Positions 1 to 64,000 of a DNA stretch of 64,000 bases are shown piece after piece. Source of the DNA: Salipiger abyssi. Lineage in GTDB: Bacteria; Pseudomonadota; Alphaproteobacteria; Rhodobacterales; Rhodobacteraceae. Under the pieces are notes generated by a model. The model saw only the letters and a program-made list of their open reading frames with translations, searched no databases and was not told where the DNA came from. The stretch is from contig NZ_JAEKIS010000003.1 of assembly GCF_017311415.1 (NCBI RefSeq), positions 248,001 to 312,000 on the forward strand. Direction: 5' to 3'. The position numbers were made by a program, and so were the translations under genes. How positions within the stretch are numbered: position 1 is the stretch's first letter; each line of letters opens with the position of its first letter.

Positions 1-1
1 C

Positions 2-1564
<1,563 letters not shown>

Positions 1565-1572
1565 GCCCGCCC

Positions 1573-1626
1573 TTTCATCTTTCTCGAAATACTCCCGCCT
1601 GAGGCACCCGCGCCCGCAGGGCGCGC
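1573..1626. repeat. Extragenic palindromic element, copy 1
   Basis: A pyrimidine-rich stretch, TTTCATCTTTC followed by ATACTCCCGCC and GAGGCACCCGC, ends in a short hairpin at 1610-1624 (GCGCCC, loop GCA, GGGCGC). The copy at 52290-52332 shares most of this sequence, and 5874-5953 is a more distant relative. It sits directly behind the ATPase stop codon, inside the transporter operon. I recall the type as a common extragenic element of Rhodobacteraceae, but copy number cannot be judged here. Confidence 0.6.
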
Positions 1627-1647
1627 AACCCAGCAATGAGGCCCGGA

Positions 1648-2748
1648 ATGGATAAGATGCCCGCCTGGGCCGATGCGGTGCTCGTGCCCCTGATCTCGAT
1701 CCTGCTGGCGGCGATCCTGTCGGCCATCGTGATCCTGGCCATCGGCGAGAACCCGGTGGATGCGTTCAAGCTCATGGTCGACGGCGCGCTGATGCGCAGC
1801 TCGGGCTGGGGCTATACGCTCTACTACACCACCAATTTCATCTTCACCGGGCTCTGCGTCGCCGTCGCCTTCCACGCCAAGATGTTCAATATCGGCGGCG
1901 AGGGGCAGGCGATGATCGGGGGCCTGGGCGTGGCGCTGGCCTGTCTCTTCATCCCCTTCCCGCACTGGTCGGTGGCGCTCTTCGTCGCCATGCTGGCGGG
2001 CGGGGCCTTTGGCGCCGCCTGGGCGCTGATCCCGTCCTACCTTCAGGCCAAGCGCGGCAGCCATATCGTGATCACCACGATCATGTTCAACTTCATCGCC
2101 GCCGCCGTGCTGAACTACGTTCTGGTCAACCTGCTGCGCCCCACCGGCGCCATGGACCCGGCCACCGCGACCTTTCCGGCCGCGACGCATCTGCCGACCT
2201 TCCAGGACATGTTCGCCCCCGAGGGCAGCCGGCTGTTCCGCGGCTCGCCCGCCAATGTCACCTTCTTCCTCGCCGTTCTGGCCTGTATCGGCTTCTGGTT
2301 CCTGATCTGGCGTACCAAGCTCGGCTATGAGATCCGCGCTTTTGGCCATTCGGAAAGCGCCGCGAAATACGCGGGCATCTCGCCGGTGCGCATCACCATC
2401 GTGTCGATGCTGATTTCCGGCGGGCTGGCGGGGCTGATGGCGCTCAACACCACCATGGGCGAGGCCGAACGGCTGGTGCTGAACGCCACCGAGGGTGCGG
2501 GCTTCATCGGCATCGCCGTGGCGCTGATGGGCCGCTCTCACCCGGTGGGGGTGTTCCTCGCGGCGCTGCTCTTCGGGTTCCTCTATCAGGGCGGGGCGGA
2601 GCTGGCGCTCTGGACCAATATCCCGCGCGAACTGATCACGGTGATCCAGGCGCTGGTGATCCTCTTCACCGGGGCGCTCGACAATATGGTGCGGATGCCG
2701 CTGGAAAAGCTCTTCCTCGGCATGCGCCGCAACGGGCAGAAAGGCTGA
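1648..2748 (+). CDS. Nucleoside ABC transporter permease (YufP-like)
   Basis: Inner-membrane permease of about 366 residues with some ten hydrophobic segments. It carries the GGEGQAMIGG region and the late motif EGAGFIGIAVALMG typical of BPD_transp_2 permeases of nucleoside/BmpA importers. I chose ATG 1648 because GAGG lies six bases upstream; ATG 1636 in the same frame has no ribosome site. The gap to the ATPase is filled by a palindromic element. An unused ATG at 1557 overlaps the ATPase stop in the way coupled genes do, but its frame closes after about 32 codons. Confidence 0.88.
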   Translation: MDKMPAWADAVLVPLISILLAAILSAIVILAIGENPVDAFKLMVDGALMRSSGWGYTLYYTTNFIFTGLCVAVAFHAKMFNIGGEGQAMIGGLGVALACLFIPFPHWSVALFVAMLAGGAFGAAWALIPSYLQAKRGSHIVITTIMFNFIAAAVLNYVLVNLLRPTGAMDPATATFPAATHLPTFQDMFAPEGSRLFRGSPANVTFFLAVLACIGFWFLIWRTKLGYEIRAFGHSESAAKYAGISPVRITIVSMLISGGLAGLMALNTTMGEAERLVLNATEGAGFIGIAVALMGRSHPVGVFLAALLFGFLYQGGAELALWTNIPRELITVIQALVILFTGALDNMVRMPLEKLFLGMRRNGQKG

Positions 2749-2752
2749 GACC

Positions 2753-3388
2753 ATGGACACCCTTCTGCCCTTCCTGCCGAAATTCGCCGCCGCCTACGCG
2801 ATCCTGCTGGTCGCGGCGAGCTCGCCCGGCCCCGCCGTCGCCATGCTGCTGGGCGTGGCCAGCACGCGCGGGCGCCGCGCCGCGCTGACCGTGACCACAG
2901 GGATTGCCGCCGGCAGCGTCACCATCAACTTGCTGACGCTGGTCGGGCTCGGGCTGCTCCTGAGTCAGATCGCCTGGGCGATGACGATCATGCGGATGAT
3001 CGGCGCCGCCTATCTCGCCTGGCTTGCCATCGCGGCCTTCCGCAAGGCGCTGAACCCGCCGCCGCTCACCGCCATGCGCGATGTGCCGGCCTCGCCGGGG
3101 CGGCTCCTGGCCATGGGCTATCTGCTTCAGGTGACCAACCCCAAGGCCATCGTGTTCTGGCTTGCCATCGCCTCGGTCGGTGCCACCCATGGCGGCGGCG
3201 CGGGCATCGTGGCGCTCTTCGCGCTCGGCGCCTTCCTGATCTCCTTCGGCTGCCACGGCGCCTGGGCGCTGCTGCTGTCCTCGGCGCCGGTGCGGGCGGG
3301 CTATACCCGGGCGCGGCGCTGGGTCGAAGGGGCGCTCGGCGCGTTCTTCGCCTTTGCCGCCTTCAAGATCGCAACCTCGAAAGGCTGA
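2753..3388 (+). CDS. LysE family amino-acid exporter
   Basis: A 211-residue protein with about six membrane segments. SSPGPAVAMLLGVASTRGRR near the N-terminus is the LysE/RhtB signature region, and YLLQVTNPKAIVFWLA is the conserved NPK segment. Family members export amino acids and their analogues. The gene lies four bases behind one nucleoside permease gene and its TGA directly abuts the GTG start of the other, so it is almost certainly cotranscribed with an importer. The exported substrate cannot be told from sequence. Confidence 0.88.
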   Translation: MDTLLPFLPKFAAAYAILLVAASSPGPAVAMLLGVASTRGRRAALTVTTGIAAGSVTINLLTLVGLGLLLSQIAWAMTIMRMIGAAYLAWLAIAAFRKALNPPPLTAMRDVPASPGRLLAMGYLLQVTNPKAIVFWLAIASVGATHGGGAGIVALFALGAFLISFGCHGAWALLLSSAPVRAGYTRARRWVEGALGAFFAFAAFKIATSKG

Positions 3389-4357
3389 GTGATGGATCTC
3401 GTGACGGTTCTTCAGGTGCTCGATTCCACCGTGCGGCTGGCCACGCCGCTGCTGCTCGCCTGCCTTGCCGGGCTGTTCTCCGAGCGCTCCGGCATTTTCG
3501 ACATCGGGCTCGAGGGCAAGATGCTCGCCGCCGCCTTCGCCTCCGCCGCCATCGCGGCGGTGACCGGATCGGTCTGGCTGGGGCTGCTCGCGGGCATTGT
3601 GGCGTCGCTGCTGATGAGCGGCATTCACGGGCTGGCCTCGATCACCTTCCGGGGCAACCAGCTCATTTCCGGTGTGGCGATCAACTTCCTCGCCTCCGGT
3701 CTCACGGTGCTGATCGCGCAGGACTGGTTCGGGCAGGGCGGACGCACCCCTTCGCTCATGGGCGGCGGACGGTTCGAGCCGATCACGCTGCCCTTTGCCG
3801 AGGCGCTGAGCGGCGTGCCGGTGCTGGGCCCGGTCTATGCCGAGCTGATCTCGGGCCACTCGATCCTCGTCTATGTCGCCTTCCTGATGGTGCCGCTGAG
3901 CTGGTTCGTCCTGTTCCGCACCCGCTTCGGCCTGCGCCTGCGCGCGGTGGGCGAGGCGCCCGAGGCGGTGGACACCGCCGGCGTCTCGGTGATCGGTCTG
4001 CGCTATGCGGCGGTGATGATCTGCGGGCTGCTCTGCGGGCTGGCGGGGGCCTATCTGGCGACGGGGCTTCAGGCCGGGTTCGTGCGCGAGATGACCGCGG
4101 GGCGCGGCTATATCGCGCTGGCGGCGCTGATCTTTGCCAAATGGCGGCCCTGGTACGCGCTCTCGGCCTGCCTGCTCTTCGGGCTGCTCCAGGCGGTGGC
4201 GCTGCGCTATCAGAATATCGACCTCGGCGGCATCACCATCCCGGTGCAGGTGATGGACGCGCTGCCCTATATCCTGACCGTGGTGATCCTCGCGGGCTTT
4301 GTCGGCAAGGCGATCCCGCCGCGCGCCGGCGGTGAGCCCTATGTCAAGGAGCGCTGA
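3389..4357 (+). CDS. Nucleoside ABC transporter permease (YufQ-like)
   Basis: Second inner-membrane permease, 322 residues, of the BPD_transp_2 family. SERSGIFDIGLEGKMLAAAF near residue 30 and AGRGYIALAALIFAKW near residue 230 are typical of YufQ-like partners of the YufP-like permease. The start is GTG 3389 or ATG 3392, directly abutting the lysE-type stop codon. With the ATPase and first permease it forms the membrane part of a purine nucleoside/nucleobase importer. Fmt follows after about 60 bases on the same strand. Confidence 0.88.
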   Translation: MMDLVTVLQVLDSTVRLATPLLLACLAGLFSERSGIFDIGLEGKMLAAAFASAAIAAVTGSVWLGLLAGIVASLLMSGIHGLASITFRGNQLISGVAINFLASGLTVLIAQDWFGQGGRTPSLMGGGRFEPITLPFAEALSGVPVLGPVYAELISGHSILVYVAFLMVPLSWFVLFRTRFGLRLRAVGEAPEAVDTAGVSVIGLRYAAVMICGLLCGLAGAYLATGLQAGFVREMTAGRGYIALAALIFAKWRPWYALSACLLFGLLQAVALRYQNIDLGGITIPVQVMDALPYILTVVILAGFVGKAIPPRAGGEPYVKER

Positions 4358-4420
4358 CGCTCTGGCATCTTGCGCCGTCAGCCTCTATCTCAGGGGCAGA
4401 TGAGCGGAAGGAGCAGGGCC

Positions 4421-5335
4421 ATGCGCGTGATCTTCATGGGAACGCCGGACTTCTCGGTGCCGGTGCTGGACGCGCTGGTCAAGGCCGGGCACGAGATCGC
4501 CGCCGTCTACTGCCAGCCGCCCCGCCCCGCCGGGCGCGGCAAGAAGGACCGGCCCACCCCGGTCCATGCCCGTGCCGAGGCGCTCGGGCTGGAGGTGCGC
4601 CACCCGGTCAGCCTGAAATCCGACGAGGAGCAGGCGCGCTTTGCCGCGCTTCAGGCAGATGTGGCGGTGGTCGTGGCCTATGGGCTGATCCTGCCGCAGG
4701 CCATTTTGGACGCGCCGACCCAGGGTTGTCTGAACATCCACGCCTCGCTGCTGCCGCGCTGGCGCGGCGCGGCGCCGATCCATCGCGCCATCATGTCCGG
4801 CGATGCCGAGACTGGCATCTGCATCATGCAGATGGAGGCCGGGCTCGACACCGGCCCGGTGCTGCTGCGCGAGGCCACGGCGATTGGTGCCGAAGAGACC
4901 ACCGGCGCGCTGCATGACCGGCTGAGCGGGATGGGCGCGCGGCTGATCGTCGACGCGCTGTCGCGGCTGGAGGAACTGACCCCCGAGCCGCAGCCCGAGA
5001 CCGGCGTGACCTATGCCGCCAAGATCGACAAGGCCGAGGCGGCGGTGGACTGGGCGCAGCCCGCCGCGGCGATCTCGCGCCAGATCCGCGGGCTGGCGCC
5101 GTTCCCCGGCGCCTGGACGAGTCTGGGCGGCGACCGCATCAAGTTGCTCGGCGCGCGGGTGGTGCCGGGCTCCGGCGCGCCGGGCGTGGCGCTGGATGAC
5201 GGTTTCACCATCGCCTGCGGCGAGGCGGCGGTAGAGGTGACGCGGGCGCAGCGTGCCGGCAAGGGCGCGCAGGAGGCCGAGAGCTTCCTGCGCGGGATGG
5301 CCATCCCGCGCGGCACAAAGCTGGGAGAGGGCTGA
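4421..5335 (+). CDS. fmt: Methionyl-tRNA formyltransferase
   Basis: Transfers the formyl group of 10-formyltetrahydrofolate to initiator Met-tRNA in the cytoplasm. The 304-residue length is usual. It begins [19 protein letters not shown], and the substrate/catalytic segment [20 protein letters not shown] lies near residue 108, including the family's Asn-x-His core (NIHASLLP). The C-terminal Formyl_trans_C domain follows at about residues 205-300. An in-frame ATG at 4370 would add 17 residues unlike the family. ATG 4421 has GGAAGGAG upstream. The def gene that often accompanies fmt is not adjacent. The stop overlaps the next start by one base. Confidence 0.96.
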
Positions 5336-5577
5336 TGTTCCCGGTTCTGATCGGCACGGTGGTGATCGCGGGCATCGTGGGTTATGCCTCGGAACGCACG
5401 GGCTTTACCCGCAACGGCATCCTGCAAAGCATCATCATCTGCATCGGCGGCGCCTTCCTGGCCTATTTCGTCCGGCTGATGTTCGGCATCGGCTTCGGCT
5501 CGCCCGGGCTGAACGCGCTGGCCTCCTCCATCGGCGCGCTGATCATCGTGCCGACCCACTGGCGCAGAAGGAGATAG
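5335..5577 (+). CDS. Small membrane protein
   Basis: An 80-residue hydrophobic protein with about three predicted membrane helices, separated by short loops (YASERTGFTRNG, then RLMFGIGFGSPG) and ending in a basic tail HWRRRR. Size and glycine-rich helices recall the GlsB/YeaQ/YmgE group, but no motif is decisive. Its ATG overlaps the fmt stop by one base and the next small membrane gene starts three bases after its stop, so the three are probably cotranscribed. Function unknown. Confidence 0.65.
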   Translation: MFPVLIGTVVIAGIVGYASERTGFTRNGILQSIIICIGGAFLAYFVRLMFGIGFGSPGLNALASSIGALIIVPTHWRRRR

Positions 5578-5579
5578 CG

Positions 5580-5816
5580 ATGCCCGTGGTCTGGCTCATC
5601 GTCATCGGCGCGGCGGCGGGGTTCCTCGCCACACGCTTCATGCAGATCCGGCTCGGTGTGGTCGAGACCGTGGCCATCGGCATCGCCGGCGCGGTGATCG
5701 GCGGCCTGGTGCTGCGCTTTCTCATTGCCATGACCGGCGCGCTCGCCGGTCTCGTCGGCGCGGTGCTGGGCGCGATGCTGCTGATCTGGCTGTGGCAGAT
5801 CTATATGCGCCGCTAG
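5580..5816 (+). CDS. Small GlsB/YeaQ-like membrane protein
   Basis: A 78-residue protein with three Gly/Ala-rich membrane helices (VVWLIVIGAAAGFLATRFM; AIGIAGAVIGGLVLRFL; LVGAVLGAMLLIWLWQIY). This spacing is characteristic of the transglycosylase-associated GlsB/YeaQ/YmgE family, whose members are stress-linked but of unclear biochemistry. ATG 5580 is preceded by GAAGGAGATAGCG. The frame is open well upstream, but that part lies antiparallel in register to fmt and the 80-residue gene and is not protein-like. Confidence 0.7.
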   Translation: MPVVWLIVIGAAAGFLATRFMQIRLGVVETVAIGIAGAVIGGLVLRFLIAMTGALAGLVGAVLGAMLLIWLWQIYMRR

Positions 5817-5873
5817 GCTCAGGAAAAAGCCTTCCCACCCCTCGCACCGCCTCCGCCCTCAGACCTGCCTCGG

Positions 5874-5953
5874 TGTTTCCATTGGCTCCAAATATCCCGG
5901 GGAGTCGGCCGCAGGCCGGCGGGGCAGCGCCCCGAACCACGCGCCGCAGGCGC
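5874..5953. repeat. Extragenic palindromic element with three hairpins
   Basis: In the 256-bp gap after the small membrane genes, TTTCCATTGGCTCC and AAATATCCCGGGGAG are followed by three small hairpins in a row: CGGCC-GCA-GGCCG at 5906-5918, GGGGC-AGC-GCCCC at 5921-5933 and GCGCC-GCA-GGCGC at 5941-5953. Each has a five-base stem and a three-base loop. It is a distant relative of the elements at 1573 and 52290. The remainder of the gap shows nothing else I can name, apart from the ribosome site AGGAGG before 6073. Confidence 0.6.
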
Positions 5954-6072
5954 GCAGACAAGGCCCTCAGCGCGCGCCAGTGTGCGCCCCTGCGGGAGAC
6001 CCTGCGCGCCCCCGCCGAATTGCCCGCAGCGCCTTGCCTCCTACGTTCTCACTCAGGAAAAGGAGGCACCTC

Positions 6073-7059
6073 ATGGGTTTTCTCGTCGACGGAGCCTGGC
6101 GCGACAGCTGGGACCACAACGATGACAGCGGCCATTTCGTCCGTGGCGAAACCGGTTTTCGCAACTGGATCACGCCGGACGGTTCGGCCGGTCCGAGCGG
6201 CAAGGGCGGGTTCGCCGCCGAGTCCGGGCGCTATCACCTCTATGTCAGCTACGCCTGCCCCTGGGCGCATCGCACACTGATCTTCCGCGCGCTGAAGGGG
6301 CTCGCGCCGCATATCGACGTCAGCGTGGTGCATCCCGACATGCTCTCCGACGGCTGGACGCTCTCCGACGACTTCCCGGGCGCCACCGGAGACAGGCTCC
6401 ACGGCCTGCCCTTCCTGCGCGACATCTACCTGCGCGCCGATCCAAAGATCTCGGGCCGTGTCACCGTGCCCGTGCTCTGGGACACACAGCGCGAGACCAT
6501 CGTGTCGAACGAAAGCGCCGAGGTCATCCGCATGCTCAATTCCGCCTTCGACGGGATCACCGGCAACAGCGACGATTACTGGCCGGAGGCGCTGCGCGAC
6601 GATATCGAGCCGGTCAATGCGCGGATCTACGACACAGTGAACAACGGCGTCTACAAGGCCGGTTTCGCCACCTCGCAAGAGGCCTATGACGAGGCGGTCG
6701 GGCCGCTCTTCGACACGCTCGACTGGATCGAGGAGCGTCTGGGGTCCAATCGCTACCTCATGGGCGAACGGCTCACCGAGGCCGACTGGCGGCTCTTCAC
6801 CACGTTGATCCGCTTCGATCAGGTCTATGCCTGCCACTTCAAATGCAACCGGCGCCGCATTGCGGATTACCCCAATCTCTGGGCCTATACGCGCGAGCTC
6901 TATCAATGGCCGGGCGTGGCGGAGACGGTGCATTTCGACCATATTCGGCGGCACTATTACTACAGCCACGACATGATCAACCCGAACCGGATCGTGCCGG
7001 TGGGCCCGGATCTCGACCTCATGGCGCCGCATGGGCGGGAGGCGCTGAAAGCCGTCTGA
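6073..7059 (+). CDS. Glutathionyl-hydroquinone reductase (YqjG/ECM4-like GST)
   Basis: A glutathione transferase of the xi/Omega-like class, 328 residues, that reduces glutathionyl-hydroquinones using glutathione. The thioredoxin-fold half carries YVSYACPWAHRTLIF, whose Cys in Cys-Pro-Trp-Ala-His is the catalytic cysteine of this class. The helical C-terminal half has TEADWRLFTTLIRFDQVY and HFKCNRRRI, both typical of the family. ATG 6073 is preceded by a strong AGGAGG. The protein is cytoplasmic, with no signal peptide. It converges on the receiver-domain gene with a gap of only six bases. Confidence 0.92.
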   Translation: MGFLVDGAWRDSWDHNDDSGHFVRGETGFRNWITPDGSAGPSGKGGFAAESGRYHLYVSYACPWAHRTLIFRALKGLAPHIDVSVVHPDMLSDGWTLSDDFPGATGDRLHGLPFLRDIYLRADPKISGRVTVPVLWDTQRETIVSNESAEVIRMLNSAFDGITGNSDDYWPEALRDDIEPVNARIYDTVNNGVYKAGFATSQEAYDEAVGPLFDTLDWIEERLGSNRYLMGERLTEADWRLFTTLIRFDQVYACHFKCNRRRIADYPNLWAYTRELYQWPGVAETVHFDHIRRHYYYSHDMINPNRIVPVGPDLDLMAPHGREALKAV

Positions 7060-7065
7060 GCGGGC

Positions 7066-7437
7066 TCAGCCGGGGCAGAGCGCCCCGCCGTAATGCTCGA
7101 CCATCGCGACCAGATCCTCCGGCGGGGTGCTGCTCGGCAGGAAGGCGCGGGCATTGGCGCAAAGCTGAAAGATGGACCCGTCCGAGAAGAACGACGTGTC
7201 GGTGACGAAGATCACCGGCGCCTCGGGCTGGCGGTAGCTGGCGAAATCCGCCACCGAGAGCGCGCTGCCCTCTTCGAGCACCAGATCGAGCAGGATCACC
7301 TGAAAATCGACCTCGCGCAAAAGCGCCGCCGCCGCGTCTTCGTCGCGCGCGACGCAGACGCGCACGCCCATATTGGCGAGCGGCCGTTGCCAGAGCACAG
7401 ACAGCTCCCTGCTGCTTTCGACGATGAGCACGTTCAT
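7066..7437 (-). CDS. Stand-alone receiver-domain protein, partly degenerate
   Basis: A 123-residue protein consisting only of a response-regulator receiver fold. The phosphoacceptor Asp is present in VILLDLVLEEGS, and the switch Thr in VIFVTDTS. The acidic pair after strand 1 reads VESSREL instead of Asp-Asp, and the conserved lysine of strand 5 is replaced (FLPSSTPPEDL has Ser where Lys is expected). Phosphorylation by the standard mechanism is therefore doubtful. GGAGG precedes the ATG. It has no output domain and no kinase next to it, and is divergent from the lytic transglycosylase gene across 182 bp. Confidence 0.8.
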   Translation of the reverse strand: MNVLIVESSRELSVLWQRPLANMGVRVCVARDEDAAAALLREVDFQVILLDLVLEEGSALSVADFASYRQPEAPVIFVTDTSFFSDGSIFQLCANARAFLPSSTPPEDLVAMVEHYGGALCPG

Positions 7438-7619
7438 GGAAACCTCCGGTGGCCCACGGAACTTCCGTTAGGTTAACGCCCTTGTCGGATCGACTTCTAA
7501 ACAAATCTTTAACGAACATGTAAACAAAGTGAACAAATGGCAAACATGAGCGCGATCCCGCTGCTTGCGCCGTTCTTGCGGGCTGCTACTGTGCCGCAAA
7601 ACGTGAAGGCGAGGTTTCG

Positions 7620-8795
7620 ATGCGCGGTCTTTCCCTGTTGATGGCTCTGTGCCTGCCGGCGGCGGCAGTGGCGCAGGACGTGCCCTGCGGCGGCAGCTTT
7701 TCCGGTTTCGTGGCGGATCTGCGCGACGCGGCCGTGGCGCAGGGCCACGATCCGGCGCAGGTCGAGCGGTTCTTTGCCCCGGTGCGGCAGGATCCCAAGG
7801 TGCTGGAGCGCGACCGCGCGCAGGGCATCTTCCAGACGCCCTTCGTGGAGTTCTCGCGCAAGCTCATCAGCCAGTACCGGCTCGACAAGGGGCGCGAGCT
7901 GGCGGAGCGCTGGGACGGCGTCTTCGACCGGATCGAGCACGATTACGGCATCGCGCGCGGTGTGCTGCTGGCCTTCTGGGCCTTCGAGACCGATTACGGT
8001 GCCTTCCAGGGCGATTTCAACACGCTGAACGCGCTGGTGACGCTGGCGCATGACTGCCGCCGCCCGGAGATCTTCCGCCCGCAGATCTTTGCCGCGCTGG
8101 AGCTTTACGGCCATGGCGATTTCGACCCCGCCGGCACCACCGGCGCCTGGGCGGGCGAGATCGGCCAGGTGCAGATGCTGCCGCGCGATATCCTCGAAAA
8201 CGGCATGGATGGCGATGGCGACGGCCATGTGCTGCTCAAGAGCTCGGCGCCCGATGCGCTGCTCTCGGGCGCCAAGATGCTCGCCGCGCTGGGCTGGCGC
8301 CCGGGCGAGCCGTGGTTGCAGGAGGTGGTGCTGCCCGAGGGCATGGACTGGTCGCTGACCGGGCTCGAGACCGAGCTGAGCGTGGCGGAGTGGGAGCGTC
8401 TGGGCGTGCAGGCGCGCGAGGGCCGGCTCGACGACGCCCGGCTGCCGGCCTCGATCCTGCTGCCCCAGGGGCGCGGCGGCCCGGCCTTCATCGCCTATCC
8501 GAATTTCCGGGTCTATTTCGAGTGGAACCAGAGCTTTGTCTATGTGATGACGGCGGCCTATTTCGCCACCCGTCTGGAGGGCGCGCCGGTCTACGAGGCA
8601 GGTACGCCCGATCCGGGGCTTTCGAGCGCGCAGATGAAGGCGCTGCAACAGGCGCTGGCGGCGAAGGGCTATGATGTGGGCGGCATCGACGGCATCCTGG
8701 GCGCGGGCACGCGGGCGGCGGTGCGCGACATGCAGGCCAAGCTGGGCCTGCCGGCGGATGGCTGGCCGACGGTGGGGTTGTTGGAGCGGTTGTGA
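7620..8795 (+). CDS. Lytic murein transglycosylase (MltB type)
   Basis: A periplasmic peptidoglycan lyase of 391 residues. The N-terminus is a signal peptide (LSLLMALCLPAAAVAQD). An SLT_2/MltB domain spans about residues 25-320, with the likely catalytic Glu in LLAFWAFETDYGAF. A peptidoglycan-binding domain (PG_binding_1) occupies the last 60 residues (MKALQQALAAKGYDVGGIDG, then GTRAAVRDMQ). This domain order is the standard one for Rhodobacteraceae MltB homologues. The gene is immediately followed by the low-GC HEPN gene, which marks a compositional boundary. Confidence 0.92.
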   Translation: MRGLSLLMALCLPAAAVAQDVPCGGSFSGFVADLRDAAVAQGHDPAQVERFFAPVRQDPKVLERDRAQGIFQTPFVEFSRKLISQYRLDKGRELAERWDGVFDRIEHDYGIARGVLLAFWAFETDYGAFQGDFNTLNALVTLAHDCRRPEIFRPQIFAALELYGHGDFDPAGTTGAWAGEIGQVQMLPRDILENGMDGDGDGHVLLKSSAPDALLSGAKMLAALGWRPGEPWLQEVVLPEGMDWSLTGLETELSVAEWERLGVQAREGRLDDARLPASILLPQGRGGPAFIAYPNFRVYFEWNQSFVYVMTAAYFATRLEGAPVYEAGTPDPGLSSAQMKALQQALAAKGYDVGGIDGILGAGTRAAVRDMQAKLGLPADGWPTVGLLERL

Positions 8796-8873
8796 GGGGC
8801 AGCATCCCGTTGGTTTTCCAGGGTAATATCTGTCCCAATTTTGCCGTCGCGAGGTGTTGTAGCGGAGAATGAG

Positions 8874-10142
8874 ATGAAGATCAGTGTGGAAGACTTCGCT
8901 GAAAAAAGCCTAAGTGACCTTGATGGTGCGGAAATCTCAGTCGGAAAAGTGATCACTCATTCAGGCGAGTATAGTGCACGTAAATCCATATTTAGATACA
9001 GACGCGATTTTAAGCCTAGAATAACTTGCGTGCTGCCCAGCGTCTCGTTCTTTCAGGATGGCTATAATGGAAGCGTCAAGTTGGCTGATAGCCTATTGCC
9101 AGGCAATTTTATTTGTCTGCGGCGCGCATTTGGAGAAAATGGATGTGAGGTTGAGTTTTCTCCAAAGCTTGAGCCGTTTATTTTTGGTGAGCAGAAAGAA
9201 GTATCCGGCGCAAAGTGTGTAATTGTAAATGGGCCAAACGCCTTTTTCCAAGGTCGGCCTCTGTATTGGGAAACTGAGAGCGCTGCTTTTAAGTATGAGA
9301 TGTTTGAGGGTGCGCGAGAGTACCTGGAGCATCCGGAAAACTCCATGGAATCAGCGAAGGCTACTGGAATTCTTTTCATTGAGTTGAAGGGGGAGGCGCT
9401 CTTGGGAGAGGTTGAGCTCTGGAAAATGGTGTACAACGCTTCGCGAATATTGACTTTTTCCATGGGAATCGGCGTAGCAGCTGGGCATGTTGAGGCTATG
9501 AGGCATGGAGTTGTTCAGTTTCATCTCCTGGGGTTTTCAAGGTTTGACAGGTTTCCGAGGCAGAGTAATTGGTATGATATAGAAGTTTTGAAGGATTTTA
9601 GCGAATTCGCTTCAGCATTTTGCGCGTATCTCGAAAACGAACCAGTTAACGCCCCTTTGACGCTCGCATTGGATTTTTATCGTGCATCTAACTCTTCAAG
9701 GGTTTCGAGTTTAGAGTTGGCGTTAATTGCGTCATACAGCGCTCTCGAAGTCCTGATACATCATGTTCTCCGCGAAGATGCGGATTGGTCAAGTGATCTT
9801 CTCGCTCGAGGAAAGTTTTCCGACAAATCGCGTGCTGCATCTGCGTTTATTGGATTGTCTGCTGATCCATTAGAACATGCCAAGCATTTGGGAAATAAGG
9901 TGAAAAGCTTAAACTCCCTGGATGCTTTTTCTACCTTGTCTGAGGCCAGAAACTCGATTGTGCATGCCGAGAAGAAATTCAAACTCGGAGGGGTGGAGCT
10001 GGTGGAGCTTTGGCAGATGTCGCAGTGGCTTGTTGAAATATTTATTTTCTATTTGATTGGCTATAAAGGGCTTATGGCGGACCGTCGGCGTATGAGTGGA
10101 TGGCGTGGCGAAGGTACGCGGGAAGTTCCTTTACGCCGTTGA
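8874..10142 (+). CDS. HEPN-domain protein, ApeA-like candidate defence gene
   Basis: A 422-residue protein whose base composition (roughly 45% G+C by eye) is far below its neighbours, a sign of recent transfer. The first 270 residues are a beta-rich region (SVFFQDGYNG-type strands) without catalytic signatures I recognise. The last third is helical: SLELALIASYSALEVLIHHVL, then EARNSIVHAEKKF. The latter contains Arg-Asn-x3-His, the RX4-6H motif of HEPN ribonucleases with the usual polar residue after Arg. This two-part layout resembles ApeA-type abortive-infection proteins. The start is ATG 8874 after GCGGAGAATGAG. No other defence gene or mobility gene is adjacent. HEPN assignment is good; the defence role is inferred. 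Confidence 0.7.
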   Translation: MKISVEDFAEKSLSDLDGAEISVGKVITHSGEYSARKSIFRYRRDFKPRITCVLPSVSFFQDGYNGSVKLADSLLPGNFICLRRAFGENGCEVEFSPKLEPFIFGEQKEVSGAKCVIVNGPNAFFQGRPLYWETESAAFKYEMFEGAREYLEHPENSMESAKATGILFIELKGEALLGEVELWKMVYNASRILTFSMGIGVAAGHVEAMRHGVVQFHLLGFSRFDRFPRQSNWYDIEVLKDFSEFASAFCAYLENEPVNAPLTLALDFYRASNSSRVSSLELALIASYSALEVLIHHVLREDADWSSDLLARGKFSDKSRAASAFIGLSADPLEHAKHLGNKVKSLNSLDAFSTLSEARNSIVHAEKKFKLGGVELVELWQMSQWLVEIFIFYLIGYKGLMADRRRMSGWRGEGTREVPLRR

Positions 10143-10257
10143 ATGGCTTTCTCTATTTCCTCGATTTATACTGAAATTTTAATGAAGGAAGCCTAAGTTT
10201 TTTACACGGTTTCTGGTGCTATTTGGTAGCGCCAAGTGCGTGGATTCCAATTCCTCC

Positions 10258-11955
10258 TCACCCCGGAATAATCTCAAACTTCACCACATCCACCATGCCC
10301 CGGTCGGTGATCTTCAGCGCCGGAATGACCGGCAGCGCGAGGAAGGCCAGTTGCAGGAAGGGCTCTTCCAGCGTCACGCCCAGCCCGCGCGCCGCCGCGC
10401 GCAGGTCGGTCAGGCGGTCGCGCACCTCCTCGAAGGGCGCAAGGCTCATCAGCCCCGCCACCGGTAGCGCCAGCTCGGCCAGCACCTTGCCGTCCCGCAC
10501 CACGACAAAGCCGCCCTCGATCTCCGAGAGCCGGTTCGCCGCCAGCGCCATATCGGCGTAGTCGACACCCACGCAGGCGATATTGTGGTGGTCGTGGCAG
10601 ACCGTCGAGGCGATGGCGCCGGCTTGCAGCCCGAAGCCCTTCACAAAGCCCGTCGCGACATTGCCGTTCTTGCCGTGCCGCTCGCACACCGCGATGCGCA
10701 CCAGATCGCGGGAGACATCGGGGTGCTTGTCGCCGTCCGCAATCGCGATGGTCTCGTGCAGGTGGTCGGTGAGGATCTGCCCCTCGCGGATGCCGATCAC
10801 GTCGGTCTCTTCGCGGTTGCCGGTGGCGCGGAACTGCGCAGGGCTGAGCTGCGGCGCCTTGACCGAGTGCCGGCCCACCGGCGCCACCGTGCCGCGCGCA
10901 GCAAAGGCCGCGTCGTCGGCCCGCACCCCGCCCGCCAGCACAAGCTGGGCGTGGCAGCCCTCCAGCGAGTCCACCGCCACGATATCGGCGCGCTTGCCCG
11001 GCGCGATCATGCCGCGATCCTTCAGCCCGAAGGCCTCCGCCGCCGAGAGCGTCGCCGCGCGATAGGCGGCGAGCGGGGGCGTGCCCAGAGCGATCAGCGT
11101 GCGGATCATGTAGTCGAGATGCCCGTGCTCGGCGATATCCAGCGGGTTCCGGTCGTCGGTGCACAGGCACATATAAGGCGCCGTGCGCTCGCTCAGCAGC
11201 GGTTGCAGCGCGTGCAGATCTTTGGACACAGAGCCCTCGCGGATCAGCACCCGCATGCCCTTGCGCAGCTTCTCCAGCGCCTCTTCGGCATTGGTCGCCT
11301 CGTGCTCGGTGCGGATGCCGGCGGCGATATAGGCGTTGAGATCGCGCCCCGAGAGCAGCGGGCAATGGCCGTCGATATGGCCGCCCTCGAAGAGCCGCAG
11401 CTTCTTCATCGCCTCCTTGTCGCGAAAGATCACGCCGGGATAGTTCATGAACTCCGCCAGCCCGATGCCCGAGGGGTGACCCATGAGCGGCGCCAGATCT
11501 TCGGCCAGCAGCTCGGCCCCCGCCGTCTCCATATGGGTCGAGGGCACGCAGGAGGAGAGCTGCACGCGGATGTCCATGAGCGTATGGGCGGAGGCTTCCT
11601 GGAAATAGCGGATGCCCTCGGCGCCGATCACATTGGCGATCTCATGCGGGTCGCAGATCGCCGTGGTGACGCCGCGCGGGGTGACGCAGCGGTCGAACTC
11701 GAAGGGCGTGACCAGCGAGCTTTCGATATGCAGATGCGTGTCGATGAAGCCGGGCACGAGGATCGTGCCGCTGACGTCGATCACCTCGCGCCCCTCGTAG
11801 CTGTCACAGGTGCCGACGATGGTGTCGCCGCAGATCGCCACATCGCCCTCCAGCAGCGCGCCGGTCATCAGGTCGAGCACCCGGCCGCCCCTCAGCACCA
11901 GATCCGCCGGGGTGTCGCCGCGCCCCTGCGCGATACGGGTTTCCAGATCTGCCAT
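10258..11955 (-). CDS. ade: Adenine deaminase
   Basis: Hydrolytically deaminates adenine to hypoxanthine for purine salvage. The 565-residue length is close to known Ade enzymes. The amidohydrolase metal-site segments are present: [15 protein letters not shown] near residue 70 and [10 protein letters not shown] near residue 100. An adenine deaminase C-terminal domain follows ([19 protein letters not shown] near residue 460). ATG 11955 is preceded by CAGGAGG; a longer frame to 12042 adds a non-homologous leader. It is divergent from choX. The nearby nucleoside importer (1-4357) would supply its substrate, though the two are not in one operon. Confidence 0.93.
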
Positions 11956-12099
11956 GGGCCGCCTCCTGTTCGCTGCTTGCCCGCAACTTTGGCACAGCAC
12001 GCGGCGGCAGGCGAGGGGCGGTAGCGCCGCATCCGGTTGCAATGCGGGGCGAATGCGCGCTTATTGGGGCATATGCCAAAAACCTCAGGGAGAGAGACC

Positions 12100-13020
12100 A
12101 TGACCACCCTCCGCCTTGCCGCGGTGGCGGCGCTGCTTTCGGCCGGTGCCGCGCATGCCGATTGCGACACCGTGACCTTTTCCGATGTGGGCTGGACCGA
12201 TATCACCGCCACCACCGCCGCGACCTCCGTGGTGCTGGAGGCGCTGGGATATGACACCGATATCAAGGTGTTGTCGGTGCCGGTGACCTACACCTCGCTC
12301 GCCAAAAAGGACATCGACGTGTTCCTCGGCAACTGGATGCCGACGATGGAGGCGGATATCGCACCCTATCGCGAGGCGGGCACCGTCGACACCGTGCGCG
12401 CCAATCTCGAAGGTGCGAAATACACGCTGGCCACCAACAAGGCCGGCGCCGATCTGGGCATTGCCGATTTCGCGGATATCGCCGGGCAGGCCGATGCGCT
12501 GGACGAGACGATCTATGGCATCGAGCCGGGCAATGACGGCAACCGGCTGATCATCGACATGATCGAGGCCGACGCCTTCGGGCTCAAGGAATTCGAGGTC
12601 AAGGAAAGCTCGGAACAGGGGATGCTGGCGCAGGTGGGCCGTGCTTCGAACCGGGGCGAGCCCATCGTCTTCCTGGCCTGGGAACCGCACCCGATGAACG
12701 CCAATTACGACCTCACCTATCTGACCGGCGGCGACGACTATTTCGGCCCGGATCTCGGCGGGGCGACGGTTTATACCAATACCTCGGCGGGCTATGTCGA
12801 GGCCTGCCCGAATGTCGGCAAGCTTCTGGAGAACCTGGAGTTTTCGCTCGCCATGGAAAACGAGATCATGGGCGCGATCCTGGATGGCGGCGAGGATCCC
12901 GAGGATGCCGCAACCGCCTGGCTCGCAGCGCATCCCGAGGTGGCGGAGGCCTGGCTCGACGGCGTGACGACCAAGGATGGTGACGATGCCAAGGCGGCGG
13001 TGATGGCGGCGCTGGAATAA
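12100..13020 (+). CDS. choX: Choline/betaine ABC transporter substrate-binding protein ChoX
   Basis: A periplasmic binding protein of 306 residues with a signal peptide (LRLAAVAALLSAGAAHAD). It is an OpuAC/ProX-type protein. VTFSDVGWTDITATTAATSV, DVFLGNWMPTMEADI and VFLAWEPHPMNANYDLTYL are hallmarks of the choline-specific ChoX group, whose aromatic residues (the Trp of GWTD, NWMP and AWEPH) form the quaternary-ammonium box. ATG 12100 has GGGAGAGA upstream. In relatives choX is followed by choW and choV. Here those genes lie about 23 kb away at 36238-38072, suggesting that something was inserted in between. Confidence 0.9.
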   Translation: MTTLRLAAVAALLSAGAAHADCDTVTFSDVGWTDITATTAATSVVLEALGYDTDIKVLSVPVTYTSLAKKDIDVFLGNWMPTMEADIAPYREAGTVDTVRANLEGAKYTLATNKAGADLGIADFADIAGQADALDETIYGIEPGNDGNRLIIDMIEADAFGLKEFEVKESSEQGMLAQVGRASNRGEPIVFLAWEPHPMNANYDLTYLTGGDDYFGPDLGGATVYTNTSAGYVEACPNVGKLLENLEFSLAMENEIMGAILDGGEDPEDAATAWLAAHPEVAEAWLDGVTTKDGDDAKAAVMAALE

Positions 13021-13164
13021 CGCCGCCTGCTCTCGAACTGGTCCGGATCTGGAGCGATCCCGCGCCCGGCTCGGAAGGCCGATCGGCTCTCGCGTTGGCG
13101 AAGATGTGTCTTGGCGGAGTCGGCCGGCGGGTGCTGCCAATCGCGCATGTCAGGCGAAGCGCGC

Positions 13165-13191
13165 CCCGTGTGTCCGGGCGCGTGACACGGG
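13165..13191. terminator. Small inverted repeat between choX and lysR
   Basis: A seven-base stem, CCCGTGT at 13165-13171 and ACACGGG at 13185-13191, with a 13-base loop, lies between the convergent choX and LysR genes. No T-run follows on either strand, so a factor-independent terminator is only a guess. Nothing else recognisable is in this 179-bp gap. Confidence 0.25.
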
Positions 13192-13199
13192 ACGGCCTG

Positions 13200-14111
13200 T
13201 CAGCCGTAGCGCGCCGCAAAGATCTCCTGAAAGCGTGTCGCGCTGACGGATGAGGCGCGGCGCGCGGGCGTCAGAAGGTAAAGGCTGCGTTGAAGCGAAA
13301 GATCCGCGAGCGGCAGAAACGCGATTTTCGGGTCGTTGAACAAGGTGACGGCGTTTTGGGGGAGCAGCGCGACCCCGATCCTCGCCCGCACGAGGCATAG
13401 CTGCGCAACCGTCGAATGGCAGGTCAGCGGGCCGGATTTCAGATGCTGGGGGATCGAGGCGGCATTTGCCAGCAAGCGCGCGCTTCCGGTTTCGGCGCTG
13501 ACATGTACCACGTCCCGGGCGTCGATATCGGCCAGCCCGACCGGTCGGCCCAGGCGCGTCAGCGGGTGATCGGCGGCACAGGCGATGCCGAAGGCATCGC
13601 AGGCGATCTCGGTCTGTATCAGGTCGGGTGAGCTGCGCGCGCGTCCGGCAATCGCGAGATCGAGCCGGCCTTCGCCCACCATCTGCGCCAGCGTTTCGGC
13701 CACATCGTCGTGCAGCACCACCGACACATGCGGGTGGAGTTGCCGGAAGGCCGCAATCGCCGGCGCGACGAGCGGCGTGATCGCGGACGGAGTCGCCCCG
13801 AGGCGCAGTTCGCCGCGATCTCCACGCGCGGTGGCGCGCAGGGCCGACAAGGAATCGTCCAGCCCATCGAGCAGCGGGGCGGTCTGCTTGAGAAAGCTCA
13901 GCCCGAGCGGCGTCGGCACCGGTGGGCGGCTGCGCCGGTCGAAGAGCGGCGCTCCGGCGATTTCCTCGATTTGCCGGACAGTTTCGGTCAGCGCCGAGGG
14001 CACCACGCCGAGCCGCTCCGCCGCGCGCACAAAGCTGCCCTCGTCCCATATGGCATGAACCGCCCGCAGATGGCGCAGGTTGAAGTTCGTATTTTCTGAA
14101 TCTGTCTTCAT
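13200..14111 (-). CDS. LysR family transcriptional regulator
   Basis: A 303-residue regulator with an N-terminal winged helix-turn-helix (LRHLRAVHAIWDEGSFVRAA, then PSALTETVRQIEEIAGAPLF) and a periplasmic-binding-protein-like effector domain to the C-terminus. ATG 14111 fits the family length; a TTG nine bases earlier is the only alternative. It is divergent, with just 60 bases, from the D-2-hydroxyglutarate dehydrogenase-like gene, the usual position of a LysR activator relative to its target. An inverted repeat covering its own start codon could be the operator. The effector is unknown; a metabolite of the lysine/2-oxoadipate route is the natural guess. Confidence 0.88.
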   Translation of the reverse strand: MKTDSENTNFNLRHLRAVHAIWDEGSFVRAAERLGVVPSALTETVRQIEEIAGAPLFDRRSRPPVPTPLGLSFLKQTAPLLDGLDDSLSALRATARGDRGELRLGATPSAITPLVAPAIAAFRQLHPHVSVVLHDDVAETLAQMVGEGRLDLAIAGRARSSPDLIQTEIACDAFGIACAADHPLTRLGRPVGLADIDARDVVHVSAETGSARLLANAASIPQHLKSGPLTCHSTVAQLCLVRARIGVALLPQNAVTLFNDPKIAFLPLADLSLQRSLYLLTPARRASSVSATRFQEIFAARYG

Positions 14112-14131
14112 GTATTTCAATTTTCATGAAG
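14106..14131. promoter_or_regulatory. Candidate LysR operator in the 60-bp divergent gap
   Basis: CTTCATG (14106-14112) and CATGAAG (14125-14131) form a perfect seven-base inverted repeat around a 12-base AT-rich spacer. It overlaps the start codon of the LysR gene and lies about 40 bases before the dehydrogenase start. LysR proteins often bind dyads of this spacing and repress themselves. Binding is inferred. Confidence 0.45.
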
Positions 14132-14171
14132 CATGGTTTGCGGTCAATATGACCCGACACAGGAGATCCGC

Positions 14172-17003
14172 ATGACCGCCGCCGACCGCAGCCTGACCGA
14201 CGCCATCGACCAACTTCCCCGCGCCCTGCAAGAGGCGGGATTTCGCGGTGACGTCGAGCGTGACAGCGCGTTGCGGGCGGCCATGTCCACCGACAATTCG
14301 GTCTATCGCATTCTCCCCGATCTCATCCTCGCGCCGCGCGATGCCGAGGATGTGGTCACCTGCATGGCGGTTCTGGAACGCACGGAGTTCGCCCATCTCC
14401 CGGTCACCGCGCGCGGTGGCGGCACCGGCACCAATGGGCAAAGCCTCAATCGCGGGGTCATCCTCGATATGCGGCGGCACATGCACCGGCTTTTGCAGGT
14501 CGATCCCGAGGGCGGCTGGGCCGATGTCGAGCCGGGGATCGTCCTGGACGATCTGAATGCACAGCTTCGCCCAAGAGGGGTGTTCTTCGCGCCGGAAACC
14601 TCGACCTCCACGCGCTGCGCCATTGGCGGGATGGTGTCGACCGATGCGTCGGGCAAGGGCTCGCGCATTTATGGCAAGACCTCCGACAATCTGCTCGGTG
14701 TCGAGATCGCGCGGGGGCGCGGGCTGCTGTCGAGCCTGGCGCCGCCGCCGGACTGGGCCGTGCCCATGCTGCGGGCCGCCGAAGGCGCTGCGCGTACGGG
14801 TCGGGCGGCCTTTGTCGTCCATACCCCGCGGCTCAACCGCCGCTTCACCGGCTACGATCTGGAGCGGGCCTGCCCCGATGATGGCGGCTTCGACTGGTGG
14901 CGGCTGTTTCCGGGCTCCGAAGGCACGCTTGGCCCGATCACCCGAATTCGGGTGAAGCTGCGCCCCCTGCCCACGGAAAAGCGCCTCGTGGTCGCGGGCT
15001 TCGCCAGCTTCCGCGACTCGCTCGCGGCGGCGCTGCCGCTGCTGGCGGATGACCCCACCGCCATCGAGGTGATGGACGAGCGGGTGCAGGCGCTCGCCGG
15101 GGAGGCCGGTCTGCTCGGACGGCTGCCCGAATCGCTGCGACCGGCGCGCGGCGAGGCGGTGGCCTATACCTTTGTGGAATTCAACGGCGATGACGCCGGG
15201 GCGCTCGATGCCCGCGCCGCCGCATGCCGGGCGCGCCTGCACGGGCTGCCGGGCATCCGCGCCGTGCATGTGGCGACCGACGCCGAGGAGATCCGCGAGC
15301 TCTGGGCGATCCGGTCCGCCGGGGTCGGTCTGCTGGGCAAGGTCGACGGCCGCGCCCGCCCGGTCGCCTTTGTCGAGGATTGCGTGGTCCCGCCCGAGAG
15401 GCTGCCCGAGTTTCTCGACGGATTCCTCGCGATCCTCAATCGGCACGGGCTGAGCTTTGGCATCTACGGGCATGTGGATGTGGGCTGCCTGCATATCCGC
15501 CCCGCGCTCGATATCGACGCGGAGCAGGATCGCGCCCGCCTGGTCGAGGTTTCGGACGCGATTTTCGATTTGGTGAACAGGCATGGCGGCATCTTTTGGG
15601 GGGAGCACGGCAAGGGCGTGCGCGGAGCCTATCTCGAAGGCTGGATCGGGCCCGAAGCCTATGCGGCGCTGCAAGGGGTCAAGGCTGCCTTCGACCCGGA
15701 CGGGCGCTTCAACCCGGGCAAGCTGGTGGATGCGGGAGTGCCGGTCATGGGCATCGCGACCACGCCGTTCCGGCCGTTCAACGCGCCTGAGGGCGACGCG
15801 CTGGAAAAGGCCTTTCGCTGCAACGGCAACGCGCAATGCCTCAGCTATGCCGCAAGCGTTCCCATGTGTCCCTCCTTCAAGGCGACCGGGGATCTGCGCC
15901 ATTCCCCCAAGGGGCGGGCCGATGCGCTTCGGGCCTGGCACGAGGGTCGGCAGACCGGCGTTGCCACAGTGTCGGAGCAAGATCTCCTCGGCGCGCTCGA
16001 TACCTGCCTCGGATGCAAGGCCTGTGCATCGAGCTGCCCCGTGCAGGTCGACATTCCCGCGATGCGGGCGGCGTTTTATGCTGAATTCTATGCCCGCAAC
16101 GCCCGCCCGCTCGCCGATCGCGCCATGCTTCTGGCCGAACGGCTGAGCCCGCTCCTGCTCGGGGCGGCCCCGGTGATCCGTCCGTTCTGGCCGCTCGCCC
16201 GGCAGGTTGCGGAGGCGGTGCTCGGGATGACGGATCTGCCCGGGCAGATCGCGCGCCCTTTGCCACGCCGCGCGCGGATCACGCTGCGGGCGCTTGGCCG
16301 CGAAGATCTGCCGGATCGCACGGTTCTGGTCTGGATGGACTGGTTCTCTGCACTCTACGATGGTGCGGCGCAGCAGGATGTCTATCGCGGTCTCACCGCA
16401 CTTGGCTATTCGGTGCGCTTTGTCGAGATGCGCCCCGCCGGCAAGGTTGCCGGCGACCTCGGCGACCGGGCGGGCTTCCGCAGGATGGCTGAGCGGCTTG
16501 TGGAGGCGCTGCGGCTGGGCGCGCGCCATGGCGTGCCGATGGTCGGGCTCGATCCGGCTTTTGTCATGGCGCTGCGGCAGGATTACAGGAAAGCGGGGCT
16601 GGAGGCGCCCGAGCTGCTGTTGCCGCAGGAGTTCCTGGCGGCCGAGCTGCGCGCAGGCCGGGCTCTGCCGCAGGTGCCCGGCGGGCCGGTGAGCCTCTTT
16701 GCCCATTGCACGGAAAGCACCGGCGACCCCGCCGCGCGCGCGGAGTGGCAGGAGGTCTTTGCCGCGCTCGGATTGCAGATCCGGACGCCTGCCACAGGCT
16801 GCTGCGGCATGGCCGGGACATTTGGACACAAGGCGCGGCATCAGGACATGTCGCGCAGGCTGTTCGATCTTTCCTGGCGGAGTCCGCTGGAGCAGGCGGA
16901 CGATGCCGTTGCCAGCGGATTTTCCTGCCGCTGCCAGTCCGAACGGCTGACGGGCAGGGCGGTGCGCCATCCGCTGGGGCTGATTGCCGACCGGTTGGGC
17001 TAG
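14172..17003 (+). CDS. D-2-hydroxyglutarate dehydrogenase-like FAD/Fe-S flavoprotein (YdiJ type)
   Basis: A large fused flavoprotein of 943 residues. It has a PCMH-type FAD-binding domain with ARGGGTGTNGQSLNRG near residue 80, an FAD-linked oxidase C-terminal domain (GHVDVGCLHIRPALD), a ferredoxin-like region with CNGNAQC near 550 and CLGCKACASSCPVQVD near 612, and a C-terminal cysteine-rich CCG domain (TGCCGMAGTFGHK near 876). This is the architecture of YdiJ/D2HGDH, which oxidises D-2-hydroxyglutarate to 2-oxoglutarate. Product use fits exactly, since HglS, encoded one regulator downstream, produces D-2-hydroxyglutarate. ATG 14172 follows AGGAG. Glycolate-type or D-lactate substrates cannot be excluded by motif alone. 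Confidence 0.85.
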   Translation: MTAADRSLTDAIDQLPRALQEAGFRGDVERDSALRAAMSTDNSVYRILPDLILAPRDAEDVVTCMAVLERTEFAHLPVTARGGGTGTNGQSLNRGVILDMRRHMHRLLQVDPEGGWADVEPGIVLDDLNAQLRPRGVFFAPETSTSTRCAIGGMVSTDASGKGSRIYGKTSDNLLGVEIARGRGLLSSLAPPPDWAVPMLRAAEGAARTGRAAFVVHTPRLNRRFTGYDLERACPDDGGFDWWRLFPGSEGTLGPITRIRVKLRPLPTEKRLVVAGFASFRDSLAAALPLLADDPTAIEVMDERVQALAGEAGLLGRLPESLRPARGEAVAYTFVEFNGDDAGALDARAAACRARLHGLPGIRAVHVATDAEEIRELWAIRSAGVGLLGKVDGRARPVAFVEDCVVPPERLPEFLDGFLAILNRHGLSFGIYGHVDVGCLHIRPALDIDAEQDRARLVEVSDAIFDLVNRHGGIFWGEHGKGVRGAYLEGWIGPEAYAALQGVKAAFDPDGRFNPGKLVDAGVPVMGIATTPFRPFNAPEGDALEKAFRCNGNAQCLSYAASVPMCPSFKATGDLRHSPKGRADALRAWHEGRQTGVATVSEQDLLGALDTCLGCKACASSCPVQVDIPAMRAAFYAEFYARNARPLADRAMLLAERLSPLLLGAAPVIRPFWPLARQVAEAVLGMTDLPGQIARPLPRRARITLRALGREDLPDRTVLVWMDWFSALYDGAAQQDVYRGLTALGYSVRFVEMRPAGKVAGDLGDRAGFRRMAERLVEALRLGARHGVPMVGLDPAFVMALRQDYRKAGLEAPELLLPQEFLAAELRAGRALPQVPGGPVSLFAHCTESTGDPAARAEWQEVFAALGLQIRTPATGCCGMAGTFGHKARHQDMSRRLFDLSWRSPLEQADDAVASGFSCRCQSERLTGRAVRHPLGLIADRLG

Positions 17004-17031
17004 TTCGGCGCCGCCACCAGGGCGGCGGGCG

Positions 17032-17931
17032 TCAGGCCAGCGGGCGGAAGGACACCGCGCCGATCATCCAGTCGCGAAAATCGCGCGCCGCATCGGCCCG
17101 GCCTTCGGGCGCGGCGATGTAGTAGGCGTTGTCCGTCGACAGCGGTATGTCTAGCGGGATTTTCAGCTCGCCCGCCGCCAGCTCGTTTTCGATCAGATAG
17201 CGCGGCAGCAGCCCGAACCCCATGCCGGATTTCACCGCCTCGATGGTGAGGGTGAACTGCTCGAACCAATGGCCGGCGTTCGGCGCTGGCAGGTCGAGAT
17301 CGCATCGTTTGAACCAGTCGCCCCAGAGATGGGGGCGCTCGGTCTGGTGGATCTTGGGGGCCTCCGCCAGATCCTGCGCATCGCGCACCGTCATGTTGAG
17401 AAGCGCCCCGCCCGCCACCGGTACGACGATCTCGCTGCACAGATAGGTGCATATGGCACCGGGCCAGATCGGCTGGCCGAAATGGATCGCGAGATCGCAT
17501 TGGCTGGTGCTGAAATCGAACACATCCCGCCGTGTCGAGATGTCGAACCGCGTGTCCGGATGCTGCTTCAGGAAGCCCGGTAGCCGCGGCACGAGCCATC
17601 GCGACGCGAATGTGGGCGGTGCGTTGACCGCTAGGATGCGCTCGCCCTGCGCACCGGCGGTGACATGCCGCATCGTGACATTGGCCAGTTCGAGCAAGGT
17701 CTCGACCTCGGCGAGAAACGCGCGCCCCGCTTCGGTCATGATCACCCGGCCGCGCACGCGTTCGAAAAGCGGCTTGCCGATCTGCGCTTCGAGATCGCGG
17801 ATCTGGCGGCTCACCGCGCTTTGGGTCAGGGCCAGCTCTTCGCCGGCGCGGGTGAAGTTGCCGTGACGCGCCGCGCTTTCGAAGGTGAGCAGCATGCGCA
17901 GATCGGGCAGGTATCGGCGCTGCAATATCAT
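17032..17931 (-). CDS. LysR family regulator (GcvA-like)
   Basis: A 299-residue LysR protein. The HTH is at residues 5-65 (LLTFESAARHGNFTRAGEEL, then TQSAVSRQIRDLEAQIGKPL). SSxCDLAIHFG-like text (DFSTSQCDLAIHFGQPIWPG) in the effector domain is typical of the GcvA subgroup. I chose ATG 17931, preceded by GGAGAACGCGGA; in-frame ATGs at 18003 and 18024 would add residues not seen in the family. It is divergent from the hglS-type gene over 171 bp and is convergent with the upstream dehydrogenase. It probably controls the hglS-ALDH-aminotransferase operon. Confidence 0.87.
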   Translation of the reverse strand: MILQRRYLPDLRMLLTFESAARHGNFTRAGEELALTQSAVSRQIRDLEAQIGKPLFERVRGRVIMTEAGRAFLAEVETLLELANVTMRHVTAGAQGERILAVNAPPTFASRWLVPRLPGFLKQHPDTRFDISTRRDVFDFSTSQCDLAIHFGQPIWPGAICTYLCSEIVVPVAGGALLNMTVRDAQDLAEAPKIHQTERPHLWGDWFKRCDLDLPAPNAGHWFEQFTLTIEAVKSGMGFGLLPRYLIENELAAGELKIPLDIPLSTDNAYYIAAPEGRADAARDFRDWMIGAVSFRPLA

Positions 17932-17953
17932 TCCGCGTTCTCCGATGATGCAT

Positions 17954-17966
17954 GTTTCCGGGAAAC
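17954..17966. promoter_or_regulatory. Candidate operator palindrome upstream of lysR/hglS
   Basis: GTTTCC-G-GGAAAC is a perfect six-base inverted repeat about 23 bases before the LysR start and 137 bases before the DUF1338 gene. It is the only clear dyad in this divergent gap and a plausible autoregulatory site. Confidence 0.4.
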
Positions 17967-18102
17967 TTGCCGTATCTATAGCGGCTGTGGCTGCGGACTC
18001 CATGCGATTTCGGAATGGGGTCATCGCGAGCCTTCGCTGGGTCTTCCGCCGGCACCGCCCTTAGCATGGTCCGCGATCGAAGAGTCCAGACGGAGCCAGA
18101 CA

Positions 18103-19488
18103 ATGGGTGTCGACCAGGTAGATCCCGATGAAATCCGCGCCATGTTCTCGCGCGCCATGTCCGCCATGTATCGCGACGAGGTGCCGGCCTATGGCACGCT
18201 CATGGAGCTGGTCGGAGATGTGAACGCGGCCTTTCTCGCCGCCGCCCCGGAGGAAAAGGCGCGGCTGGATCAGCTGGGCGAGCTGGAGCGGATCGACGAG
18301 GAGCGCCATGGCGCGATCCGTCTCGGCACCGCGCGGGAACTGTACCACATGCGTCGGCTCTTTGGCGTGATGGGCATGTATCCGGTGGGCTATTACGATC
18401 TGTCGGTGGCCGGCGTGCCGGTGCATTCCACCGCATTTCGCCCGCTCGAAGAGACGGCACTCCGGCGCAATCCGTTCCGTGTCTTTACTTCGCTCCTGCG
18501 TCTCGATCTGGTGGCCGACGCAGCGCTGCGCGACGCGGCCGCGACGGTCCTTGCGGCGCGCGAGATCTTTACGCCGCGCTGCCTGGCGCTGATCGACAAG
18601 GCCGAGGCGGATGGCGGACTGAGCCAGGCGGATGCCACGGCCTTTGTCGCGGAGGCGCTGGAGACCTTCCGCTGGCATGCCGAAGCGAACGTGTCGCACG
18701 AGATGTATAGCCGCCTGCACGATGCGCACCGACTTGTGGCCGATGTGGTGGCGTTCAAAGGCCCCCATATCAACCATCTGACCCCGCGCACGCTTGATAT
18801 CGACGCCGTGCAGGCGCAGATGCCCGAACGCGGGATCGTGCCCAAAGCCGTGGTCGAAGGGCCGCCGACCCGGAGCGTGCCGATTCTTCTGCGCCAGACC
18901 TCCTTCAAGGCGTTGCAGGAACCGGTGATCTTTCCGGACAGCCAGCGGGCCGAACAGGGTAGCCATACTGCCCGTTTCGGCGAGATCGAACAACGCGGGC
19001 TGGCGCTCACGCCGCGCGGGCAGGCGCTCTATGACCGGCTTTTGGGCGACACCCGCAGCCGCATCGCACCGGCCGCCGATGGCTCGAACGCCGGGGCCTA
19101 TCGCGCCGCGCTTGCCGAAAGCTTTGGCGCCTTCCCCGACGATCTCGAGACGATCCGCGCACAGGGGTTGGGCTATTTCCGCTATTCGGCGACCGGAAAA
19201 CCTTGCGCCGATCCCTCGCGCAGCGCCGATGCGCTTGTGGCAGAAGGCGTGCTGCGTGCCGATCCCATCGTCTACGAGGATTTCCTGCCGGTTTCGGCGG
19301 CGGGCATCTTCCAGTCCAATCTCGGCGACGGTGCCGCCCAGGCCTTTGCGGCCAACCCCAATCGCGCCCGGTTCGAAGAGGATCTCGGCGCCAAGGTTCA
19401 CGATCTTTTTCAGCAATATGCGGAGATCGAGGCGCGGTCGCTCGCCCAGGCCCGCATCGCCCTTTCGAAACCCGGACTGCCGGCCTGA
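18103..19488 (+). CDS. hglS: 2-oxoadipate dioxygenase/decarboxylase HglS (DUF1338)
   Basis: A non-haem iron enzyme of 461 residues that converts 2-oxoadipate to D-2-hydroxyglutarate with O2 and loss of CO2, the step described for Pseudomonas D-lysine catabolism. The length matches. Likely metal ligands are His69 (EERHGAIRLG), His222 or His225 (GPHINHLTPRTLDID) and Glu294 (HTARFGEIEQRG), within one to four residues of the His-His-Glu triad I recall for the Pseudomonas enzyme. The substrate-binding Arg lies in VHSTAFRPL. ATG 18103 has GGAG upstream. It is first in an operon with an ALDH7 and an aminotransferase that make its substrate, and its product is used by the flavoprotein encoded just before. 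Confidence 0.88.
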   Translation: MGVDQVDPDEIRAMFSRAMSAMYRDEVPAYGTLMELVGDVNAAFLAAAPEEKARLDQLGELERIDEERHGAIRLGTARELYHMRRLFGVMGMYPVGYYDLSVAGVPVHSTAFRPLEETALRRNPFRVFTSLLRLDLVADAALRDAAATVLAAREIFTPRCLALIDKAEADGGLSQADATAFVAEALETFRWHAEANVSHEMYSRLHDAHRLVADVVAFKGPHINHLTPRTLDIDAVQAQMPERGIVPKAVVEGPPTRSVPILLRQTSFKALQEPVIFPDSQRAEQGSHTARFGEIEQRGLALTPRGQALYDRLLGDTRSRIAPAADGSNAGAYRAALAESFGAFPDDLETIRAQGLGYFRYSATGKPCADPSRSADALVAEGVLRADPIVYEDFLPVSAAGIFQSNLGDGAAQAFAANPNRARFEEDLGAKVHDLFQQYAEIEARSLAQARIALSKPGLPA

Positions 19489-19535
19489 GGCTGGCGTTCG
19501 GTTCGCATCTTCATCCCCGAACACGAGGAAAAACC

Positions 19536-21056
19536 ATGACACGCTCTCTGCAAGATACCACTGCCCAGACCATGGCGAATTGCGGCGTCACCGCATCGCT
19601 CTCCGTCGCCGGCGGGATGTCTGTCGTTTCCCCGATCACCGGAGCGCCGGTCGCCATGCTCGCCGAGCATTCCGTGGCCGATGCCGAACAGGCGATCGCG
19701 CTGGCCAATGAAGCCTTCCGCGCCTGGCGCATGGTGCCCGCCCCGCGACGGGGCGAGCTGGTGCGGCTCTTCGCCGAGGAACTGCGCCTGTCCAAGGAAG
19801 ATCTGGGCCGCATGGTCTCGATCGAGGCAGGCAAGTCGCCTTCGGAAGGGCAGGGCGAAGTGCAGGAGATGATCGACATCTGCGATTTCGCAGTGGGTCT
19901 CTCACGGCAGCTCTATGGCCTCACCATCGCCACCGAGCGTCCCGGCCACCGGATGATGGAAACCTGGCATCCGCTGGGGGTGGTGGGCATCATCACTGCC
20001 TTCAACTTTCCCTGCGCACCGTGGTGCTGGAACGCGGCGCTGGCGCTGGTCTGCGGCGATCCGGTGATCTGGAAGCCGTCGGAAAAGACGCCGCTTACGG
20101 CACTGGCGGTGCAGGGCGTGCTCGACCGTGCGCTGGCCCGGTTCGGGACCGATGCGCCCAAAGGGCTGAGCCAGGTGCTGGTCGGCGGGCCGGATGTGGG
20201 TGGCTCGCTGGTGGAGAGCGAGAAGGTCGCTCTGATCTCGGCCACCGGGTCCACCCGGATGGGACGGATCGTGGGGCCGAAAGTGGCGTCTCGGTTCGGC
20301 AAGTGCATTCTCGAGCTGGGCGGCAACAACGCCGGTATCGTCTGTCCCTCCGCGGACCTCGACATGGCGCTGCGCGCGGTGGCCTTCGGCGCCATGGGCA
20401 CCGCGGGGCAGCGCTGCACCACGATGCGGCGGCTCTTTGTGCATGAGAGCATCTACGACCAGTTCGTCCCGGCACTGAAAAAGGCCTACGCCTCGGTCAC
20501 CGTTGGCAACCCGCTCGAAACCTCCGCCCTGGTCGGCCCCCTGATCGACAAGGCGGCGTTCGAGAGCATGGGCGCTGCGCTGGAAGAGGCCAAGGCCATC
20601 GGCGGCGCGGTGGCCGGCGGCGAGCGGCAGGCCGTCGAGGGGGACAGTGCCTATTACGTGAAGCCCGCGATTGTCGAAATGCCGGTGCATGACGGCCCGG
20701 TTTTGCGCGAGACCTTTGCGCCGATCCTCTATGTGATGAAATACAGCGATTTCGATGCGGTGCTTGATCAGCACAACGCTGTGGGCGGCGGTCTGTCCTC
20801 GTCGATTTTCACCACCGATCTGCGGGAGATGGAAACCTTCCTCTCTGCCCGTGGCTCCGATTGCGGCATCGCCAATGTGAATATCGGCACCTCTGGCGCC
20901 GAGATCGGCGGCGCCTTTGGTGGCGAGAAGGAAACCGGCGGCGGGCGCGAAAGCGGATCGGACGCCTGGCGCGCCTATATGCGGCGGGCGACGAACACGA
21001 TCAACTACTCCAAGGCGTTGCCGCTTGCCCAGGGCGTGGTCTTCGACATCGACTGA
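19536..21056 (+). CDS. amaB: 2-aminoadipate-6-semialdehyde dehydrogenase (ALDH7, AmaB-like)
   Basis: NAD-dependent aldehyde dehydrogenase of the ALDH7/antiquitin group, 506 residues, oxidising 2-aminoadipate 6-semialdehyde (in equilibrium with piperideine-6-carboxylate) to 2-aminoadipate. Catalytic Cys294 lies in GTAGQRCTTMRR and the general base Glu260 in LELGGNNAG. ITAFNFPCAPWCWNAALAL is the cofactor-binding segment. The C-terminal block GTSGAEIGGAFGGEKETGGG and RATNTINYSKALPLAQG is diagnostic of ALDH7 over other classes. ATG 19536 follows GAGGAAAAACC. It lies 47 bases after hglS and 2 bases before the aminotransferase gene. Confidence 0.88.
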   Translation: MTRSLQDTTAQTMANCGVTASLSVAGGMSVVSPITGAPVAMLAEHSVADAEQAIALANEAFRAWRMVPAPRRGELVRLFAEELRLSKEDLGRMVSIEAGKSPSEGQGEVQEMIDICDFAVGLSRQLYGLTIATERPGHRMMETWHPLGVVGIITAFNFPCAPWCWNAALALVCGDPVIWKPSEKTPLTALAVQGVLDRALARFGTDAPKGLSQVLVGGPDVGGSLVESEKVALISATGSTRMGRIVGPKVASRFGKCILELGGNNAGIVCPSADLDMALRAVAFGAMGTAGQRCTTMRRLFVHESIYDQFVPALKKAYASVTVGNPLETSALVGPLIDKAAFESMGAALEEAKAIGGAVAGGERQAVEGDSAYYVKPAIVEMPVHDGPVLRETFAPILYVMKYSDFDAVLDQHNAVGGGLSSSIFTTDLREMETFLSARGSDCGIANVNIGTSGAEIGGAFGGEKETGGGRESGSDAWRAYMRRATNTINYSKALPLAQGVVFDID

Positions 21057-21058
21057 TC

Positions 21059-22297
21059 ATGCCGACGCAGACGCAAGAGACTGCCTGTTTCCGGCCCGCC
21101 GAGCGCATCGCCACGCTCGGCGTGTCGGAAATCCTGGCCATCGGGGCGCGTGCGGCAGAGCTGCGCGCCATGGGCCGCGACATCATCACACTGGGTGCGG
21201 GCGAGCCGGATTTCGACACGCCCGACCCTATCAAGAAGGCTGCATGGGAGGCGATGCAGCGCGGCGAAACCAAATACACGCCGCTGACCGGCACGCCTGC
21301 GCTGAAGGAGGCGATCATCCGCAAGTTCCAGCGCGAGAACGGTTTGGACTATCGGCCATCGGAAATCATCGCCTGCGCCGGTGCCAAGCAGGTGATCTAC
21401 AATGCGATGATGGCCACGCTGAATCCGGGCGACGAGGTGATCATACCGACGCCCTACTGGGTCACCTATTCCGATATCGTGGAACTGTGTGGCGCTGTGC
21501 CGGTGTTGGTGCCGTGTTCCGCCGATCAGGGATTCCGACTGACCGCCGCGCAGCTGAAGGCGGCGATCACGCCCAAGACCCGCTGGTTGATGCTGAACTC
21601 TCCCTCGAACCCTTCTGGTGCGGCCTATGCCGAGGCGCATCTGCGCCCGCTTCTGGAGGTGTTGCTGGCGGCGCCGCACGTCTGGCTGATGGTCGACGAT
21701 ATGTACGAACACATCGTCTATGACGGATTCCGCCATGTGACGGCGGCTGCGGTCGAACCCCGGATCAAGGAGCGGACCCTGACGATCAACGGGGTGTCCA
21801 AAGCCTATGCCATGACCGGCTGGCGTCTTGGCTATGCCGGCGGGCCGGAAGCGCTGATCCAGGGTATGAGCGTGATCCAGAGCCAGTCCACTTCCGGCGC
21901 CAGTTCGATCAGCCAGGCGGCAGCCATTGCCGCGCTCGATGGTCCGCAGGGCTTTCTGGCGGACCGCGCGGAGGCGTTCCGGCAGCGACGGGATACGGTC
22001 GTCGCGGCGCTGAATGCGGTTCCCGGCCTCTCCTGCCGTAGCCCGGAAGGTGCCTTTTACGCCTTTCCCGAGTGCAAGGGGCTCATTGGGCGGCGCAGGC
22101 CCGAGGGGCAGGCGTTGCGCAGCGACCGGGATGTCTGCGCCTGGCTGATGGAGGCCGCCGGTGTCGCCGTGGTTCCGGGCTCCGCCTTTGGTCTTCCGGG
22201 ACACTTCCGGGTTTCCTATGCCACCTCGACAGCGACGCTGAACGCGGCGCTGACACGGATCCACGAGGCCTGCGAGACGCTGGAGGCGGTAGGGTAG
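21059..22297 (+). CDS. Class I aminotransferase, probable 2-aminoadipate aminotransferase
   Basis: A PLP-dependent fold-type I enzyme of 412 residues, closest in character to AatA-type aspartate aminotransferases (subgroup Ib). It shows LGAGEPDFDTPDPIKKAAW, YTPLTGTPALKEAI, NSPSNPSG and the PLP-lysine segment INGVSKAYAMTGWRLGYAG near residue 248, with the carboxylate-binding Arg in HFRVSYATS near the end. Only two bases separate it from the ALDH7 gene. From that context the reaction is 2-aminoadipate to 2-oxoadipate, feeding HglS. The motifs alone would also allow aspartate. It converges on the FAD oxidoreductase operon. Confidence 0.82.
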   Translation: MPTQTQETACFRPAERIATLGVSEILAIGARAAELRAMGRDIITLGAGEPDFDTPDPIKKAAWEAMQRGETKYTPLTGTPALKEAIIRKFQRENGLDYRPSEIIACAGAKQVIYNAMMATLNPGDEVIIPTPYWVTYSDIVELCGAVPVLVPCSADQGFRLTAAQLKAAITPKTRWLMLNSPSNPSGAAYAEAHLRPLLEVLLAAPHVWLMVDDMYEHIVYDGFRHVTAAAVEPRIKERTLTINGVSKAYAMTGWRLGYAGGPEALIQGMSVIQSQSTSGASSISQAAAIAALDGPQGFLADRAEAFRQRRDTVVAALNAVPGLSCRSPEGAFYAFPECKGLIGRRRPEGQALRSDRDVCAWLMEAAGVAVVPGSAFGLPGHFRVSYATSTATLNAALTRIHEACETLEAVG

Positions 22298-22326
22298 ACC
22301 CTGCGCAAACGCGCGGATCGGCCGGC

Positions 22327-23493
22327 TCAGGCCGGCTGATCGAACTCCATCCTGATCTTGTCCGACACCTCGGCGCTCTTGCCGAAGCGGTCGATGCCGT
22401 AGCCCTTTAGATCGACCGGAGACGCCTCGCCCCGCACCAGCGCGGCGAGGCTCTCGCCCAGGGCCGGCGCGATCTGAAAACCGCCTCCGCTGCCGCCGAA
22501 GGCGTGAAACAGTCCCGGGAGTGTGGCGCTCGGGCCGATCACCGGCAGCATGTCAGGCAGATAGCCCTCGACCCCCGACCAGACCCGGATGATCTCGGCC
22601 CGCGTCAGCATCGGCACGCTTTCGGCCAGTGCACGCATGCCCCGGAGGGTTTTCTCCGGCGGCACGTAGGTGAACTCTCCCGAGACCAGAGAGCGGGTGC
22701 GCGGATAGCCCGAAAAGATGACATTGCCGCGCGGGATCTGCCGTACGATGACGTCTCCCTCGACCATGTGCAGCGATGGATGCAGGCGATATGGCAGCGG
22801 TTCGGTGACGAATTGCGGAGGCCCGGCGCTGAACATCGGCACCGTTTCGCCGGCCTGCGCGGCCAGCGCCCCGGCCCAGGCACCGGCGGCGTTGACGAGT
22901 TTCGCCGCCGCGAAGTGACGGCCATCCGCGGTGGTCACGGCAAAGCCCCGGCTGCCATGCTCGAACCGCGCGACCTCGCACCCCTCGACCACCGTTCCGC
23001 CGTAACGGAGCAGCGCCCTTGCGACAGGCGGCGTGCTGAGCCGCGGGTTGGCGACGGCGCTGCGCGGGCTGAAGGCGGCAAGCCGGATGCCGGGCGCGAG
23101 AAACGGGAACCTGTCATACAGCCTGGCACCCTCCATAAGCTGGGAGTCGATGCCGAAACGGCCGGCGGTCTCCACCTCCTTGCGCAGCTGGGCTTCGCCC
23201 CGATCGGTCCGGGCAAAATAGAGATGACCGGTACGGTCGATATCGCAGGTTTCGCCCGTGAGCCGCACATAGCTCTCCCACAGTTCCTGCGCCCGGATCG
23301 ACAGCGGGTATTGGCGGGCCGAACGGCCGTGCAGCCTAAGATTGCCGAAATTGGTTGCCGAGGCCTGCGCACCGACCTGTCCGCGCTCCAGCAGGGTCAC
23401 CTTGAGGCCCGCGCGCGCCAGAAAAAGCCCGGTAAAGGCGCCGAAGAGCCCGCCGCCGATCACGATCACATCGCTTGTCGTCGTTTCGCTCAC
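22327..23493 (-). CDS. DAO-family FAD subunit of a three-component amine dehydrogenase
   Basis: A 388-residue flavoprotein with an N-terminal FAD site, VIVIGGGLFGAFTGLFLARA, and a D-amino-acid-oxidase fold ending in PVIGPSATLPGLFHAFGGSG. This type forms the catalytic beta subunit of multimeric dehydrogenases such as hydrogen cyanide synthase HcnC, opine oxidases and D-hydroxyproline dehydrogenase. The GTG start at 23493 overlaps the previous stop as GTGA, indicating translational coupling. The alpha and [2Fe-2S] subunits are encoded directly upstream. The substrate is an amine or secondary amino acid not identifiable from sequence. Pipecolate is a tempting guess given the neighbouring lysine genes, but shared operators point to the IclR regulon. 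Confidence 0.85.
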   Translation of the reverse strand: MSETTTSDVIVIGGGLFGAFTGLFLARAGLKVTLLERGQVGAQASATNFGNLRLHGRSARQYPLSIRAQELWESYVRLTGETCDIDRTGHLYFARTDRGEAQLRKEVETAGRFGIDSQLMEGARLYDRFPFLAPGIRLAAFSPRSAVANPRLSTPPVARALLRYGGTVVEGCEVARFEHGSRGFAVTTADGRHFAAAKLVNAAGAWAGALAAQAGETVPMFSAGPPQFVTEPLPYRLHPSLHMVEGDVIVRQIPRGNVIFSGYPRTRSLVSGEFTYVPPEKTLRGMRALAESVPMLTRAEIIRVWSGVEGYLPDMLPVIGPSATLPGLFHAFGGSGGGFQIAPALGESLAALVRGEASPVDLKGYGIDRFGKSAEVSDKIRMEFDQPA

Positions 23494-24887
23494 GCCCTCT
23501 GCTCCGCGCCCTCTGTGTCGGCAACCAGCGGGATCGGCCGGACCGGCGCCTGTGCCCGCAGTCGGCCCGGCGTCTCTCCGGCGGCCGATGCGACGATTTC
23601 CGCAAGGGCAGGACCGCAGAACCGGCCCTGGCAGCGACCCATGCCGCAACGGGTGATGGATTTTACCCGGTTGATCTCGACAGGCCCCACCGGTGCGGCC
23701 AGTGTCGCGCGGATCTCGCCGGCGGTGACCCGCTCGCAACGGCAGATCGGTGTCGCGTCGGGAAGTTCGGCGACGGTTTCCGCAGGCCAACGGAAGGCGC
23801 CTGTCATGGCCCGCTGAAAATCCAGCTGCGCTTTGAGCCGTCGCCGGCCCCGCCGCAGCAGACGTGCCGGAATTTGGCGCCCGAGGCTCGCCAGAAGGCT
23901 TTGCGCGGCGAGGCTTCCGGCGGCGTCCGCCGCCTGCGCGCCGCCGATGCGGGCGCTGTCTCCGGCGAGCCAGAGCGTCTCTCCGGCCCGCCCCATCGCG
24001 TCGGTGCGGGCGAACCACTGACGAAAGTCGGGATCGAACCGGAACTCTGCCCCTGCGAGCTCGGCCAGCTGCGTTTCCGCACGCAGCCCGTGCCCCATCG
24101 CGACCGCATCCGCCGCGACGACCGTCTCCCGCCCCTTGCGGGTGACATAGCGCAGCCGTTCCACGCGACCGTCTCCCTCGATTGCGCGGATCGTGCCGCC
24201 CGAGAGCATGGCGACCCCGCCGCGTCGCAGCTCCGCCATCAGCGCCAGCCCCTCCATGGCCGTGCGCGGGGCGTGGCGCAGCATTGCCGGAAAGGCCCGC
24301 AGCTTGGCGGCCATGGGAGTCGTGTCCAGAACGGTGAGGTCGCGATGCCCGAGCCGGAGATACTGTGCGGCGGCGAGATAGAGCAGTGGCGAAGAGCCGG
24401 CGAACACCACCTTGCGCCCGATGAAGCTCGCATGGCGCTTCACGGCCACCTGAGATCCGCCGAGCGTGAACACGCCCGGCAGCGTCCAGCCCGGCACCGG
24501 CATGATCCTGTCGGTGGCGCCCACCGCTATCACCAGATGTGTGTAAGGCTGGCCGACGAAGCCGTCCGGACCCAACAGTTCCAGCTGGTTGTCATGGCAG
24601 GCCCAAACCAGCGTGCCGGGCCGGTAGTCGCATTTTGCCAGTATGGCGTTCTCGGTGTCTTCCCGCCGTGCCATGGCGTCCGCCCCTTGGCCGTAGAGCG
24701 CCGCGCGATACGGCTCGCTCAGCGGCGACAGACGCCGTGTGCCTTGCCCGCCCGGCAGGGTGGCCTCTTCCAGAACGATGGGCCGCAGGCCCGCCTGAAC
24801 CAGCACGCGGGTGGCTGCCAGACCGGCGGGGCCGGCGCCGACGATGGCGACGATCGGTTCGCCGCCCATCTCAGGTCTCGTCGTCAT
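23490..24887 (-). CDS. NAD(P)/FAD oxidoreductase subunit with BFD [2Fe-2S] tail
   Basis: A 465-residue alpha subunit of the three-component dehydrogenase (HcnB/OoxA-like). The FAD site is IVAIVGAGPAGLAATRVL near the N-terminus, and a second nucleotide-binding region follows near residues 150-180 (KVVFAGSSPLLYLAAAQYL). The C-terminal BFD-like [2Fe-2S] domain carries ICRCERVTAGEIR and CGMGRCQGRFCGP. It overlaps the small ferredoxin-like gene by 17 bases if it starts at ATG 24887; an alternative ATG at 24869 lies just past that stop. It passes electrons from the FAD beta subunit, probably to the respiratory chain. Confidence 0.87.
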   Translation of the reverse strand: MTTRPEMGGEPIVAIVGAGPAGLAATRVLVQAGLRPIVLEEATLPGGQGTRRLSPLSEPYRAALYGQGADAMARREDTENAILAKCDYRPGTLVWACHDNQLELLGPDGFVGQPYTHLVIAVGATDRIMPVPGWTLPGVFTLGGSQVAVKRHASFIGRKVVFAGSSPLLYLAAAQYLRLGHRDLTVLDTTPMAAKLRAFPAMLRHAPRTAMEGLALMAELRRGGVAMLSGGTIRAIEGDGRVERLRYVTRKGRETVVAADAVAMGHGLRAETQLAELAGAEFRFDPDFRQWFARTDAMGRAGETLWLAGDSARIGGAQAADAAGSLAAQSLLASLGRQIPARLLRRGRRRLKAQLDFQRAMTGAFRWPAETVAELPDATPICRCERVTAGEIRATLAAPVGPVEINRVKSITRCGMGRCQGRFCGPALAEIVASAAGETPGRLRAQAPVRPIPLVADTEGAEQRA

Positions 24888-25182
24888 AGGGCCGCGAGCG
24901 CAGGCGCTGGCCGTCGGTCACTTCGGTCATGCAGCCGCGCAACCGGCGGCCCCGCTCGTCCCACATCGTACAGTCCTGACAGCTTCCCATCAGGCAGAAC
25001 CCTGCCCGTGCGGCGCCGTCGAACTCGGATGTGCCGCAGGGAAGGCCCGCCGCCAGTATCGCGGCGAGTATCGTGTCGCCCGTCCGCGCCGAGACTCCGA
25101 CCCCGTCGAATGCGAAGCGCACCGGGCGTGGGGTTCCGGGCGATATGGGGTGGAAAAGCGGGGTAGGGTCTATTTTGGGCAT
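24871..25182 (-). CDS. [2Fe-2S] small subunit (HcnA-like)
   Basis: A Fer2_4-type ferredoxin domain of 103 residues. Cysteine ligands are visible in GLPCGTSEF, GFCLMGSCQDCTMW and LRGCMTEV. This is the small subunit of opine oxidase/hydroxyproline dehydrogenase-type complexes. ATG 25182 is chosen; a GTG at 25194 adds four residues. No Shine-Dalgarno sequence precedes it. The predicted -10 box and start point fall so close to the ATG that the message may be leaderless. It is first gene of the operon and directly downstream of an IclR-type operator. Confidence 0.82.
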   Translation of the reverse strand: MPKIDPTPLFHPISPGTPRPVRFAFDGVGVSARTGDTILAAILAAGLPCGTSEFDGAARAGFCLMGSCQDCTMWDERGRRLRGCMTEVTDGQRLRSRPYDDET

Positions 25183-25186
25183 AGTT

Positions 25187-25216
25187 AATATCACAATGCG
25201 ATAGAAGCTATGTCAA
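25187..25216 (-). promoter_or_regulatory. Promoter with IclR-type operator, oxidoreductase operon
   Basis: Read on the minus strand, TTGACA (25211-25216) is followed after 17 bases by TGATAT (25188-25193), right before the ATG at 25182. Inside the spacer is the imperfect 13-base palindrome ATCACAATGCGAT (25190-25202, plus-strand reading). The surrounding 22 bases (25187-25208) match 17 of 22 positions of the site at 26220-26241 in front of the divergent hydratase operon. A repressor bound here would block RNA polymerase. Binding by the adjacent IclR protein is inferred. Confidence 0.6.
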
Positions 25217-25283
25217 TATGGGGCGTCGTGCTTGTTCCTCTGCGAGGGCGCCGTTTTGGCCGGCCGCTTAGGCAAGAGGCCTG

Positions 25284-26072
25284 TCAGGAGAAGGAGATCG
25301 ACCGTGCCGCTGCGAGGATCATCGGCGCGAAGACCATGGCGAGCTGTTCGGGGCTGTAGCGCAGGGTCGAGACCGCCAGTGACACCGCCCCGATGACCTG
25401 CCCCAAAGAGCCCAGCACCGGCGCCGCGATAGAGGCGTCGGCGTGATAGAGCTCTTCCAGCGCGGTTGCATAGCCCTTGAGCCGGGCCTCCTCAATGATC
25501 GCGGTGAGCTTGCCGATATCGGTCTCGGTGTTCTGCGTATGCGCGCGGATGTCCGACGCTTCCAGTATGGCCGCGACCTCCTCTGCCGGCAGACGGGACA
25601 GAATCGCGCGCCCTGGCGCCGTGCAGTAGGCGGGCAGGCGTGTACCGATGGTCACGTCGGTGTGCAGCACATGGCGGCTGAGGAAGCGCGAAATGAAAAC
25701 GATCTCGGTCCCGTCGAGCAGCGTCAGGTTCACCGTCTCTTCGGTTTCCTTGCTCAGGTGCTGCAACACCGGCATCGCACGGTCCACCAGCCGTGAAGTA
25801 CGGGTGAAGTGATGCGCGAGGTTGAGCGTCTTGACCGACAGCCGGAACTGTCGCGTACGCCCGTCCTTTTCGAGATAACCCAGCGTTTCCAGCGTATGGG
25901 CAAAGCGCTGCGCGCCGCTCAGATCCATGCCGGTCTGTTCGGCGATGTCCGACAGGGTCATCTCCGGATGACGCGAATCGAACGCCTCCAGCACGCGGAA
26001 CGCCTTGGCGACGGACTGCACCATGAGCGGGTCCGACCGCTTCGGAGATTTCTTCTTTTCGTCTGTCGTCAC
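25284..26072 (-). CDS. IclR family transcriptional regulator
   Basis: A 262-residue regulator with an N-terminal winged helix (residues about 15-80; SVAKAFRVLEAFDSRHPEMT, then LSDIAEQTGMDLSGAQRFAH) and a C-terminal IclR effector-binding domain (PGRAILSRLPAEEV, GYATALEELYHADASIAAPV). The start is GTG 26072 after GGAGAGG. The gene lies between two operons whose promoters carry near-identical palindromes, making it the obvious common regulator: the three-subunit dehydrogenase operon on its downstream side and the hydratase/ABC/ligase operon diverging from it. Many IclR members are repressors released by a pathway substrate; the mode here is unknown. Confidence 0.9.
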   Translation of the reverse strand: MTTDEKKKSPKRSDPLMVQSVAKAFRVLEAFDSRHPEMTLSDIAEQTGMDLSGAQRFAHTLETLGYLEKDGRTRQFRLSVKTLNLAHHFTRTSRLVDRAMPVLQHLSKETEETVNLTLLDGTEIVFISRFLSRHVLHTDVTIGTRLPAYCTAPGRAILSRLPAEEVAAILEASDIRAHTQNTETDIGKLTAIIEEARLKGYATALEELYHADASIAAPVLGSLGQVIGAVSLAVSTLRYSPEQLAMVFAPMILAAARSISFS

Positions 26073-26181
26073 CTGACCTCTCCATTCATCAACACTGTAC
26101 GCGCCGCCTTTACCTGTGCCCGGCAGTTCGCCCTGTTTTCAGCAAAACCGGCAAGAATTCCAGCAGACACCCGCAAGACGA

Positions 26182-26241
26182 TTGACAAAAGAAACAACGA
26201 CCACCTACATTCAATAATAACTATTACAATGCAATGGTAGC
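26182..26241 (+). promoter_or_regulatory. Promoter and IclR-type operator, hydratase/ABC operon
   Basis: TTGACA (26182-26187) and TACATT (26206-26211) with an 18-base spacer make a plausible sigma-70 promoter. Just after the expected start point is ATTACAATGCAAT (26223-26235), an imperfect 13-base palindrome with 10 of 13 symmetric positions. The 22 bases at 26220-26241 match the site at 25187-25208 at 17 positions. The site also lies in the iclR promoter region, so autoregulation is likely. Confidence 0.6.
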
Positions 26242-26242
26242 C

Positions 26243-27007
26243 ATGGAAAACTTCATCCTTACCGAAAAAGCCGGCAACGTTCTGACCATCACGCTGAACC
26301 GCCCCGAAAAGATGAACGCGTGGAACGCAGCGATGCGGGATATGCTCATCGAGGCGCTCGACATGGCGGAGGCGGATGACGAGGTGCGTGCCATCATCCT
26401 GACCGGGGCCGGTGACCGGGCGTTCGGGGCCGGTCAGGATCTGAGCGAAAGCAAGACCTTCGATGCAGATCGTGCCGAAGTATGGATGGGCGAGTGGAAG
26501 AAGCTCTACGCCTGTTTTCGCGATGGCTCGAAGCCCATCGTGGCGGCACTGAACGGGGTGGCGGCGGGCTCTGCCTTCCAGGTGGCGCTGCTGTGCGACC
26601 TGCGTGTCGCGCATCCCGGCGTGCGCATGGGGCAGCCCGAGATCCTGTCGGGCATCCCCACCGTCACCGGCAACTGGATCATGCGCGGCATGATCGGCAT
26701 CGCCCGCACAATCGACCTGACCCTCACCGGCCGCATGCTCGACGCCAAGGAGGCGCATGAGTGGGGTCTTATCAGCCGGTTGGTGGACGAGGGCCGGGTG
26801 ATGTCCGCCGCGATGGAGCTGGCGCAGGAGCTGGCATCCAAGCCGCCGGAGGCCATGCGGCTCAACCGCCAGCGGATCAAGGAAGTCACACAGGAAGGCT
26901 ATGACGATGCCATGGCCGCCGGTATCCGCATCCAGCTCGAAGCCTATGGTATCGGCGAACCGCAGCGGATGATGGAAGAATTCTTCGCCAAGCGCGCCAA
27001 GGCCTGA
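26243..27007 (+). CDS. Enoyl-CoA hydratase/isomerase family protein
   Basis: A 254-residue crotonase-fold protein (LTITLNRPEKMNAWNAAMRD, ILTGAGDRAFGAGQDL, PEILSGIPTVTG). Compared with classical enoyl-CoA hydratase, the first catalytic glutamate (GGGCEL) is replaced by glutamine (GSAFQV), while the second, in GQPEIL, is kept. A water-addition mechanism needing both is therefore doubtful, and an isomerase, hydrolase or CaiD-like activity is possible. ATG 26243 is used; an in-frame ATG at 26234 lies inside the operator. Neither has a ribosome site. It heads an IclR-regulated operon with an importer and an acyl-CoA ligase. Confidence 0.85.
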   Translation: MENFILTEKAGNVLTITLNRPEKMNAWNAAMRDMLIEALDMAEADDEVRAIILTGAGDRAFGAGQDLSESKTFDADRAEVWMGEWKKLYACFRDGSKPIVAALNGVAAGSAFQVALLCDLRVAHPGVRMGQPEILSGIPTVTGNWIMRGMIGIARTIDLTLTGRMLDAKEAHEWGLISRLVDEGRVMSAAMELAQELASKPPEAMRLNRQRIKEVTQEGYDDAMAAGIRIQLEAYGIGEPQRMMEEFFAKRAKA

Positions 27008-27042
27008 CCGGTTCGGCGCCGGATCGAAGAAGACCGCGGTTT

Positions 27043-27058
27043 CCGCCCCTTCGGGCGG
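27043..27058 (+). other. Small intercistronic hairpin
   Basis: CCGCCC and GGGCGG around a four-base loop CTTC lie between the hydratase and binding-protein genes, without a T-run. It may stabilise or process the transcript ahead of the highly expressed binding-protein gene. Low certainty. Confidence 0.3.
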
Positions 27059-27124
27059 GTGCCGCACCCAAACAAAAATCCAAACGCAAAAAGCGTCAAA
27101 CGTCCAACAGAGGTAATTCCACCG

Positions 27125-28186
27125 ATGAAAAAGATCTTCTCCCCGCAGATGAGCCGTCGCGGCCTTCTCGCCACCGGCGCCGCGGCACTGGCGACACCCA
27201 TGCTGGGCCGCCGTGCAAACGCGCAGACCACATCGCTGACCGTGGCCGATCCGGGCGGCCCCTTTGCAGACGGGTATCGCAAGGCCTTCTACGAGCCTTT
27301 TAGCGCCGAGACCGGCATCGAGATCGTCCCCGTGGCCCGTGACGCGGAGCCCACCGCGCAGTTCAAGTCCATCGTCGAAACCGGCAGCTATATCTGGGAT
27401 GTCTGCACCCTGACCCTGTCGGCGCGGCTGATCCTCGAACAAGAGGACCTGCTGGATGATATCGATGTCGATCCCGCGCTCACCGCCAGCATGATGCCGG
27501 GCTCGGTGCATTCGAACTTCCTCGGCACCGATGTCTACGCCACGATCTCGGCCTTCAACACCGAAAGCATGGAGACAGGGCCGTCGAACTGGGCGGATTT
27601 CTGGGATGTCGATACCTTCCCGGGCCGCCGCGCGCTGCGCCGCAATCCCATCGACACGCTGGAGCAGGCGCTGATGGCCGACGGTGTCGCGCCCGAGGAT
27701 CTCTATCCGCTCGATGTCGACCGCGCCTTTGCCAAGCTCGACGAGATCAAGGACGACATCGATGTGTGGTGGACCGGCGGCGCCCAGACGTCGCAGCTGC
27801 TTCAGAGCGGCGAGGTCGATATGCTGTCGGGCTGGAACGCCCGCCTTCAGTCGGCCATCGACACCGGTGCCCCGGCAAAGCTGGTCTGGAACCAGGGGCT
27901 TTATTCGATCGAGGGCTGGGGTCTGCCGAAGGGTGGCCCGAATGCCGATGCCGCGCGCCAGTTCGTCGCCTTCTGCGCCCGTCCCGAGCAGCAGGCGCTG
28001 TTCACCGACGACCTGTCCTACGGTCCCACCAACCTCGACGCCTACGATCATATCTCCGAAGAGCGTGCTCCGGTGCTGACCACCGCGCCCGCGAACCTAG
28101 AGGGCATGGCGCTGGCCGATGAGGTGTGGTGGCAGCAGAACCGCGCCGAGGTGACCGAGCGCTTCAATCTCTGGCTGCTGGTGTAA
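27125..28186 (+). CDS. Polyamine-type ABC transporter substrate-binding protein
   Basis: A 353-residue extracellular binding protein of the spermidine/putrescine (PotD/PotF, SBP_bac_8-like) family. The N-terminus MSRRGLLATGAAALATPMLG with a twin arginine suggests Tat export, followed by a cleavage-like ANAQ. The mature part has WADFWDVDTFPGRRALRRNP and GWGLPKGGPNADAARQFVAF, standard for the family. ATG 27125 follows AGAGG. The ATPase and fused permease genes follow. An amine or cationic acid is a plausible ligand, consistent with the amine dehydrogenase under the same regulator. Specificity is not established. Confidence 0.87.
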   Translation: MKKIFSPQMSRRGLLATGAAALATPMLGRRANAQTTSLTVADPGGPFADGYRKAFYEPFSAETGIEIVPVARDAEPTAQFKSIVETGSYIWDVCTLTLSARLILEQEDLLDDIDVDPALTASMMPGSVHSNFLGTDVYATISAFNTESMETGPSNWADFWDVDTFPGRRALRRNPIDTLEQALMADGVAPEDLYPLDVDRAFAKLDEIKDDIDVWWTGGAQTSQLLQSGEVDMLSGWNARLQSAIDTGAPAKLVWNQGLYSIEGWGLPKGGPNADAARQFVAFCARPEQQALFTDDLSYGPTNLDAYDHISEERAPVLTTAPANLEGMALADEVWWQQNRAEVTERFNLWLLV

Positions 28187-28375
28187 CCGCGTCCCCGCCG
28201 GCGGGTCGGTTCCGATGCCCGCCGGTGGGATCCTCCGTGCGATCCCTTGCAAGATCCGCCGCGCCGCACAAGGCTGCGCCGGTCTGTTGCGCAGGCGCCC
28301 GACGGCGCCGCCGTGCGACGATCTCGGACAAGACCCACCCGCGCCAGCGCGCGACCCGACAGGGACATGATCACC

Positions 28376-29482
28376 ATGAATACCCCCGCCACTTCCGCCG
28401 CCGCGGCGTCTCCGGCAGTCAAGATCCGGATCGACGGCCTGTCAAAGACCTATGGCACCTTCACTGCGCTCGAACCGACGACCCTCGATGTGCAGCGCGG
28501 CGAGTTTCTTACCCTGCTCGGGCCGTCGGGCTCGGGCAAGACCACGCTGCTCCAGATGGTGTCTGGGCTCACCCCGGCGACCTCGGGGCGGTTGGCGGTC
28601 GATGGCGAGGACTGGACGCACCGGCCCGTGCATGACCGTAATATGGGGCTGGTGTTTCAGCACTATGCGCTGTTCCCGCACATGACCGTTGAGGAAAACG
28701 TCGCCTTCCCGCTGCGCATGCGCAAGCAGCCGGCCGAGCAGATTAAGCGGGCTGTCGCGGAAACCCTTGAAAAGGTCCAACTCGACCGTTTTGCCCATCG
28801 CTTTCCGCGCGAATTGTCGGGGGGCCAGCAGCAGCGTGTGGCGCTCGCCCGCTGCTTTGTCTTCAGGCCCGAGATCATCTTGATGGACGAACCGCTGGGG
28901 GCGCTCGACAAGGCGCTGCGCGAGACCATGCAGCTCGAGATTCGGCGCCTGCACCGCGAATTCGGCACCACCCTGATCTATGTGACCCACGATCAGGAAG
29001 AGGCGCTGGTGATGTCCGACCGCATCTGTGTGATGAATCACGCCAAGGTCGAACAACTCGGCACGCCGACCCAGATCTATTCGGATCCAGAGACCATTTT
29101 TGCGGCCACCTTCATCGGCCATTCCAATCTGCTGGAGGGTACTCTTGCGGGCACCGATGCGGCGGGAAACACACTGATAAAGACGCCCGCGGGCACCTTT
29201 GCCGGGCGGATGGGGGCTCGTGACGCAGGCGCGGAGAAACATGCACTGATCGTGCGGCCCGAGCGCGTATCGCTGGGGGCGGCCACGGGACCGGGCATGA
29301 ACGAACTGCGCGCCACATTGCGCGACGTGGTCTATATCGGGTCGGACAACCGGTTGATGCTGACCCTGCCGGACGGCTCGGAAGTCACCTTGCGTCAGGA
29401 TCCGGGGGCCGAGACCGATATGGCGATCGGCCAGGAGATCGCCGTACACTGGCCCATCGCCGCCGGGCGGGTGGTGTCATGA
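28376..29482 (+). CDS. Polyamine-type ABC transporter ATPase (PotA-like)
   Basis: A 368-residue ATPase. Walker A is GPSGSGKTT, the signature LSGGQQQRVALARC, Walker B ILMDEPLGALD, and the switch His is in YVTHDQEEALVMSD. A C-terminal TOBE_2 domain (HALIVRPERVSLG, then VVYIGSDNRLMLTLPDG) is typical of PotA/FbpC types. ATG 28376 is chosen because AGGGA sits ten bases upstream; ATG 28367 is too close to it. The stop overlaps the permease ATG by four bases. Confidence 0.9.
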   Translation: MNTPATSAAAASPAVKIRIDGLSKTYGTFTALEPTTLDVQRGEFLTLLGPSGSGKTTLLQMVSGLTPATSGRLAVDGEDWTHRPVHDRNMGLVFQHYALFPHMTVEENVAFPLRMRKQPAEQIKRAVAETLEKVQLDRFAHRFPRELSGGQQQRVALARCFVFRPEIILMDEPLGALDKALRETMQLEIRRLHREFGTTLIYVTHDQEEALVMSDRICVMNHAKVEQLGTPTQIYSDPETIFAATFIGHSNLLEGTLAGTDAAGNTLIKTPAGTFAGRMGARDAGAEKHALIVRPERVSLGAATGPGMNELRATLRDVVYIGSDNRLMLTLPDGSEVTLRQDPGAETDMAIGQEIAVHWPIAAGRVVS

Positions 29483-31251
29483 GCGCCGCCGCCGACACGC
29501 CGGGATCCGCCGCCGGTGGCGCCCTGTCGCGGCTGAAGTTGGGACCGCTCTGGCTCGCGGCGCCGGCGCTGGCCTTCGTTGGCGTCTTTCTGCTGCTGCC
29601 CATGCTGCGCCTGATCGGGCTGAGCCTTACGGGCGGCGACACCCCCGGCCTCACGCTGGAGCACTACCAGGATCTGGCCAAGACGCCGGTCTATCTGCGG
29701 ATCCTGTGGATCACCTTCCGGATTTCGATCCTGACCGCGTTCTTCTCGGTCGTTCTCGGTTATCCGGTGGCCGCGTGGCTGGCTGGGCTGCCCCACAACC
29801 GGCGCAACAAGTGGCTGTTTCTGGTGCTTTTGCCGTTCTGGACGTCCTATCTCGTCAAGACCTTCGCCTGGATGATCATGCTGGGCGACCGGGGCCTGTT
29901 CAACTCGATCCTCACCGGGACCGGGCTGGTCGGGGACTCGCTCGACCTGATGTATAACGAGCTGGGCGTAATCATCGGCATGGTGCATGCGATGATGCCG
30001 CTTGCGATCCTGACGATGGTGCCGGTGATGACCGGCATCGACCGGCGGCTGCCGCTCGCGGCGGGCAGCCTTGGCGCGAAGCGGTCGCAGCGGTTCTGGC
30101 TGATCGAGTTCCCTCTGGCCATGCCCGGGGTCGCCGCGGGCGGGTTGCTGACCTTCATCACCTCGCTTGGCTTCTTTATCGTGCCGGCCTATCTCGGGGG
30201 GCGGGGCCAGACCATGCTGGCGCAGATCATCATCATGCAGGTGCAGGAGCTGGTGAACTGGGCGTTTGCGGCGGTGCTGTCGGTGATGCTGGTGGTCGCG
30301 GCGCTGGCGGCGATCTGGATTTACGACCAGTTTTTTGGGCTGTCCTCGCTCACCCAGGCGAGCACCGCCGACGGCAAGGGCTCGAAGATCGGCGGCCGCT
30401 GGCTGCGCCGCGCGGGGCAGTCGGTGCTGGCGGGGCTCGCATGGATCTGCGCGCCCTTCGACCGGCTGGGCGACCGTGGCGATGACGCGCCGAAGCCGGT
30501 CCGCACGGTATATCTCGCGATCCTGTTCCTGTTCCTGCTGGCGCCTGCGATGATCGTGCTGCCGCTGGCCTTCACCGCGGAACAGACGCTGGCTTTCCCG
30601 CCGCCGGCCTATTCCACCCGCTGGTTCGGCGAGTATTTCGGTTCGCAGATCTGGATCTCGGCCACCATCCGCAGCTTCGGCGTGGCCTTTGCCACCGCGA
30701 TCCTGGCGACGGTGCTGGGCGGCATGGCGGCGCTGGCGCTGGCAAGATCCGACAGCCGCCTCGGCAAACTCGTGTTCGGCCTTATGCTCGCGCCGATGAT
30801 CGTGCCGCGCATCGTCATCGCCGTGGGGCTGTTCTATCTCATGGCGCAGATGGGCCTCGTGGCCTCCAATATCGGCCTGATCATCGGCCACACATTGCTG
30901 GCGATCCCCTTCACCTTCATCGCCATCGGCGCGGTGCTCAAGGGCTATGACTGGCGCCTCGATCAGGCGGCGGCGACGCTGGGCGCGGGACGGCTCACCG
31001 TGTTGCGGCTGATCACCATGCCGCTTCTGCGCGGCGGCATCATTTCCGCGGCACTCTTCGCCTTCGTGACCAGTTTCGACGAGCTGACCATCGCATTGTT
31101 CATTTCGGGAGGTCTGAAATCTACACTGCCCAAGCAGATGTGGGACGACATGTACCTTCAGCTGAACCCGACATTGGCGGCGGTGTCCGTCCTGGTTCTG
31201 GTCATCGTGACCGTGATCCTGCTGCTGGCGCAACGTGTACAGAAATCCTGA
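29479..31251 (+). CDS. Fused PotB-PotC-type ABC permease
   Basis: A 590-residue protein containing two complete BPD_transp_1 permease domains in one chain. Residues about 20-285 carry the first EAA-like loop IEFPLAMPGVAAGG and residues about 335-590 the second, ITMPLLRGGIISAALFAF. They are joined by a polar linker around 290-330 with a further amphipathic stretch. In most polyamine importers PotB and PotC are separate proteins. I see no internal stop or frameshift, so this is a genuine fusion. ATGA overlap with the ATPase gene suggests coupled translation. Confidence 0.88.
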   Translation: MSAAADTPGSAAGGALSRLKLGPLWLAAPALAFVGVFLLLPMLRLIGLSLTGGDTPGLTLEHYQDLAKTPVYLRILWITFRISILTAFFSVVLGYPVAAWLAGLPHNRRNKWLFLVLLPFWTSYLVKTFAWMIMLGDRGLFNSILTGTGLVGDSLDLMYNELGVIIGMVHAMMPLAILTMVPVMTGIDRRLPLAAGSLGAKRSQRFWLIEFPLAMPGVAAGGLLTFITSLGFFIVPAYLGGRGQTMLAQIIIMQVQELVNWAFAAVLSVMLVVAALAAIWIYDQFFGLSSLTQASTADGKGSKIGGRWLRRAGQSVLAGLAWICAPFDRLGDRGDDAPKPVRTVYLAILFLFLLAPAMIVLPLAFTAEQTLAFPPPAYSTRWFGEYFGSQIWISATIRSFGVAFATAILATVLGGMAALALARSDSRLGKLVFGLMLAPMIVPRIVIAVGLFYLMAQMGLVASNIGLIIGHTLLAIPFTFIAIGAVLKGYDWRLDQAAATLGAGRLTVLRLITMPLLRGGIISAALFAFVTSFDELTIALFISGGLKSTLPKQMWDDMYLQLNPTLAAVSVLVLVIVTVILLLAQRVQKS

Positions 31252-31313
31252 CCCTTCCTTCGCCGCGCCTCGTGCATAGCGGCGCGCTCTCCTGTTCCAC
31301 TTTGAGGAAAAGA

Positions 31314-32837
31314 ATGAATATCAAAGGCTTGGCAAAGAGCTTTATCGAGCAGGCCGAAAAGACGCCGACCCGCGTCTTTGCCCGCACCACCGATGGCACC
31401 GAGATCAGCTTTCGCGCGCTCTCGGATGCCGCGGATGCGATGATCGCCTGGCTGGCCGGGAATGGCGTACGTCCCGGCGATACCGTGGCGGTGATGACAC
31501 GCAACAGCCCCGCCACTCTGGCGCTGATCCACGGGCTGCTGCGGGCGGGCATGATCTGGGTGCCGGTGAACCCGGCACTTGTCGGTGACGGTCTGGCCCA
31601 CGCCCTGCGTCTCGTCGAAGCGGCCGTGGTGGTGTGCGATCCCGAGCTCGAGGGCACCGTGACCGACTGCGAGGTGACGCCGCGCGAGGGTATCCTGGCG
31701 CTGCACAGCTCAGACCTGCCTGCCGCCCCTGCCATCCCTCCCAGCTATGACATTCCGCCCCCGCAGGCGCTGGCCGCGATCATGTTCACCTCGGGCACGA
31801 CCGGCCCGGCGAAGGGCGTGCGGGTCACCCAGACGATGCTCGAAATCGCCGCCCGCGGTGTCGAGGAGGTCGGCGATCTGCAACCGGCCGACAATCTGTT
31901 CATGTGGGAGCCCTTTTACCATGTGGGCGGGGCGCAGGTCATCGTTCTGCCGATCCTCTGCGATGTCACTCTGACGATTGCCGAGCGGTTCTCGGCCAGC
32001 CGGTTCTGGCAACAGGTTTCGGAGGCGGGCTGCACGCATATCCATCATCTGGGCGGCATCCTTCAGATCCTGCTGAAGCAGCCCGCCTCGGATCTCGACC
32101 GCGATCACCGCGTGCGGGTGGCCTGGGGTGGTGGTTGCGCGGCCACGGTCTGGCGCGAATTCGAGACCCGTTTCGGTATTAAGATTACCGAGTGCTACGG
32201 GCAGACGGAGGCCTCCTCGATCAGCTGCGCCAATACCGAAGGGGTCGTGGGCGCCATCGGTCACCCGCTGCCCTGGTTCGACATCGAGGTAAAAACCGAA
32301 ACCGGCCGGATCCTCGGGCCGGGCGAGGGGCGAGGCGAGCTGGTCATCACGTCGCGTATCGACGGTGCGATCTTTGCCGGCTACCACAATGCGCCAGAAG
32401 CGACCGCCAAGGCGCTGCGCGAGGACGGGTTCCACACCGGCGACACGGGATCATGGGGCGAGGACGGCATGCTGCGGTTTCACGGCCGCCTCGGCGACAG
32501 CGTGCGCTGCAAGGGTGAGAACGTGTCGGCGCATGAGGTCGAAAGCGTTGCCAACCGTCATCCCGAGATCGAGGAAACCGCCATGGTCGGTGTTCCCGCC
32601 GAGATCGGAGAGTACGACATTCAGCTCTTTATTCGCCCCACGCCGGGCACCACGCCCGATCCCGAGGCGATCAGCGCCTGGCTTTCGGACAGGCTCGCGC
32701 CCTATCAGCAGCCGCGGTTCATCGCCTTCGTTGATGAATTCCCCAAGACCCCCAGCCAGCGCATCCGCAAGCATCTCCTGCCGGCGGCCCCGGACCGCTG
32801 GGAACGCAGCTCCACCAGAAAAGCCCCTGTCTCATGA
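31314..32837 (+). CDS. Acyl-CoA ligase, AMP-binding family
   Basis: A 507-residue ANL-superfamily enzyme that activates an acid with ATP to an acyl-adenylate and then to a CoA thioester. The phosphate loop is MFTSGTTGPAKGV, the motif ECYGQTEASSIS aligns with A5, and TGDTGSWGEDGMLRFHGR with A7/A8. In the C-terminal lid, the motif normally ending Gly-Lys reads FPKTPSQRIRKHLL, so the adenylation lysine is Arg or displaced. Overall it resembles carnitine/crotonobetaine-CoA ligases, a weak hint only. ATG 31314 follows GAGGAAAAG. It lies 62 bases behind the permease and overlaps the next gene by four bases. Confidence 0.87.
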   Translation: MNIKGLAKSFIEQAEKTPTRVFARTTDGTEISFRALSDAADAMIAWLAGNGVRPGDTVAVMTRNSPATLALIHGLLRAGMIWVPVNPALVGDGLAHALRLVEAAVVVCDPELEGTVTDCEVTPREGILALHSSDLPAAPAIPPSYDIPPPQALAAIMFTSGTTGPAKGVRVTQTMLEIAARGVEEVGDLQPADNLFMWEPFYHVGGAQVIVLPILCDVTLTIAERFSASRFWQQVSEAGCTHIHHLGGILQILLKQPASDLDRDHRVRVAWGGGCAATVWREFETRFGIKITECYGQTEASSISCANTEGVVGAIGHPLPWFDIEVKTETGRILGPGEGRGELVITSRIDGAIFAGYHNAPEATAKALREDGFHTGDTGSWGEDGMLRFHGRLGDSVRCKGENVSAHEVESVANRHPEIEETAMVGVPAEIGEYDIQLFIRPTPGTTPDPEAISAWLSDRLAPYQQPRFIAFVDEFPKTPSQRIRKHLLPAAPDRWERSSTRKAPVS

Positions 32838-33913
32838 CCACCGATGTTTTGATCACCGGCACCGGAATGTTCGCCGGACGTATCGCGCTCGATATCGCGG
32901 CCACCGCCAAGGCCCCGGTGACGGTCGTCATCGCCGGGCGCAATCTGGCGCGGCTGCAATGGCTCCAGACCGCCGGCAACGCCCGGGCCGCCATGTTCGG
33001 CACGCCCGTCCGGTTTCGCGCGCACCGGACCGACCTCATGGAAGACGGCGCCAGCGAAGCGCTTCTGTCAGAGCTGAAACCGCGTCTCGTGGTCCAGGCC
33101 GCGTCGATCCAGACCTCTTCGGTGATCTCTGACAAGGGCTCGCGCTGGACCCAGCTCGTGGCCGAGGGCGGGTTGAGCGCCACGGCGGTGTTTCAGGCGC
33201 TGATCTCGTCGCGCATGGCTGCGGCGATCAGCAAGCTCTGCCCCGGTACGCCACTGATCAACTGTTCCTTCCCGGACGTGGTCAACGGCATGATCGCCGC
33301 CATGGGGCATGACGTGCTTTGCGGCACCGGCAATGTCGCCATTCTGTCCAATGTCTTTCGCGGCTCACCGAACCGCCCGAAGGGCAGGCTGCGCGTGCTG
33401 GCGCATTACCAGTGCCTCAAGCCTTGGCGCCAGCCCCCGAAAGAGCGGACCGGCCCCGCGCCCCGCGTTTTCGCCGACGAGACCGAAATCGCCGATCCCT
33501 TTCTCACCTTTTCCGACTGCAAGCTGACGCCGGAACCCGCCATCGAGATCTCGGGTGCCAGCGGGGTGACCCTGATCCTGGCGCTGTCGGCGGGTCAGCC
33601 ATGGTCCGGTCATGTCCCGGGACCGAACGGTCTGCCCGGGGGCTATCCGGTGACGGTCTCGGAGACCGGCGCAATGTCGCTCGACCTGCCGGCGTCTCTC
33701 GCCGAGGACGCGGCGATCGCCTGGAACGATGCTTTCGAGCATCAGAGCGGGCTTACGGTCTCAGGCGGGGCGGCACGGTACAACGGTCGTCTGGCGGAGC
33801 TGCTGCGCGCCGAGGGCTTTGCCCATGCCGAGGGGTTCGACGTCGTCGATCTCGAAACGGTCTGCGCCGACATGCGCGCCTTGCGGGATCGGCTCCAGGA
33901 CGAGGCGGCCTGA
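32834..33913 (+). CDS. NAD(P)-binding Rossmann protein, saccharopine dehydrogenase-like
   Basis: A 359-residue protein with an N-terminal dinucleotide-binding fold (VLITGTGMFAGRIALDIA) followed by VVIAGRNLARLQWLQ, the pattern of the saccharopine dehydrogenase/trans-enoyl reductase-like Rossmann family. The rest (VVQAASIQTSSVISDKGSRW, INCSFPDVVNGMIAAMG) has no motif I recognise. ATGA overlap with the ligase gene makes it the last gene of the IclR-controlled operon. A role as a dehydrogenase acting after or before CoA activation is inferred. It should not be read as a lysine-pathway saccharopine dehydrogenase. Confidence 0.65.
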   Translation: MTTDVLITGTGMFAGRIALDIAATAKAPVTVVIAGRNLARLQWLQTAGNARAAMFGTPVRFRAHRTDLMEDGASEALLSELKPRLVVQAASIQTSSVISDKGSRWTQLVAEGGLSATAVFQALISSRMAAAISKLCPGTPLINCSFPDVVNGMIAAMGHDVLCGTGNVAILSNVFRGSPNRPKGRLRVLAHYQCLKPWRQPPKERTGPAPRVFADETEIADPFLTFSDCKLTPEPAIEISGASGVTLILALSAGQPWSGHVPGPNGLPGGYPVTVSETGAMSLDLPASLAEDAAIAWNDAFEHQSGLTVSGGAARYNGRLAELLRAEGFAHAEGFDVVDLETVCADMRALRDRLQDEAA

Positions 33914-34072
33914 ACCCAGAGCGCCGCTGGGCACGGAAACGGGCGGTCTGATTGGTCCCGCGCCCAGTCAGAAGCGGAAAATTTTAGCAGATAGGATTGT
34001 CATCTTTAGGTGTCGTTCACCCGATGCGGGCCAAATCCATTCCCAGAACGCCTTGCGAACGGGAACGATGAC

Positions 34073-36184
34073 ATGAGTCTGCGCCTGATGATGTTGAGCG
34101 CCATCGCGCCGCTGCTGGCCCTTGCGCTTTACTTCGCCGGGGCCGAGATCTTTTCACTGGCCGCGCTATCGGAGCGTGAGGCGCGGGTCTCGCGCGTGGC
34201 CGAGGAATCGGAGCGGGTTTCCGACCTCATACACGAGTTGCAGAAGGAGCGGGGCTATTCCGCCGGCTTTACCGCATCTGGCGGCGGCAATTTTCGCGAT
34301 GTGTTGGGCGAGCAGCGGCAGACGACCGATGCGGCCTTCGAAGCGTTTCGCGGTCACACGTCGGAAATCGCCCTCGTGGCGCCGACCGAGATCGCTGACG
34401 CCGGCGCGGGGTTGGCCATGCTCGCAGAACGGCGCGCGTCGATCGACGCGCTGCAACTGACCGTGCCAGAACTGGCGGGCTACTACACTGGTATCATTGA
34501 TCATCTCATGTCGGCGTCGAGCCGCATACGGATCGGCGCGGGCGCCGATCGGGCGGCGGTCTTGATGGAAGCGGTGGAGTTGGTGGCGCTGGCCAAGGAA
34601 AGCGCGGGTCTGGAACGCGCGATGGGTGCGACGGGCCTCGGGGCAGAGCGGTTCCCCGATGCGGTCCACAGGCGCTTTGCCGAGCTTGGTGCCCGGCAGC
34701 GGGCGTTTCTGGCGCAGGCGGGAGCGACGCTGGATAGGCCCGATTTTGCCAAAGAGCTGTCCGCACGTCCCGCCGCGCAGACGATAGAACCGATGCGCGA
34801 GGCGATCGTGGCGCTGCCCTATAGCGGGTCGGCGGCAGGTATCGCAGCGCCAGACTGGTTTGCGGCCTCCACCGCCTGGATCGACGATCTGCGCGCGATC
34901 GAGACGGAACTGACCGAGGAACTGGCGGTGCTTACCGGCGCTGTTGCCGCCCATGCGCAAGGCGCACTTTGGGTGCGGGTCGCGGTGGCGGCCTCGGTCA
35001 TTCTGGCGGTGGCGGCGTTTGCCATCACACAGACAGAGCTGATCACCCGGCGTCTGCGCAAGCTGACCGGGGTGATGAATGATTTCATTCAGGGCCGATT
35101 CGACTCCTGGGTGCCCTATATCAAGGGGCGGGGCGAGATCGGGGCCATGGCGAATTCGGTCTACCGGTTCAAACAGCTGACCCGCGCCGCCACCGAGAAA
35201 AAGGAGGCGGACGAGGCGCGGCTAAACGCCAAGCACCAGCAGGTTGTCGATCTGGTGACAGAGGGGCTCAACGCGCTGGCGCATTCGGACCTGACCCGCT
35301 CCTTCCACGACGAGCTGGCGCCGGAATACGATTCGATCCGCACCGATTTCAACACCGCCACGGCGCGGCTGCGCGACGTGATGCTGACCCTCGCCGATAC
35401 CGTGGGCGAATTGCATGAGCGTTCCGGCGACATGCGCAGCTCCGCCTCGGATCTGGCGGAACGGACCAATACTCAGGTCGAAACCATCGCGCGCACCGCC
35501 GATACGGTCTCTGGCCTCACCGAAACCCTGGAGGAGACCACCGGTTCGCTGAAAGACGCCAAGCTGCTGGCCGACGAGGCCAAGGGCCGCGCCGACCGTT
35601 CCGGTCAGGTGGTGCGCAGCGCGGTGGCGGCGATGGACCGGATCGCCGAATCCTCTGGCCGGATCGCGCAGATCACTACGGTGATCGAAGACATCTCCTT
35701 CCAGACCAACCTTCTGGCGTTGAATGCCGGGGTCGAGGCGGCACGCGCCGGTGAAAGCGGCAAGGGGTTCGCGGTGGTCGCGATGGAGGTGCAGAGCCTG
35801 GCCAGCCGTTCCGCCGACGCAGCGCTCGAGATAAAGGCGCTGATCGAGGAAAGCGCGCGTGAGGTGAAGGGCGGCGTCGATCTGGTGGGCGAAACCGGCG
35901 AGTCGCTGGAGGCGATTCTCGACCAGATCCGCCGCGTCGATCAGGTGCTTTCCGGTGTCAGTGTTGCCGCCGAAAGCCAGAGCCACGAATTGCAGGGGGT
36001 CAATGCCGCGATGCGCAGCCTCAGCACACTGACCGCGCAGAACACCGCTGTGGCCGATGCCAGCCGGGACAGCTCGACCGAGCTCGCGGACCGTGCCCAG
36101 CATCTCGCGCAACTGGTGGCGGAGTTCGATCTGGGACGCGATGACAGAGACACCCCGCCGGCGCGAGCCGAGCGCGCCGCCTGA
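34073..36184 (+). CDS. Methyl-accepting chemotaxis protein with NIT domain
   Basis: A 703-residue chemoreceptor. TM1 is near residues 5-25. A periplasmic NIT-type sensor domain ([20 protein letters not shown]) reaches to about 295 and TM2 ([18 protein letters not shown]) lies near 305-322. HAMP follows to about 390 and the cytoplasmic signalling hairpin contains the conserved tip [23 protein letters not shown] domains were first tied to nitrate/nitrite but also sense other small molecules. The start is ATG 34073. It stands alone between the IclR-controlled operon and choWV, so its ligand may be a substrate of one of them. Confidence 0.9.
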
Positions 36185-36237
36185 TCCGCGCGGCATCGGC
36201 GCTTGACCGCCGCGCGCCGCTCGGCCAGTTTCGGGCG

Positions 36238-37068
36238 ATGGACTGGCTGACAGAGCACAAGATACCGGTCGGCGACGCGGCCGAAGCGCTGTTCGGCTGG
36301 CTGCAACGCAATGCGACCTGGGCTTTCGATGCGCTGGCCTGGGCGATGGAGCGGCTGATCGAGGGCATCCTCTGGGTCTTGCAGACCCCGCCGGAGCTCC
36401 TGGTGATCGCGGTGTTCGTGGCGCTGGTCTGGGCGCTGCACCGCAGCTGGAAGGTTCCGGCCTTCGTTGCGCTAGGGTTCCTCTTCATCCTGAACCAGGG
36501 CTACTGGGAGGAGACCACCGAAAGCCTGACTCTGGTGCTCTCGGCCTGTCTCGTCTGCATGGGCATCGGCGTGCCCATCGGCATCGCTGCCGCGCACCGG
36601 CCACGGCTCTACCGCACGCTGCGCCCGGTGCTCGACCTGATGCAGACGCTGCCCACCTTCGTCTATCTCATCCCCTCCATCGTGTTCTTCGGCATCGGCA
36701 TGGTGCCCGGGCTGATCGCCACGGTGATCTTTGTGCTGCCGGCGCCGATCCGGCTCACCCATCTGGGCATTTCCACCACGCCGAAGGCCCTGACCGAGGC
36801 GGCGCAGGCCTTTGGCGCGACCCCGCGCCAGACGCTCTGGAAGGTCGAACTGCCCTTTGCGGCACCGCAGATCATGGCCGGGCTGAACCAGACGATCATG
36901 CTGTCGCTGTCGATGGTGGTGATCGCGGCGCTGGTCGGCGCCGACGGGCTGGGCGTGCCGGTCTTGCGCGCGCTGAACCGGGTGGATACCGGGCTCGGAT
37001 TCGAATCCGGTCTGATCATCGTGGTGGTCGCCATCATGCTCGATCGGGCGCTGAGGGTGCCCGGGTGA
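36238..37068 (+). CDS. choW: Choline/betaine ABC transporter permease ChoW
   Basis: A 276-residue inner-membrane permease of the ProW/OpuAB type. An N-terminal amphipathic segment (MDWLTEHKIPVGDAAEAL) is followed by about six helices and the EAA-type loop AAQAFGATPRQTLWKVELPF. DLMQTLPTFVYLIPSIVFFG is a classic ProW-family segment. Its start codon lies 53 bases after the chemoreceptor stop with only a weak ribosome site. Its binding protein choX is at 12100, about 23 kb away, although the three genes normally form one operon. Confidence 0.88.
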   Translation: MDWLTEHKIPVGDAAEALFGWLQRNATWAFDALAWAMERLIEGILWVLQTPPELLVIAVFVALVWALHRSWKVPAFVALGFLFILNQGYWEETTESLTLVLSACLVCMGIGVPIGIAAAHRPRLYRTLRPVLDLMQTLPTFVYLIPSIVFFGIGMVPGLIATVIFVLPAPIRLTHLGISTTPKALTEAAQAFGATPRQTLWKVELPFAAPQIMAGLNQTIMLSLSMVVIAALVGADGLGVPVLRALNRVDTGLGFESGLIIVVVAIMLDRALRVPG

Positions 37069-38072
37069 GCGCCGTCGTCCGTTTCCGCAATGTCTCGATC
37101 CTTTTCGGCGACCGGCCCGGTGCGGCACTGCCGCTGGCCGACAGGGGCCTGTCGCGCGCCGAGATCCAGGCCGAGACCGGGCAGGTGCTGGGCGTGCACA
37201 ACGCCAGCCTGGATGTGGCCGAGGGCGAGATCGTCGTCCTGATGGGGCTGTCGGGCTCGGGCAAGTCGACACTGCTGCGCGCGGTGAACGGGCTCAACCC
37301 GGTGGCGCGCGGCGCGGTCGAGGTGCATGACGGCAGCGCTATGGTGGATGTCACAAGCTGCCGGCCCGACAGGCTGCGGCAGCTGCGGCAGAGCCGCATC
37401 GCCATGGTGTTTCAGCATTTCGGCCTGTTGCCCTGGCGCAGCGTCGCCGAGAATGTCGGCTTCGGGCTCGAGCTCGCGGGCATGGCGCCCGAGCTGCGGC
37501 GCGAGACGGTGGCGCGGCAGCTGGCGCTTGTCGGGCTCTCGGACTGGGGCGACCGCAAGGTGAGCGAGCTGTCGGGTGGCATGCAGCAGCGCGTCGGGCT
37601 GGCCCGGGCCTTTGCCACCGACGCGCCGATCCTGCTGATGGACGAGCCGTTCTCGGCGCTCGACCCGCTGATCCGCACCCGGTTGCAGGACGAGCTTCTC
37701 GATCTGCAACGCACGCTCCGGCGCACCATCATCTTTGTCAGCCACGATCTCGACGAGGCGTTCAAGCTGGGGGGGCGGATCGCCATCATGGAGGGCGGGC
37801 GGATCGTGCAATGCGGCACCCCGCGAGAGATCTTTTCGGCGCCGGTCAACGACTACGTGGCCGATTTCGTGGCCAATATGAACCCGCTCGGCGTGCTGAC
37901 CGCGCGCGACGTGATGATGCCGGGCAGCGGCGGGCCCGAGGTCGTGGCGGAATTGCCGGTCCGCGACCTGATGGCGAGTCTGCGGGAGTGCCCGGCGCTG
38001 ACGGTGATGGAGGGCGATACCGCTTTGGGCCAGGTCACCGCCGCCAGCATCGTCAACCGGCTGGCAGGCTGA
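37065..38072 (+). CDS. choV: Choline/betaine ABC transporter ATPase ChoV
   Basis: A 335-residue ATPase of the ProV/OpuAA type. Walker A is LSGSGKST, the signature LSGGMQQRVGLARA, Walker B ILLMDEPFSALD and the switch FVSHDLDEAFKLG. SRAEIQAETGQVLGV before the Walker A is typical of ChoV/ProV. A short C-terminal CBS-like remnant follows. GTG 37065 overlaps the choW stop by four bases. Its last 20 bases overlap the end of the convergent histidine kinase gene. Confidence 0.9.
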   Translation: MSAVVRFRNVSILFGDRPGAALPLADRGLSRAEIQAETGQVLGVHNASLDVAEGEIVVLMGLSGSGKSTLLRAVNGLNPVARGAVEVHDGSAMVDVTSCRPDRLRQLRQSRIAMVFQHFGLLPWRSVAENVGFGLELAGMAPELRRETVARQLALVGLSDWGDRKVSELSGGMQQRVGLARAFATDAPILLMDEPFSALDPLIRTRLQDELLDLQRTLRRTIIFVSHDLDEAFKLGGRIAIMEGGRIVQCGTPREIFSAPVNDYVADFVANMNPLGVLTARDVMMPGSGGPEVVAELPVRDLMASLRECPALTVMEGDTALGQVTAASIVNRLAG

Positions 38073-40614
38073 GCCGCGCCATCAGCGCCGCGCGGCTGCG
38101 CCGCCAGAGATCGCTCAGCCCATGCAACTGGCTGCGGTCCGGATGGTTGCCGGATTTGTGCGCCGCCTCGATCCGCAGCAGCGCGACCCTCATCGCCTCG
38201 GCGCCGAAGGTGCCGCTGGAGCCGGCGCAGCGATGCGCGAGCGGCGCGAGCCCCGGTGCGTCGGGCTCCGATTGCGCGAGCAGGGCGATATCGCGCTCCA
38301 TCTCGTCGAGAAACCGCGCGAGCAGCGCGTCGACCGCGCTTTTGGGCAGATCGGCCAGCAGTTGCGCAAGTAGGGTTTCGTCGATGAGCGCGTCTTCTCC
38401 CGGCCCGGGGGCAACGGGGTTGGAAACGGTCTCGGTGCCGGCGAGGGCATCAGCGATCGCCTGCATCAGCAGCGCGCGGTCGACGGGTTTGGTAAGGCAG
38501 GCGGTCATGCCGTCTTCATGGAACTGTGCCCATTCCTCGGGGAAAGCGTGAGCGGTCAGCGCGATGATCGGGGTCTCGGCAGACGTGCCGCCGCCCTGCC
38601 GAATGTGCCTCGTGGCCGTGCGCCCGTCCATCACCGGCATCGAGATATCCATCAGGATCACATCGAACCGCTCTATCGCCGCGCGGTCCACCCCGACGCG
38701 GCCGTTTTCCGCAAGTGTCACACGATGCCCGGCTGCCCCGAGCATTTCGCGCAGGATGAAGCGGTTGATCTCATTGTCCTCGACCACCAGCACATCCAGC
38801 GCGCGGGCGGGGCCGGTGCTTTGTTGCGGTGCCTGCGCGGCAGGTGCTGAAAAGTCCGGTGCGGGAGCGAGCGGCAGGCGGATCCAGAACAGGCTGCCCT
38901 CTCCCGGTTCGCTCTCAGCGCCGATCTCGCCGCCCATCAAGCGGGTGAAGCGTTTGGCGATGCCGAGCCCAAGCCCGGTGCCGCCGGTCTCGCGGGCGTA
39001 GGACGAATCGAGCGTCTCGAAATCCTTGAAAATGCGCGGCAGATCCGCCTCGGCGATGCCGATGCCGCTGTCGATTACCCTCAGCTCGATCTCGGACCTG
39101 TCTGGATCGAGATATTCCGCTTCGATCTCGACCGTACCGTTGCGGGTGAATTTCAGCGCATTGCCGATGAGATTCAGCAACACTTGACGCAGCCGCCGCG
39201 CATCGCCGATCACGCCCTCGCCCGGCGGCCCGATCCAGCGCCAGCGCAGGTCGTTGTGATACGTGTCGGCGAGCGGCTGGGCGGTTTGTACCACGCCTTC
39301 GAGCAGCCGGGGCAGGGAGAACGGCTCCGAGGTGGCCTGCATCTTACCGGCTTCGAATTTGGCGAGGTCGAGCACATCGTTGACCAGGTCGAGCAGCAGC
39401 CTGCCAGAGGACTGCATCCGGTCGAGCAGATCGGTCTGGCGTTCGGTCAGGCTGTGATCGCGCATCAGCTGCATGGTCCCGAGCAGCCCGTTTAGAGGCG
39501 TGCGCATCTCGTGGCTCATCACCGCGAGGAATTCCGATTTCGTCCGCTCGCCCGCGAGCGCCCGGTCGCGCGCCACTGTGAGCTGCGCCTCGGCCTCCTT
39601 CCATTTCGTGATGTCGCGGATATAGGCCACATAAAGCGGATGCTCCGCCTCTGCCCGGTCCACGGAAAGCTCGGCCGGAAAGCGGCGGCCGCCGCGCGCC
39701 TCAAGTACGGTTTCGAAATGACGCTCCTCCGGCAGAGGGCGCCGGCGCTCTTCGGCAAAGGCGAAGACGCCGTGGTCGAGCGCGTCGCGGTCTTCCTGCG
39801 GGATCAGGAAGTCGCGGGCGACCCGGCCGCAGGCCTCCTCCCGGCGGTAGCCGAAAATGCGCTCGGCAGCGGCGTTGAACTGGTGGATCGTACCGGTTTC
39901 GTCGGTGACGATGATGGCGTTGGGCGAAGTTTCGACAATGGTCTGCATGCGCGCGCCGGCGGCCTGGACCTCATCGGCGCGTTTGCGTGCCAGCCGGAAC
40001 AGCCGGAACAGGGTGAAGGCCAGAAGGGTGAGCCCGAGAAACAACGCCATCAGCCCGGTGGCCATATAGATCATTAGCCGCGAGATGCTGTCGCGTCGCT
40101 TGTCGGAGACCTCGGCAAAGGCTCCAAGGGCGACCAGCGAGAAAGCCCGCACGTGCTTTTCAACGGCATCGGCACGCGCGATGAGTTGCGGTCGCGCCGC
40201 GATCAGCGCCGTGTCGGAGCCGTCGATCAATGGCACGGTCTCGTCGAGAAAGCTCTGTATCTGCTGGCGGGGGGCGGTGAACCTGTCGGTATGCGGCAGC
40301 GAACGGAACAGCCGTCCGCTGCTCATCCTGTCCATGCGGCTGTAGAAGATATCAAAGCGCTCGCGCAGCGTGTCGAGCCCGCCCCGGCTCGTTTCGAGTT
40401 TTTCCAGCGCCAGCCGGAATTGCAGAAATTCGACATCGGCCTGCGACAGGCTCCATTGCAGATTGTCGGAATTCGCCGTCGAATAGTCGTCGATCTCGCG
40501 CAGGATGAGCCAGCCCAGCCAGACCACCAGAGCGCCCCAGAGCAGCAGTGCGAGGCCGGTCTGAAGAACCGTCCATCCGCGGGAGAAGGGCCTGTCGGGC
40601 GGGGCCTGCTGCAT
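38053..40614 (-). CDS. Hybrid sensor histidine kinase (PAS-HisKA-HATPase-REC-Hpt)
   Basis: An 853-residue phosphorelay kinase. TM1 is near residues 15-35, a periplasmic four-helix-like region runs to about 180, and TM2 is near 185-205. A PAS domain (about 225-345) is followed by HisKA with the H-box FLAVMSHEMRTPLNGLLG near 365 and the HATPase boxes (LLNLIGNALKFT, DSGIGI, GTGLGLGI). A receiver has its Asp in VILMDISMPVMDG near 650, and a C-terminal Hpt His lies in LAHRCAGSSGTFGAEAM near 793. The order gives a full internal His-Asp-His relay that could end on the NarL-type regulator at 41383. It follows the periplasmic molybdopterin-fold gene by ten bases. Confidence 0.92.
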   Translation of the reverse strand: MQQAPPDRPFSRGWTVLQTGLALLLWGALVVWLGWLILREIDDYSTANSDNLQWSLSQADVEFLQFRLALEKLETSRGGLDTLRERFDIFYSRMDRMSSGRLFRSLPHTDRFTAPRQQIQSFLDETVPLIDGSDTALIAARPQLIARADAVEKHVRAFSLVALGAFAEVSDKRRDSISRLMIYMATGLMALFLGLTLLAFTLFRLFRLARKRADEVQAAGARMQTIVETSPNAIIVTDETGTIHQFNAAAERIFGYRREEACGRVARDFLIPQEDRDALDHGVFAFAEERRRPLPEERHFETVLEARGGRRFPAELSVDRAEAEHPLYVAYIRDITKWKEAEAQLTVARDRALAGERTKSEFLAVMSHEMRTPLNGLLGTMQLMRDHSLTERQTDLLDRMQSSGRLLLDLVNDVLDLAKFEAGKMQATSEPFSLPRLLEGVVQTAQPLADTYHNDLRWRWIGPPGEGVIGDARRLRQVLLNLIGNALKFTRNGTVEIEAEYLDPDRSEIELRVIDSGIGIAEADLPRIFKDFETLDSSYARETGGTGLGLGIAKRFTRLMGGEIGAESEPGEGSLFWIRLPLAPAPDFSAPAAQAPQQSTGPARALDVLVVEDNEINRFILREMLGAAGHRVTLAENGRVGVDRAAIERFDVILMDISMPVMDGRTATRHIRQGGGTSAETPIIALTAHAFPEEWAQFHEDGMTACLTKPVDRALLMQAIADALAGTETVSNPVAPGPGEDALIDETLLAQLLADLPKSAVDALLARFLDEMERDIALLAQSEPDAPGLAPLAHRCAGSSGTFGAEAMRVALLRIEAAHKSGNHPDRSQLHGLSDLWRRSRAALMARLSLPAG

Positions 40615-40624
40615 GGTCCAACCG

Positions 40625-41137
40625 TCACTCCATCACATTGATGCGGTCGAGCTGCCAGATGCTGCGGGCATAAACCTGCTCGCTCTGATAGGCGCGGTCG
40701 GAATCGTAGGGATAAATGATCCAGAGCGGGCCCTTGTCGCGCAGCGACATTGGCCTGCCGTTGTTGCTATGGGCAATTATCGGCGCGCCGGTCTCCCAGT
40801 CCTCGCGGGGAATATCGACGGCGTAATCGTTGATCGCGGTGGCGCGGATCGTGCTGCCGGTGGCGCCCAGGGCCGCCAGCAGATCGTGCAGCGCGACGCC
40901 GGTGAAGCGCTGTTCGCCATCGGTCCATATCGTGCGGGTGGTAAAGCTGGTCTGTGTCATCGCTTCCAGCATCGCGCGGTCGAAACGCGCCGAATCGCCA
41001 TCATTCGTCCGGGTGATCTGCCCCGTCACAGTCAGCAGGGGAGGGCCGGCGGGGGCGGGAAGCTCGGCAGCGGAAAGCGGCAGGGCGAGGCTCAGAAACA
41101 CAAGCAGACTGCGGCAGAGAAGCGAAAGGAAGGGCAT
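40625..41137 (-). CDS. Periplasmic molybdopterin-oxidoreductase-fold protein, likely non-catalytic
   Basis: A 170-residue secreted protein with a signal peptide (LLVFLSLALPLSAAE). The mature part (TGVALHDLLAALGATGSTIR, AINDYAVDIPREDW) matches the oxidoreductase molybdopterin-binding (SUOX/YedY) fold in a short form. The mature chain contains no cysteine, so the cysteine ligand of molybdenum in sulfite-oxidase-type enzymes is absent. It is encoded ten bases before the hybrid kinase and probably serves as its periplasmic sensor partner. Ligand unknown. Confidence 0.75.
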   Translation of the reverse strand: MPFLSLLCRSLLVFLSLALPLSAAELPAPAGPPLLTVTGQITRTNDGDSARFDRAMLEAMTQTSFTTRTIWTDGEQRFTGVALHDLLAALGATGSTIRATAINDYAVDIPREDWETGAPIIAHSNNGRPMSLRDKGPLWIIYPYDSDRAYQSEQVYARSIWQLDRINVME

Positions 41138-41382
41138 GTCACGGCTCCGTTTTTCGGGGCGGCAGGGCCGAGTGCCCCTGTGGTGGGCACGGGCATCGGT
41201 TTGCCGCTCTTCATCGAGGCCTAGGCCATGTTCGTTAAGAAACCCGCCACACGGTTGCGATTTTTGCGCGGTCCGCGGATCGGCGTGGCAAATAGTGCGG
41301 TGTTAACGGTTTGCCCGCAATTTCGCCGGCAGAATGTGATCGCCAGCCTCGTGATTCGCAGTGACCGCCAGGGAGATGCTTT

Positions 41383-42030
41383 GTGCGCGCGACCCAAGAA
41401 ACGCAAACCGTGCCCTTGCTGCGCGTTCTGATCGCCGACGATCACGATCTGCTGCGCGACACGCTGGAGCTGTTTCTGGAAAGCGAGGGCGATTTCGAAA
41501 CGGTCAGCGTGGCGAGCTTCTATGAGGCTGAAAAGCTGGTGAAGGCCGGCGAATATTTCGATCTGGTGCTGCTCGATTATTCGATGCCGGGGATGAACGC
41601 GCTCGATGGGCTCTACCGGATGACCGCGCTCGAGGGGGCGCGGCGCGTGGCGGTCATCTCGGGCACCGCCAGCCGCGATGTGGCGGAAAAGGTGCTGGAG
41701 GCGGGGGCGGCGGGGTTTGTGCCCAAGACGCTCTCGGCGAAATCGCTGGTCAATGCGGTGCGCTTCATGGCGATGGGTGAGCAATACGCGCCGCTGGAAT
41801 TCATGCGCGGGGAGGAGCGCGTGCCGAACCCGATGGCGGAGCGGCTGTCGCGGCGCGAACTGGAGGTGCTGGAGGGGCTGACGCAGGGCAAGTCGAACAA
41901 GGAGATCGCGCGCAATCTCGAAATCCGCGAGCCGACGGTCAAGCTGCATGTAAAGACGCTCTACCGCAAGATCGGCGCGGCGAACCGCACTCAGGCGGCG
42001 CTATTGGCGCGCGAAGCGGGGTTGTTCTGA
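41383..42030 (+). CDS. NarL/LuxR-type response regulator
   Basis: A 215-residue regulator with a complete receiver: IADDHDLLRDTLELF, phospho-Asp in VLLDYSMPGMNALDG, Thr in VISGTAS and Lys in FVPKTLS. A C-terminal LuxR helix-turn-helix follows (LSRREVLEGLTQGKSNKEIA-like text, then REPTVKLHVKTLYRKIGAAN). It starts with GTG 41383, eight bases after GGGAG. It is divergent from the sensor/kinase pair over 245 bp and is the likely output of that phosphorelay. Target genes are unknown. Confidence 0.9.
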   Translation: MRATQETQTVPLLRVLIADDHDLLRDTLELFLESEGDFETVSVASFYEAEKLVKAGEYFDLVLLDYSMPGMNALDGLYRMTALEGARRVAVISGTASRDVAEKVLEAGAAGFVPKTLSAKSLVNAVRFMAMGEQYAPLEFMRGEERVPNPMAERLSRRELEVLEGLTQGKSNKEIARNLEIREPTVKLHVKTLYRKIGAANRTQAALLAREAGLF

Positions 42031-42122
42031 TGATGCGGCAGGAGAACGGCGCAGGATGCGGAGGCCGGCCCGCATGGCAGCGCCTCGGATCCTGCCTGAA
42101 ACGGCGGATCATGTGGCGCCGG

Positions 42123-43019
42123 TCATACCCATTTCGCCATGGGCGGCAGGCTCATCAGCACAGCATTGGCATCATGCCCCGTCGCCAGACCGAACTTCGT
42201 GCCCCGATCATAGACCAGATTGTACTCGGCATAGAGGCCGCGATGCACCAGTTGCGCATCTTTTTCGGTTTCACCAAAGGGCATTGCCCGGCGCTTCTCC
42301 ACCAGCGGCAGATAGGCCGGCAGGAAGGCGTGGCCGATATCCCGGGTCAGGGCGAAATCCGCCTCCCAGTCGCCGGTATTGCGGTCATCCATGAAGATAC
42401 CGCCGACGCCGCGCGCCCGCTTGCGATGCGGGATGTAGAAATACTCGTCTGCCCAGGCCTTGAGCTCGGGGTAGAGTGTGGCGCCGTGCGGGTCGAGATG
42501 CGCTTTTTGCGTGGCGTGAAAATGCGCCGTGTCCTCAGGGTATTCGAGGCAGGGGTTGAGATCGGAGCCGCCGCCGAACCACCAGGCGCCGGGCGTCCAG
42601 AACATCCGCGTGTTCATATGCACCGCCGGCACATGCGGATTCTGCATATGCGCCACCAGGCTGATGCCCGAGGCCCAGAAGCGCGGATCGCTCTCGATGC
42701 CGGGCACGCCGCGCGCCGCCATCGCCTTTTGCGCCGCCGCCCCCAATGTGCCGTAGACGGTCGAGACGTTCACGCCGACCTTTTCGAACACCCGTCCGCC
42801 GCGCATCACGCTCATCAGCCCGCCGCCGGCATCGGACCCGTCATCGGCCTGCCGCGAGGTGGGCGTGACCTCGAACCGGCCCGCCGGCGCCGCCGAGAAC
42901 GGCCCGCTGACATGGCTGTCCTCCAGCGCCTCAAAGGCCGCGACGATCTCGTCGCGCAGCGTGCGGAACCAGTCCGAGGCGCGGGCCTTGCGCCCGGCGA
43001 AAGCGTCGATATCGGTCAT
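42123..43019 (-). CDS. hemF: Oxygen-dependent coproporphyrinogen III oxidase
   Basis: A cytoplasmic haem-synthesis enzyme of 298 residues converting coproporphyrinogen III to protoporphyrinogen IX with O2. Recognisable blocks are GGRVFEKVGVNVSTVYG, MNTRMFWTPGAWWFGGGSDL, GVGGIFMDD and LVYDRGTKFGLATG, all standard for HemF. ATG 43019 follows GAGGAGA; the frame extends seven codons further without support. It is followed by no cotranscribed gene and the upstream SDR gene ends 57 bases before it. Confidence 0.95.
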   Translation of the reverse strand: MTDIDAFAGRKARASDWFRTLRDEIVAAFEALEDSHVSGPFSAAPAGRFEVTPTSRQADDGSDAGGGLMSVMRGGRVFEKVGVNVSTVYGTLGAAAQKAMAARGVPGIESDPRFWASGISLVAHMQNPHVPAVHMNTRMFWTPGAWWFGGGSDLNPCLEYPEDTAHFHATQKAHLDPHGATLYPELKAWADEYFYIPHRKRARGVGGIFMDDRNTGDWEADFALTRDIGHAFLPAYLPLVEKRRAMPFGETEKDAQLVHRGLYAEYNLVYDRGTKFGLATGHDANAVLMSLPPMAKWV

Positions 43020-43075
43020 CAGTGTCTCCTCGCATCCCACCGGCCCGTGTTAGCGGCAAGCGCCGCGCGGGGCAA

Positions 43076-43876
43076 TCAATGCGCGGGAGCGGCCACCGGA
43101 TCGAGCAGGGTGCGACCGCCATCGACGGTCAGGATCTGCCCTGTCATGAAGCCCGAGCCCTCGGAGGCAAGGAATTGCACCGCCTCGGCCAGCGCGCCGG
43201 GCCCCGCGATGCGGCCCAGCGGCGTGTGTTCCTCGATCTCGCGGCGATAATCGGGGTTCGCCTTCAGCTTGTCCTTGAGGCTGGCGGACATGACCGAGCC
43301 GAAGCCTACGCCGTTCACCCGGATCTTGTTCGGGGCCAGCGACACCGCCAGCGAGCGGGTCATCTGGTCGAGCGCGGCGCAGGAGACCGAATAGGCCATC
43401 AGCTTCTGCTGGGTGCGCCGCGAGGCGATGGAGGAGAGGTTGATGATCGCGCCGGCCTGACGCTCATTGTCGCCACTGGTCTGCTTGATCATGCGGTTGG
43501 CGACGATCTGGCTCAGCCGCAGCGCCGGCATGAGGTTCTGCCCCAGCAGCGTCTCAACCGTCTCGTCTTCGAGATCGAGCGGATCGGAAGGCATCATCTG
43601 GCGCGCGCCGTTCACCAGGATATCGACCCGGTCGAAGGCGTCGAGCGTGGCCGAGAGCAGGTTGGCAAGCGTCAGCCGCTCGCGCAGGTCGCCGGCGAAG
43701 TAACACATGTTGCCGCCGTCGGTCTCCTGCCCGCATTCCTTGGCGAGGCGGTTCTCGTCCATATCCGCGAACATGACATTCGCGCCCTTGTTGGCGAAAT
43801 GGCGGGCGATTGCGAGACCCACGCCATTGGCGGCGCCGGTGACGATGGCGGTCTTGCCTTCGATGGAATAGCTCAT
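43076..43876 (-). CDS. SDR family protein lacking the catalytic lysine
   Basis: A 266-residue short-chain dehydrogenase/reductase fold. The nucleotide site TGAANGVGLAIARHFA, the Asp after strand 2 (FADMDENRL, favouring NAD) and the serine in IINLSSIAS are present. The catalytic Tyr-x3-Lys reads AYSVSCAALDQM, with cysteine in place of lysine, which should abolish the standard proton relay. The C-terminal part (PLGRIAGPGALAEAVQFLAS, then SGFMTGQILTVDGG) is ordinary. It is a divergent member whose reaction, if any, is unknown. Confidence 0.85.
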   Translation of the reverse strand: MSYSIEGKTAIVTGAANGVGLAIARHFANKGANVMFADMDENRLAKECGQETDGGNMCYFAGDLRERLTLANLLSATLDAFDRVDILVNGARQMMPSDPLDLEDETVETLLGQNLMPALRLSQIVANRMIKQTSGDNERQAGAIINLSSIASRRTQQKLMAYSVSCAALDQMTRSLAVSLAPNKIRVNGVGFGSVMSASLKDKLKANPDYRREIEEHTPLGRIAGPGALAEAVQFLASEGSGFMTGQILTVDGGRTLLDPVAAPAH

Positions 43877-43922
43877 GCAGCGGTCCCTGCGATTTGTCCC
43901 CTGGGCGGGACGTTAGCGAAGA

Positions 43923-44900
43923 TCATCGGTTCGGGCGAGAGGCGTGAAGGATCTTGAACCGGTTGTCGCCGGCGGTTTCCGCACTGTCGCGAAACTGTGC
44001 CTCAAGAGCGGTCTCGTAGGGCAGGTGGCGGTTGGCCACCAGCCAGAGATGGCCCGAAGGCTTCAGCATGCGCTTGGCGGCGGCGATAAAGGCCTGGCCG
44101 AGCGCCGGATCGGATTTACGCCCGGTATGGAAGGGCGGATTCATCACCACGGCGTCGAGCGGCTCGGGCGGTGTCCAGGCGGTGGCATCGGCCCAGTGAA
44201 ACCGCACGCGCGGGTCGGCAACGTTGCGCCGCGCGCAGTCGAGCGCGCTGTGATCGGCCTCGACCAGATGCAGTTCGGCGAGGCTGTCGCGCGCCAGCAG
44301 CCCGGTGGCGAGCCCGCCCCAGCCGGCGCCGAGGTCGGCGACGCGCGCGCCAAGCTTGGCAGGCAGGGCGGCGAGCAGCGCCTCGGAGCCCGGATCGGGC
44401 GCGTCGGCGGAGAACACGCCCGGCGCGGTCCAGAGACCGTAGCTGTTCTGCGCCGGGCCGCGCGCCCAGTCGGCAAAGGCGTCGGAGGCTGTGAACCAGA
44501 CGGTCTTGCCATGCGCCTTGGAGACCTGACCCAGCAGCGCCCCCCGGGCTTTCACAGCTTTGGCGAGCGGTTCGATGCCATCGGTTTTCTGCCCGTCGAG
44601 CACGATCAGCCCGCCGGGCGCGGCGTTGCAGGCCATGGCGACGCGCGCCTCGGCGAGATCGCGGGCGCGGGGCAGGAAGACGATGGCGGCGGCAAAATCG
44701 CCCTCGGGCGCCAGCGTCACCGGTACGCCGCGCGCCGTCCAGGCGTCGTGATCGGGCTTGAATCCCTGCACCACGGTGCAACGGTCGAGCGGCAGGGCAT
44801 CGGAATAGAGATCCCCCGGCGCGCCGATCAGCAGGATCGGCCCTTCAGCGGGCAGGGTCAGGCCCGCCTCTGTCGCAAAACTCAGTCTGTCGGCTGTCAT
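43923..44900 (-). CDS. RsmC/RlmG-like rRNA (guanine-N2) methyltransferase
   Basis: A 325-residue protein with a degenerate N-terminal methyltransferase-like half and an active C-terminal SAM domain. The SAM site is VADLGAGWGGLATGLL and the amino-group methylation motif is VVMNPPFHTG. This arrangement is that of RsmC (16S rRNA m2G1207) and RlmG (23S rRNA m2G1835). Which of the two, or another guanine, cannot be told. It lies 25 bases after the clpS stop on the same strand. Confidence 0.82.
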   Translation of the reverse strand: MTADRLSFATEAGLTLPAEGPILLIGAPGDLYSDALPLDRCTVVQGFKPDHDAWTARGVPVTLAPEGDFAAAIVFLPRARDLAEARVAMACNAAPGGLIVLDGQKTDGIEPLAKAVKARGALLGQVSKAHGKTVWFTASDAFADWARGPAQNSYGLWTAPGVFSADAPDPGSEALLAALPAKLGARVADLGAGWGGLATGLLARDSLAELHLVEADHSALDCARRNVADPRVRFHWADATAWTPPEPLDAVVMNPPFHTGRKSDPALGQAFIAAAKRMLKPSGHLWLVANRHLPYETALEAQFRDSAETAGDNRFKILHASRPNR

Positions 44901-44925
44901 GGCAGGGCCGGCGCGGGCGCGCGGC

Positions 44926-45288
44926 TCACTCCTTTTCCATGGTGCATTGCAGCGGGTGCTGGTGGCGCCGGGCGAAATCCATCACCTGGCCCACCTTGGT
45001 CTCGGCAATTTCGTGGCTGAAGACCCCGACGACGGCAACGCCCTTTTTGTGGACGGTCAGCATGATCTCAAACGCCTGCGCGTGCGACATGCCGAAAAAC
45101 CGTTCGAGCACATGCACGACGAATTCCATCGGCGTGTAATCGTCGTTCAGCAGCAGCACCTTGTAAAGCGGCGGGCGCTTTGTCTTGGGCTTGGTCTGAA
45201 GGACCACATCGGCATCGCCCTCGCCGTCGTCGGTGGACGAGGGCCGGTTGGCGAGGCGGACGGTTTTTTCCGTGATGGTGAATGTCAT
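44926..45288 (-). CDS. clpS: ATP-dependent Clp protease adaptor ClpS
   Basis: A 120-residue adaptor that binds the ClpA N-domain and delivers N-end-rule substrates. It has the flexible N-terminal tail, then [20 protein letters not shown] and the hydrophobic-pocket segment [40 protein letters not shown]. clpA is not downstream here. Convergence of clpS with D,D-carboxypeptidase and HAD genes is a common Rhodobacteraceae layout. Confidence 0.95.
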
Positions 45289-45384
45289 CTCGGGCTCAAG
45301 GCGCTTTGCGGTTCAAGGTTCGAAGCGTCTATATAAAACGGCGCAGCCCGCGAGGAAAGGGTTGCACGACGGAGTCTCTCTTAT

Positions 45385-46083
45385 ATGACGCGGAATTTGC
45401 AAACAATCGGTTTCGATGCGGACGATACGCTCTGGCATAACGAGCGGTTTTTCCAGCTGACGCAGCAGCGATTCGCAGACTTGCTTGCGGAACATGCAGA
45501 TGCCAAACATCTGGACGCCAGGCTGCTGGAGGCGGAGCGGCGCAATATCGGCCACTATGGATTCGGGGTGAAGGGCTTTGTCCTGTCGATGATCGAAACC
45601 GCCATCGAGGTGACCGAGGGGCGGGTGCCGGGCGCGGTGATCGGCGAGATTCTCAAGGCGGGACAGGAGATGCTGGCGCATCCGATTGAACTGCTGCCGC
45701 ATGCGCGCGAGGCGGTCGAAGAGCTGGCGGAGGGGCATAACCTGGTGCTGATCACCAAGGGCGACCTGCTGCATCAGGAACGCAAGCTGGCGCAATCCGG
45801 GCTGGGCGAGCTGTTCGATGCGGTGGAGATCGTCTCGGACAAGCAGCCCGAGACCTACTCGCGGATCTTTGCGCAGACCCCGGGCGGTGCTGAGGCGGCG
45901 ATGATGGTGGGCAACTCGCTGAAATCCGATGTCCGGCCCGCCATCGAGGCGGGCAGCTGGGGTGTTTACGTGCCGCACGATCTGATGTGGACGCTGGAAA
46001 TGGCCGATAAACCGGTGCATCCGCGTTTTGTCGAGCTGCCCGATTTGGGGGCGCTGCCGGGGCTTGTTGCTCGCATCGGTTGA
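45385..46083 (+). CDS. HAD family hydrolase
   Basis: A 232-residue phosphatase-fold protein. The nucleophile motif is GFDADDTLWHNE (Asp-x-Asp), motif II is LVLITKGD, the lysine follows in SDKQPETYSRIF, and motif III is MVGNSLKSDVRPAIEAGS. All four HAD signatures are intact, with a C1-type helical cap near residues 20-95. The ribosome site GGAG lies ten bases before ATG 45385. Substrate not predictable; it is divergent from clpS. Confidence 0.88.
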   Translation: MTRNLQTIGFDADDTLWHNERFFQLTQQRFADLLAEHADAKHLDARLLEAERRNIGHYGFGVKGFVLSMIETAIEVTEGRVPGAVIGEILKAGQEMLAHPIELLPHAREAVEELAEGHNLVLITKGDLLHQERKLAQSGLGELFDAVEIVSDKQPETYSRIFAQTPGGAEAAMMVGNSLKSDVRPAIEAGSWGVYVPHDLMWTLEMADKPVHPRFVELPDLGALPGLVARIG

Positions 46084-46301
46084 GTCGGCGGCGAGGCGCC
46101 TGCCACAATTTCGCCGCAATCGCTTTTCTTGGGCATGTGCACAAGCGCGGCGCTAAATGTGGATTTTTGCTTCGGAAAAAGGCCAGAAAACCAATAAATT
46201 GCAGGGTTTCTTTGATGTGGATCTCGTGCTACATTTATCCTTAATGACAAGAATGCTCATCGGAAAAATCCGGGGGCGAGAGGCAGCAAAAGGCGGATAC
46301 C

Positions 46302-47825
46302 GTGACGGGACGGCGTAGGCAACGGCCGGGCCGAGCAGGCCTGTATGTTTTCACAATAGTATGGATGCTCATCGCGGTACCGATGAGCGTAATGGCGGCG
46401 CCTTATGCCGCGATGGTGATGGACGCGCGATCTGGCGAAGTCCTTCATGCGGAGAATGCGGATACGCCGCTGCATCCGGCATCGCTCACCAAGATGATGA
46501 CGCTCTATATCGCCTTCGAGGCGGTCGAGCATGGCGAGCTGAGCATGGACACGCTCGTAACCGTGTCGCGCAACGCAGCCGCCGAGCCGCCGTCGAAGCT
46601 GGGGCTTCGGCAGGGGCAGAAGATCAAGCTGCGCTATCTGGTGCGCGCCGCGGCGGTGAAATCGGCCAACGATGCCGCCACCGCCATCGGCGAGGCGATT
46701 GCCGGGTCCGAGGCCGCCTTTGCCCGCCGGATGAACCGCACCGCCAAGGCGATGGGCATGACCCGGACCAATTTCAAGAACGCCAACGGCCTGACCGAGA
46801 GCGGGCATATGTCGACCGCTCGCGACATGTCGATGCTGGGCCGGCACATGATCTATGATTATCCGCAGTATTATAACCTGTTCTCGCGGGTCACGACCCA
46901 TGCGGGGATGCGTGAGGTGGCCAATACCAACCGCCGCTTCCTGGGGCAGTATCGCGGTGCCGACGGCATCAAGACCGGCTATACCCGCGCCGCCGGCTTC
47001 AACCTCGTGGCCTCCGCTGAGCGCGGACAGGAGCGGATTATCACCACGGTGTTCGGGGGTCGCTCCACCGCGTCGCGCAACGCCAAAGTGGCCGAGCTGA
47101 TGGATCTGGGGTTCAAGCGGGCGGGCACCCGCGTTGCCCTGCGTCGGCCCGGCAAGCCGCCCTATCTCGGCAACAAGGATCTGGGCAATATCGCCGTAGC
47201 CCGCAGCGCCGATCCTTCGCCGGACGGGGCGCGTGGCAAGACGGTCCGCGTGGTGAGCGCGGCGGTTACCCGCAGTCTGCGGCCGCAATCCCGCCCGGGT
47301 GCCTCGGGCACCGATGTGGCGCCGCTGGTGGCCAGCGTCGAGGGCGATATCGAAACCGTTCTGGCGTCGGTGCAGACCGCCGAGGTCGCGGCAGAGCCCG
47401 CGCCGGTGCCGGAGCAGGTGGCGGATGCTTCGGACGTGGCTCCGGGCGCTTCGGTCAAGCCGGTGCGCCGTCCCAAGGGCATCGTGCTGGCCAGCGCCGC
47501 CGCGGTGGCCGCCGCGGTGGCCGCCGCAGAGCCCGTCGCCGAGCCGGTCGAGGAACAGGAGGTCGTCACCCGGCTGTCCACCTCCGGCGGGCGCCACTGG
47601 GGCATCAATGTGGGCCGCTATCCCAGCCGCTACTCTGCCGAGAAGGTGCTGCTGAAAACCGCGCTGATGGAGACCAGCACGCTTGATGGCTCCCTGCGCA
47701 AGGTGGTGAACCGCAGCAGTGGCTTCGACGCCAATTTCATGGGGCTGAGCCGCGAAACAGCAGATCTCGCCTGCCGTCGCCTTCAGGCTCGTCAGGTGAC
47801 CTGTTTCATGATCGGCCCGAGCTGA
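46302..47825 (+). CDS. D-alanyl-D-alanine carboxypeptidase with SPOR domain
   Basis: A peptidase family S11 (PBP5/6-like) enzyme of 507 residues. An N-terminal membrane/signal segment (VFTIVWMLIAVPMSVMAAP) is followed by the catalytic domain with SLTKMM (Ser-x2-Lys), SAND (Ser-x-Asn) and KTGYT. A Pro/Ala/Val-rich low-complexity linker spans about residues 300-420, and the last 80 residues form a SPOR-like domain (HWGINVGRYPSRYSAEKVLL) that binds denuded septal glycan. The start is GTG 46302. A second S11 gene lies at 56107. A strong terminator follows. Confidence 0.92.
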   Translation: MTGRRRQRPGRAGLYVFTIVWMLIAVPMSVMAAPYAAMVMDARSGEVLHAENADTPLHPASLTKMMTLYIAFEAVEHGELSMDTLVTVSRNAAAEPPSKLGLRQGQKIKLRYLVRAAAVKSANDAATAIGEAIAGSEAAFARRMNRTAKAMGMTRTNFKNANGLTESGHMSTARDMSMLGRHMIYDYPQYYNLFSRVTTHAGMREVANTNRRFLGQYRGADGIKTGYTRAAGFNLVASAERGQERIITTVFGGRSTASRNAKVAELMDLGFKRAGTRVALRRPGKPPYLGNKDLGNIAVARSADPSPDGARGKTVRVVSAAVTRSLRPQSRPGASGTDVAPLVASVEGDIETVLASVQTAEVAAEPAPVPEQVADASDVAPGASVKPVRRPKGIVLASAAAVAAAVAAAEPVAEPVEEQEVVTRLSTSGGRHWGINVGRYPSRYSAEKVLLKTALMETSTLDGSLRKVVNRSSGFDANFMGLSRETADLACRRLQARQVTCFMIGPS

Positions 47826-47877
47826 GCGAGACCAAGACCGCACCGGCGAAAACGCCGGGCGGACCTCCAGAGCCCTG

Positions 47878-47908
47878 CCCCCGGCCACCTCGCCGGGGGT
47901 TTTCTTTT
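47878..47908 (+). terminator. Rho-independent terminator after the carboxypeptidase
   Basis: CCCCCGGC (47878-47885), six-base loop, GCCGGGGG (47892-47899), then TTTTCTTTT. An eight-base GC-rich stem and a U-tail on the plus strand make this a convincing factor-independent terminator for the D,D-carboxypeptidase transcript. Confidence 0.88.
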
Positions 47909-47920
47909 GCGGGGTGTTCT

Positions 47921-48946
47921 TCAGTCGAAGAGTGTCGCCTGCCCGGGCGGTTTCGGCGCGGCCATGCCGAGATGGGTCCAGGCGCGCTGTGCCAGCATCC
48001 GCCCGCGCGGGGTGCGTTGGATGAGCCCCTGTTGCAGCAGATAGGGCTCGATCACCTCCTCGATGGCGTCGCGGCTTTCCGACAGCGCCGCCGAGATCGT
48101 CTCGATCCCCACCGGGCCGCCGGCGTAGTGCTCGGCGATCAGCGTCAGATAGCGCCGGTCGGCGCCGTCGAGCCCTAGCCCGTCGACGCCCAGCCGGGTC
48201 AGTGAGCGGTCGGCCAGCGCCTGGGTCACCACGCCATTGCCCTCGACCACGGCGAAATCCACCACCCGGCGCAGCAGACGCCCGGCGATCCGGGGCGTGC
48301 CACGTGCGCGCCGCGCGATCTCGCGGGCGCCATCGGGCTCCGCCCGCACGCCGAGCTTTTCGGCGTTGCGGGTGACGATGCTGTTGAGCTCCTCCACCGT
48401 ATAGAATTGCAGCCGCGTCGGAATGCCGAAGCGGTCGCGCAGCGGCGTGGTCAGCAGCCCCAAACGGGTGGTCGCGCCGACCAGCGTGAAGGGTTGCAGC
48501 TCGATCCGCACGGTGCGCGCGGCGGGGCCTTCGCCGATCACTAGATCGAGCTCGTAATCCTCCATCGCCGGATAGAGCACCTCTTCCACCGCCGGATTCA
48601 GTCGGTGAATCTCGTCGATGAAGAGCACGTCGTTGCGTTCGAGATTGGTGAGGATCGCCGCCAGATCGCCGGCCTTGGCCAACACCGGGCCGGAGGTCAT
48701 GCGGAACCCCACGCCCAGCTCGCGCGCCATGATCTGCGCCAGCGTCGTCTTGCCGAGCCCGGGTGGGCCGTGAAACAGCGTGTGGTCCATCGCCTCGCCG
48801 CGCGCGCGGGCGGACTGGATGAAGACGCGCAGATTGGCGCGCGCCTCCGCCTGGCCGACGAAATCGTCGAGCATCTGCGGCCGGAGCGCGCGGTCGCGGT
48901 CCTCGGCCATCGGCTCGGGGCGCAGGGTCGGATCCGGTCCGGTCAT
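47921..48946 (-). CDS. ruvB: Holliday junction helicase motor RuvB
   Basis: A 341-residue AAA+ ATPase that drives branch migration with RuvA. Walker A is GPPGLGKTT, Walker [16 protein letters not shown], sensor 1 [18 protein letters not shown] and the sensor 2/arginine region [13 protein letters not shown]. The C-terminal winged helix ends in [13 protein letters not shown]. The start is ATG 48946, 18 bases after the ruvA stop. It is the third gene of a ruvCAB operon. Confidence 0.97.
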
Positions 48947-48963
48947 GGGTCAGCCCTTTCGCG

Positions 48964-49629
48964 TCATCCCTTGGGGGCGAGTAGCCGCAGCGCGGCGCGG
49001 ATCAGCTCGGCGGTATTGGCCTCGGGCGCCTCGCCCGCCGCCTGCGCCACCGCTGCCGCCGCCTCTCCCGGGGCATAGCCGAGATTGCTCAGCGCCGAAA
49101 GCGCCTCGGACTGCGCGGGGGCGGCAGGGGCAGGGCGCGGAGCGGCCGGGGCCGGCGTGACGGGCGCCGCGTCGTCGAGCACCTCGGGGCCGGCGCTGGC
49201 CACAGGGCCCACGCCCATCGCCATGACCGTCGGCGCCTTGTCCTTCAGCTCGTTCACCACGCGCTGCGCGGTCTTGGGGCCGATGCCCTTGGCGGCCTTG
49301 ATGGCGTTCCAGTCGCCGAGCGCGATGGCCCGGCTCACCCCGTCGGGGCCGAGCGTGCCGAGGATCGCCAGCGAGGCCTTGGCGCCCACGCCCTGCACCG
49401 ACATCAGCAGCCGGTGCCATTCCTTCTCCACCAGTGTGGGAAAGCCGAAGAGCTGCAACAGATCCTCGCGCACCAGCAGGTCGGTATAGAGCGCGGCGGC
49501 CTCGCCCGCGCGGGGCAGGGAGGCCAGCACCCGGTCGGAGCAATAGACCACATAGCCCACGCCACGCACGTCGATGAGGACGTGATCCTCGCCCTTGTAT
49601 TCGATCCGTCCGGCAACGCGCCCGATCAT
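48964..49629 (-). CDS. ruvA: Holliday junction binding protein RuvA
   Basis: A 221-residue protein beginning [20 protein letters not shown]. The helix-hairpin-helix segments [15 protein letters not shown] and [17 protein letters not shown] are present, and the C-terminal UBA-like domain III ([18 protein letters not shown]) contacts RuvB. An Ala/Pro-rich linker joins domains II and III. ATG 49629 is used; its ATGA overlaps the ruvC stop. Confidence 0.96.
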
Positions 49630-50114
49630 GCCTTTACCCTCATCCGCTGTGCGCCCAGGTGATGCGCATGACAAATGGCGATGGCCAGCGCATCCGCTGC
49701 ATCCGGTCCGGCGATCTCCACCCCTGGGAGCTGCATCTTCACCATATGGTCGATCTGCCGCTTGTCCGCATGGCCGACGCCCACCACGGTCTTTTTCACG
49801 CTATTGGGGGCATATTCGCCGACCTCCAGCCCGAACTGCGCCGGCACCAGCAACGCGATGCCGCGCGCCTGGCCGAGCTTCAGCGTGCCGGCGCCGTCGC
49901 GGTTGACGAAGGTCTGCTCCACCGCCGCGATCTCGGGCTGCCAACGGCTCAGCACCTCGGTGAGCTGGGAGTGCAGCGACAGCAGCCTGCCGGCCAGAGC
50001 GCCGGTGCCCGATTCGCAAATTCCGTTGGCGACATGGCGAAGACGGCTGCCTTCGGCGTCGATGATTCCCCATCCGAGATGCCGCAAGCCCGGATCGATG
50101 CCCAGAACCCTCAT
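49626..50114 (-). CDS. ruvC: Holliday junction resolvase RuvC
   Basis: A 162-residue endonuclease with the acidic residues in [19 protein letters not shown] and [16 protein letters not shown]. It cuts junctions bound by RuvAB. ATG 50114 begins [10 protein letters not shown], the universal RuvC start; the frame is open far upstream but with unrelated sequence. First gene of ruvCAB. I found no clear GTTC-N7-GTTC LexA box in the upstream 322 bp. Confidence 0.96.
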
Positions 50115-50436
50115 ACCTGCCCGCCTTTGTGTTGCTTTTATACCTCGAATTAGCACGAAACGCGAACATCCGCCAAGCCCCCGCAGCGGCTCATTTCCAC
50201 CCGAGCCATGCAAAAATGCCGTGGGCGGCGCCGGAAACCGACATGACGCCGCTTTTGGGCGACAGCGCGCGAGTCGATTTATGCAATTCATTTCCAACAG
50301 CTTAAGGGCGATGCGAGCTATGCCGAAATCGCATAGGGCCCATGCGTTTTCAGGGTGTTGCTGGATCGAGCAGAGCCGCCTATTTGCCGCATATAAATTA
50401 CGCACTCTGAAAACTTCAGGACAAGGACACTGACCT
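50115..50436. other. Intergenic region between ruvC and the DUF1127 gene
   Basis: This is the only gene-free stretch over 300 bases. It contains divergent promoter sequence: an AT-rich CATATAAATT near 50388 that could be the -10 region of the DUF1127 gene, AAGGA as its ribosome site, and a perfect inverted repeat CTATGC (50318-50323)/GCATAG (50331-50336) around seven bases. I see no small ORF with a good ribosome site and no structured RNA I can name. Confidence 0.5.
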
Positions 50437-50724
50437 ATGTCGGCATATGACACCTTCCGCGCGCAAGACGGCGCCGCCGGCCTGGCCGGCCGCATCGGCA
50501 CCGTTTTTGTTTCTGGCTTTGGCGCCGCTCCCGAGCGCAGCGCATCCGCATCCGTCGCGATTGCGGCGCAGATCAGCCGTTTTGCTTCGGCGATCTCCGA
50601 CGCACTCATCGCATGGAACGAGATGCGCCTGACCCGCAAGAGCCTCGAAGCTCTGAGCGACCGCGAACTCGATGATATCGGGCTGACCCGCGCCGATATC
50701 GACATGGTGGCACGCGGACGCTGA
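50437..50724 (+). CDS. DUF1127 domain protein
   Basis: A 95-residue basic protein whose last 45 residues form a DUF1127 (YjiS-like) domain: [20 protein letters not shown] followed by ADIDM. Small DUF1127 proteins in alphaproteobacteria are linked to RNA turnover and phosphate/stress responses in some species. The N-terminal half is Ala-rich and poorly conserved. ATG 50437 is preceded by AAGGACACTGACCT. It is a single gene between a possible operator and a hairpin terminator. Confidence 0.8.
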
Positions 50725-50773
50725 GGCATGCACCTCATCGCGCCGGAACGGCGCAGCCGTGCCAGCAGGCCAG

Positions 50774-50820
50774 AAAAAAGGGCCGCGTCTTTCGGATGAA
50801 GACGCGGCCCTGTTACGTTT
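50774..50820. terminator. Bidirectional rho-independent terminator
   Basis: GGGCCGCGTCTT (50780-50791) and AAGACGCGGCCC (50799-50810) form a perfect 12-base stem. On the minus strand it is followed by TTTTTT, an ideal terminator for the gene at 50885-51235. On the plus strand the tail TGTTACGTTTT is weaker but would serve the DUF1127 gene. Confidence 0.88.
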
Positions 50821-50884
50821 TACCCAAGCCCAACAGAGACAGTCGGAGAGAGAAACGGTCCGGAATGGATCCGGCTGCGGAAAC

Positions 50885-51235
50885 TCAGGACAGGTAAGGC
50901 AGGATGAGTGTGGCCAGCGACGCGGTCACGGGATCGGTGCCCATCAGCCAGGCGCCGGCGCGTTCGATCAGGGTGCCGTTCGCCAGATGTCCGATGCGGA
51001 GCGCATAGTCTTCTGCGCCGAGACTGGCGAGAAGAAACGCCTTGAACATGAAAAAGCAGAGGCCGGCAAGAAGCGCGAGGCGCAGCGAGAACCCTTTGGC
51101 ACGAACCCGGCGGATCGGCTTGTGCTCGATCGTGCCGTTGCGGTTCACCTTCGTGACATAGCCCTGCGCAAGCCGGCGATGTCGCGCCGTCACTTCGCGC
51201 TGGCGCTTGTCGAAATTGCGTAACGCCCTGTCCAT
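50885..51235 (-). CDS. Small single-span membrane protein, unknown function
   Basis: A 116-residue protein with a basic, Arg-rich N-terminal half (DKRQREVTARHRRLAQGYVT) likely in the cytoplasm and one membrane helix (LRLALLAGLCFFMFKAFLLA) near residues 50-70. No family is recognised. ATG 51235 is chosen for a GAGG-like site; the frame extends to 51328. A terminator with a U6 tail directly follows. Confidence 0.65.
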   Translation of the reverse strand: MDRALRNFDKRQREVTARHRRLAQGYVTKVNRNGTIEHKPIRRVRAKGFSLRLALLAGLCFFMFKAFLLASLGAEDYALRIGHLANGTLIERAGAWLMGTDPVTASLATLILPYLS

Positions 51236-51340
51236 GGCAACCTCGTAAAACCCGGCCCCCACCGAATGTCGGAGGTTATGAGTGCGAATTGCGGCAAATT
51301 TGAGGCGATTGCCTTGGGTTCTCCTCAAATCCGGCGATTC

Positions 51341-52216
51341 TCAAGCGGATTTGCGAAGCGTTAAGGTTACCCAGTCGCCAATCTCGTCTCGTTGCACGAG
51401 ATTGATGCCGTTCCGTGCATAAACCTCGACGACCTCATCCGCCTGCCGGGTGAGTATTCCGGACAGAATCGCATATCCGTTCGTATCGAGATGCTCTGCC
51501 ATCGAAGGGGCGAGGTCGATCAGCGGCTGTTTCAGGATATTGGCAAAGACCAGATCGAAGGGCGCGCGGGCGGCCAGCTCGGGATTGCCGAAGCCCGCCG
51601 CCTCCACGCAGCTCACCTTGCCGGTCAGGTCGTTGGCGCGAACATTGGCCTCCGCCACCTCGACGGCGACTTCGTCGATATCTGACGCGATCACCGGATC
51701 GGGCCAGATCCGCGCGGCGGCCATGGCCAGCACGGCGGTGCCGCAGCCGATATCGGCGACGCTCTTGCCGGTGAAGCCCTCCGTCGCCAGCCGGTCGAGT
51801 GCCCGCAGACAGCCCAGCGTGGTGCCGTGATGGCCGGTGCCAAAGGCCATGGCGGCCTCGATCAGCAGCGGCTCGGCGCCTTCGGGGATCTTGTCGGCGT
51901 CATGGCTACCATAGACAAAGAACCGCCCCGCCTCGACCGGGGTTAGTTCGCGGCGCACCTTGTCGACCCAGTCGGTATCGGGCACTTCGGAGACCACGAA
52001 GTCCTGCGCGCCGAAAGCCGCCGCCAGCAGCGCCAGCTCGATCCCGTCGGGCTCTTCGGTGAAATAGCCGCCGACCTCCCAGGTGCCCGAGCCGTCCTCG
52101 ATCTCGAAGACGCCGACGCCGGTGGGCATCGGGTCGAGCTCTTCCATCGCCTCGCCGAGCGCCTCGGCGGGCTCCTTGGCGGAAAGCTTGGTGAAGGCGG
52201 TCCAGGTCTTGGGCAT
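51341..52216 (-). CDS. prmA: Ribosomal protein L11 methyltransferase
   Basis: A 291-residue SAM-dependent enzyme that trimethylates ribosomal protein L11. Near the middle, PLLIEAAMAFGTGHHGTT is the PrmA substrate-loop signature, then VADIGCGTAVLAMAAARIW is the SAM motif and VFANILKQPLIDLAP the catalytic Asn-x-Leu region. GGAGA lies upstream of ATG 52216. An extragenic element separates it from the MFS gene on the same strand. Confidence 0.93.
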   Translation of the reverse strand: MPKTWTAFTKLSAKEPAEALGEAMEELDPMPTGVGVFEIEDGSGTWEVGGYFTEEPDGIELALLAAAFGAQDFVVSEVPDTDWVDKVRRELTPVEAGRFFVYGSHDADKIPEGAEPLLIEAAMAFGTGHHGTTLGCLRALDRLATEGFTGKSVADIGCGTAVLAMAAARIWPDPVIASDIDEVAVEVAEANVRANDLTGKVSCVEAAGFGNPELAARAPFDLVFANILKQPLIDLAPSMAEHLDTNGYAILSGILTRQADEVVEVYARNGINLVQRDEIGDWVTLTLRKSA

Positions 52217-52289
52217 GAGAATGTCTCCGGGTGGGTCGCGGCCCGATAGCGCGTTTGACGCGGCTTGGAAAGAGGCGGCGCCGGCCCTC

Positions 52290-52332
52290 GGCCTTCATCT
52301 TTCCAGATACACTCCCGCCGGAGGCATCCGCC
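52290..52332. repeat. Extragenic element, copy 3
   Basis: CTTCATCTTTCCAG, ATACACTCCCGCC, GGAGGCATCCGC closely match the copy at 1573 (TTTCATCTTTCTCG, AATACTCCCGCC, TGAGGCACCCGC). It lies between the MFS stop and prmA start. No hairpin follows in this copy. Confidence 0.6.
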
Positions 52333-52344
52333 CTTGCGACCGGG

Positions 52345-53580
52345 CTATTCCGCCGGGGCCGGGGCGGTGAGCTGGGAAAAGATCGTCTCGTTGCCCGGTT
52401 CGGGGTGGCGCGGGATCATCAGCGCCAGCCCCAGCGAGGCCAGCGCCATCGCGGCGGCGAGGCCGAACACGGCGCCCGGCGAGACCAGCCAGAGATAGCC
52501 CAGCAGGAAGGGCAGGAAGACCGCCGCGATGTGGTTGATGGTGAAGGCCACGGCGGCGGTGGGCGCCATATCGCCGGGATCGGCGATCTTCTGGAAATAG
52601 GTCTTCAGCGCCAGACGCAGCGCAAAGAAGACATGGTCGATCACATAGAGCACCGAGGCCAGCACCACGCCCCAGCCGAACCAGTAGATGCCACCATAGA
52701 GCACGAACACAATCGTCAGCCCGACATATTCAAAGATCAGCACCGGGCGCTCGCCATAGCGGTGCACCATCTTGCCCAGCAGCGGCGCCGCCACGAGGTT
52801 CACCACGAGGTTGATCAGAAACAGCGCGGTCACCTCATGCACCGAGAAGCCGAAGCGCTCGACCATCATGAACCCGGCGAAGACGATAAAGATCTGTCGC
52901 CGCGCGCCGGCCATGAATTGCAGCGCATAATAGAGCCAGTAGCGCTTGCGCAGCACAAAGCTCTTGCGCTGCGGGTTGGGGCTTTCGAATTGCGGAAAGA
53001 CCAGTGCGCAATAGGCCACGATCACCAGCGTCAGCCCGCCGGAGGCGAGATAGACCGTGTTGTAGGACAGGCCCAGCGACTCCCAGGTCATGACGATGGC
53101 CACATAGGCGACGAAGGTCGCGGCGCTCGCCGCCGAGAGCAGCCAGCCCAGCATCTGCGGCGCCCGGTCCTTGGGCAGCCATTGCAGCTGGAGGCTCTGG
53201 TTCACCGTCTCGTAATAGTGGAACCCGATGGAGCTGAGCATGGTGACGATCAGCAGCCCGGCCATGGACGGAAACCAGGCGGTGACCGCGGTCGCCGCAC
53301 CCAGCAGCGCGAGCGCCGAGAGCGCCAGAACCTGCTCGCGCATCACCAGCAGCACCAGGATCACGCCGATGGCGAGAAAGCCGGGGATCTCGCGCACCGT
53401 GTGCAGCCAGCCGATATCGGAGCCGTCGAACTGCGCCGCCTCGATGACGAAATTGTTCAGAAGCGCCGACCATGTGGCGAAGCTGAGCGGCATTGCCACG
53501 GCCATGAGAAAGAGCAGGGTGATGGGGCGCCGCCAGACCGGCAGAGTCCCCGCGGCAGCAAGAGGCACGATACGAGTCAT
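52345..53580 (-). CDS. MFS transporter
   Basis: A 411-residue carrier with twelve predicted helices. It shows LFLMAVAMPLSFATWSALLN in TM1 and a loop PLLGKMVHRYGERPVLIFEY that matches the family's cytoplasmic Gly-x3-Asp-Arg-type motif in altered form. The helices and length are otherwise ordinary. No substrate can be inferred. It is in the same direction as prmA, with an extragenic element between. Confidence 0.85.
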   Translation of the reverse strand: MTRIVPLAAAGTLPVWRRPITLLFLMAVAMPLSFATWSALLNNFVIEAAQFDGSDIGWLHTVREIPGFLAIGVILVLLVMREQVLALSALALLGAATAVTAWFPSMAGLLIVTMLSSIGFHYYETVNQSLQLQWLPKDRAPQMLGWLLSAASAATFVAYVAIVMTWESLGLSYNTVYLASGGLTLVIVAYCALVFPQFESPNPQRKSFVLRKRYWLYYALQFMAGARRQIFIVFAGFMMVERFGFSVHEVTALFLINLVVNLVAAPLLGKMVHRYGERPVLIFEYVGLTIVFVLYGGIYWFGWGVVLASVLYVIDHVFFALRLALKTYFQKIADPGDMAPTAAVAFTINHIAAVFLPFLLGYLWLVSPGAVFGLAAAMALASLGLALMIPRHPEPGNETIFSQLTAPAPAE

Positions 53581-53652
53581 GACTTGTGCTTTACGCCGGA
53601 ATTTACCCCAAGGCGAGCGGATAGTCTGTGCGTCAGAGCGCAGAGCTCTTCC

Positions 53653-54087
53653 TCAGGCTTGCGAAAACCGGTACTCTACATCTGCAAAGCGGTCGCGCGG
53701 GAAGACATAGAGAAAGCGCAGACCTTCCGGTCCCGCAACGGTGCCGTGTTCCGCCTCTTCGGGAATAAAGAGAGCGATCTCTGGGCCGAGCGGATGCGGG
53801 ACGCCGTCGATGGTCACGATGCCGGCGCCGGAGAGACCGAAATAGATCTCCGCCGGACCGTGGCGATGCGGCAGCAAGGTGCCCATGGGGCCGAACTCCG
53901 CGATGCCCAGAACCATTCCCTTGGTGGGCGTGCGGTCGGCGCAGAAAAGAGTCCGCCAGAAAACGCTGCCAAAGGCCGGATCCTCGCCGCCCTCAAGCGG
54001 GGTGTTCGCCGCATCCGCCATCACCGCAAGCGACATCAACGCGGCCAGCTGAGGCACGACGATGGGGGTGATCTCGGGCTGGGTCAT
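53653..54087 (-). CDS. Cupin-domain protein
   Basis: A 144-residue single-domain cupin. The first metal motif is LLPHRHGPAEIYFGLSG with two His and a Glu, and the second is IPEEAEHGTVAG with one His. The intervening GAGIVTIDGVPHPLG is typical strand text. Marine relatives use this fold for DMSP lyase and ectoine synthase, but I see no family-specific motif, so the function is left open. ATG 54087 follows GAGGAG. It is divergent from a YeeE/YedE-type transporter. Confidence 0.72.
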   Translation of the reverse strand: MTQPEITPIVVPQLAALMSLAVMADAANTPLEGGEDPAFGSVFWRTLFCADRTPTKGMVLGIAEFGPMGTLLPHRHGPAEIYFGLSGAGIVTIDGVPHPLGPEIALFIPEEAEHGTVAGPEGLRFLYVFPRDRFADVEYRFSQA

Positions 54088-54250
54088 GGGCGGCACACTC
54101 CTCGTGCGGGGTTTCGCCAGCGATGCCGTTTCGCGCCGCCGAAGTCGCGCCGAATTCCGACCTCGATGTCGCGAAGCGGCGCCCATGATCTGAATCAAGG
54201 CGCACATATTCGCATGCGGGCATGAGTCCCCGCCAAAAGGAGCCCGCGCC

Positions 54251-55312
54251 ATGGATCTTATCGCTCTCGTCGAACGACTCGGAGAAAGCCCGACCGCCGC
54301 GCTCTTCGGTCTGCTCACCGGCACGGTCTTTGGCATCGCTGCGCAGCGCTCGCGCTTCTGCCTGCGGGCGGCGACGGTGGAATTCGCCCGCGGCGCGATG
54401 AAGGACAAGGTGGCGGTCTGGCTGCTGACCTTTTCCACCGCGCTGGTCTGGGTGCAGGGCGCGCAGCTGCTGGGGTTCTTCGACGCCTCCAACGCGCGAA
54501 TGATGGCGGTGCCGGGCAGCTGGTCGGGCGCGATCATCGGCGGGCTGCTGTTCGGCGCGGGCATGGTGCTGGCCAATGGCTGCTCGGGCCGGCTGCTGGT
54601 GCTGGCCGCCACAGGCAACCTGCGTTCGGTGATCTCGGGGATGATCTTTGCCGTGGTGGCGCAGATGAGCCTTTCGGGCATCCTATCGCCCTGGCGCGAC
54701 AAGCTGGCGGCGCTTTGGGTGACTTCAGGCGGTCGCAACATGGACCTGCTGGCGGCGGCGCATCTGCCGCGCGAGGCGGGGCTGGTCATCGGCCTGATCA
54801 TCGCCGCCATCGCGCTGGAGCTGTCGCGGCGCAACCGCATCGGCTTTTCCCGGCTGATCTTCGCGTCCGGCGTCGGCTTTGCCGTGGCGCTGGGCTGGGG
54901 GCTGACCTATGCGCTGTCGAACGTGGCCTTCGACCCGGTGCAGATCGAAAGCGCCACTTTCACCGGCCCCTCGGCGCATACGCTGATGTTCTTCCTCGAC
55001 CGGGGCGCGGTGCTGGAATTCGACGTGGGGCTGGTGCCGGGCGTCTTCATCGGCGCCTTCCTCGCCGCCGCCTGGGGGCGGGAGCTGAAATTCCAGGGTT
55101 TCGATGGCCCGACGCCGCTGCGCAACGCGATGATCGGCGCCGCGCTCATGGGCTTCGGCGGCATGCTGGCGGGCGGCTGCGCCATTGGCGCGGGGGTCAC
55201 CGGCGGGTCGATCTTTGCCGGCACCGCCTGGATGGCGCTCTTTTGCATGTGGATCGGGGGGATGACCATGGATGTGCTCATGGGCGGACGGCGGCAATGC
55301 GCCACGGCCTGA
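54251..55312 (+). CDS. YeeE/YedE family thiosulfate-type transporter
   Basis: A 353-residue membrane protein with about ten helices of the YeeE/YedE (TsuA-like) family that imports thiosulfate or related sulfur species. The conserved cysteines appear in AAQRSRFCLRAA, LANGCSGRLL and LAGGCAIGAG, the pattern that relays thiosulfate in the structural model of this family. ATG 54251 follows AAAAGGAG. A cupin gene is divergent. No sulfur-metabolism gene is next to it, so the natural ion is inferred from family. Confidence 0.85.
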   Translation: MDLIALVERLGESPTAALFGLLTGTVFGIAAQRSRFCLRAATVEFARGAMKDKVAVWLLTFSTALVWVQGAQLLGFFDASNARMMAVPGSWSGAIIGGLLFGAGMVLANGCSGRLLVLAATGNLRSVISGMIFAVVAQMSLSGILSPWRDKLAALWVTSGGRNMDLLAAAHLPREAGLVIGLIIAAIALELSRRNRIGFSRLIFASGVGFAVALGWGLTYALSNVAFDPVQIESATFTGPSAHTLMFFLDRGAVLEFDVGLVPGVFIGAFLAAAWGRELKFQGFDGPTPLRNAMIGAALMGFGGMLAGGCAIGAGVTGGSIFAGTAWMALFCMWIGGMTMDVLMGGRRQCATA

Positions 55313-55404
55313 GCGCTGATGTGGCGCGTGGCGCAAAGTTTCCGCTTCAATCCGCCCGCAGCCGCCCATTATAAGCGCCCCCGTCGCAAGCGAAGGAGGG
55401 CGCC

Positions 55405-56031
55405 ATGCAGCCTCAGGACATCGAGCCGCTGTTCACCCGCAGGGACGGCAGCTATTTCTGCGCCCGCTGGGGGCGGCCCATCGTGCCCATTGTCTTCGGG
55501 GTCGAGGATGCGACGCTGGGTGTGGTGAAGGGCGCCTTCGAGGCGATCTGCGCCATGGCGGGCCACAAGATGGCCGAGACCGATCCGGAATTCGGCGCCA
55601 ATGTCATGGTGTTTTTCTTCCGCGACTGGGGGGAGCTGCTGGAACTGCCCGATCTGGGCCGGATGATCGACGGGCTCGACGAGATGGTGGCGCGGTTGCA
55701 GGCGGGCGGGGCCAACCAGTACCGCGTGTTCCGTTTCGACCGCGACGGCGCGATCAAGGCGGCGTTCGTCTTTCTGCGCATGGACAAGGCGCTGGCGGCG
55801 CAGCCCGCCGAGGAGCTGGCGCTGGCGCAGGTGGTGCAGGTGATGCTGGTCTGGTCCGAGACCGCCTTTGCCGAGCGCTCGCCGCTGGGGCGGCTGGAGG
55901 ATGGGCGCGTGGTGCTGCGCCCGGACATCGCCGGCGTGCTGCGCGCGGCCTATGATCCGGTGATGCCGGCCATGGCGCAGGATCCGAGCCACGCGCTGCG
56001 GCTGGCGGCGCGGGCCGGGCAGGGCGCCTGA
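55405..56031 (+). CDS. Conserved-looking hypothetical protein
   Basis: A soluble 208-residue protein I do not recognise. Its sequence (FCARWGRPIVPIVFGVEDAT, FFFRDWGELLELPDLGRMID, RVFRFDRDGAIKAAFVFLRM) is compact and without signal peptide, repeats or catalytic motifs. Codon and base use match its neighbours, and GAAGGAG precedes ATG 55405. It lies 92 bases behind the YeeE/YedE gene and in front of a D,D-carboxypeptidase. Function unknown. Confidence 0.7.
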   Translation: MQPQDIEPLFTRRDGSYFCARWGRPIVPIVFGVEDATLGVVKGAFEAICAMAGHKMAETDPEFGANVMVFFFRDWGELLELPDLGRMIDGLDEMVARLQAGGANQYRVFRFDRDGAIKAAFVFLRMDKALAAQPAEELALAQVVQVMLVWSETAFAERSPLGRLEDGRVVLRPDIAGVLRAAYDPVMPAMAQDPSHALRLAARAGQGA

Positions 56032-56106
56032 GTTCACGCTTTTGAAAGGCCTGCCGGGCTATGGCTGGTGTCGCAGAATGCGATGGCAGGAGAAACCGGC
56101 GGCCTC

Positions 56107-57063
56107 ATGGGGCGATTTCGCGACAGAATCCGGATTTGCGCGCTTGCGCTGTGGCTGGTGTGTGCAGCCGGCGGCGGCTTGGCGGCGCCGGGGGCGAGTT
56201 TCGTCATGGATGCCCGCACCGGGCAGGTCTATGCGGCGGAGAATGCCGATGCCCGGCGGCACCCGGCCTCGCTCACCAAGATGATGACGCTCTATCTGGC
56301 CTTTTCGGCGGTGGAGCGCGGCCGGCTGGCGATGGAGGATGTGGTGCGCATCTCCGCCAGGGCCGCGCTGGAGCCGGGCTCACGTCTCGGGCTGCGCGCG
56401 GGGGAGCGGGTGACGCTGCGCGATCTGATCACCGCCACGGCGGTGCGCTCGGCCAATGACGCGGCCACGGCGCTTGCCGAGGCGGTGGCGGGAAGCGAGA
56501 CCGCATTCGTGACGCGGATGAATGACGCGGCGCGGCGGATGGGCCTGCGCAACACGCGGTTTCGCAACGCGCACGGGCTGACGGCAGAGGGGCATTATTC
56601 CACCGCCCGCGACATGAGCCTGCTCGGGCGGCAGCTTGCCCTCGATTTCCCGCAATTCTTCGAGCTGTTCCGCCAGCGAAAGGCACAGGCGGCGGGGCGC
56701 GAGATCCTGCATACCAACCGCCGCTTTCTGGGCGCCTATGCGGGCGCGGACGGGATCAAGACCGGCTACACCAGTGCCGCGGGCTACAACCTGACCGCCT
56801 CCGCCCGGCGCGGCAGCAAACGGCTGATCGTGACGGTGATGGGGGCGGGCTCGTCTGCCGAGCGCAGCGCGCGGGTGTCACGGCTGATGGATGCGGGGTT
56901 TGCCAAAGCGCCGGAACGGGCAAAGCCGATGCCTCCGCGCACCGCACCGCGCCCACTGCTGGCGGATCGGGCGCCGCTCTTCACCGCCGCGGCAAACGGT
57001 GCCGTTACAGACGCGAGCCCGCCACTGGGGGCGGGCTCGGTCGGTGTGTTTGCCTTGCGCTGA
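56107..57063 (+). CDS. D-alanyl-D-alanine carboxypeptidase (S11), second copy
   Basis: A 318-residue penicillin-binding carboxypeptidase trimming the terminal D-Ala of peptidoglycan pentapeptides in the periplasm. Motifs SLTKMM, SAND and KTGYT are intact. It aligns along the catalytic domain of the enzyme at 46302 (VMDARTGQVYAAENAD versus VMDARSGEVLHAENAD) but ends after a short Pro-rich tail without SPOR domain. ATG 56107 gives a normal signal peptide (RICALALWLVCAAGGGLAAP) with AGGAG 13 bases upstream; earlier in-frame starts at 56068 and 56083 would lengthen the n-region. It converges on trpS. Confidence 0.88.
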   Translation: MGRFRDRIRICALALWLVCAAGGGLAAPGASFVMDARTGQVYAAENADARRHPASLTKMMTLYLAFSAVERGRLAMEDVVRISARAALEPGSRLGLRAGERVTLRDLITATAVRSANDAATALAEAVAGSETAFVTRMNDAARRMGLRNTRFRNAHGLTAEGHYSTARDMSLLGRQLALDFPQFFELFRQRKAQAAGREILHTNRRFLGAYAGADGIKTGYTSAAGYNLTASARRGSKRLIVTVMGAGSSAERSARVSRLMDAGFAKAPERAKPMPPRTAPRPLLADRAPLFTAAANGAVTDASPPLGAGSVGVFALR

Positions 57064-57073
57064 GCGTCGGGGG

Positions 57074-58114
57074 TCAGGCCCCGGCGCCCACCATGCCGAC
57101 GATCTCGTAGGTCTTCTTGAGGATCGGTGCCGCGATGGCGCGGGCGCGGTCTGCGCCGCCGCTGAGGATGCGGTCGATCTCTGCCGGGTCTTGCATATAG
57201 CGGGCCATTTCCGACGAGATCGGCGCCAGCTTGGCCACCGCCAGATCCGCAAGCAGGGGCTTGAACTCGGAGAACGGTTTGCCGCCCATCTCTGCCATCA
57301 CCTGCGCCGCCGGCATCTCGGCCAGGGCTGCGTAGATATTGACGAGGTTGCGCGCCTCGGGCCGCCCCTCCAGCCCGTCTAGATCGGAGGGCAGGGGCTC
57401 GGGGTCGGTCTTGGCCTTGCGGATCTTCTTGGCGATGGCATCCGCATCGTCGGTCATATTGATCCGCGAGGCGTCCGACGGGTCGGATTTCGACATCTTC
57501 TTGGAGCCGTCGCGCAGCGACATGACCCGAGTGGCAGCCCCCTCGATCACCGGCTCGGTGATCGGGAAGAACTCGGTCTTGAAGTCATGATTGAACTTGA
57601 TCGCGATGTCGCGGGTCAGCTCCACATGCTGTTTCTGGTCCTCGCCCACCGGCACATGGGTGGCGTGGTAGATCAGGATGTCGGCGGCCATCAGCGCGGG
57701 ATAGGCGAAGAGCCCCAGCGAGGCTTTCTCGGCATGTTTGCCGGCCTTGTCCTTCCACTGCGTCATCCGGTTCATCCAGCCCATCCGGGCGACACAGTTG
57801 AAGATCCAGGCGAGCTGCGCATGCTCGGCCACCTGGGACTGGTTGAAGAGGATCGACTGCGTCGGATCGAGCCCGGCGGCAAGGTAGCCGGCGGTCAGCT
57901 CGCGGGTCTGCCGTGTCAGCGCCTCGGGGTCTTGCCAGACGGTGATCGCATGCATGTCGACGACGCAATAGATCGTCTCGACACCGCTTCCCTGCATGTC
58001 CACGAAGCGCTTGATCGCGCCGAGATAATTGCCGAGCGTCAGGCCTCCGGACGGCTGGATGCCGGAAAAGACGCGCGGGGTGAAGGCGGGATTGTTCTGG
58101 GCCGCCTCGGACAT
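57074..58114 (-). CDS. trpS: Tryptophanyl-tRNA synthetase
   Basis: A class I synthetase of 346 residues charging tRNA-Trp. The HIGH-like segment is [18 protein letters not shown] and the KMSKS loop [33 protein letters not shown] lines the tryptophan site. ATG 58114 follows CGGAGTATGGCCC; the frame to 58261 adds unrelated sequence. The gene is read away from the rhomboid-type gene, with a 76-bp gap. Confidence 0.96.
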
Positions 58115-58190
58115 GGGCCATACTCCGTCTGGATATTCGGGTGGCGCTGGCTTACCCATGCCCCGACATGCCGTCAAGAAAGAGCCCGCC

Positions 58191-58877
58191 ATGGTGCATC
58201 CGCATAACGAACCGCCCCTGAACCCGATGCCGCCCGTCGTGATGGCGCTGTTCATCGTCATCGTCGGCGTGGAGGCGGTGTTTTCGCTCGGCAGCTACGG
58301 GATCGTCGGCGGCCCGGAGGCGGTGGGCTGGCGCCTCGACGCGATGGAGCGTTTCGCCTTTCTGGCGCCGGTGCTGCAATGGATGCTCCAGACCGGGCAG
58401 TTCCCGGCGGAGCATGTGATCCGGCTGTTCAGCTACCCGTTCGTGCATGGCAATTTCACCCATGCGCTCTTTGCCGGGGTGATGTTGCTCGCCATGGGCA
58501 AGATGGTGGCCGAGGCGCTGGGCTCGCTGCGCACGGCGGTGCTGTTCTTTGCCTCCACGCTGGGCGGCGCGCTTGCCTATGGGCTGCTGCTGGATACACG
58601 GGTGCCACTGATCGGGGCGTTTCCGCCGGTTTACGGGCTGATCGGAGCGTTCACATATCTGCTCTGGCTGCGGCTGGGGCAGATGGGCGCGCAGCAGATC
58701 CGGGCGTTTTCGCTGATCGGGATGCTGCTGGCGATCCAGCTGCTCTTTGGCCTGATCTTCGGCGGTAGCCAGGACTGGGTGGCCGATTTGGGCGGGTTTG
58801 CCACCGGGTTCCTGCTGGCAACCGTGCTGATCCCGGGCGGCTGGGCGCGGCTGCTGGCGCGGTTCCGGCGGGATTGA
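58191..58877 (+). CDS. Rhomboid-fold protein without the catalytic dyad
   Basis: A six-helix rhomboid-family membrane protein of 228 residues. [20 protein letters not shown] is the usual TM2 region. The active-site Gly-x-Ser-Gly of rhomboid proteases reads [13 protein letters not shown], where Ser is replaced (Phe-Pro-Pro), and the catalytic His before Leu-Gly-Gly is Asp ([14 protein letters not shown]). It should therefore be proteolytically dead, comparable to derlin/iRhom-like pseudoproteases. ATG 58191 is preferred (AAAGAG upstream); 58158 is an alternative. A foldback DNA element begins 20 bases past its stop. Confidence 0.82.
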
Positions 58878-58896
58878 GGCGGTTCGCGGGGCGCGC

Positions 58897-59144
58897 GTGG
58901 TGGTTGGAAAGCCACCCTACGCCTCGAGCCTTTCGTGAGCCGCGACATCGTCGGCCCGTGGGGTGGCGATCTGCCTTGAGAACCTCTCGATTTATCCCGG
59001 CCAAGTCCGAAAGACCTCAACACATCGCGCTGGCGTCACCAAATCGCCAGCCCGCCCGGACGGGTCGGCGATGTCGCGGCGGCCTGCGGCCTTGTTCCGC
59101 GCCGGGGCAGGGTTACGCCGTAGGGTGGGTTTCCAACCCACCAC
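58897..59144. repeat. Foldback (inverted-repeat) element, about 248 bp
   Basis: Outer arms: 58897-58921 (GTGGTGGTTGGAAAGCC and ACCCTACG) and 59119-59144, whose reverse complement reads GTGGTGGGTTGGAAACCC and ACCCTACG. Inner arms: 58940-58959 and 59060-59079 match 18 of 20 in inverted orientation (CCGCGACATCG core), plus TGGCGAT at 58964-58970 against ATCGCCA at 59043-59049. It fills the gap between two convergent genes and holds no ORF of note. It could be a MITE-like element or act as a double-sided terminator. Confidence 0.75.
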
Positions 59145-59149
59145 CTCCT

Positions 59150-60637
59150 TCAGAACATATCCGCCGGCAACAGCGGCAACAGGCGCGAGAGCTTCTTGCT
59201 CTGCGCCATCGGGTAGGGCAGGGCAAAGCCCTCGCGCTCTTCGGGCGGTTTCGCGGCATTGGCGAGCGCCGCCTGCCGCCATGTCCGCGCCTGCACCGTG
59301 CTCTGCGCGCCGAGCCGGGGGCCGAGCCATTTCTCAGCCAGCCGCTCGCGCAGCGCCTTCACATCGTCGGGACGGCGGAACAGCACCGAGGCCTCGGTGT
59401 CCCAGCGCAGCGAGCGACCGTTGAGATTGGCCGAGCCCACCATGCCCACCCGGTCGTCGACCAGGGTGACCTTGGAATGCACATAGACCGGCCCGGCGCC
59501 GAGCACCTGCGCCACCTCGTCCTCGGCGGGGCGGTCCTGCCCGGGCGAGATCAGCGCCAGACGGTCGCCGAAGACATGGGAGAGCCGCGCCACCGCCTCG
59601 GTCTGGAGCGCGTGGCCGTGGCGCGCGTCCCAGCCGATATCGCTGCTGAAAAGCACCCGCTCGGCGGCGGGAGGCAGCACGATCACCAGTTGCAGATCCG
59701 GATGGCGCCGCGCGGCGCGGGCCAGCGCCTCGACGATGGGGCGGTGACGCAGGAACTGGGTCTCGATATAGATATGCCGCTGTGCCTCGCCGATCATCGC
59801 GATCAGCGCTTTCTCGTGGTCCTGCACGCGGGCGCGGGGTGCCAGTCGGGCCGGGCCGCCGCAGGGGGCGGAGACCGTGCGCACCAGGCGCAGATCGGCG
59901 GGGGCCTGCGGGCGGATGCTGGTGTCGAGCGGCTCTGCCGCGCCGCTCAGGCTCGGCGTGCCGCAGGCAAGCGCGGCGTTCCAGGTCTCGGCGAAATGCA
60001 ACCGCAGCGTGGCGGAGAAATCCGCGTCCTCGACCTGCATCGAGACATCGTGCCAGGTCTCTGCCGGCGGGCGGTCGTGATCGGGCGTGTCGTAGCGGCG
60101 CTCGTTGATGTCGAGCCCGCCGATGATGCAGCGCGTGCCGTCGGCCACGGCGAATTTCTGGTGGATGGTCACAGGGCGCAGCCGCACCGGCCCCTTGATC
60201 AGCGCCCGCTGCACCGGGGTGAGCCGTGCCGGGTCTTCGGATCGCAGGGCGCGCAGGCTGGCGCCGATGCGCCCGCGCATCGCCAGGTGCCAGAGCGGCC
60301 CGGCCTTTTGCCCATGTGGCGCGCAGAGCACCTGCGCATCGCCTTGGAGTACCTCGGCGAAGCCGCTGGCCGAGGTCCAGGCCAGCCGGTGCAGATCCGA
60401 GGTGAAAACCGGATCGAAATCCGCCAGGATCAGCCGCAGCCTCACCCCGCGCCGGGCCACCAGCGCCAGCAGGTCCGCCCATGTATGCAGGCCCTGCTCG
60501 ATGAGCTCGGGGCTGCGCAGCCGGGTGCGCGGATCGAAGATCCGGAAGGAGAGCACAAGCTCCTCGCGCGCCGTGTCGGCGAGGCGTTCGAGCGCGGGAA
60601 AGCCTTCGGCGGCGGTGATGAGCGAGGTGAGCGACAT
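59150..60637 (-). CDS. Phospholipase D/cardiolipin synthase-like protein
   Basis: A 495-residue member of the PLD superfamily with two HKD motifs: HQKFAVADGTRCIIGGLD near residue 160 and HSKVTLVDDRVGMVGSANLN near 395. No membrane helix or signal peptide is visible, which argues against a classic membrane cardiolipin synthase. Phosphatidyl transfer, hydrolysis or nuclease-like action are all possible. It lies eight bases after murJ on the same strand, so envelope lipid work is a reasonable inference. Confidence 0.85.
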   Translation of the reverse strand: MSLTSLITAAEGFPALERLADTAREELVLSFRIFDPRTRLRSPELIEQGLHTWADLLALVARRGVRLRLILADFDPVFTSDLHRLAWTSASGFAEVLQGDAQVLCAPHGQKAGPLWHLAMRGRIGASLRALRSEDPARLTPVQRALIKGPVRLRPVTIHQKFAVADGTRCIIGGLDINERRYDTPDHDRPPAETWHDVSMQVEDADFSATLRLHFAETWNAALACGTPSLSGAAEPLDTSIRPQAPADLRLVRTVSAPCGGPARLAPRARVQDHEKALIAMIGEAQRHIYIETQFLRHRPIVEALARAARRHPDLQLVIVLPPAAERVLFSSDIGWDARHGHALQTEAVARLSHVFGDRLALISPGQDRPAEDEVAQVLGAGPVYVHSKVTLVDDRVGMVGSANLNGRSLRWDTEASVLFRRPDDVKALRERLAEKWLGPRLGAQSTVQARTWRQAALANAAKPPEEREGFALPYPMAQSKKLSRLLPLLPADMF

Positions 60638-60645
60638 GGGCGGGG

Positions 60646-62193
60646 TCAGCTCCGCCTGCGGCGCAGGGCCGCGCTGAATTCCGACAGGCGGAACGCACCC
60701 AGCAACTGACCCGCCGCGCCATAGGAGACGAGGCCGGAGAGCAGCAGGAGCAGCAGAGCGGGGTAGCGCCAGTAGTCCATGCCCAAGAACGGTGCGAGGG
60801 CAAGATAGGTTCCCCAGAGCATCGCACCCATGAGCGCCGAGGCGAAGCAGATGCGCCAGATCCGGCGGCGGAACCTTGCGTCGAACCGCGCCGCGTCGCC
60901 GATGCGGCGCCCGCCGATCATCAGCATCGCCGCCATCACCCAGCCGGCGACCGAGGTTGCCACGGCGGGGGCGATCCAGCCGATCGCCGGCGCCAGTCCC
61001 ACCGCCAGCACCGCGTTCACGATCATCGACCAGACCGCGTAGCGGAAGGGGGTGCGGGTGTCCTCGCGGGCGAAAAACAGCGGTTGCAGCACCTTTTGCA
61101 GCACGAAGGCCGGCAGGCCGAGCCCGTAGAGCGCCACCGCGAAGGCAATGGCGGCGCTGTGCTCGGCCCCTGTGGCGCCACGCTCGTAGAGCACCGAGAC
61201 CATGGGCAGCGGGATCACCACCAGCGCCACGGCGGCGGGGATGGTCAGCGCCAGCGCCATCTCTCCGGCGCGGGAAAAGGCGTGGCGCGCGCCGTCGTCG
61301 TCATGCGCCTTGAGCCGGCGCGAGAGATCCGGCAGCAGCACGATGCCCACGGCGATGCCGACCACGCCAAGGGGCAGCTGATAGAGACGGTCGGCGGCGT
61401 AGAGAAAACTCACCGCGTTGTCGAATTGCGAGGCGACCTGCTGGCCCACCAGCAGGTTGACCTGCATCACCCCGCCCGCCAGCGCCGCCGGCACCGCGAC
61501 CCGCACCAGCCGGCGCATATCCGGTGTCAGGCGGGGCCGCCCCGGGCGCACCTTGATGCCCGTGCGCTCCACCGCGACCCAGACCAGCGCCAGCTGCGCC
61601 ACGCCGGCCAGCGGCACCGTCCAGATCAGCCAGAGGATGACCTCGCCGCCGAGCCAGGCCCCGACCGTCATGGCGAGGATGACGAGGATGTTCAGCAGCA
61701 CCGGCGCGGCGGCGGCGGCGGCGAAATGGCCGGTGGCGTTCAGCGCGCCGGAGAACAGAGCCGCCAGCGAGATGAACAGGATATAGGGAAAGACCACGCG
61801 GCCATAGCCCACGGTGAGGTCGAACCGGGCGTCCTCGGTAAAGCCCTCGGCGGTGGCCCAGACCAGCGCCGGCATGAAGATCAGCGCCAGCGCGATAATG
61901 ATCAGCAGCACGAAGCCGAGCCCGCTCAGCGCATCGCGGGCAAAGACCTGCGGGTCTTCGCCGCCCTCGTATTTCTTGGAAAAGATCGGCACGAAAGCGG
62001 CGTTGAACGCGCCTTCGGCGAAGAAGCGGCGGAACATGTTGGGCAGCCGGAAGGCGGCCACGAAAGCATCCATCACCGGGCCGGGGCCGATATAGGCGAG
62101 GATGACGGTGTCGCGGACCAGTCCGAGGACGCGGCTTGCCAGCGTCCAGAAGCCGACGGTGAGGACACCGGAAATCAGGCGTATGGGTTTCAT
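60646..62193 (-). CDS. murJ: Lipid II flippase MurJ
   Basis: A 515-residue MOP-superfamily protein with 14 predicted helices that moves lipid II across the inner membrane. It starts MKPIRLISGVLTVGFWTLAS and has SRVLGLVRDTVILAYIGPGP and FRLPNMFRRFFAEGAFNAAF, the MurJ signature region with conserved arginines. PVVIPLPMVSVLYERG-like text continues the core. ATG 62193 follows AGGGG. It lies downstream of glnD and just before the PLD gene. Confidence 0.94.
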   Translation of the reverse strand: MKPIRLISGVLTVGFWTLASRVLGLVRDTVILAYIGPGPVMDAFVAAFRLPNMFRRFFAEGAFNAAFVPIFSKKYEGGEDPQVFARDALSGLGFVLLIIIALALIFMPALVWATAEGFTEDARFDLTVGYGRVVFPYILFISLAALFSGALNATGHFAAAAAAPVLLNILVILAMTVGAWLGGEVILWLIWTVPLAGVAQLALVWVAVERTGIKVRPGRPRLTPDMRRLVRVAVPAALAGGVMQVNLLVGQQVASQFDNAVSFLYAADRLYQLPLGVVGIAVGIVLLPDLSRRLKAHDDDGARHAFSRAGEMALALTIPAAVALVVIPLPMVSVLYERGATGAEHSAAIAFAVALYGLGLPAFVLQKVLQPLFFAREDTRTPFRYAVWSMIVNAVLAVGLAPAIGWIAPAVATSVAGWVMAAMLMIGGRRIGDAARFDARFRRRIWRICFASALMGAMLWGTYLALAPFLGMDYWRYPALLLLLLSGLVSYGAAGQLLGAFRLSEFSAALRRRRS

Positions 62194-62264
62194 GTCTGCT
62201 CGGCCCCTTTATGCCCTGCGGGCTGCGGCAGGAGTAGCTTATCGCAGAGAACTGAGGAAGGGGG

Positions 62265-62309
62265 AGATCGGCGGCCCCGGATACCGCTTGGACACGGGGC
62301 CGCCGATCT
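62265..62309. terminator. 14-bp inverted repeat between glnD and murJ
   Basis: AGATCGGCGGCCCC (62265-62278) and GGGGCCGCCGATCT (62296-62309) are a perfect 14-base inverted repeat with a 17-base loop. No T-run follows on the minus strand, so it may be a transcript-end or processing hairpin of glnD rather than a classical terminator. Confidence 0.5.
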
Positions 62310-62315
62310 CTGCAT

Positions 62316-64000
62316 TTACCCCTTCGTCGCCCGCTCGGTCCCTTCGGCGATGGCCGCGCGGAGGCGTTTTTCCAGCGTCTTCTGTTTCGAGGGCGTGTAG
62401 AATTTCAGCCCGAACATGTCCTTCACATAGAACGTGTCCACCACCTGCTCGCCATAGGTCGCGATGACCGCCGACGCGATGTAGACATTGCTCTCGGCCA
62501 GGGTGCGCGTCAGGTCGTATAGCAGGCCGGGCCGGTCGCGGGTGTCGACCTCGATGATGGTGTAGATCTCCGAGCCCTCGTTGTCGAAGGCGATGGAAGT
62601 CGGCACGGTGAAGGCGCGCTCGCGCTTCTTGAGCTTCTGACGCGAGAAGATCGCCTCGCGCGGCTGGACCTCGCCGCGCAGCGTCTTGCCGATCGTCTCG
62701 CGCAGGCGCGGAATGCGGGCGTTTTCATACGGCGAGCCGTCCGCGTCCTGGATCCAGAAGGCGGCGGTGGCATAGCCGTCCTTGGAGGTGAAGGTGCGCG
62801 CATCGACCACATTGGCGCCGACCAGCGACAGCGCGCCGGCGAGGCGCGAGAAGATTCCGGGATGATCGGCCAGCGCGAAACAGACGCGGGTGGCGTCGCG
62901 ATCCTCGTCGGGATGGATGTCGATCTTGATCTCGTCATCCTGGATGTCGCGCAGCAGCTCGGCAAAGACCACCTGCGCGGTGACATGCAGCCCCTGCCAG
63001 TAGGGATCGTAATGCCGGCTGGTCTCGGCGCGCAGATCCTTGGCATCCCAGTCCGACAGCGCCTCGCGCAGGGCCTTCTTGGCCTCGGCGCCGCGATTTT
63101 CGCGGTTGAGCGCCTCCATGCCGTCTTCCAGGGCCCGCCGGGTCTGGCGGTAGAGCGCTCTCAGTAAAGCGGCCTTCCAGTTGTTCCAGACCCCCGGCCC
63201 GACGCCTCGAATGTCGCAGACCGTCAGCACGGTGAGCAGGTCGAGCCGTTCGACGCTCTGCACCGCCTTGGCGAAATCGCGCACGGTGCGCGGGTCGGCG
63301 ATGTCGCGTTTCTGTGCCATGTCGGACATCAGAAGGTGATAGCGCACCAGCCATTCCACCGTGGCGCATTCCGCTTTGGTCAGCCCCAGGCGCGGCGCCA
63401 CCTTGCGGGCGATCTTGGCGCCCAGCACCGCGTGATCCTCCTGCCGTCCCTTGCCGATATCGTGCAGCAGCAGCGCCACGTAGAGCACCTTGCGGTTGAC
63501 GCCGTTGCGCAGGATGGTCGAAGCGACGGGCAGCTCTTCGACCAGTTCGCCCTGCTCGATATCCGACAGGTTGCGGATGCACTGTATGGTGTGCTCGTCC
63601 ACCGTGTAGCTGTGATACATGTTGAACTGCATCATCGCCACGATGGTCTGGAATTCCGGGATGAAGGCGCCCAGCACGCCGAGCTCGTTCATCCGCCGCA
63701 GCGAGCGCTCGGGGTTGCCGTGCTTAAGCAGCAGGTCGAGGAAGATGCGCCGCGCTTCCTTGTTGTTGCGCACGTCTTCGTCGATGAGTTTCAGGTTGGC
63801 CTTGATCAGCCGCATCCCGTCCGGATGTAGCAGCAGACCAGATCGCAGGCCCTCCTCGAAAAAGCGCAACAGGTTCAGCTTGTCGGCCAGAAAGCTCTCG
63901 TCATCGACGATGGAGAGCCGGTTGTGGACGATTTCGTAGCCCTCCTTGACCTGCGGGCTGCGCTTGAACATGCGCATGATCAGCGGGGCGTCTTTCTTGT
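62316..64000 (-). CDS. glnD: PII uridylyltransferase/uridylyl-removing enzyme GlnD (partial)
   Basis: The C-terminal part of GlnD, which uridylylates and de-uridylylates PII proteins according to glutamine level. The frame stays open to the window edge (KKDAPLIMRMFKRSPQ continues before ATG 63977), so the N-terminal nucleotidyltransferase domain is outside. The HD hydrolase domain is intact (LHDIGKGRQEDHAVLG with ILRNGVNRKVLYVALL before it). Two ACT domains follow, near VCFALADHPGIFSRLAGALS and VDTRDRPGLLYDLTRTLAES, and sense glutamine. The visible protein is 561 residues. Confidence 0.96.
   Translation of the reverse strand, partial: KKDAPLIMRMFKRSPQVKEGYEIVHNRLSIVDDESFLADKLNLLRFFEEGLRSGLLLHPDGMRLIKANLKLIDEDVRNNKEARRIFLDLLLKHGNPERSLRRMNELGVLGAFIPEFQTIVAMMQFNMYHSYTVDEHTIQCIRNLSDIEQGELVEELPVASTILRNGVNRKVLYVALLLHDIGKGRQEDHAVLGAKIARKVAPRLGLTKAECATVEWLVRYHLLMSDMAQKRDIADPRTVRDFAKAVQSVERLDLLTVLTVCDIRGVGPGVWNNWKAALLRALYRQTRRALEDGMEALNRENRGAEAKKALREALSDWDAKDLRAETSRHYDPYWQGLHVTAQVVFAELLRDIQDDEIKIDIHPDEDRDATRVCFALADHPGIFSRLAGALSLVGANVVDARTFTSKDGYATAAFWIQDADGSPYENARIPRLRETIGKTLRGEVQPREAIFSRQKLKKRERAFTVPTSIAFDNEGSEIYTIIEVDTRDRPGLLYDLTRTLAESNVYIASAVIATYGEQVVDTFYVKDMFGLKFYTPSKQKTLEKRLRAAIAEGTERATKG

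Follow-up and report, generated by a model that had tools for sequence, protein, structure and literature searches.

A putative IclR-repressed module for import and oxidation of an amine-containing acid, inserted with a 2-aminoadipate lower route in Salipiger abyssi

Ten genes at positions 22327-33913 of a 64-kb stretch of Salipiger abyssi DNA (hereafter the window, that is, all of the sequence analysed) likely form a dedicated catabolic module repressed by an IclR protein. An arm made of FADβ-FADα-[2Fe-2S]-IclR diverges from a second one, crotonase-SBP-ATPase-fused permease-CoA ligase-Rossmann protein, and a single IclR regulon, predicted from its operator sites and well supported by them, joins both. 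The module probably arrived with lower-route genes in one insert of about 20.9 kb; retention of an ancestral segment is less likely. We found no described pathway for this regulon. We propose, and give the proposal an even chance, that it imports and oxidises a zwitterionic secondary-amine or imino acid draining into piperideine-6-carboxylate.

The ten genes and their products

All ten genes were recovered by ORF calling and Pfam/NCBIfam profile search at the places that an earlier note on this DNA had given them. The dehydrogenase genes lie on the minus strand. FADβ (22327..23493), the catalytic DAO-type subunit (PF01266, 219 bits), has a GTG start codon overlapping the FADα stop, carries GxGxxG and R-x-W, and finds its nearest PDB chain in 1y56_B (97.7 bits). 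FADα (23490..24887) is of the FAD/NAD(P) type with a BFD [2Fe-2S] domain (PF07992, 64.8 bits; PF04324, 35.9 bits), and gamma (24871..25194, likely ATG start at 25182) is a small [2Fe-2S] protein of the Fer2_4 kind (PF13510, 77.8 bits). DAO-type beta, FAD+BFD alpha and small Fer2 gamma are thus adjacent genes, as in the alpha-beta-gamma opine/imino-acid dehydrogenases, and the enzyme is a putative member of the opine/D-hydroxyproline/proline dehydrogenase class. The gamma motif is C-x4-C-x2-C-x12-C in the window protein and C-x4-C-x2-C-x11/12-C in 71 of 71 aligned rows. The beta R-x-W, at the FMN site, is present in the window protein and in 54 of 71 rows, the remaining 17 rows all beginning where their locus is truncated. 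The alpha cysteines read C-x-C-x29-C-x4-C, a pattern matched by 69 of 72 rows if x15-35 is allowed; the motif as printed in the available portion of PMC4575208, C-x-C-x15-20-C-x4-C, is therefore not reproduced exactly.

On the plus strand, the crotonase-fold protein (ECH, 26234..27007; PF00378, 156 bits; PDB 4kd6, 330 bits) keeps the second catalytic residue of the hydratases as Glu136 and has Gln116 in place of the first, a substitution found in 87 of 87 distinct sequences. It is thus not a canonical enoyl-CoA hydratase with two catalytic Glu (Glu144/Glu164 in rat), and a plain hydratase is unlikely. The earlier note was right about the crotonase fold, and its term hydratase is doubtful. The importer is made of a periplasmic binding protein (SBP, 27125..28186, from ATG 27125 in an ORF open from 27059; PF13416, 128 bits), an ABC ATPase (28367..29482, ORF from 28247; PF00005 and PF08402) and a fused PotB/PotC-type permease (29479..31251) with two BPD_transp_1 stretches, PotB-like at residues 31-282 and PotC-like at 340-589 by NCBIfam. 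The fusion reported earlier is confirmed, and the polyamine type is doubtful: the SBP scores 140-166 bits against agropine, mannopine and GABA-sensor binding proteins (agropine permease 6hly, 166 bits), 217 bits against 4i1d and at most 85.8 bits against chains named spermidine/putrescine-binding, with 162.6 bits for 4eq7, a chain titled 'Polyamine'. The importer does not reach the models of PotABCD, the polyamine importer, the ATPase scoring 347.6 bits with the PotA model TIGR01187 (cut-off 355.6) and the SBP 34.7 bits with the PotD model (cut-off 582).

The AMP-forming acyl-CoA ligase (31314..32837, plus strand, ORF from 31140; PF00501, 210.5 bits; PF13193, 53.8 bits) has the ATP-dependent acyl-CoA ligase as its best NCBIfam model, at 346.5 bits against a cut-off of 722, and scores 206 bits with the crotonobetaine/carnitine-CoA ligase model (cut-off 651). 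It is followed on the same strand by an orphan Rossmann-type protein (32834..33913), for which neither Pfam nor NCBIfam gives a match at E 0.001. Sacchrp_dh_NADP (PF03435) weakly matches 7 of 53 relatives of the latter at E<=1 (best E 0.0047), and profile comparison with a saccharopine-dehydrogenase-like family gives a probability of 28% over 75 columns of the NAD-binding part. A distant Rossmann relative (28.8%) lies near an opine-class dehydrogenase on a Rhizobium tumorigenes plasmid, a weak link. In rhizobial relatives, a ProC- and an OCD-type imine reductase stand behind the ligase in place of the Rossmann gene.

The IclR regulator and its predicted operator

The IclR-family regulator (25284..26072, minus strand; PF01614, 136.5 bits; PF09339, 62.8 bits), likely a repressor, scores best against TIGR02431 (PcaR/PcaU/PobR); its 221 bits lie below the cut-off of 284.75, and it is not placed among the curated members. 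The predicted operator consists of three boxes, CAATAAnAnTTATTGCATTGCAATAA, with one copy before each arm, so that three half-sites of alternating direction precede the target genes in both. One copy lies between IclR and ECH (26212..26237, plus strand, 28.8 bits) and the other in front of the [2Fe-2S] gene (25188..25213, minus strand, 20.9 bits). Sites above 15 bits occur in 64/66 and 56/59 of the homologous regions, one pair of which (L066/L107) is a duplicate, and none of 2500 dinucleotide shuffles exceeds 15 bits. With a matrix free of Rhodobacterales, the two operators still take the top two places of the window, at 25.7 bits for the crotonase arm and 19.5 bits for the dehydrogenase arm, the next separate place having 7.2 bits. 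In the scan of its own genome, where 150 of 505 candidates were scored, these two places alone matched (E 0.00365 at 26212-26237 and 0.24 at 25188-25213), and the cluster itself accounts for all matches at E<=0.02 in 14 other genomes and 6 plasmid records. The earlier claim that shared operators bind both arms into one regulon is borne out to this extent.

The crotonase-arm operator starts 30 nt downstream of the first base of TTGACA (26182..26187, plus strand), a -35-like hexamer, and a spacing of 30-32 nt is shared by 58 of the 64 crotonase-arm sites where TTGAC was found. The sequence at the dehydrogenase-arm operator of the window has no TTGAC element at this distance. The operator would be usable as a reporter in a search for the inducer.

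Recurrence across genomes and the insert with a lower route

The gene set recurs in other genomes, as the earlier note had suggested looking for. Relatives of the Rossmann gene were found 110 times, and the best 80 of these define the named loci compared here. All ten genes stand in the same order in 50 of the 80, from marine and soil Alphaproteobacteria; ECH, ligase and FADα occur together in 59, and FADα or FADβ in 68. Fifteen of the 30 loci without the full order are cut short by a contig end. Across 49 loci, distances correlate at 0.94 for FADα-ECH and 0.96 for FADα-ligase, so that the arms evolve in step, shared species history contributing to the correlation. Co-variation with the other genes is weaker for the Rossmann gene (0.75-0.86) than among those genes themselves (0.92-0.96).

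The earlier note had named arms routinely found apart as what would speak against it, and this is partly what we found. Indeed, the ECH/ligase/importer arm occurs without the dehydrogenase in Azospirillum, Caballeronia, Paraburkholderia, Rhizobium, Mesorhizobium, Ensifer, Shinella and others. No dehydrogenase lies within +-10-14 kb in 15 of 15 fetched plasmid regions with an ECH match, which were chosen from 37 such records as being outside the Rossmann set; in an unselected phylum sample of 398 genomes, 4 bear ECH and 2 of these are without the dehydrogenase. The minimal clusters, in Azospirillum and Caballeronia, hold crotonase, ligase, importer and IclR alone, so that neither the dehydrogenase nor the Rossmann protein can be essential to the CoA arm.

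The boundaries of the unit as first drawn hold for the module and miss the island around it. Junction sequences place an insert at approximately 13075..33975, between choX and an MCP-choWV block; G813, the closest relative examined, is contiguous across the site and without the insert, and choX/choW spacing in 20 members of the genus supports it. Upstream of the module, on the plus strand, it carries a candidate YdiJ-like D-2-hydroxyglutarate dehydrogenase (14133..17003; best model NF049975, 815.1 bits, short of the equivalog cut-off of 1350), the 2-oxoadipate dioxygenase/decarboxylase HglS (18103..19488, ORF from 17665; NF049974, 727.8 bits, cut-off 550), the L-piperidine-6-carboxylate dehydrogenase AmaB (19203..21056, domain from about 19626; NF050084, 790.7 bits, cut-off 730) and a class I aminotransferase, presumably for 2-aminoadipate (20861..22297, domain from about 21086; NF004769, 547.6 bits, below the cut-off of 617). 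This AmaB is the only one of its genome at E 1e-100; G813 has a single AmaB match at E 1e-150, which shares 66% identity and is located elsewhere. The operator matrix found no copy at the AmaB and HglS genes of the insert, which have LysR neighbours of their own. An AmaA-like pipecolate oxidase candidate (407.7 bits, below cut-off) lies elsewhere in the genome, so that pipecolate oxidation would not have to depend on the module dehydrogenase alone.

AmaB adjoins the module in 6 of the best 80 of 110 loci (L017, L018, L023, L050, L074 and L093; tblastn, E 1e-60), where about 0.36 would be expected by chance with one AmaB per 4.7-Mb genome; the binomial P is about 2e-6, and 5e-4 if the loci are taken as 4 lineages; the calculation simplifies both the copy number of AmaB and the genome size. 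It is also near the module on a Sagittula plasmid (L011) and in Afifella, about 11 kb from the operators. In most of the best 80 of 110 loci, AmaB is missing from the 10 kb on either side of the Rossmann gene. The gene is present in 26 of 28 genomes searched, and many of these same genomes carry it away from the module. OCD-type genes occur in 10 of the 80 (again the best of 110). The presence of AmaB and HglS in the insert narrows the substrate search to lysine- or piperidine-type acids, the likeliest candidates being imino acids derived from piperidine or lysine and their N-substituted relatives.

The proposed route, its rivals and known systems

In our proposal, the ABC importer would take up a zwitterionic amine acid, a secondary amine or a cyclic imino acid, and inducer binding to IclR would open both arms. 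The three-subunit dehydrogenase would convert the C-N bond to an imine, passing electrons to the respiratory chain, and the Rossmann protein may complement it on the imine/amine side as an NAD(P)-linked enzyme. The ligase would form a CoA thioester, before or after the oxidation, and the Gln116/Glu136 crotonase would rearrange this by isomerisation or epimerisation, or cleave a C-C or C-N bond in it, and not simply hydrate it. The nitrogen-bearing product would drain through the AmaB, aminotransferase, HglS and YdiJ-like enzyme of the genome, from piperideine-6-carboxylate to 2-aminoadipate, 2-oxoadipate, D-2-hydroxyglutarate and 2-oxoglutarate. Several findings given above weigh against this proposal: the many loci with no AmaB nearby, the minimal clusters, the AmaB genes away from the module, the AmaA-like candidate elsewhere in the genome, the AmaB and HglS genes with LysR neighbours and no operator copy, the alpha cysteine spacing and the missing TTGAC element of the dehydrogenase arm. 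A bolder and rather unlikely version has ligase and crotonase carrying out a CoA-dependent step on the amino or imino acid itself, either epimerising its alpha carbon or splitting it by a retro-Mannich/aza-Michael cleavage, the latter yielding an imine and a short acyl-CoA; the imine would pass to the dehydrogenase, the Rossmann protein, ProC/OCD-type reductases or AmaB. If this is true, cyclic imino acid metabolism would have a CoA-dependent entry that has not been described.

Of the earlier sequence of import, oxidation and CoA activation, the common regulon and its recurrence stand, and the linear pathway as first sketched is not supported; the CoA/importer arm also occurs alone elsewhere. 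The arms could be two parallel uses of one inducer, a less likely reading in which importer, ligase and crotonase degrade one acid completely while dehydrogenase and Rossmann protein handle a related amine, regulator and inducer being common to both without a linear pathway. It accords with the crotonase/ligase/importer/IclR/operator unit alone in Azospirillum (L097/L116), Caballeronia (L098/L112) and P. phymatum (L111), with dehydrogenase and Rossmann genes without ECH and ligase in L075, L080 and L090, with FADβ alone beside the Rossmann gene in L067 and L069, and with the weaker co-variation of that gene. However, L075, L080 and L090 in part stand on truncated contigs or next to a second locus, and the conserved ten-gene order and the three-gene association (50 and 59 of the best 80 of 110 loci) speak against this reading.

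An opine system, in which a flavin opine dehydrogenase cleaves an imported N-(carboxyalkyl) amino acid into amino acid and oxo acid, after which ligase and crotonase handle the liberated acid, seems to us improbable. To our knowledge, no CoA ligase is required for the known opine products, and the window holds no opine synthase or Ti-plasmid context, whereas the SBP resembles agropine- and mannopine-binding proteins and some clusters have peptide-type importers instead (in Chelativorans, L076, ORF calling gives a 544-aa SBP and two permeases). The subunit make-up and motifs fit the flavin opine dehydrogenases as the available part of PMC4575208 describes them, but the same class there also serves D-hydroxyproline and proline. 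We consider very improbable a betaine/carnitine-type route, where ligase and crotonase would play the parts of CaiC and CaiD, with a carnitine- or crotonobetaine-like acid as substrate, and demethylation of the amine product would fall to the flavin enzyme: the ligase does match the two models named above and the SBP family includes GABA-type binders, but both ligase scores are far below cut-off, the first catalytic Glu of the crotonase is replaced, and the association with AmaB, HglS, OCD and ProC argues for cyclic imines.

Whichever reading holds, one regulon brings together a Rossmann family not recognised by Pfam or NCBIfam models and a crotonase subfamily in which Gln has invariably replaced the first catalytic Glu, and reduced forms of it are found in Azospirillum, rhizobia and Burkholderiaceae. 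Compared with known systems, its predicted operator has the alternating half-site direction of the three-box operators of the PcaU/PobR kind (PMC8222616); its A/T-rich CAATAA/TTATTG boxes differ from the GTNCG-type boxes quoted there, and, unlike them, it is placed like a repressor site. The importer has the Pot-type ATPase and permeases of PotABCD and of the agropine/mannopine/GABA-type importers, its SBP being nearer to the latter; it differs from PotABCD in its fused permeases, a PotA cut-off narrowly missed and a PotD score of only about 39 bits. The crotonase shares its fold and second catalytic Glu with enoyl-CoA hydratase and DmdD, as far as the available part of PMC3660561 describes them, and differs at the first. 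With OdhABC, D-hydroxyproline dehydrogenase and the archaeal L-proline dehydrogenase (PMC4575208, in the part available), the module enzyme shares subunit domains, the gamma motif and the beta R-x-W and GxGxxG, whereas its alpha spacing and its tie to an IclR/CoA-ligase/crotonase regulon set it apart. Finally, the pipecolate route of P. putida and Phaeobacter (for Phaeobacter, PMC5653290), which comprises AmaB, HglS and YdiJ, has AmaB and HglS in common with the insert, both above cut-off; in place of an adjoining AmaA, the insert carries a three-subunit dehydrogenase and CoA enzymes.

Conservation of the module and association of its arms

The ten-gene module at 22327-33913 is a real, conserved and operator-defined catabolic unit. 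Domain and family searches of the window bore out the gene calls of the earlier note. On the minus strand, the IclR gene (25284-26072) is followed by those of a small [2Fe-2S] protein, an FAD/BFD alpha subunit (FADalpha) and a DAO-type beta subunit (FADbeta), the last starting with GTG and overlapping the alpha stop. The plus strand carries, in order, the crotonase, a binding protein (SBP), an ATPase, a permease with two transmembrane-domain halves, an AMP-forming ligase and ROSS (32834-33913), an orphan Rossmann-type protein matched by no Pfam or NCBIfam model at E 0.001. The ROSS of Chelatococcus sp. CO-6 (locus L014, 13977-15073) is annotated as two overlapping ORFs, a split probably due to a frameshift or sequencing error.

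Across the order, ROSS is rare: two of the 196 genomes carry it, one of them the window's own. A scan limited to one genome per species gave 110 ROSS relatives, and the loci of the best 80 of these 110 were compared. All ten genes, with order and strands unchanged, occur in 50 of these best 80 loci, crotonase, ligase and FADalpha together in 59, and FADalpha or FADbeta in 68; contig ends shorten 15 of the 30 loci that do not keep the ten-gene order. The genera include Roseovarius, Paracoccus, Gemmobacter, Bosea, Microvirga, Chelatococcus, Pseudolabrys, Nitratireductor and Falsochrobactrum, and plasmid-borne copies are found in Sagittula, Bosea and Chelatococcus. Judged by named relatives and genus mates, the window's organism would fall within Salipiger or beside it. 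The importer is swapped or missing, with the enzymes retained, in L030, L032, L054, L076, L079 and L081.

Several loci depart further from this layout. A larger variant surrounds the dehydrogenase and ROSS in L083 (where it is annotated), L085, L086 and L092, adding a second crotonase, an ADP-forming CoA ligase pair and a 4HBT thioesterase, with an AMP ligase on the opposite strand. FADbeta lies near ROSS in L065, L067 and L069, the alpha and gamma genes being undetectable within the locus. At 11100-20500 of L025, directly behind the module, stands a second, more distant ligase/SBP/crotonase/importer/ligase/IclR set, then HglS.

Do the two arms travel together? Among the 49 full loci, FADalpha, IclR, crotonase, permease and ligase have protein distances that correlate with one another at 0.92-0.96; for ROSS against these five the values are 0.75-0.86. 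Common species history contributes to these values, and the highest correlation in 200 label permutations per protein pair was 0.28. This correlated evolution and the 50 of 80 ordered loci favor arms that travel together, but the crotonase arm also occurs without the dehydrogenase arm, which speaks against a strict reading of the earlier note. The dehydrogenase arm was missing from the fetched stretch in all 15 plasmid regions found by crotonase match (from 37 such records outside the ROSS set), and in an unselected phylum sample of 398 genomes it was missing in two of the four that carry the crotonase. Azospirillum has IclR beside crotonase-SBP-ATPase-permease-ligase, Rhizobium and Mesorhizobium have crotonase-ligase-ProC-OCD, and in Ensifer ProC lies behind the ligase, in the place held by ROSS in the window. 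As the crotonase arm recurs with differing redox genes, the core consists of crotonase, ligase and IclR, and the imine/amine redox enzymes are its exchangeable partners.

The shared operator

A three-box site, of rough form CAATAA-N3-TTATTG-CAT-TGCAATAA, is common to the IclR-crotonase intergenic region and the stretch preceding the [2Fe-2S] gene. With the final matrix, which was trained on the scored regions themselves (a set containing one duplicate pair, L066/L107), 64 of 66 crotonase-arm and 56 of 59 dehydrogenase-arm regions exceed 15 bits; of 2500 dinucleotide shuffles, four passed 10 bits and none 15, the highest score being 13.2 bits. An earlier matrix run at >10 bits gave 64/66 and 57/59, with 0/2500 mononucleotide shuffles, the dehydrogenase-arm counts differing because the window's own second region was cut in the later run. 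L083, L086, L019 and L032 are among the regions in which the matrix scan found no site.

A held-out matrix of 110 sites, built without Rhodobacterales loci, gives its two highest scores in the whole window to 26212-26237 (crotonase arm, 25.7 bits) and 25188-25213 (dehydrogenase arm, 19.5 bits), once overlapping registers at these places are left aside. Among the 150 of 505 candidates that were scored in the window's genome, these were likewise the only two matches (E 0.004 and 0.24). The scan of 14 additional genomes and six plasmid records put every match at E<=0.02 at the cluster; 5 of these 20 gave no match at this threshold. The proposal of one regulon over both arms is thus upheld by a site before each arm, by the shuffle controls and by the genome scans.

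Of the 64 crotonase-arm regions counted, 58 have the site starting 30-32 bases past a TTGAC, which places it over the expected -10/start region; such a position would be repressor-like. The window's dehydrogenase-arm site does not have this spacing. IclR proteins are known to use three-box sites of alternating direction, according to PMC8222616, and the box types printed there differ from those of the module.

The operator was found in most crotonase-arm regions devoid of the dehydrogenase arm. Rhizobium and Mesorhizobium additionally have operator-like sites ahead of DoeB-related deacylase and caprolactamase-like genes. Such sites in L099 (9019, 10447 and 17573) and L100 (5747, 10008 and 17582) stand before DoeB-like deacylase, binding-protein and caprolactamase-like genes, which are possible further regulon members.

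The island and its link to lysine metabolism

The choline importer is split in the window, choX (12037-13020) and choWV (36238-38072) being separated by 23.2 kb that hold a 20.9-kb insert (13075-33975) and an MCP gene. The choX-choW gap measures 114-253 bases in 16 of 20 genus members and about 2.3 kb in two relatives among them, G813 and G811; the other two members are the window's genome (23.2 kb) and one in which choX is missing. G813 joins directly what in the window are positions 13074 and 33976 (identity 88% on one side and 95% on the other), so that the extra ~20.9 kb carries two LysR genes, a YdiJ-like dehydrogenase, HglS, AmaB, an aminotransferase and the module. Both insert ends (13058 and 33956) carry a 10-base direct repeat, TCCCGCGCCC, of which G813 has one diverged copy at the corresponding place. 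Deletion in G813 and G811 is a possible but less economical alternative to insertion. At E 1e-150, the only AmaB match in G813 is 66% identical and sited elsewhere in its genome, and G811 gave none. Nothing stood out in the G+C or 4-mer usage of the insert.

The MCP gene (34010-36184, NIT sensor domain) was considered as a module part, Azospirillum also having an MCP after the ligase. However, the sensor domains differ (NIT versus 4HB), and the 2.3-kb choX-choW stretch of G813 is the MCP region, running straight on from choX without the module. The gene belongs to the relatives' cho locus rather than to the module. Elsewhere, a low-G+C ORF (8841-10142, within 8800-10255; third-position G+C 0.46) has no Pfam or NCBIfam match, and G813 carries about 0.8 kb of other sequence at that place.

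AmaB lies near the module in 6 of the best 80 of 110 ROSS loci, where a simple estimate expects 0.36 (binomial P about 2e-6, or 5e-4 when counted as four lineages only). It also lies beside the module on the Sagittula plasmid, and in Afifella the distance between AmaB and the operators is about 11 kb. Because AmaB is nearly everywhere in the genome set (26 of 28), its co-occurrence across genomes was set aside and the argument relies on close linkage. OCD-type genes occur in 10 of the same best 80 loci, often with a DadA-like neighbour. Both linkages fit D-lysine/piperideine/pipecolate chemistry; they do not prove piperideine-6-carboxylate as the dehydrogenase product. The window's genome has an AmaA-like gene elsewhere (407.7 bits against a cut-off of 600). 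Replacement of the dehydrogenase by AmaA in L093 was rejected, since that contig stops beside the ROSS gene and AmaA-like genes lie elsewhere in 26 of 28 genomes (E 1e-60, all below cut-off).

The enzymes and their known relatives

By its motifs, taken from PMC4575208, the dehydrogenase fits the opine/D-hydroxyproline/proline dehydrogenase class. The gamma-subunit motif is present in 71 of 71 rows. R-x-W occurs in 54 of 71 beta rows, the remaining 17 being cut at the locus edge. The alpha motif, C-x-C...C-x4-C, occurs in 69 of 72 rows, its cysteines spaced more widely than printed for the class in PMC4575208. GxGxxG was not found in 9/71 beta and 9/72 alpha rows.

The closest structure to the crotonase is 4kd6 (330 bits), a Burkholderia-type structure; the next PDB matches are hydratases, with Glu at the position of its Gln116. 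Gln116 and Glu136 are found in 89 of 89 crotonase rows (87 distinct). In DmdD, hydration relies on the two Glu as base and acid, and thioester hydrolysis requires the second (PMC3660561); by these roles, the loss of the first Glu argues against plain hydration. Carboxymethylproline synthase was rejected as closest kin, no such chain being among 20 PDB sequences at E<=1e-30. Retro-Mannich chemistry could be considered for this enzyme only as a novel case.

The top PDB match of the ligase is gramicidin synthase A, and NRPS-type amino acid activation was considered; the ligase carries CoA-ligase domains. ROSS resembles saccharopine-dehydrogenase NAD(P) domains only faintly, with matches in 7 of 53 members (best E 0.0047; profile probability 28%), and likewise epimerases (6 of 53). 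Such matches are too weak, the best PDB profile match being E 0.038, to place it in the saccharopine or opine dehydrogenases.

A zwitterionic secondary-amine or imino acid is the most likely substrate class. No paper describing this gene set was found in the PMC open library, judged by title and listing, and the combination of enzymes is, as far as these searches show, undescribed. Every enzyme class in the module, with the exception of ROSS, is already known.
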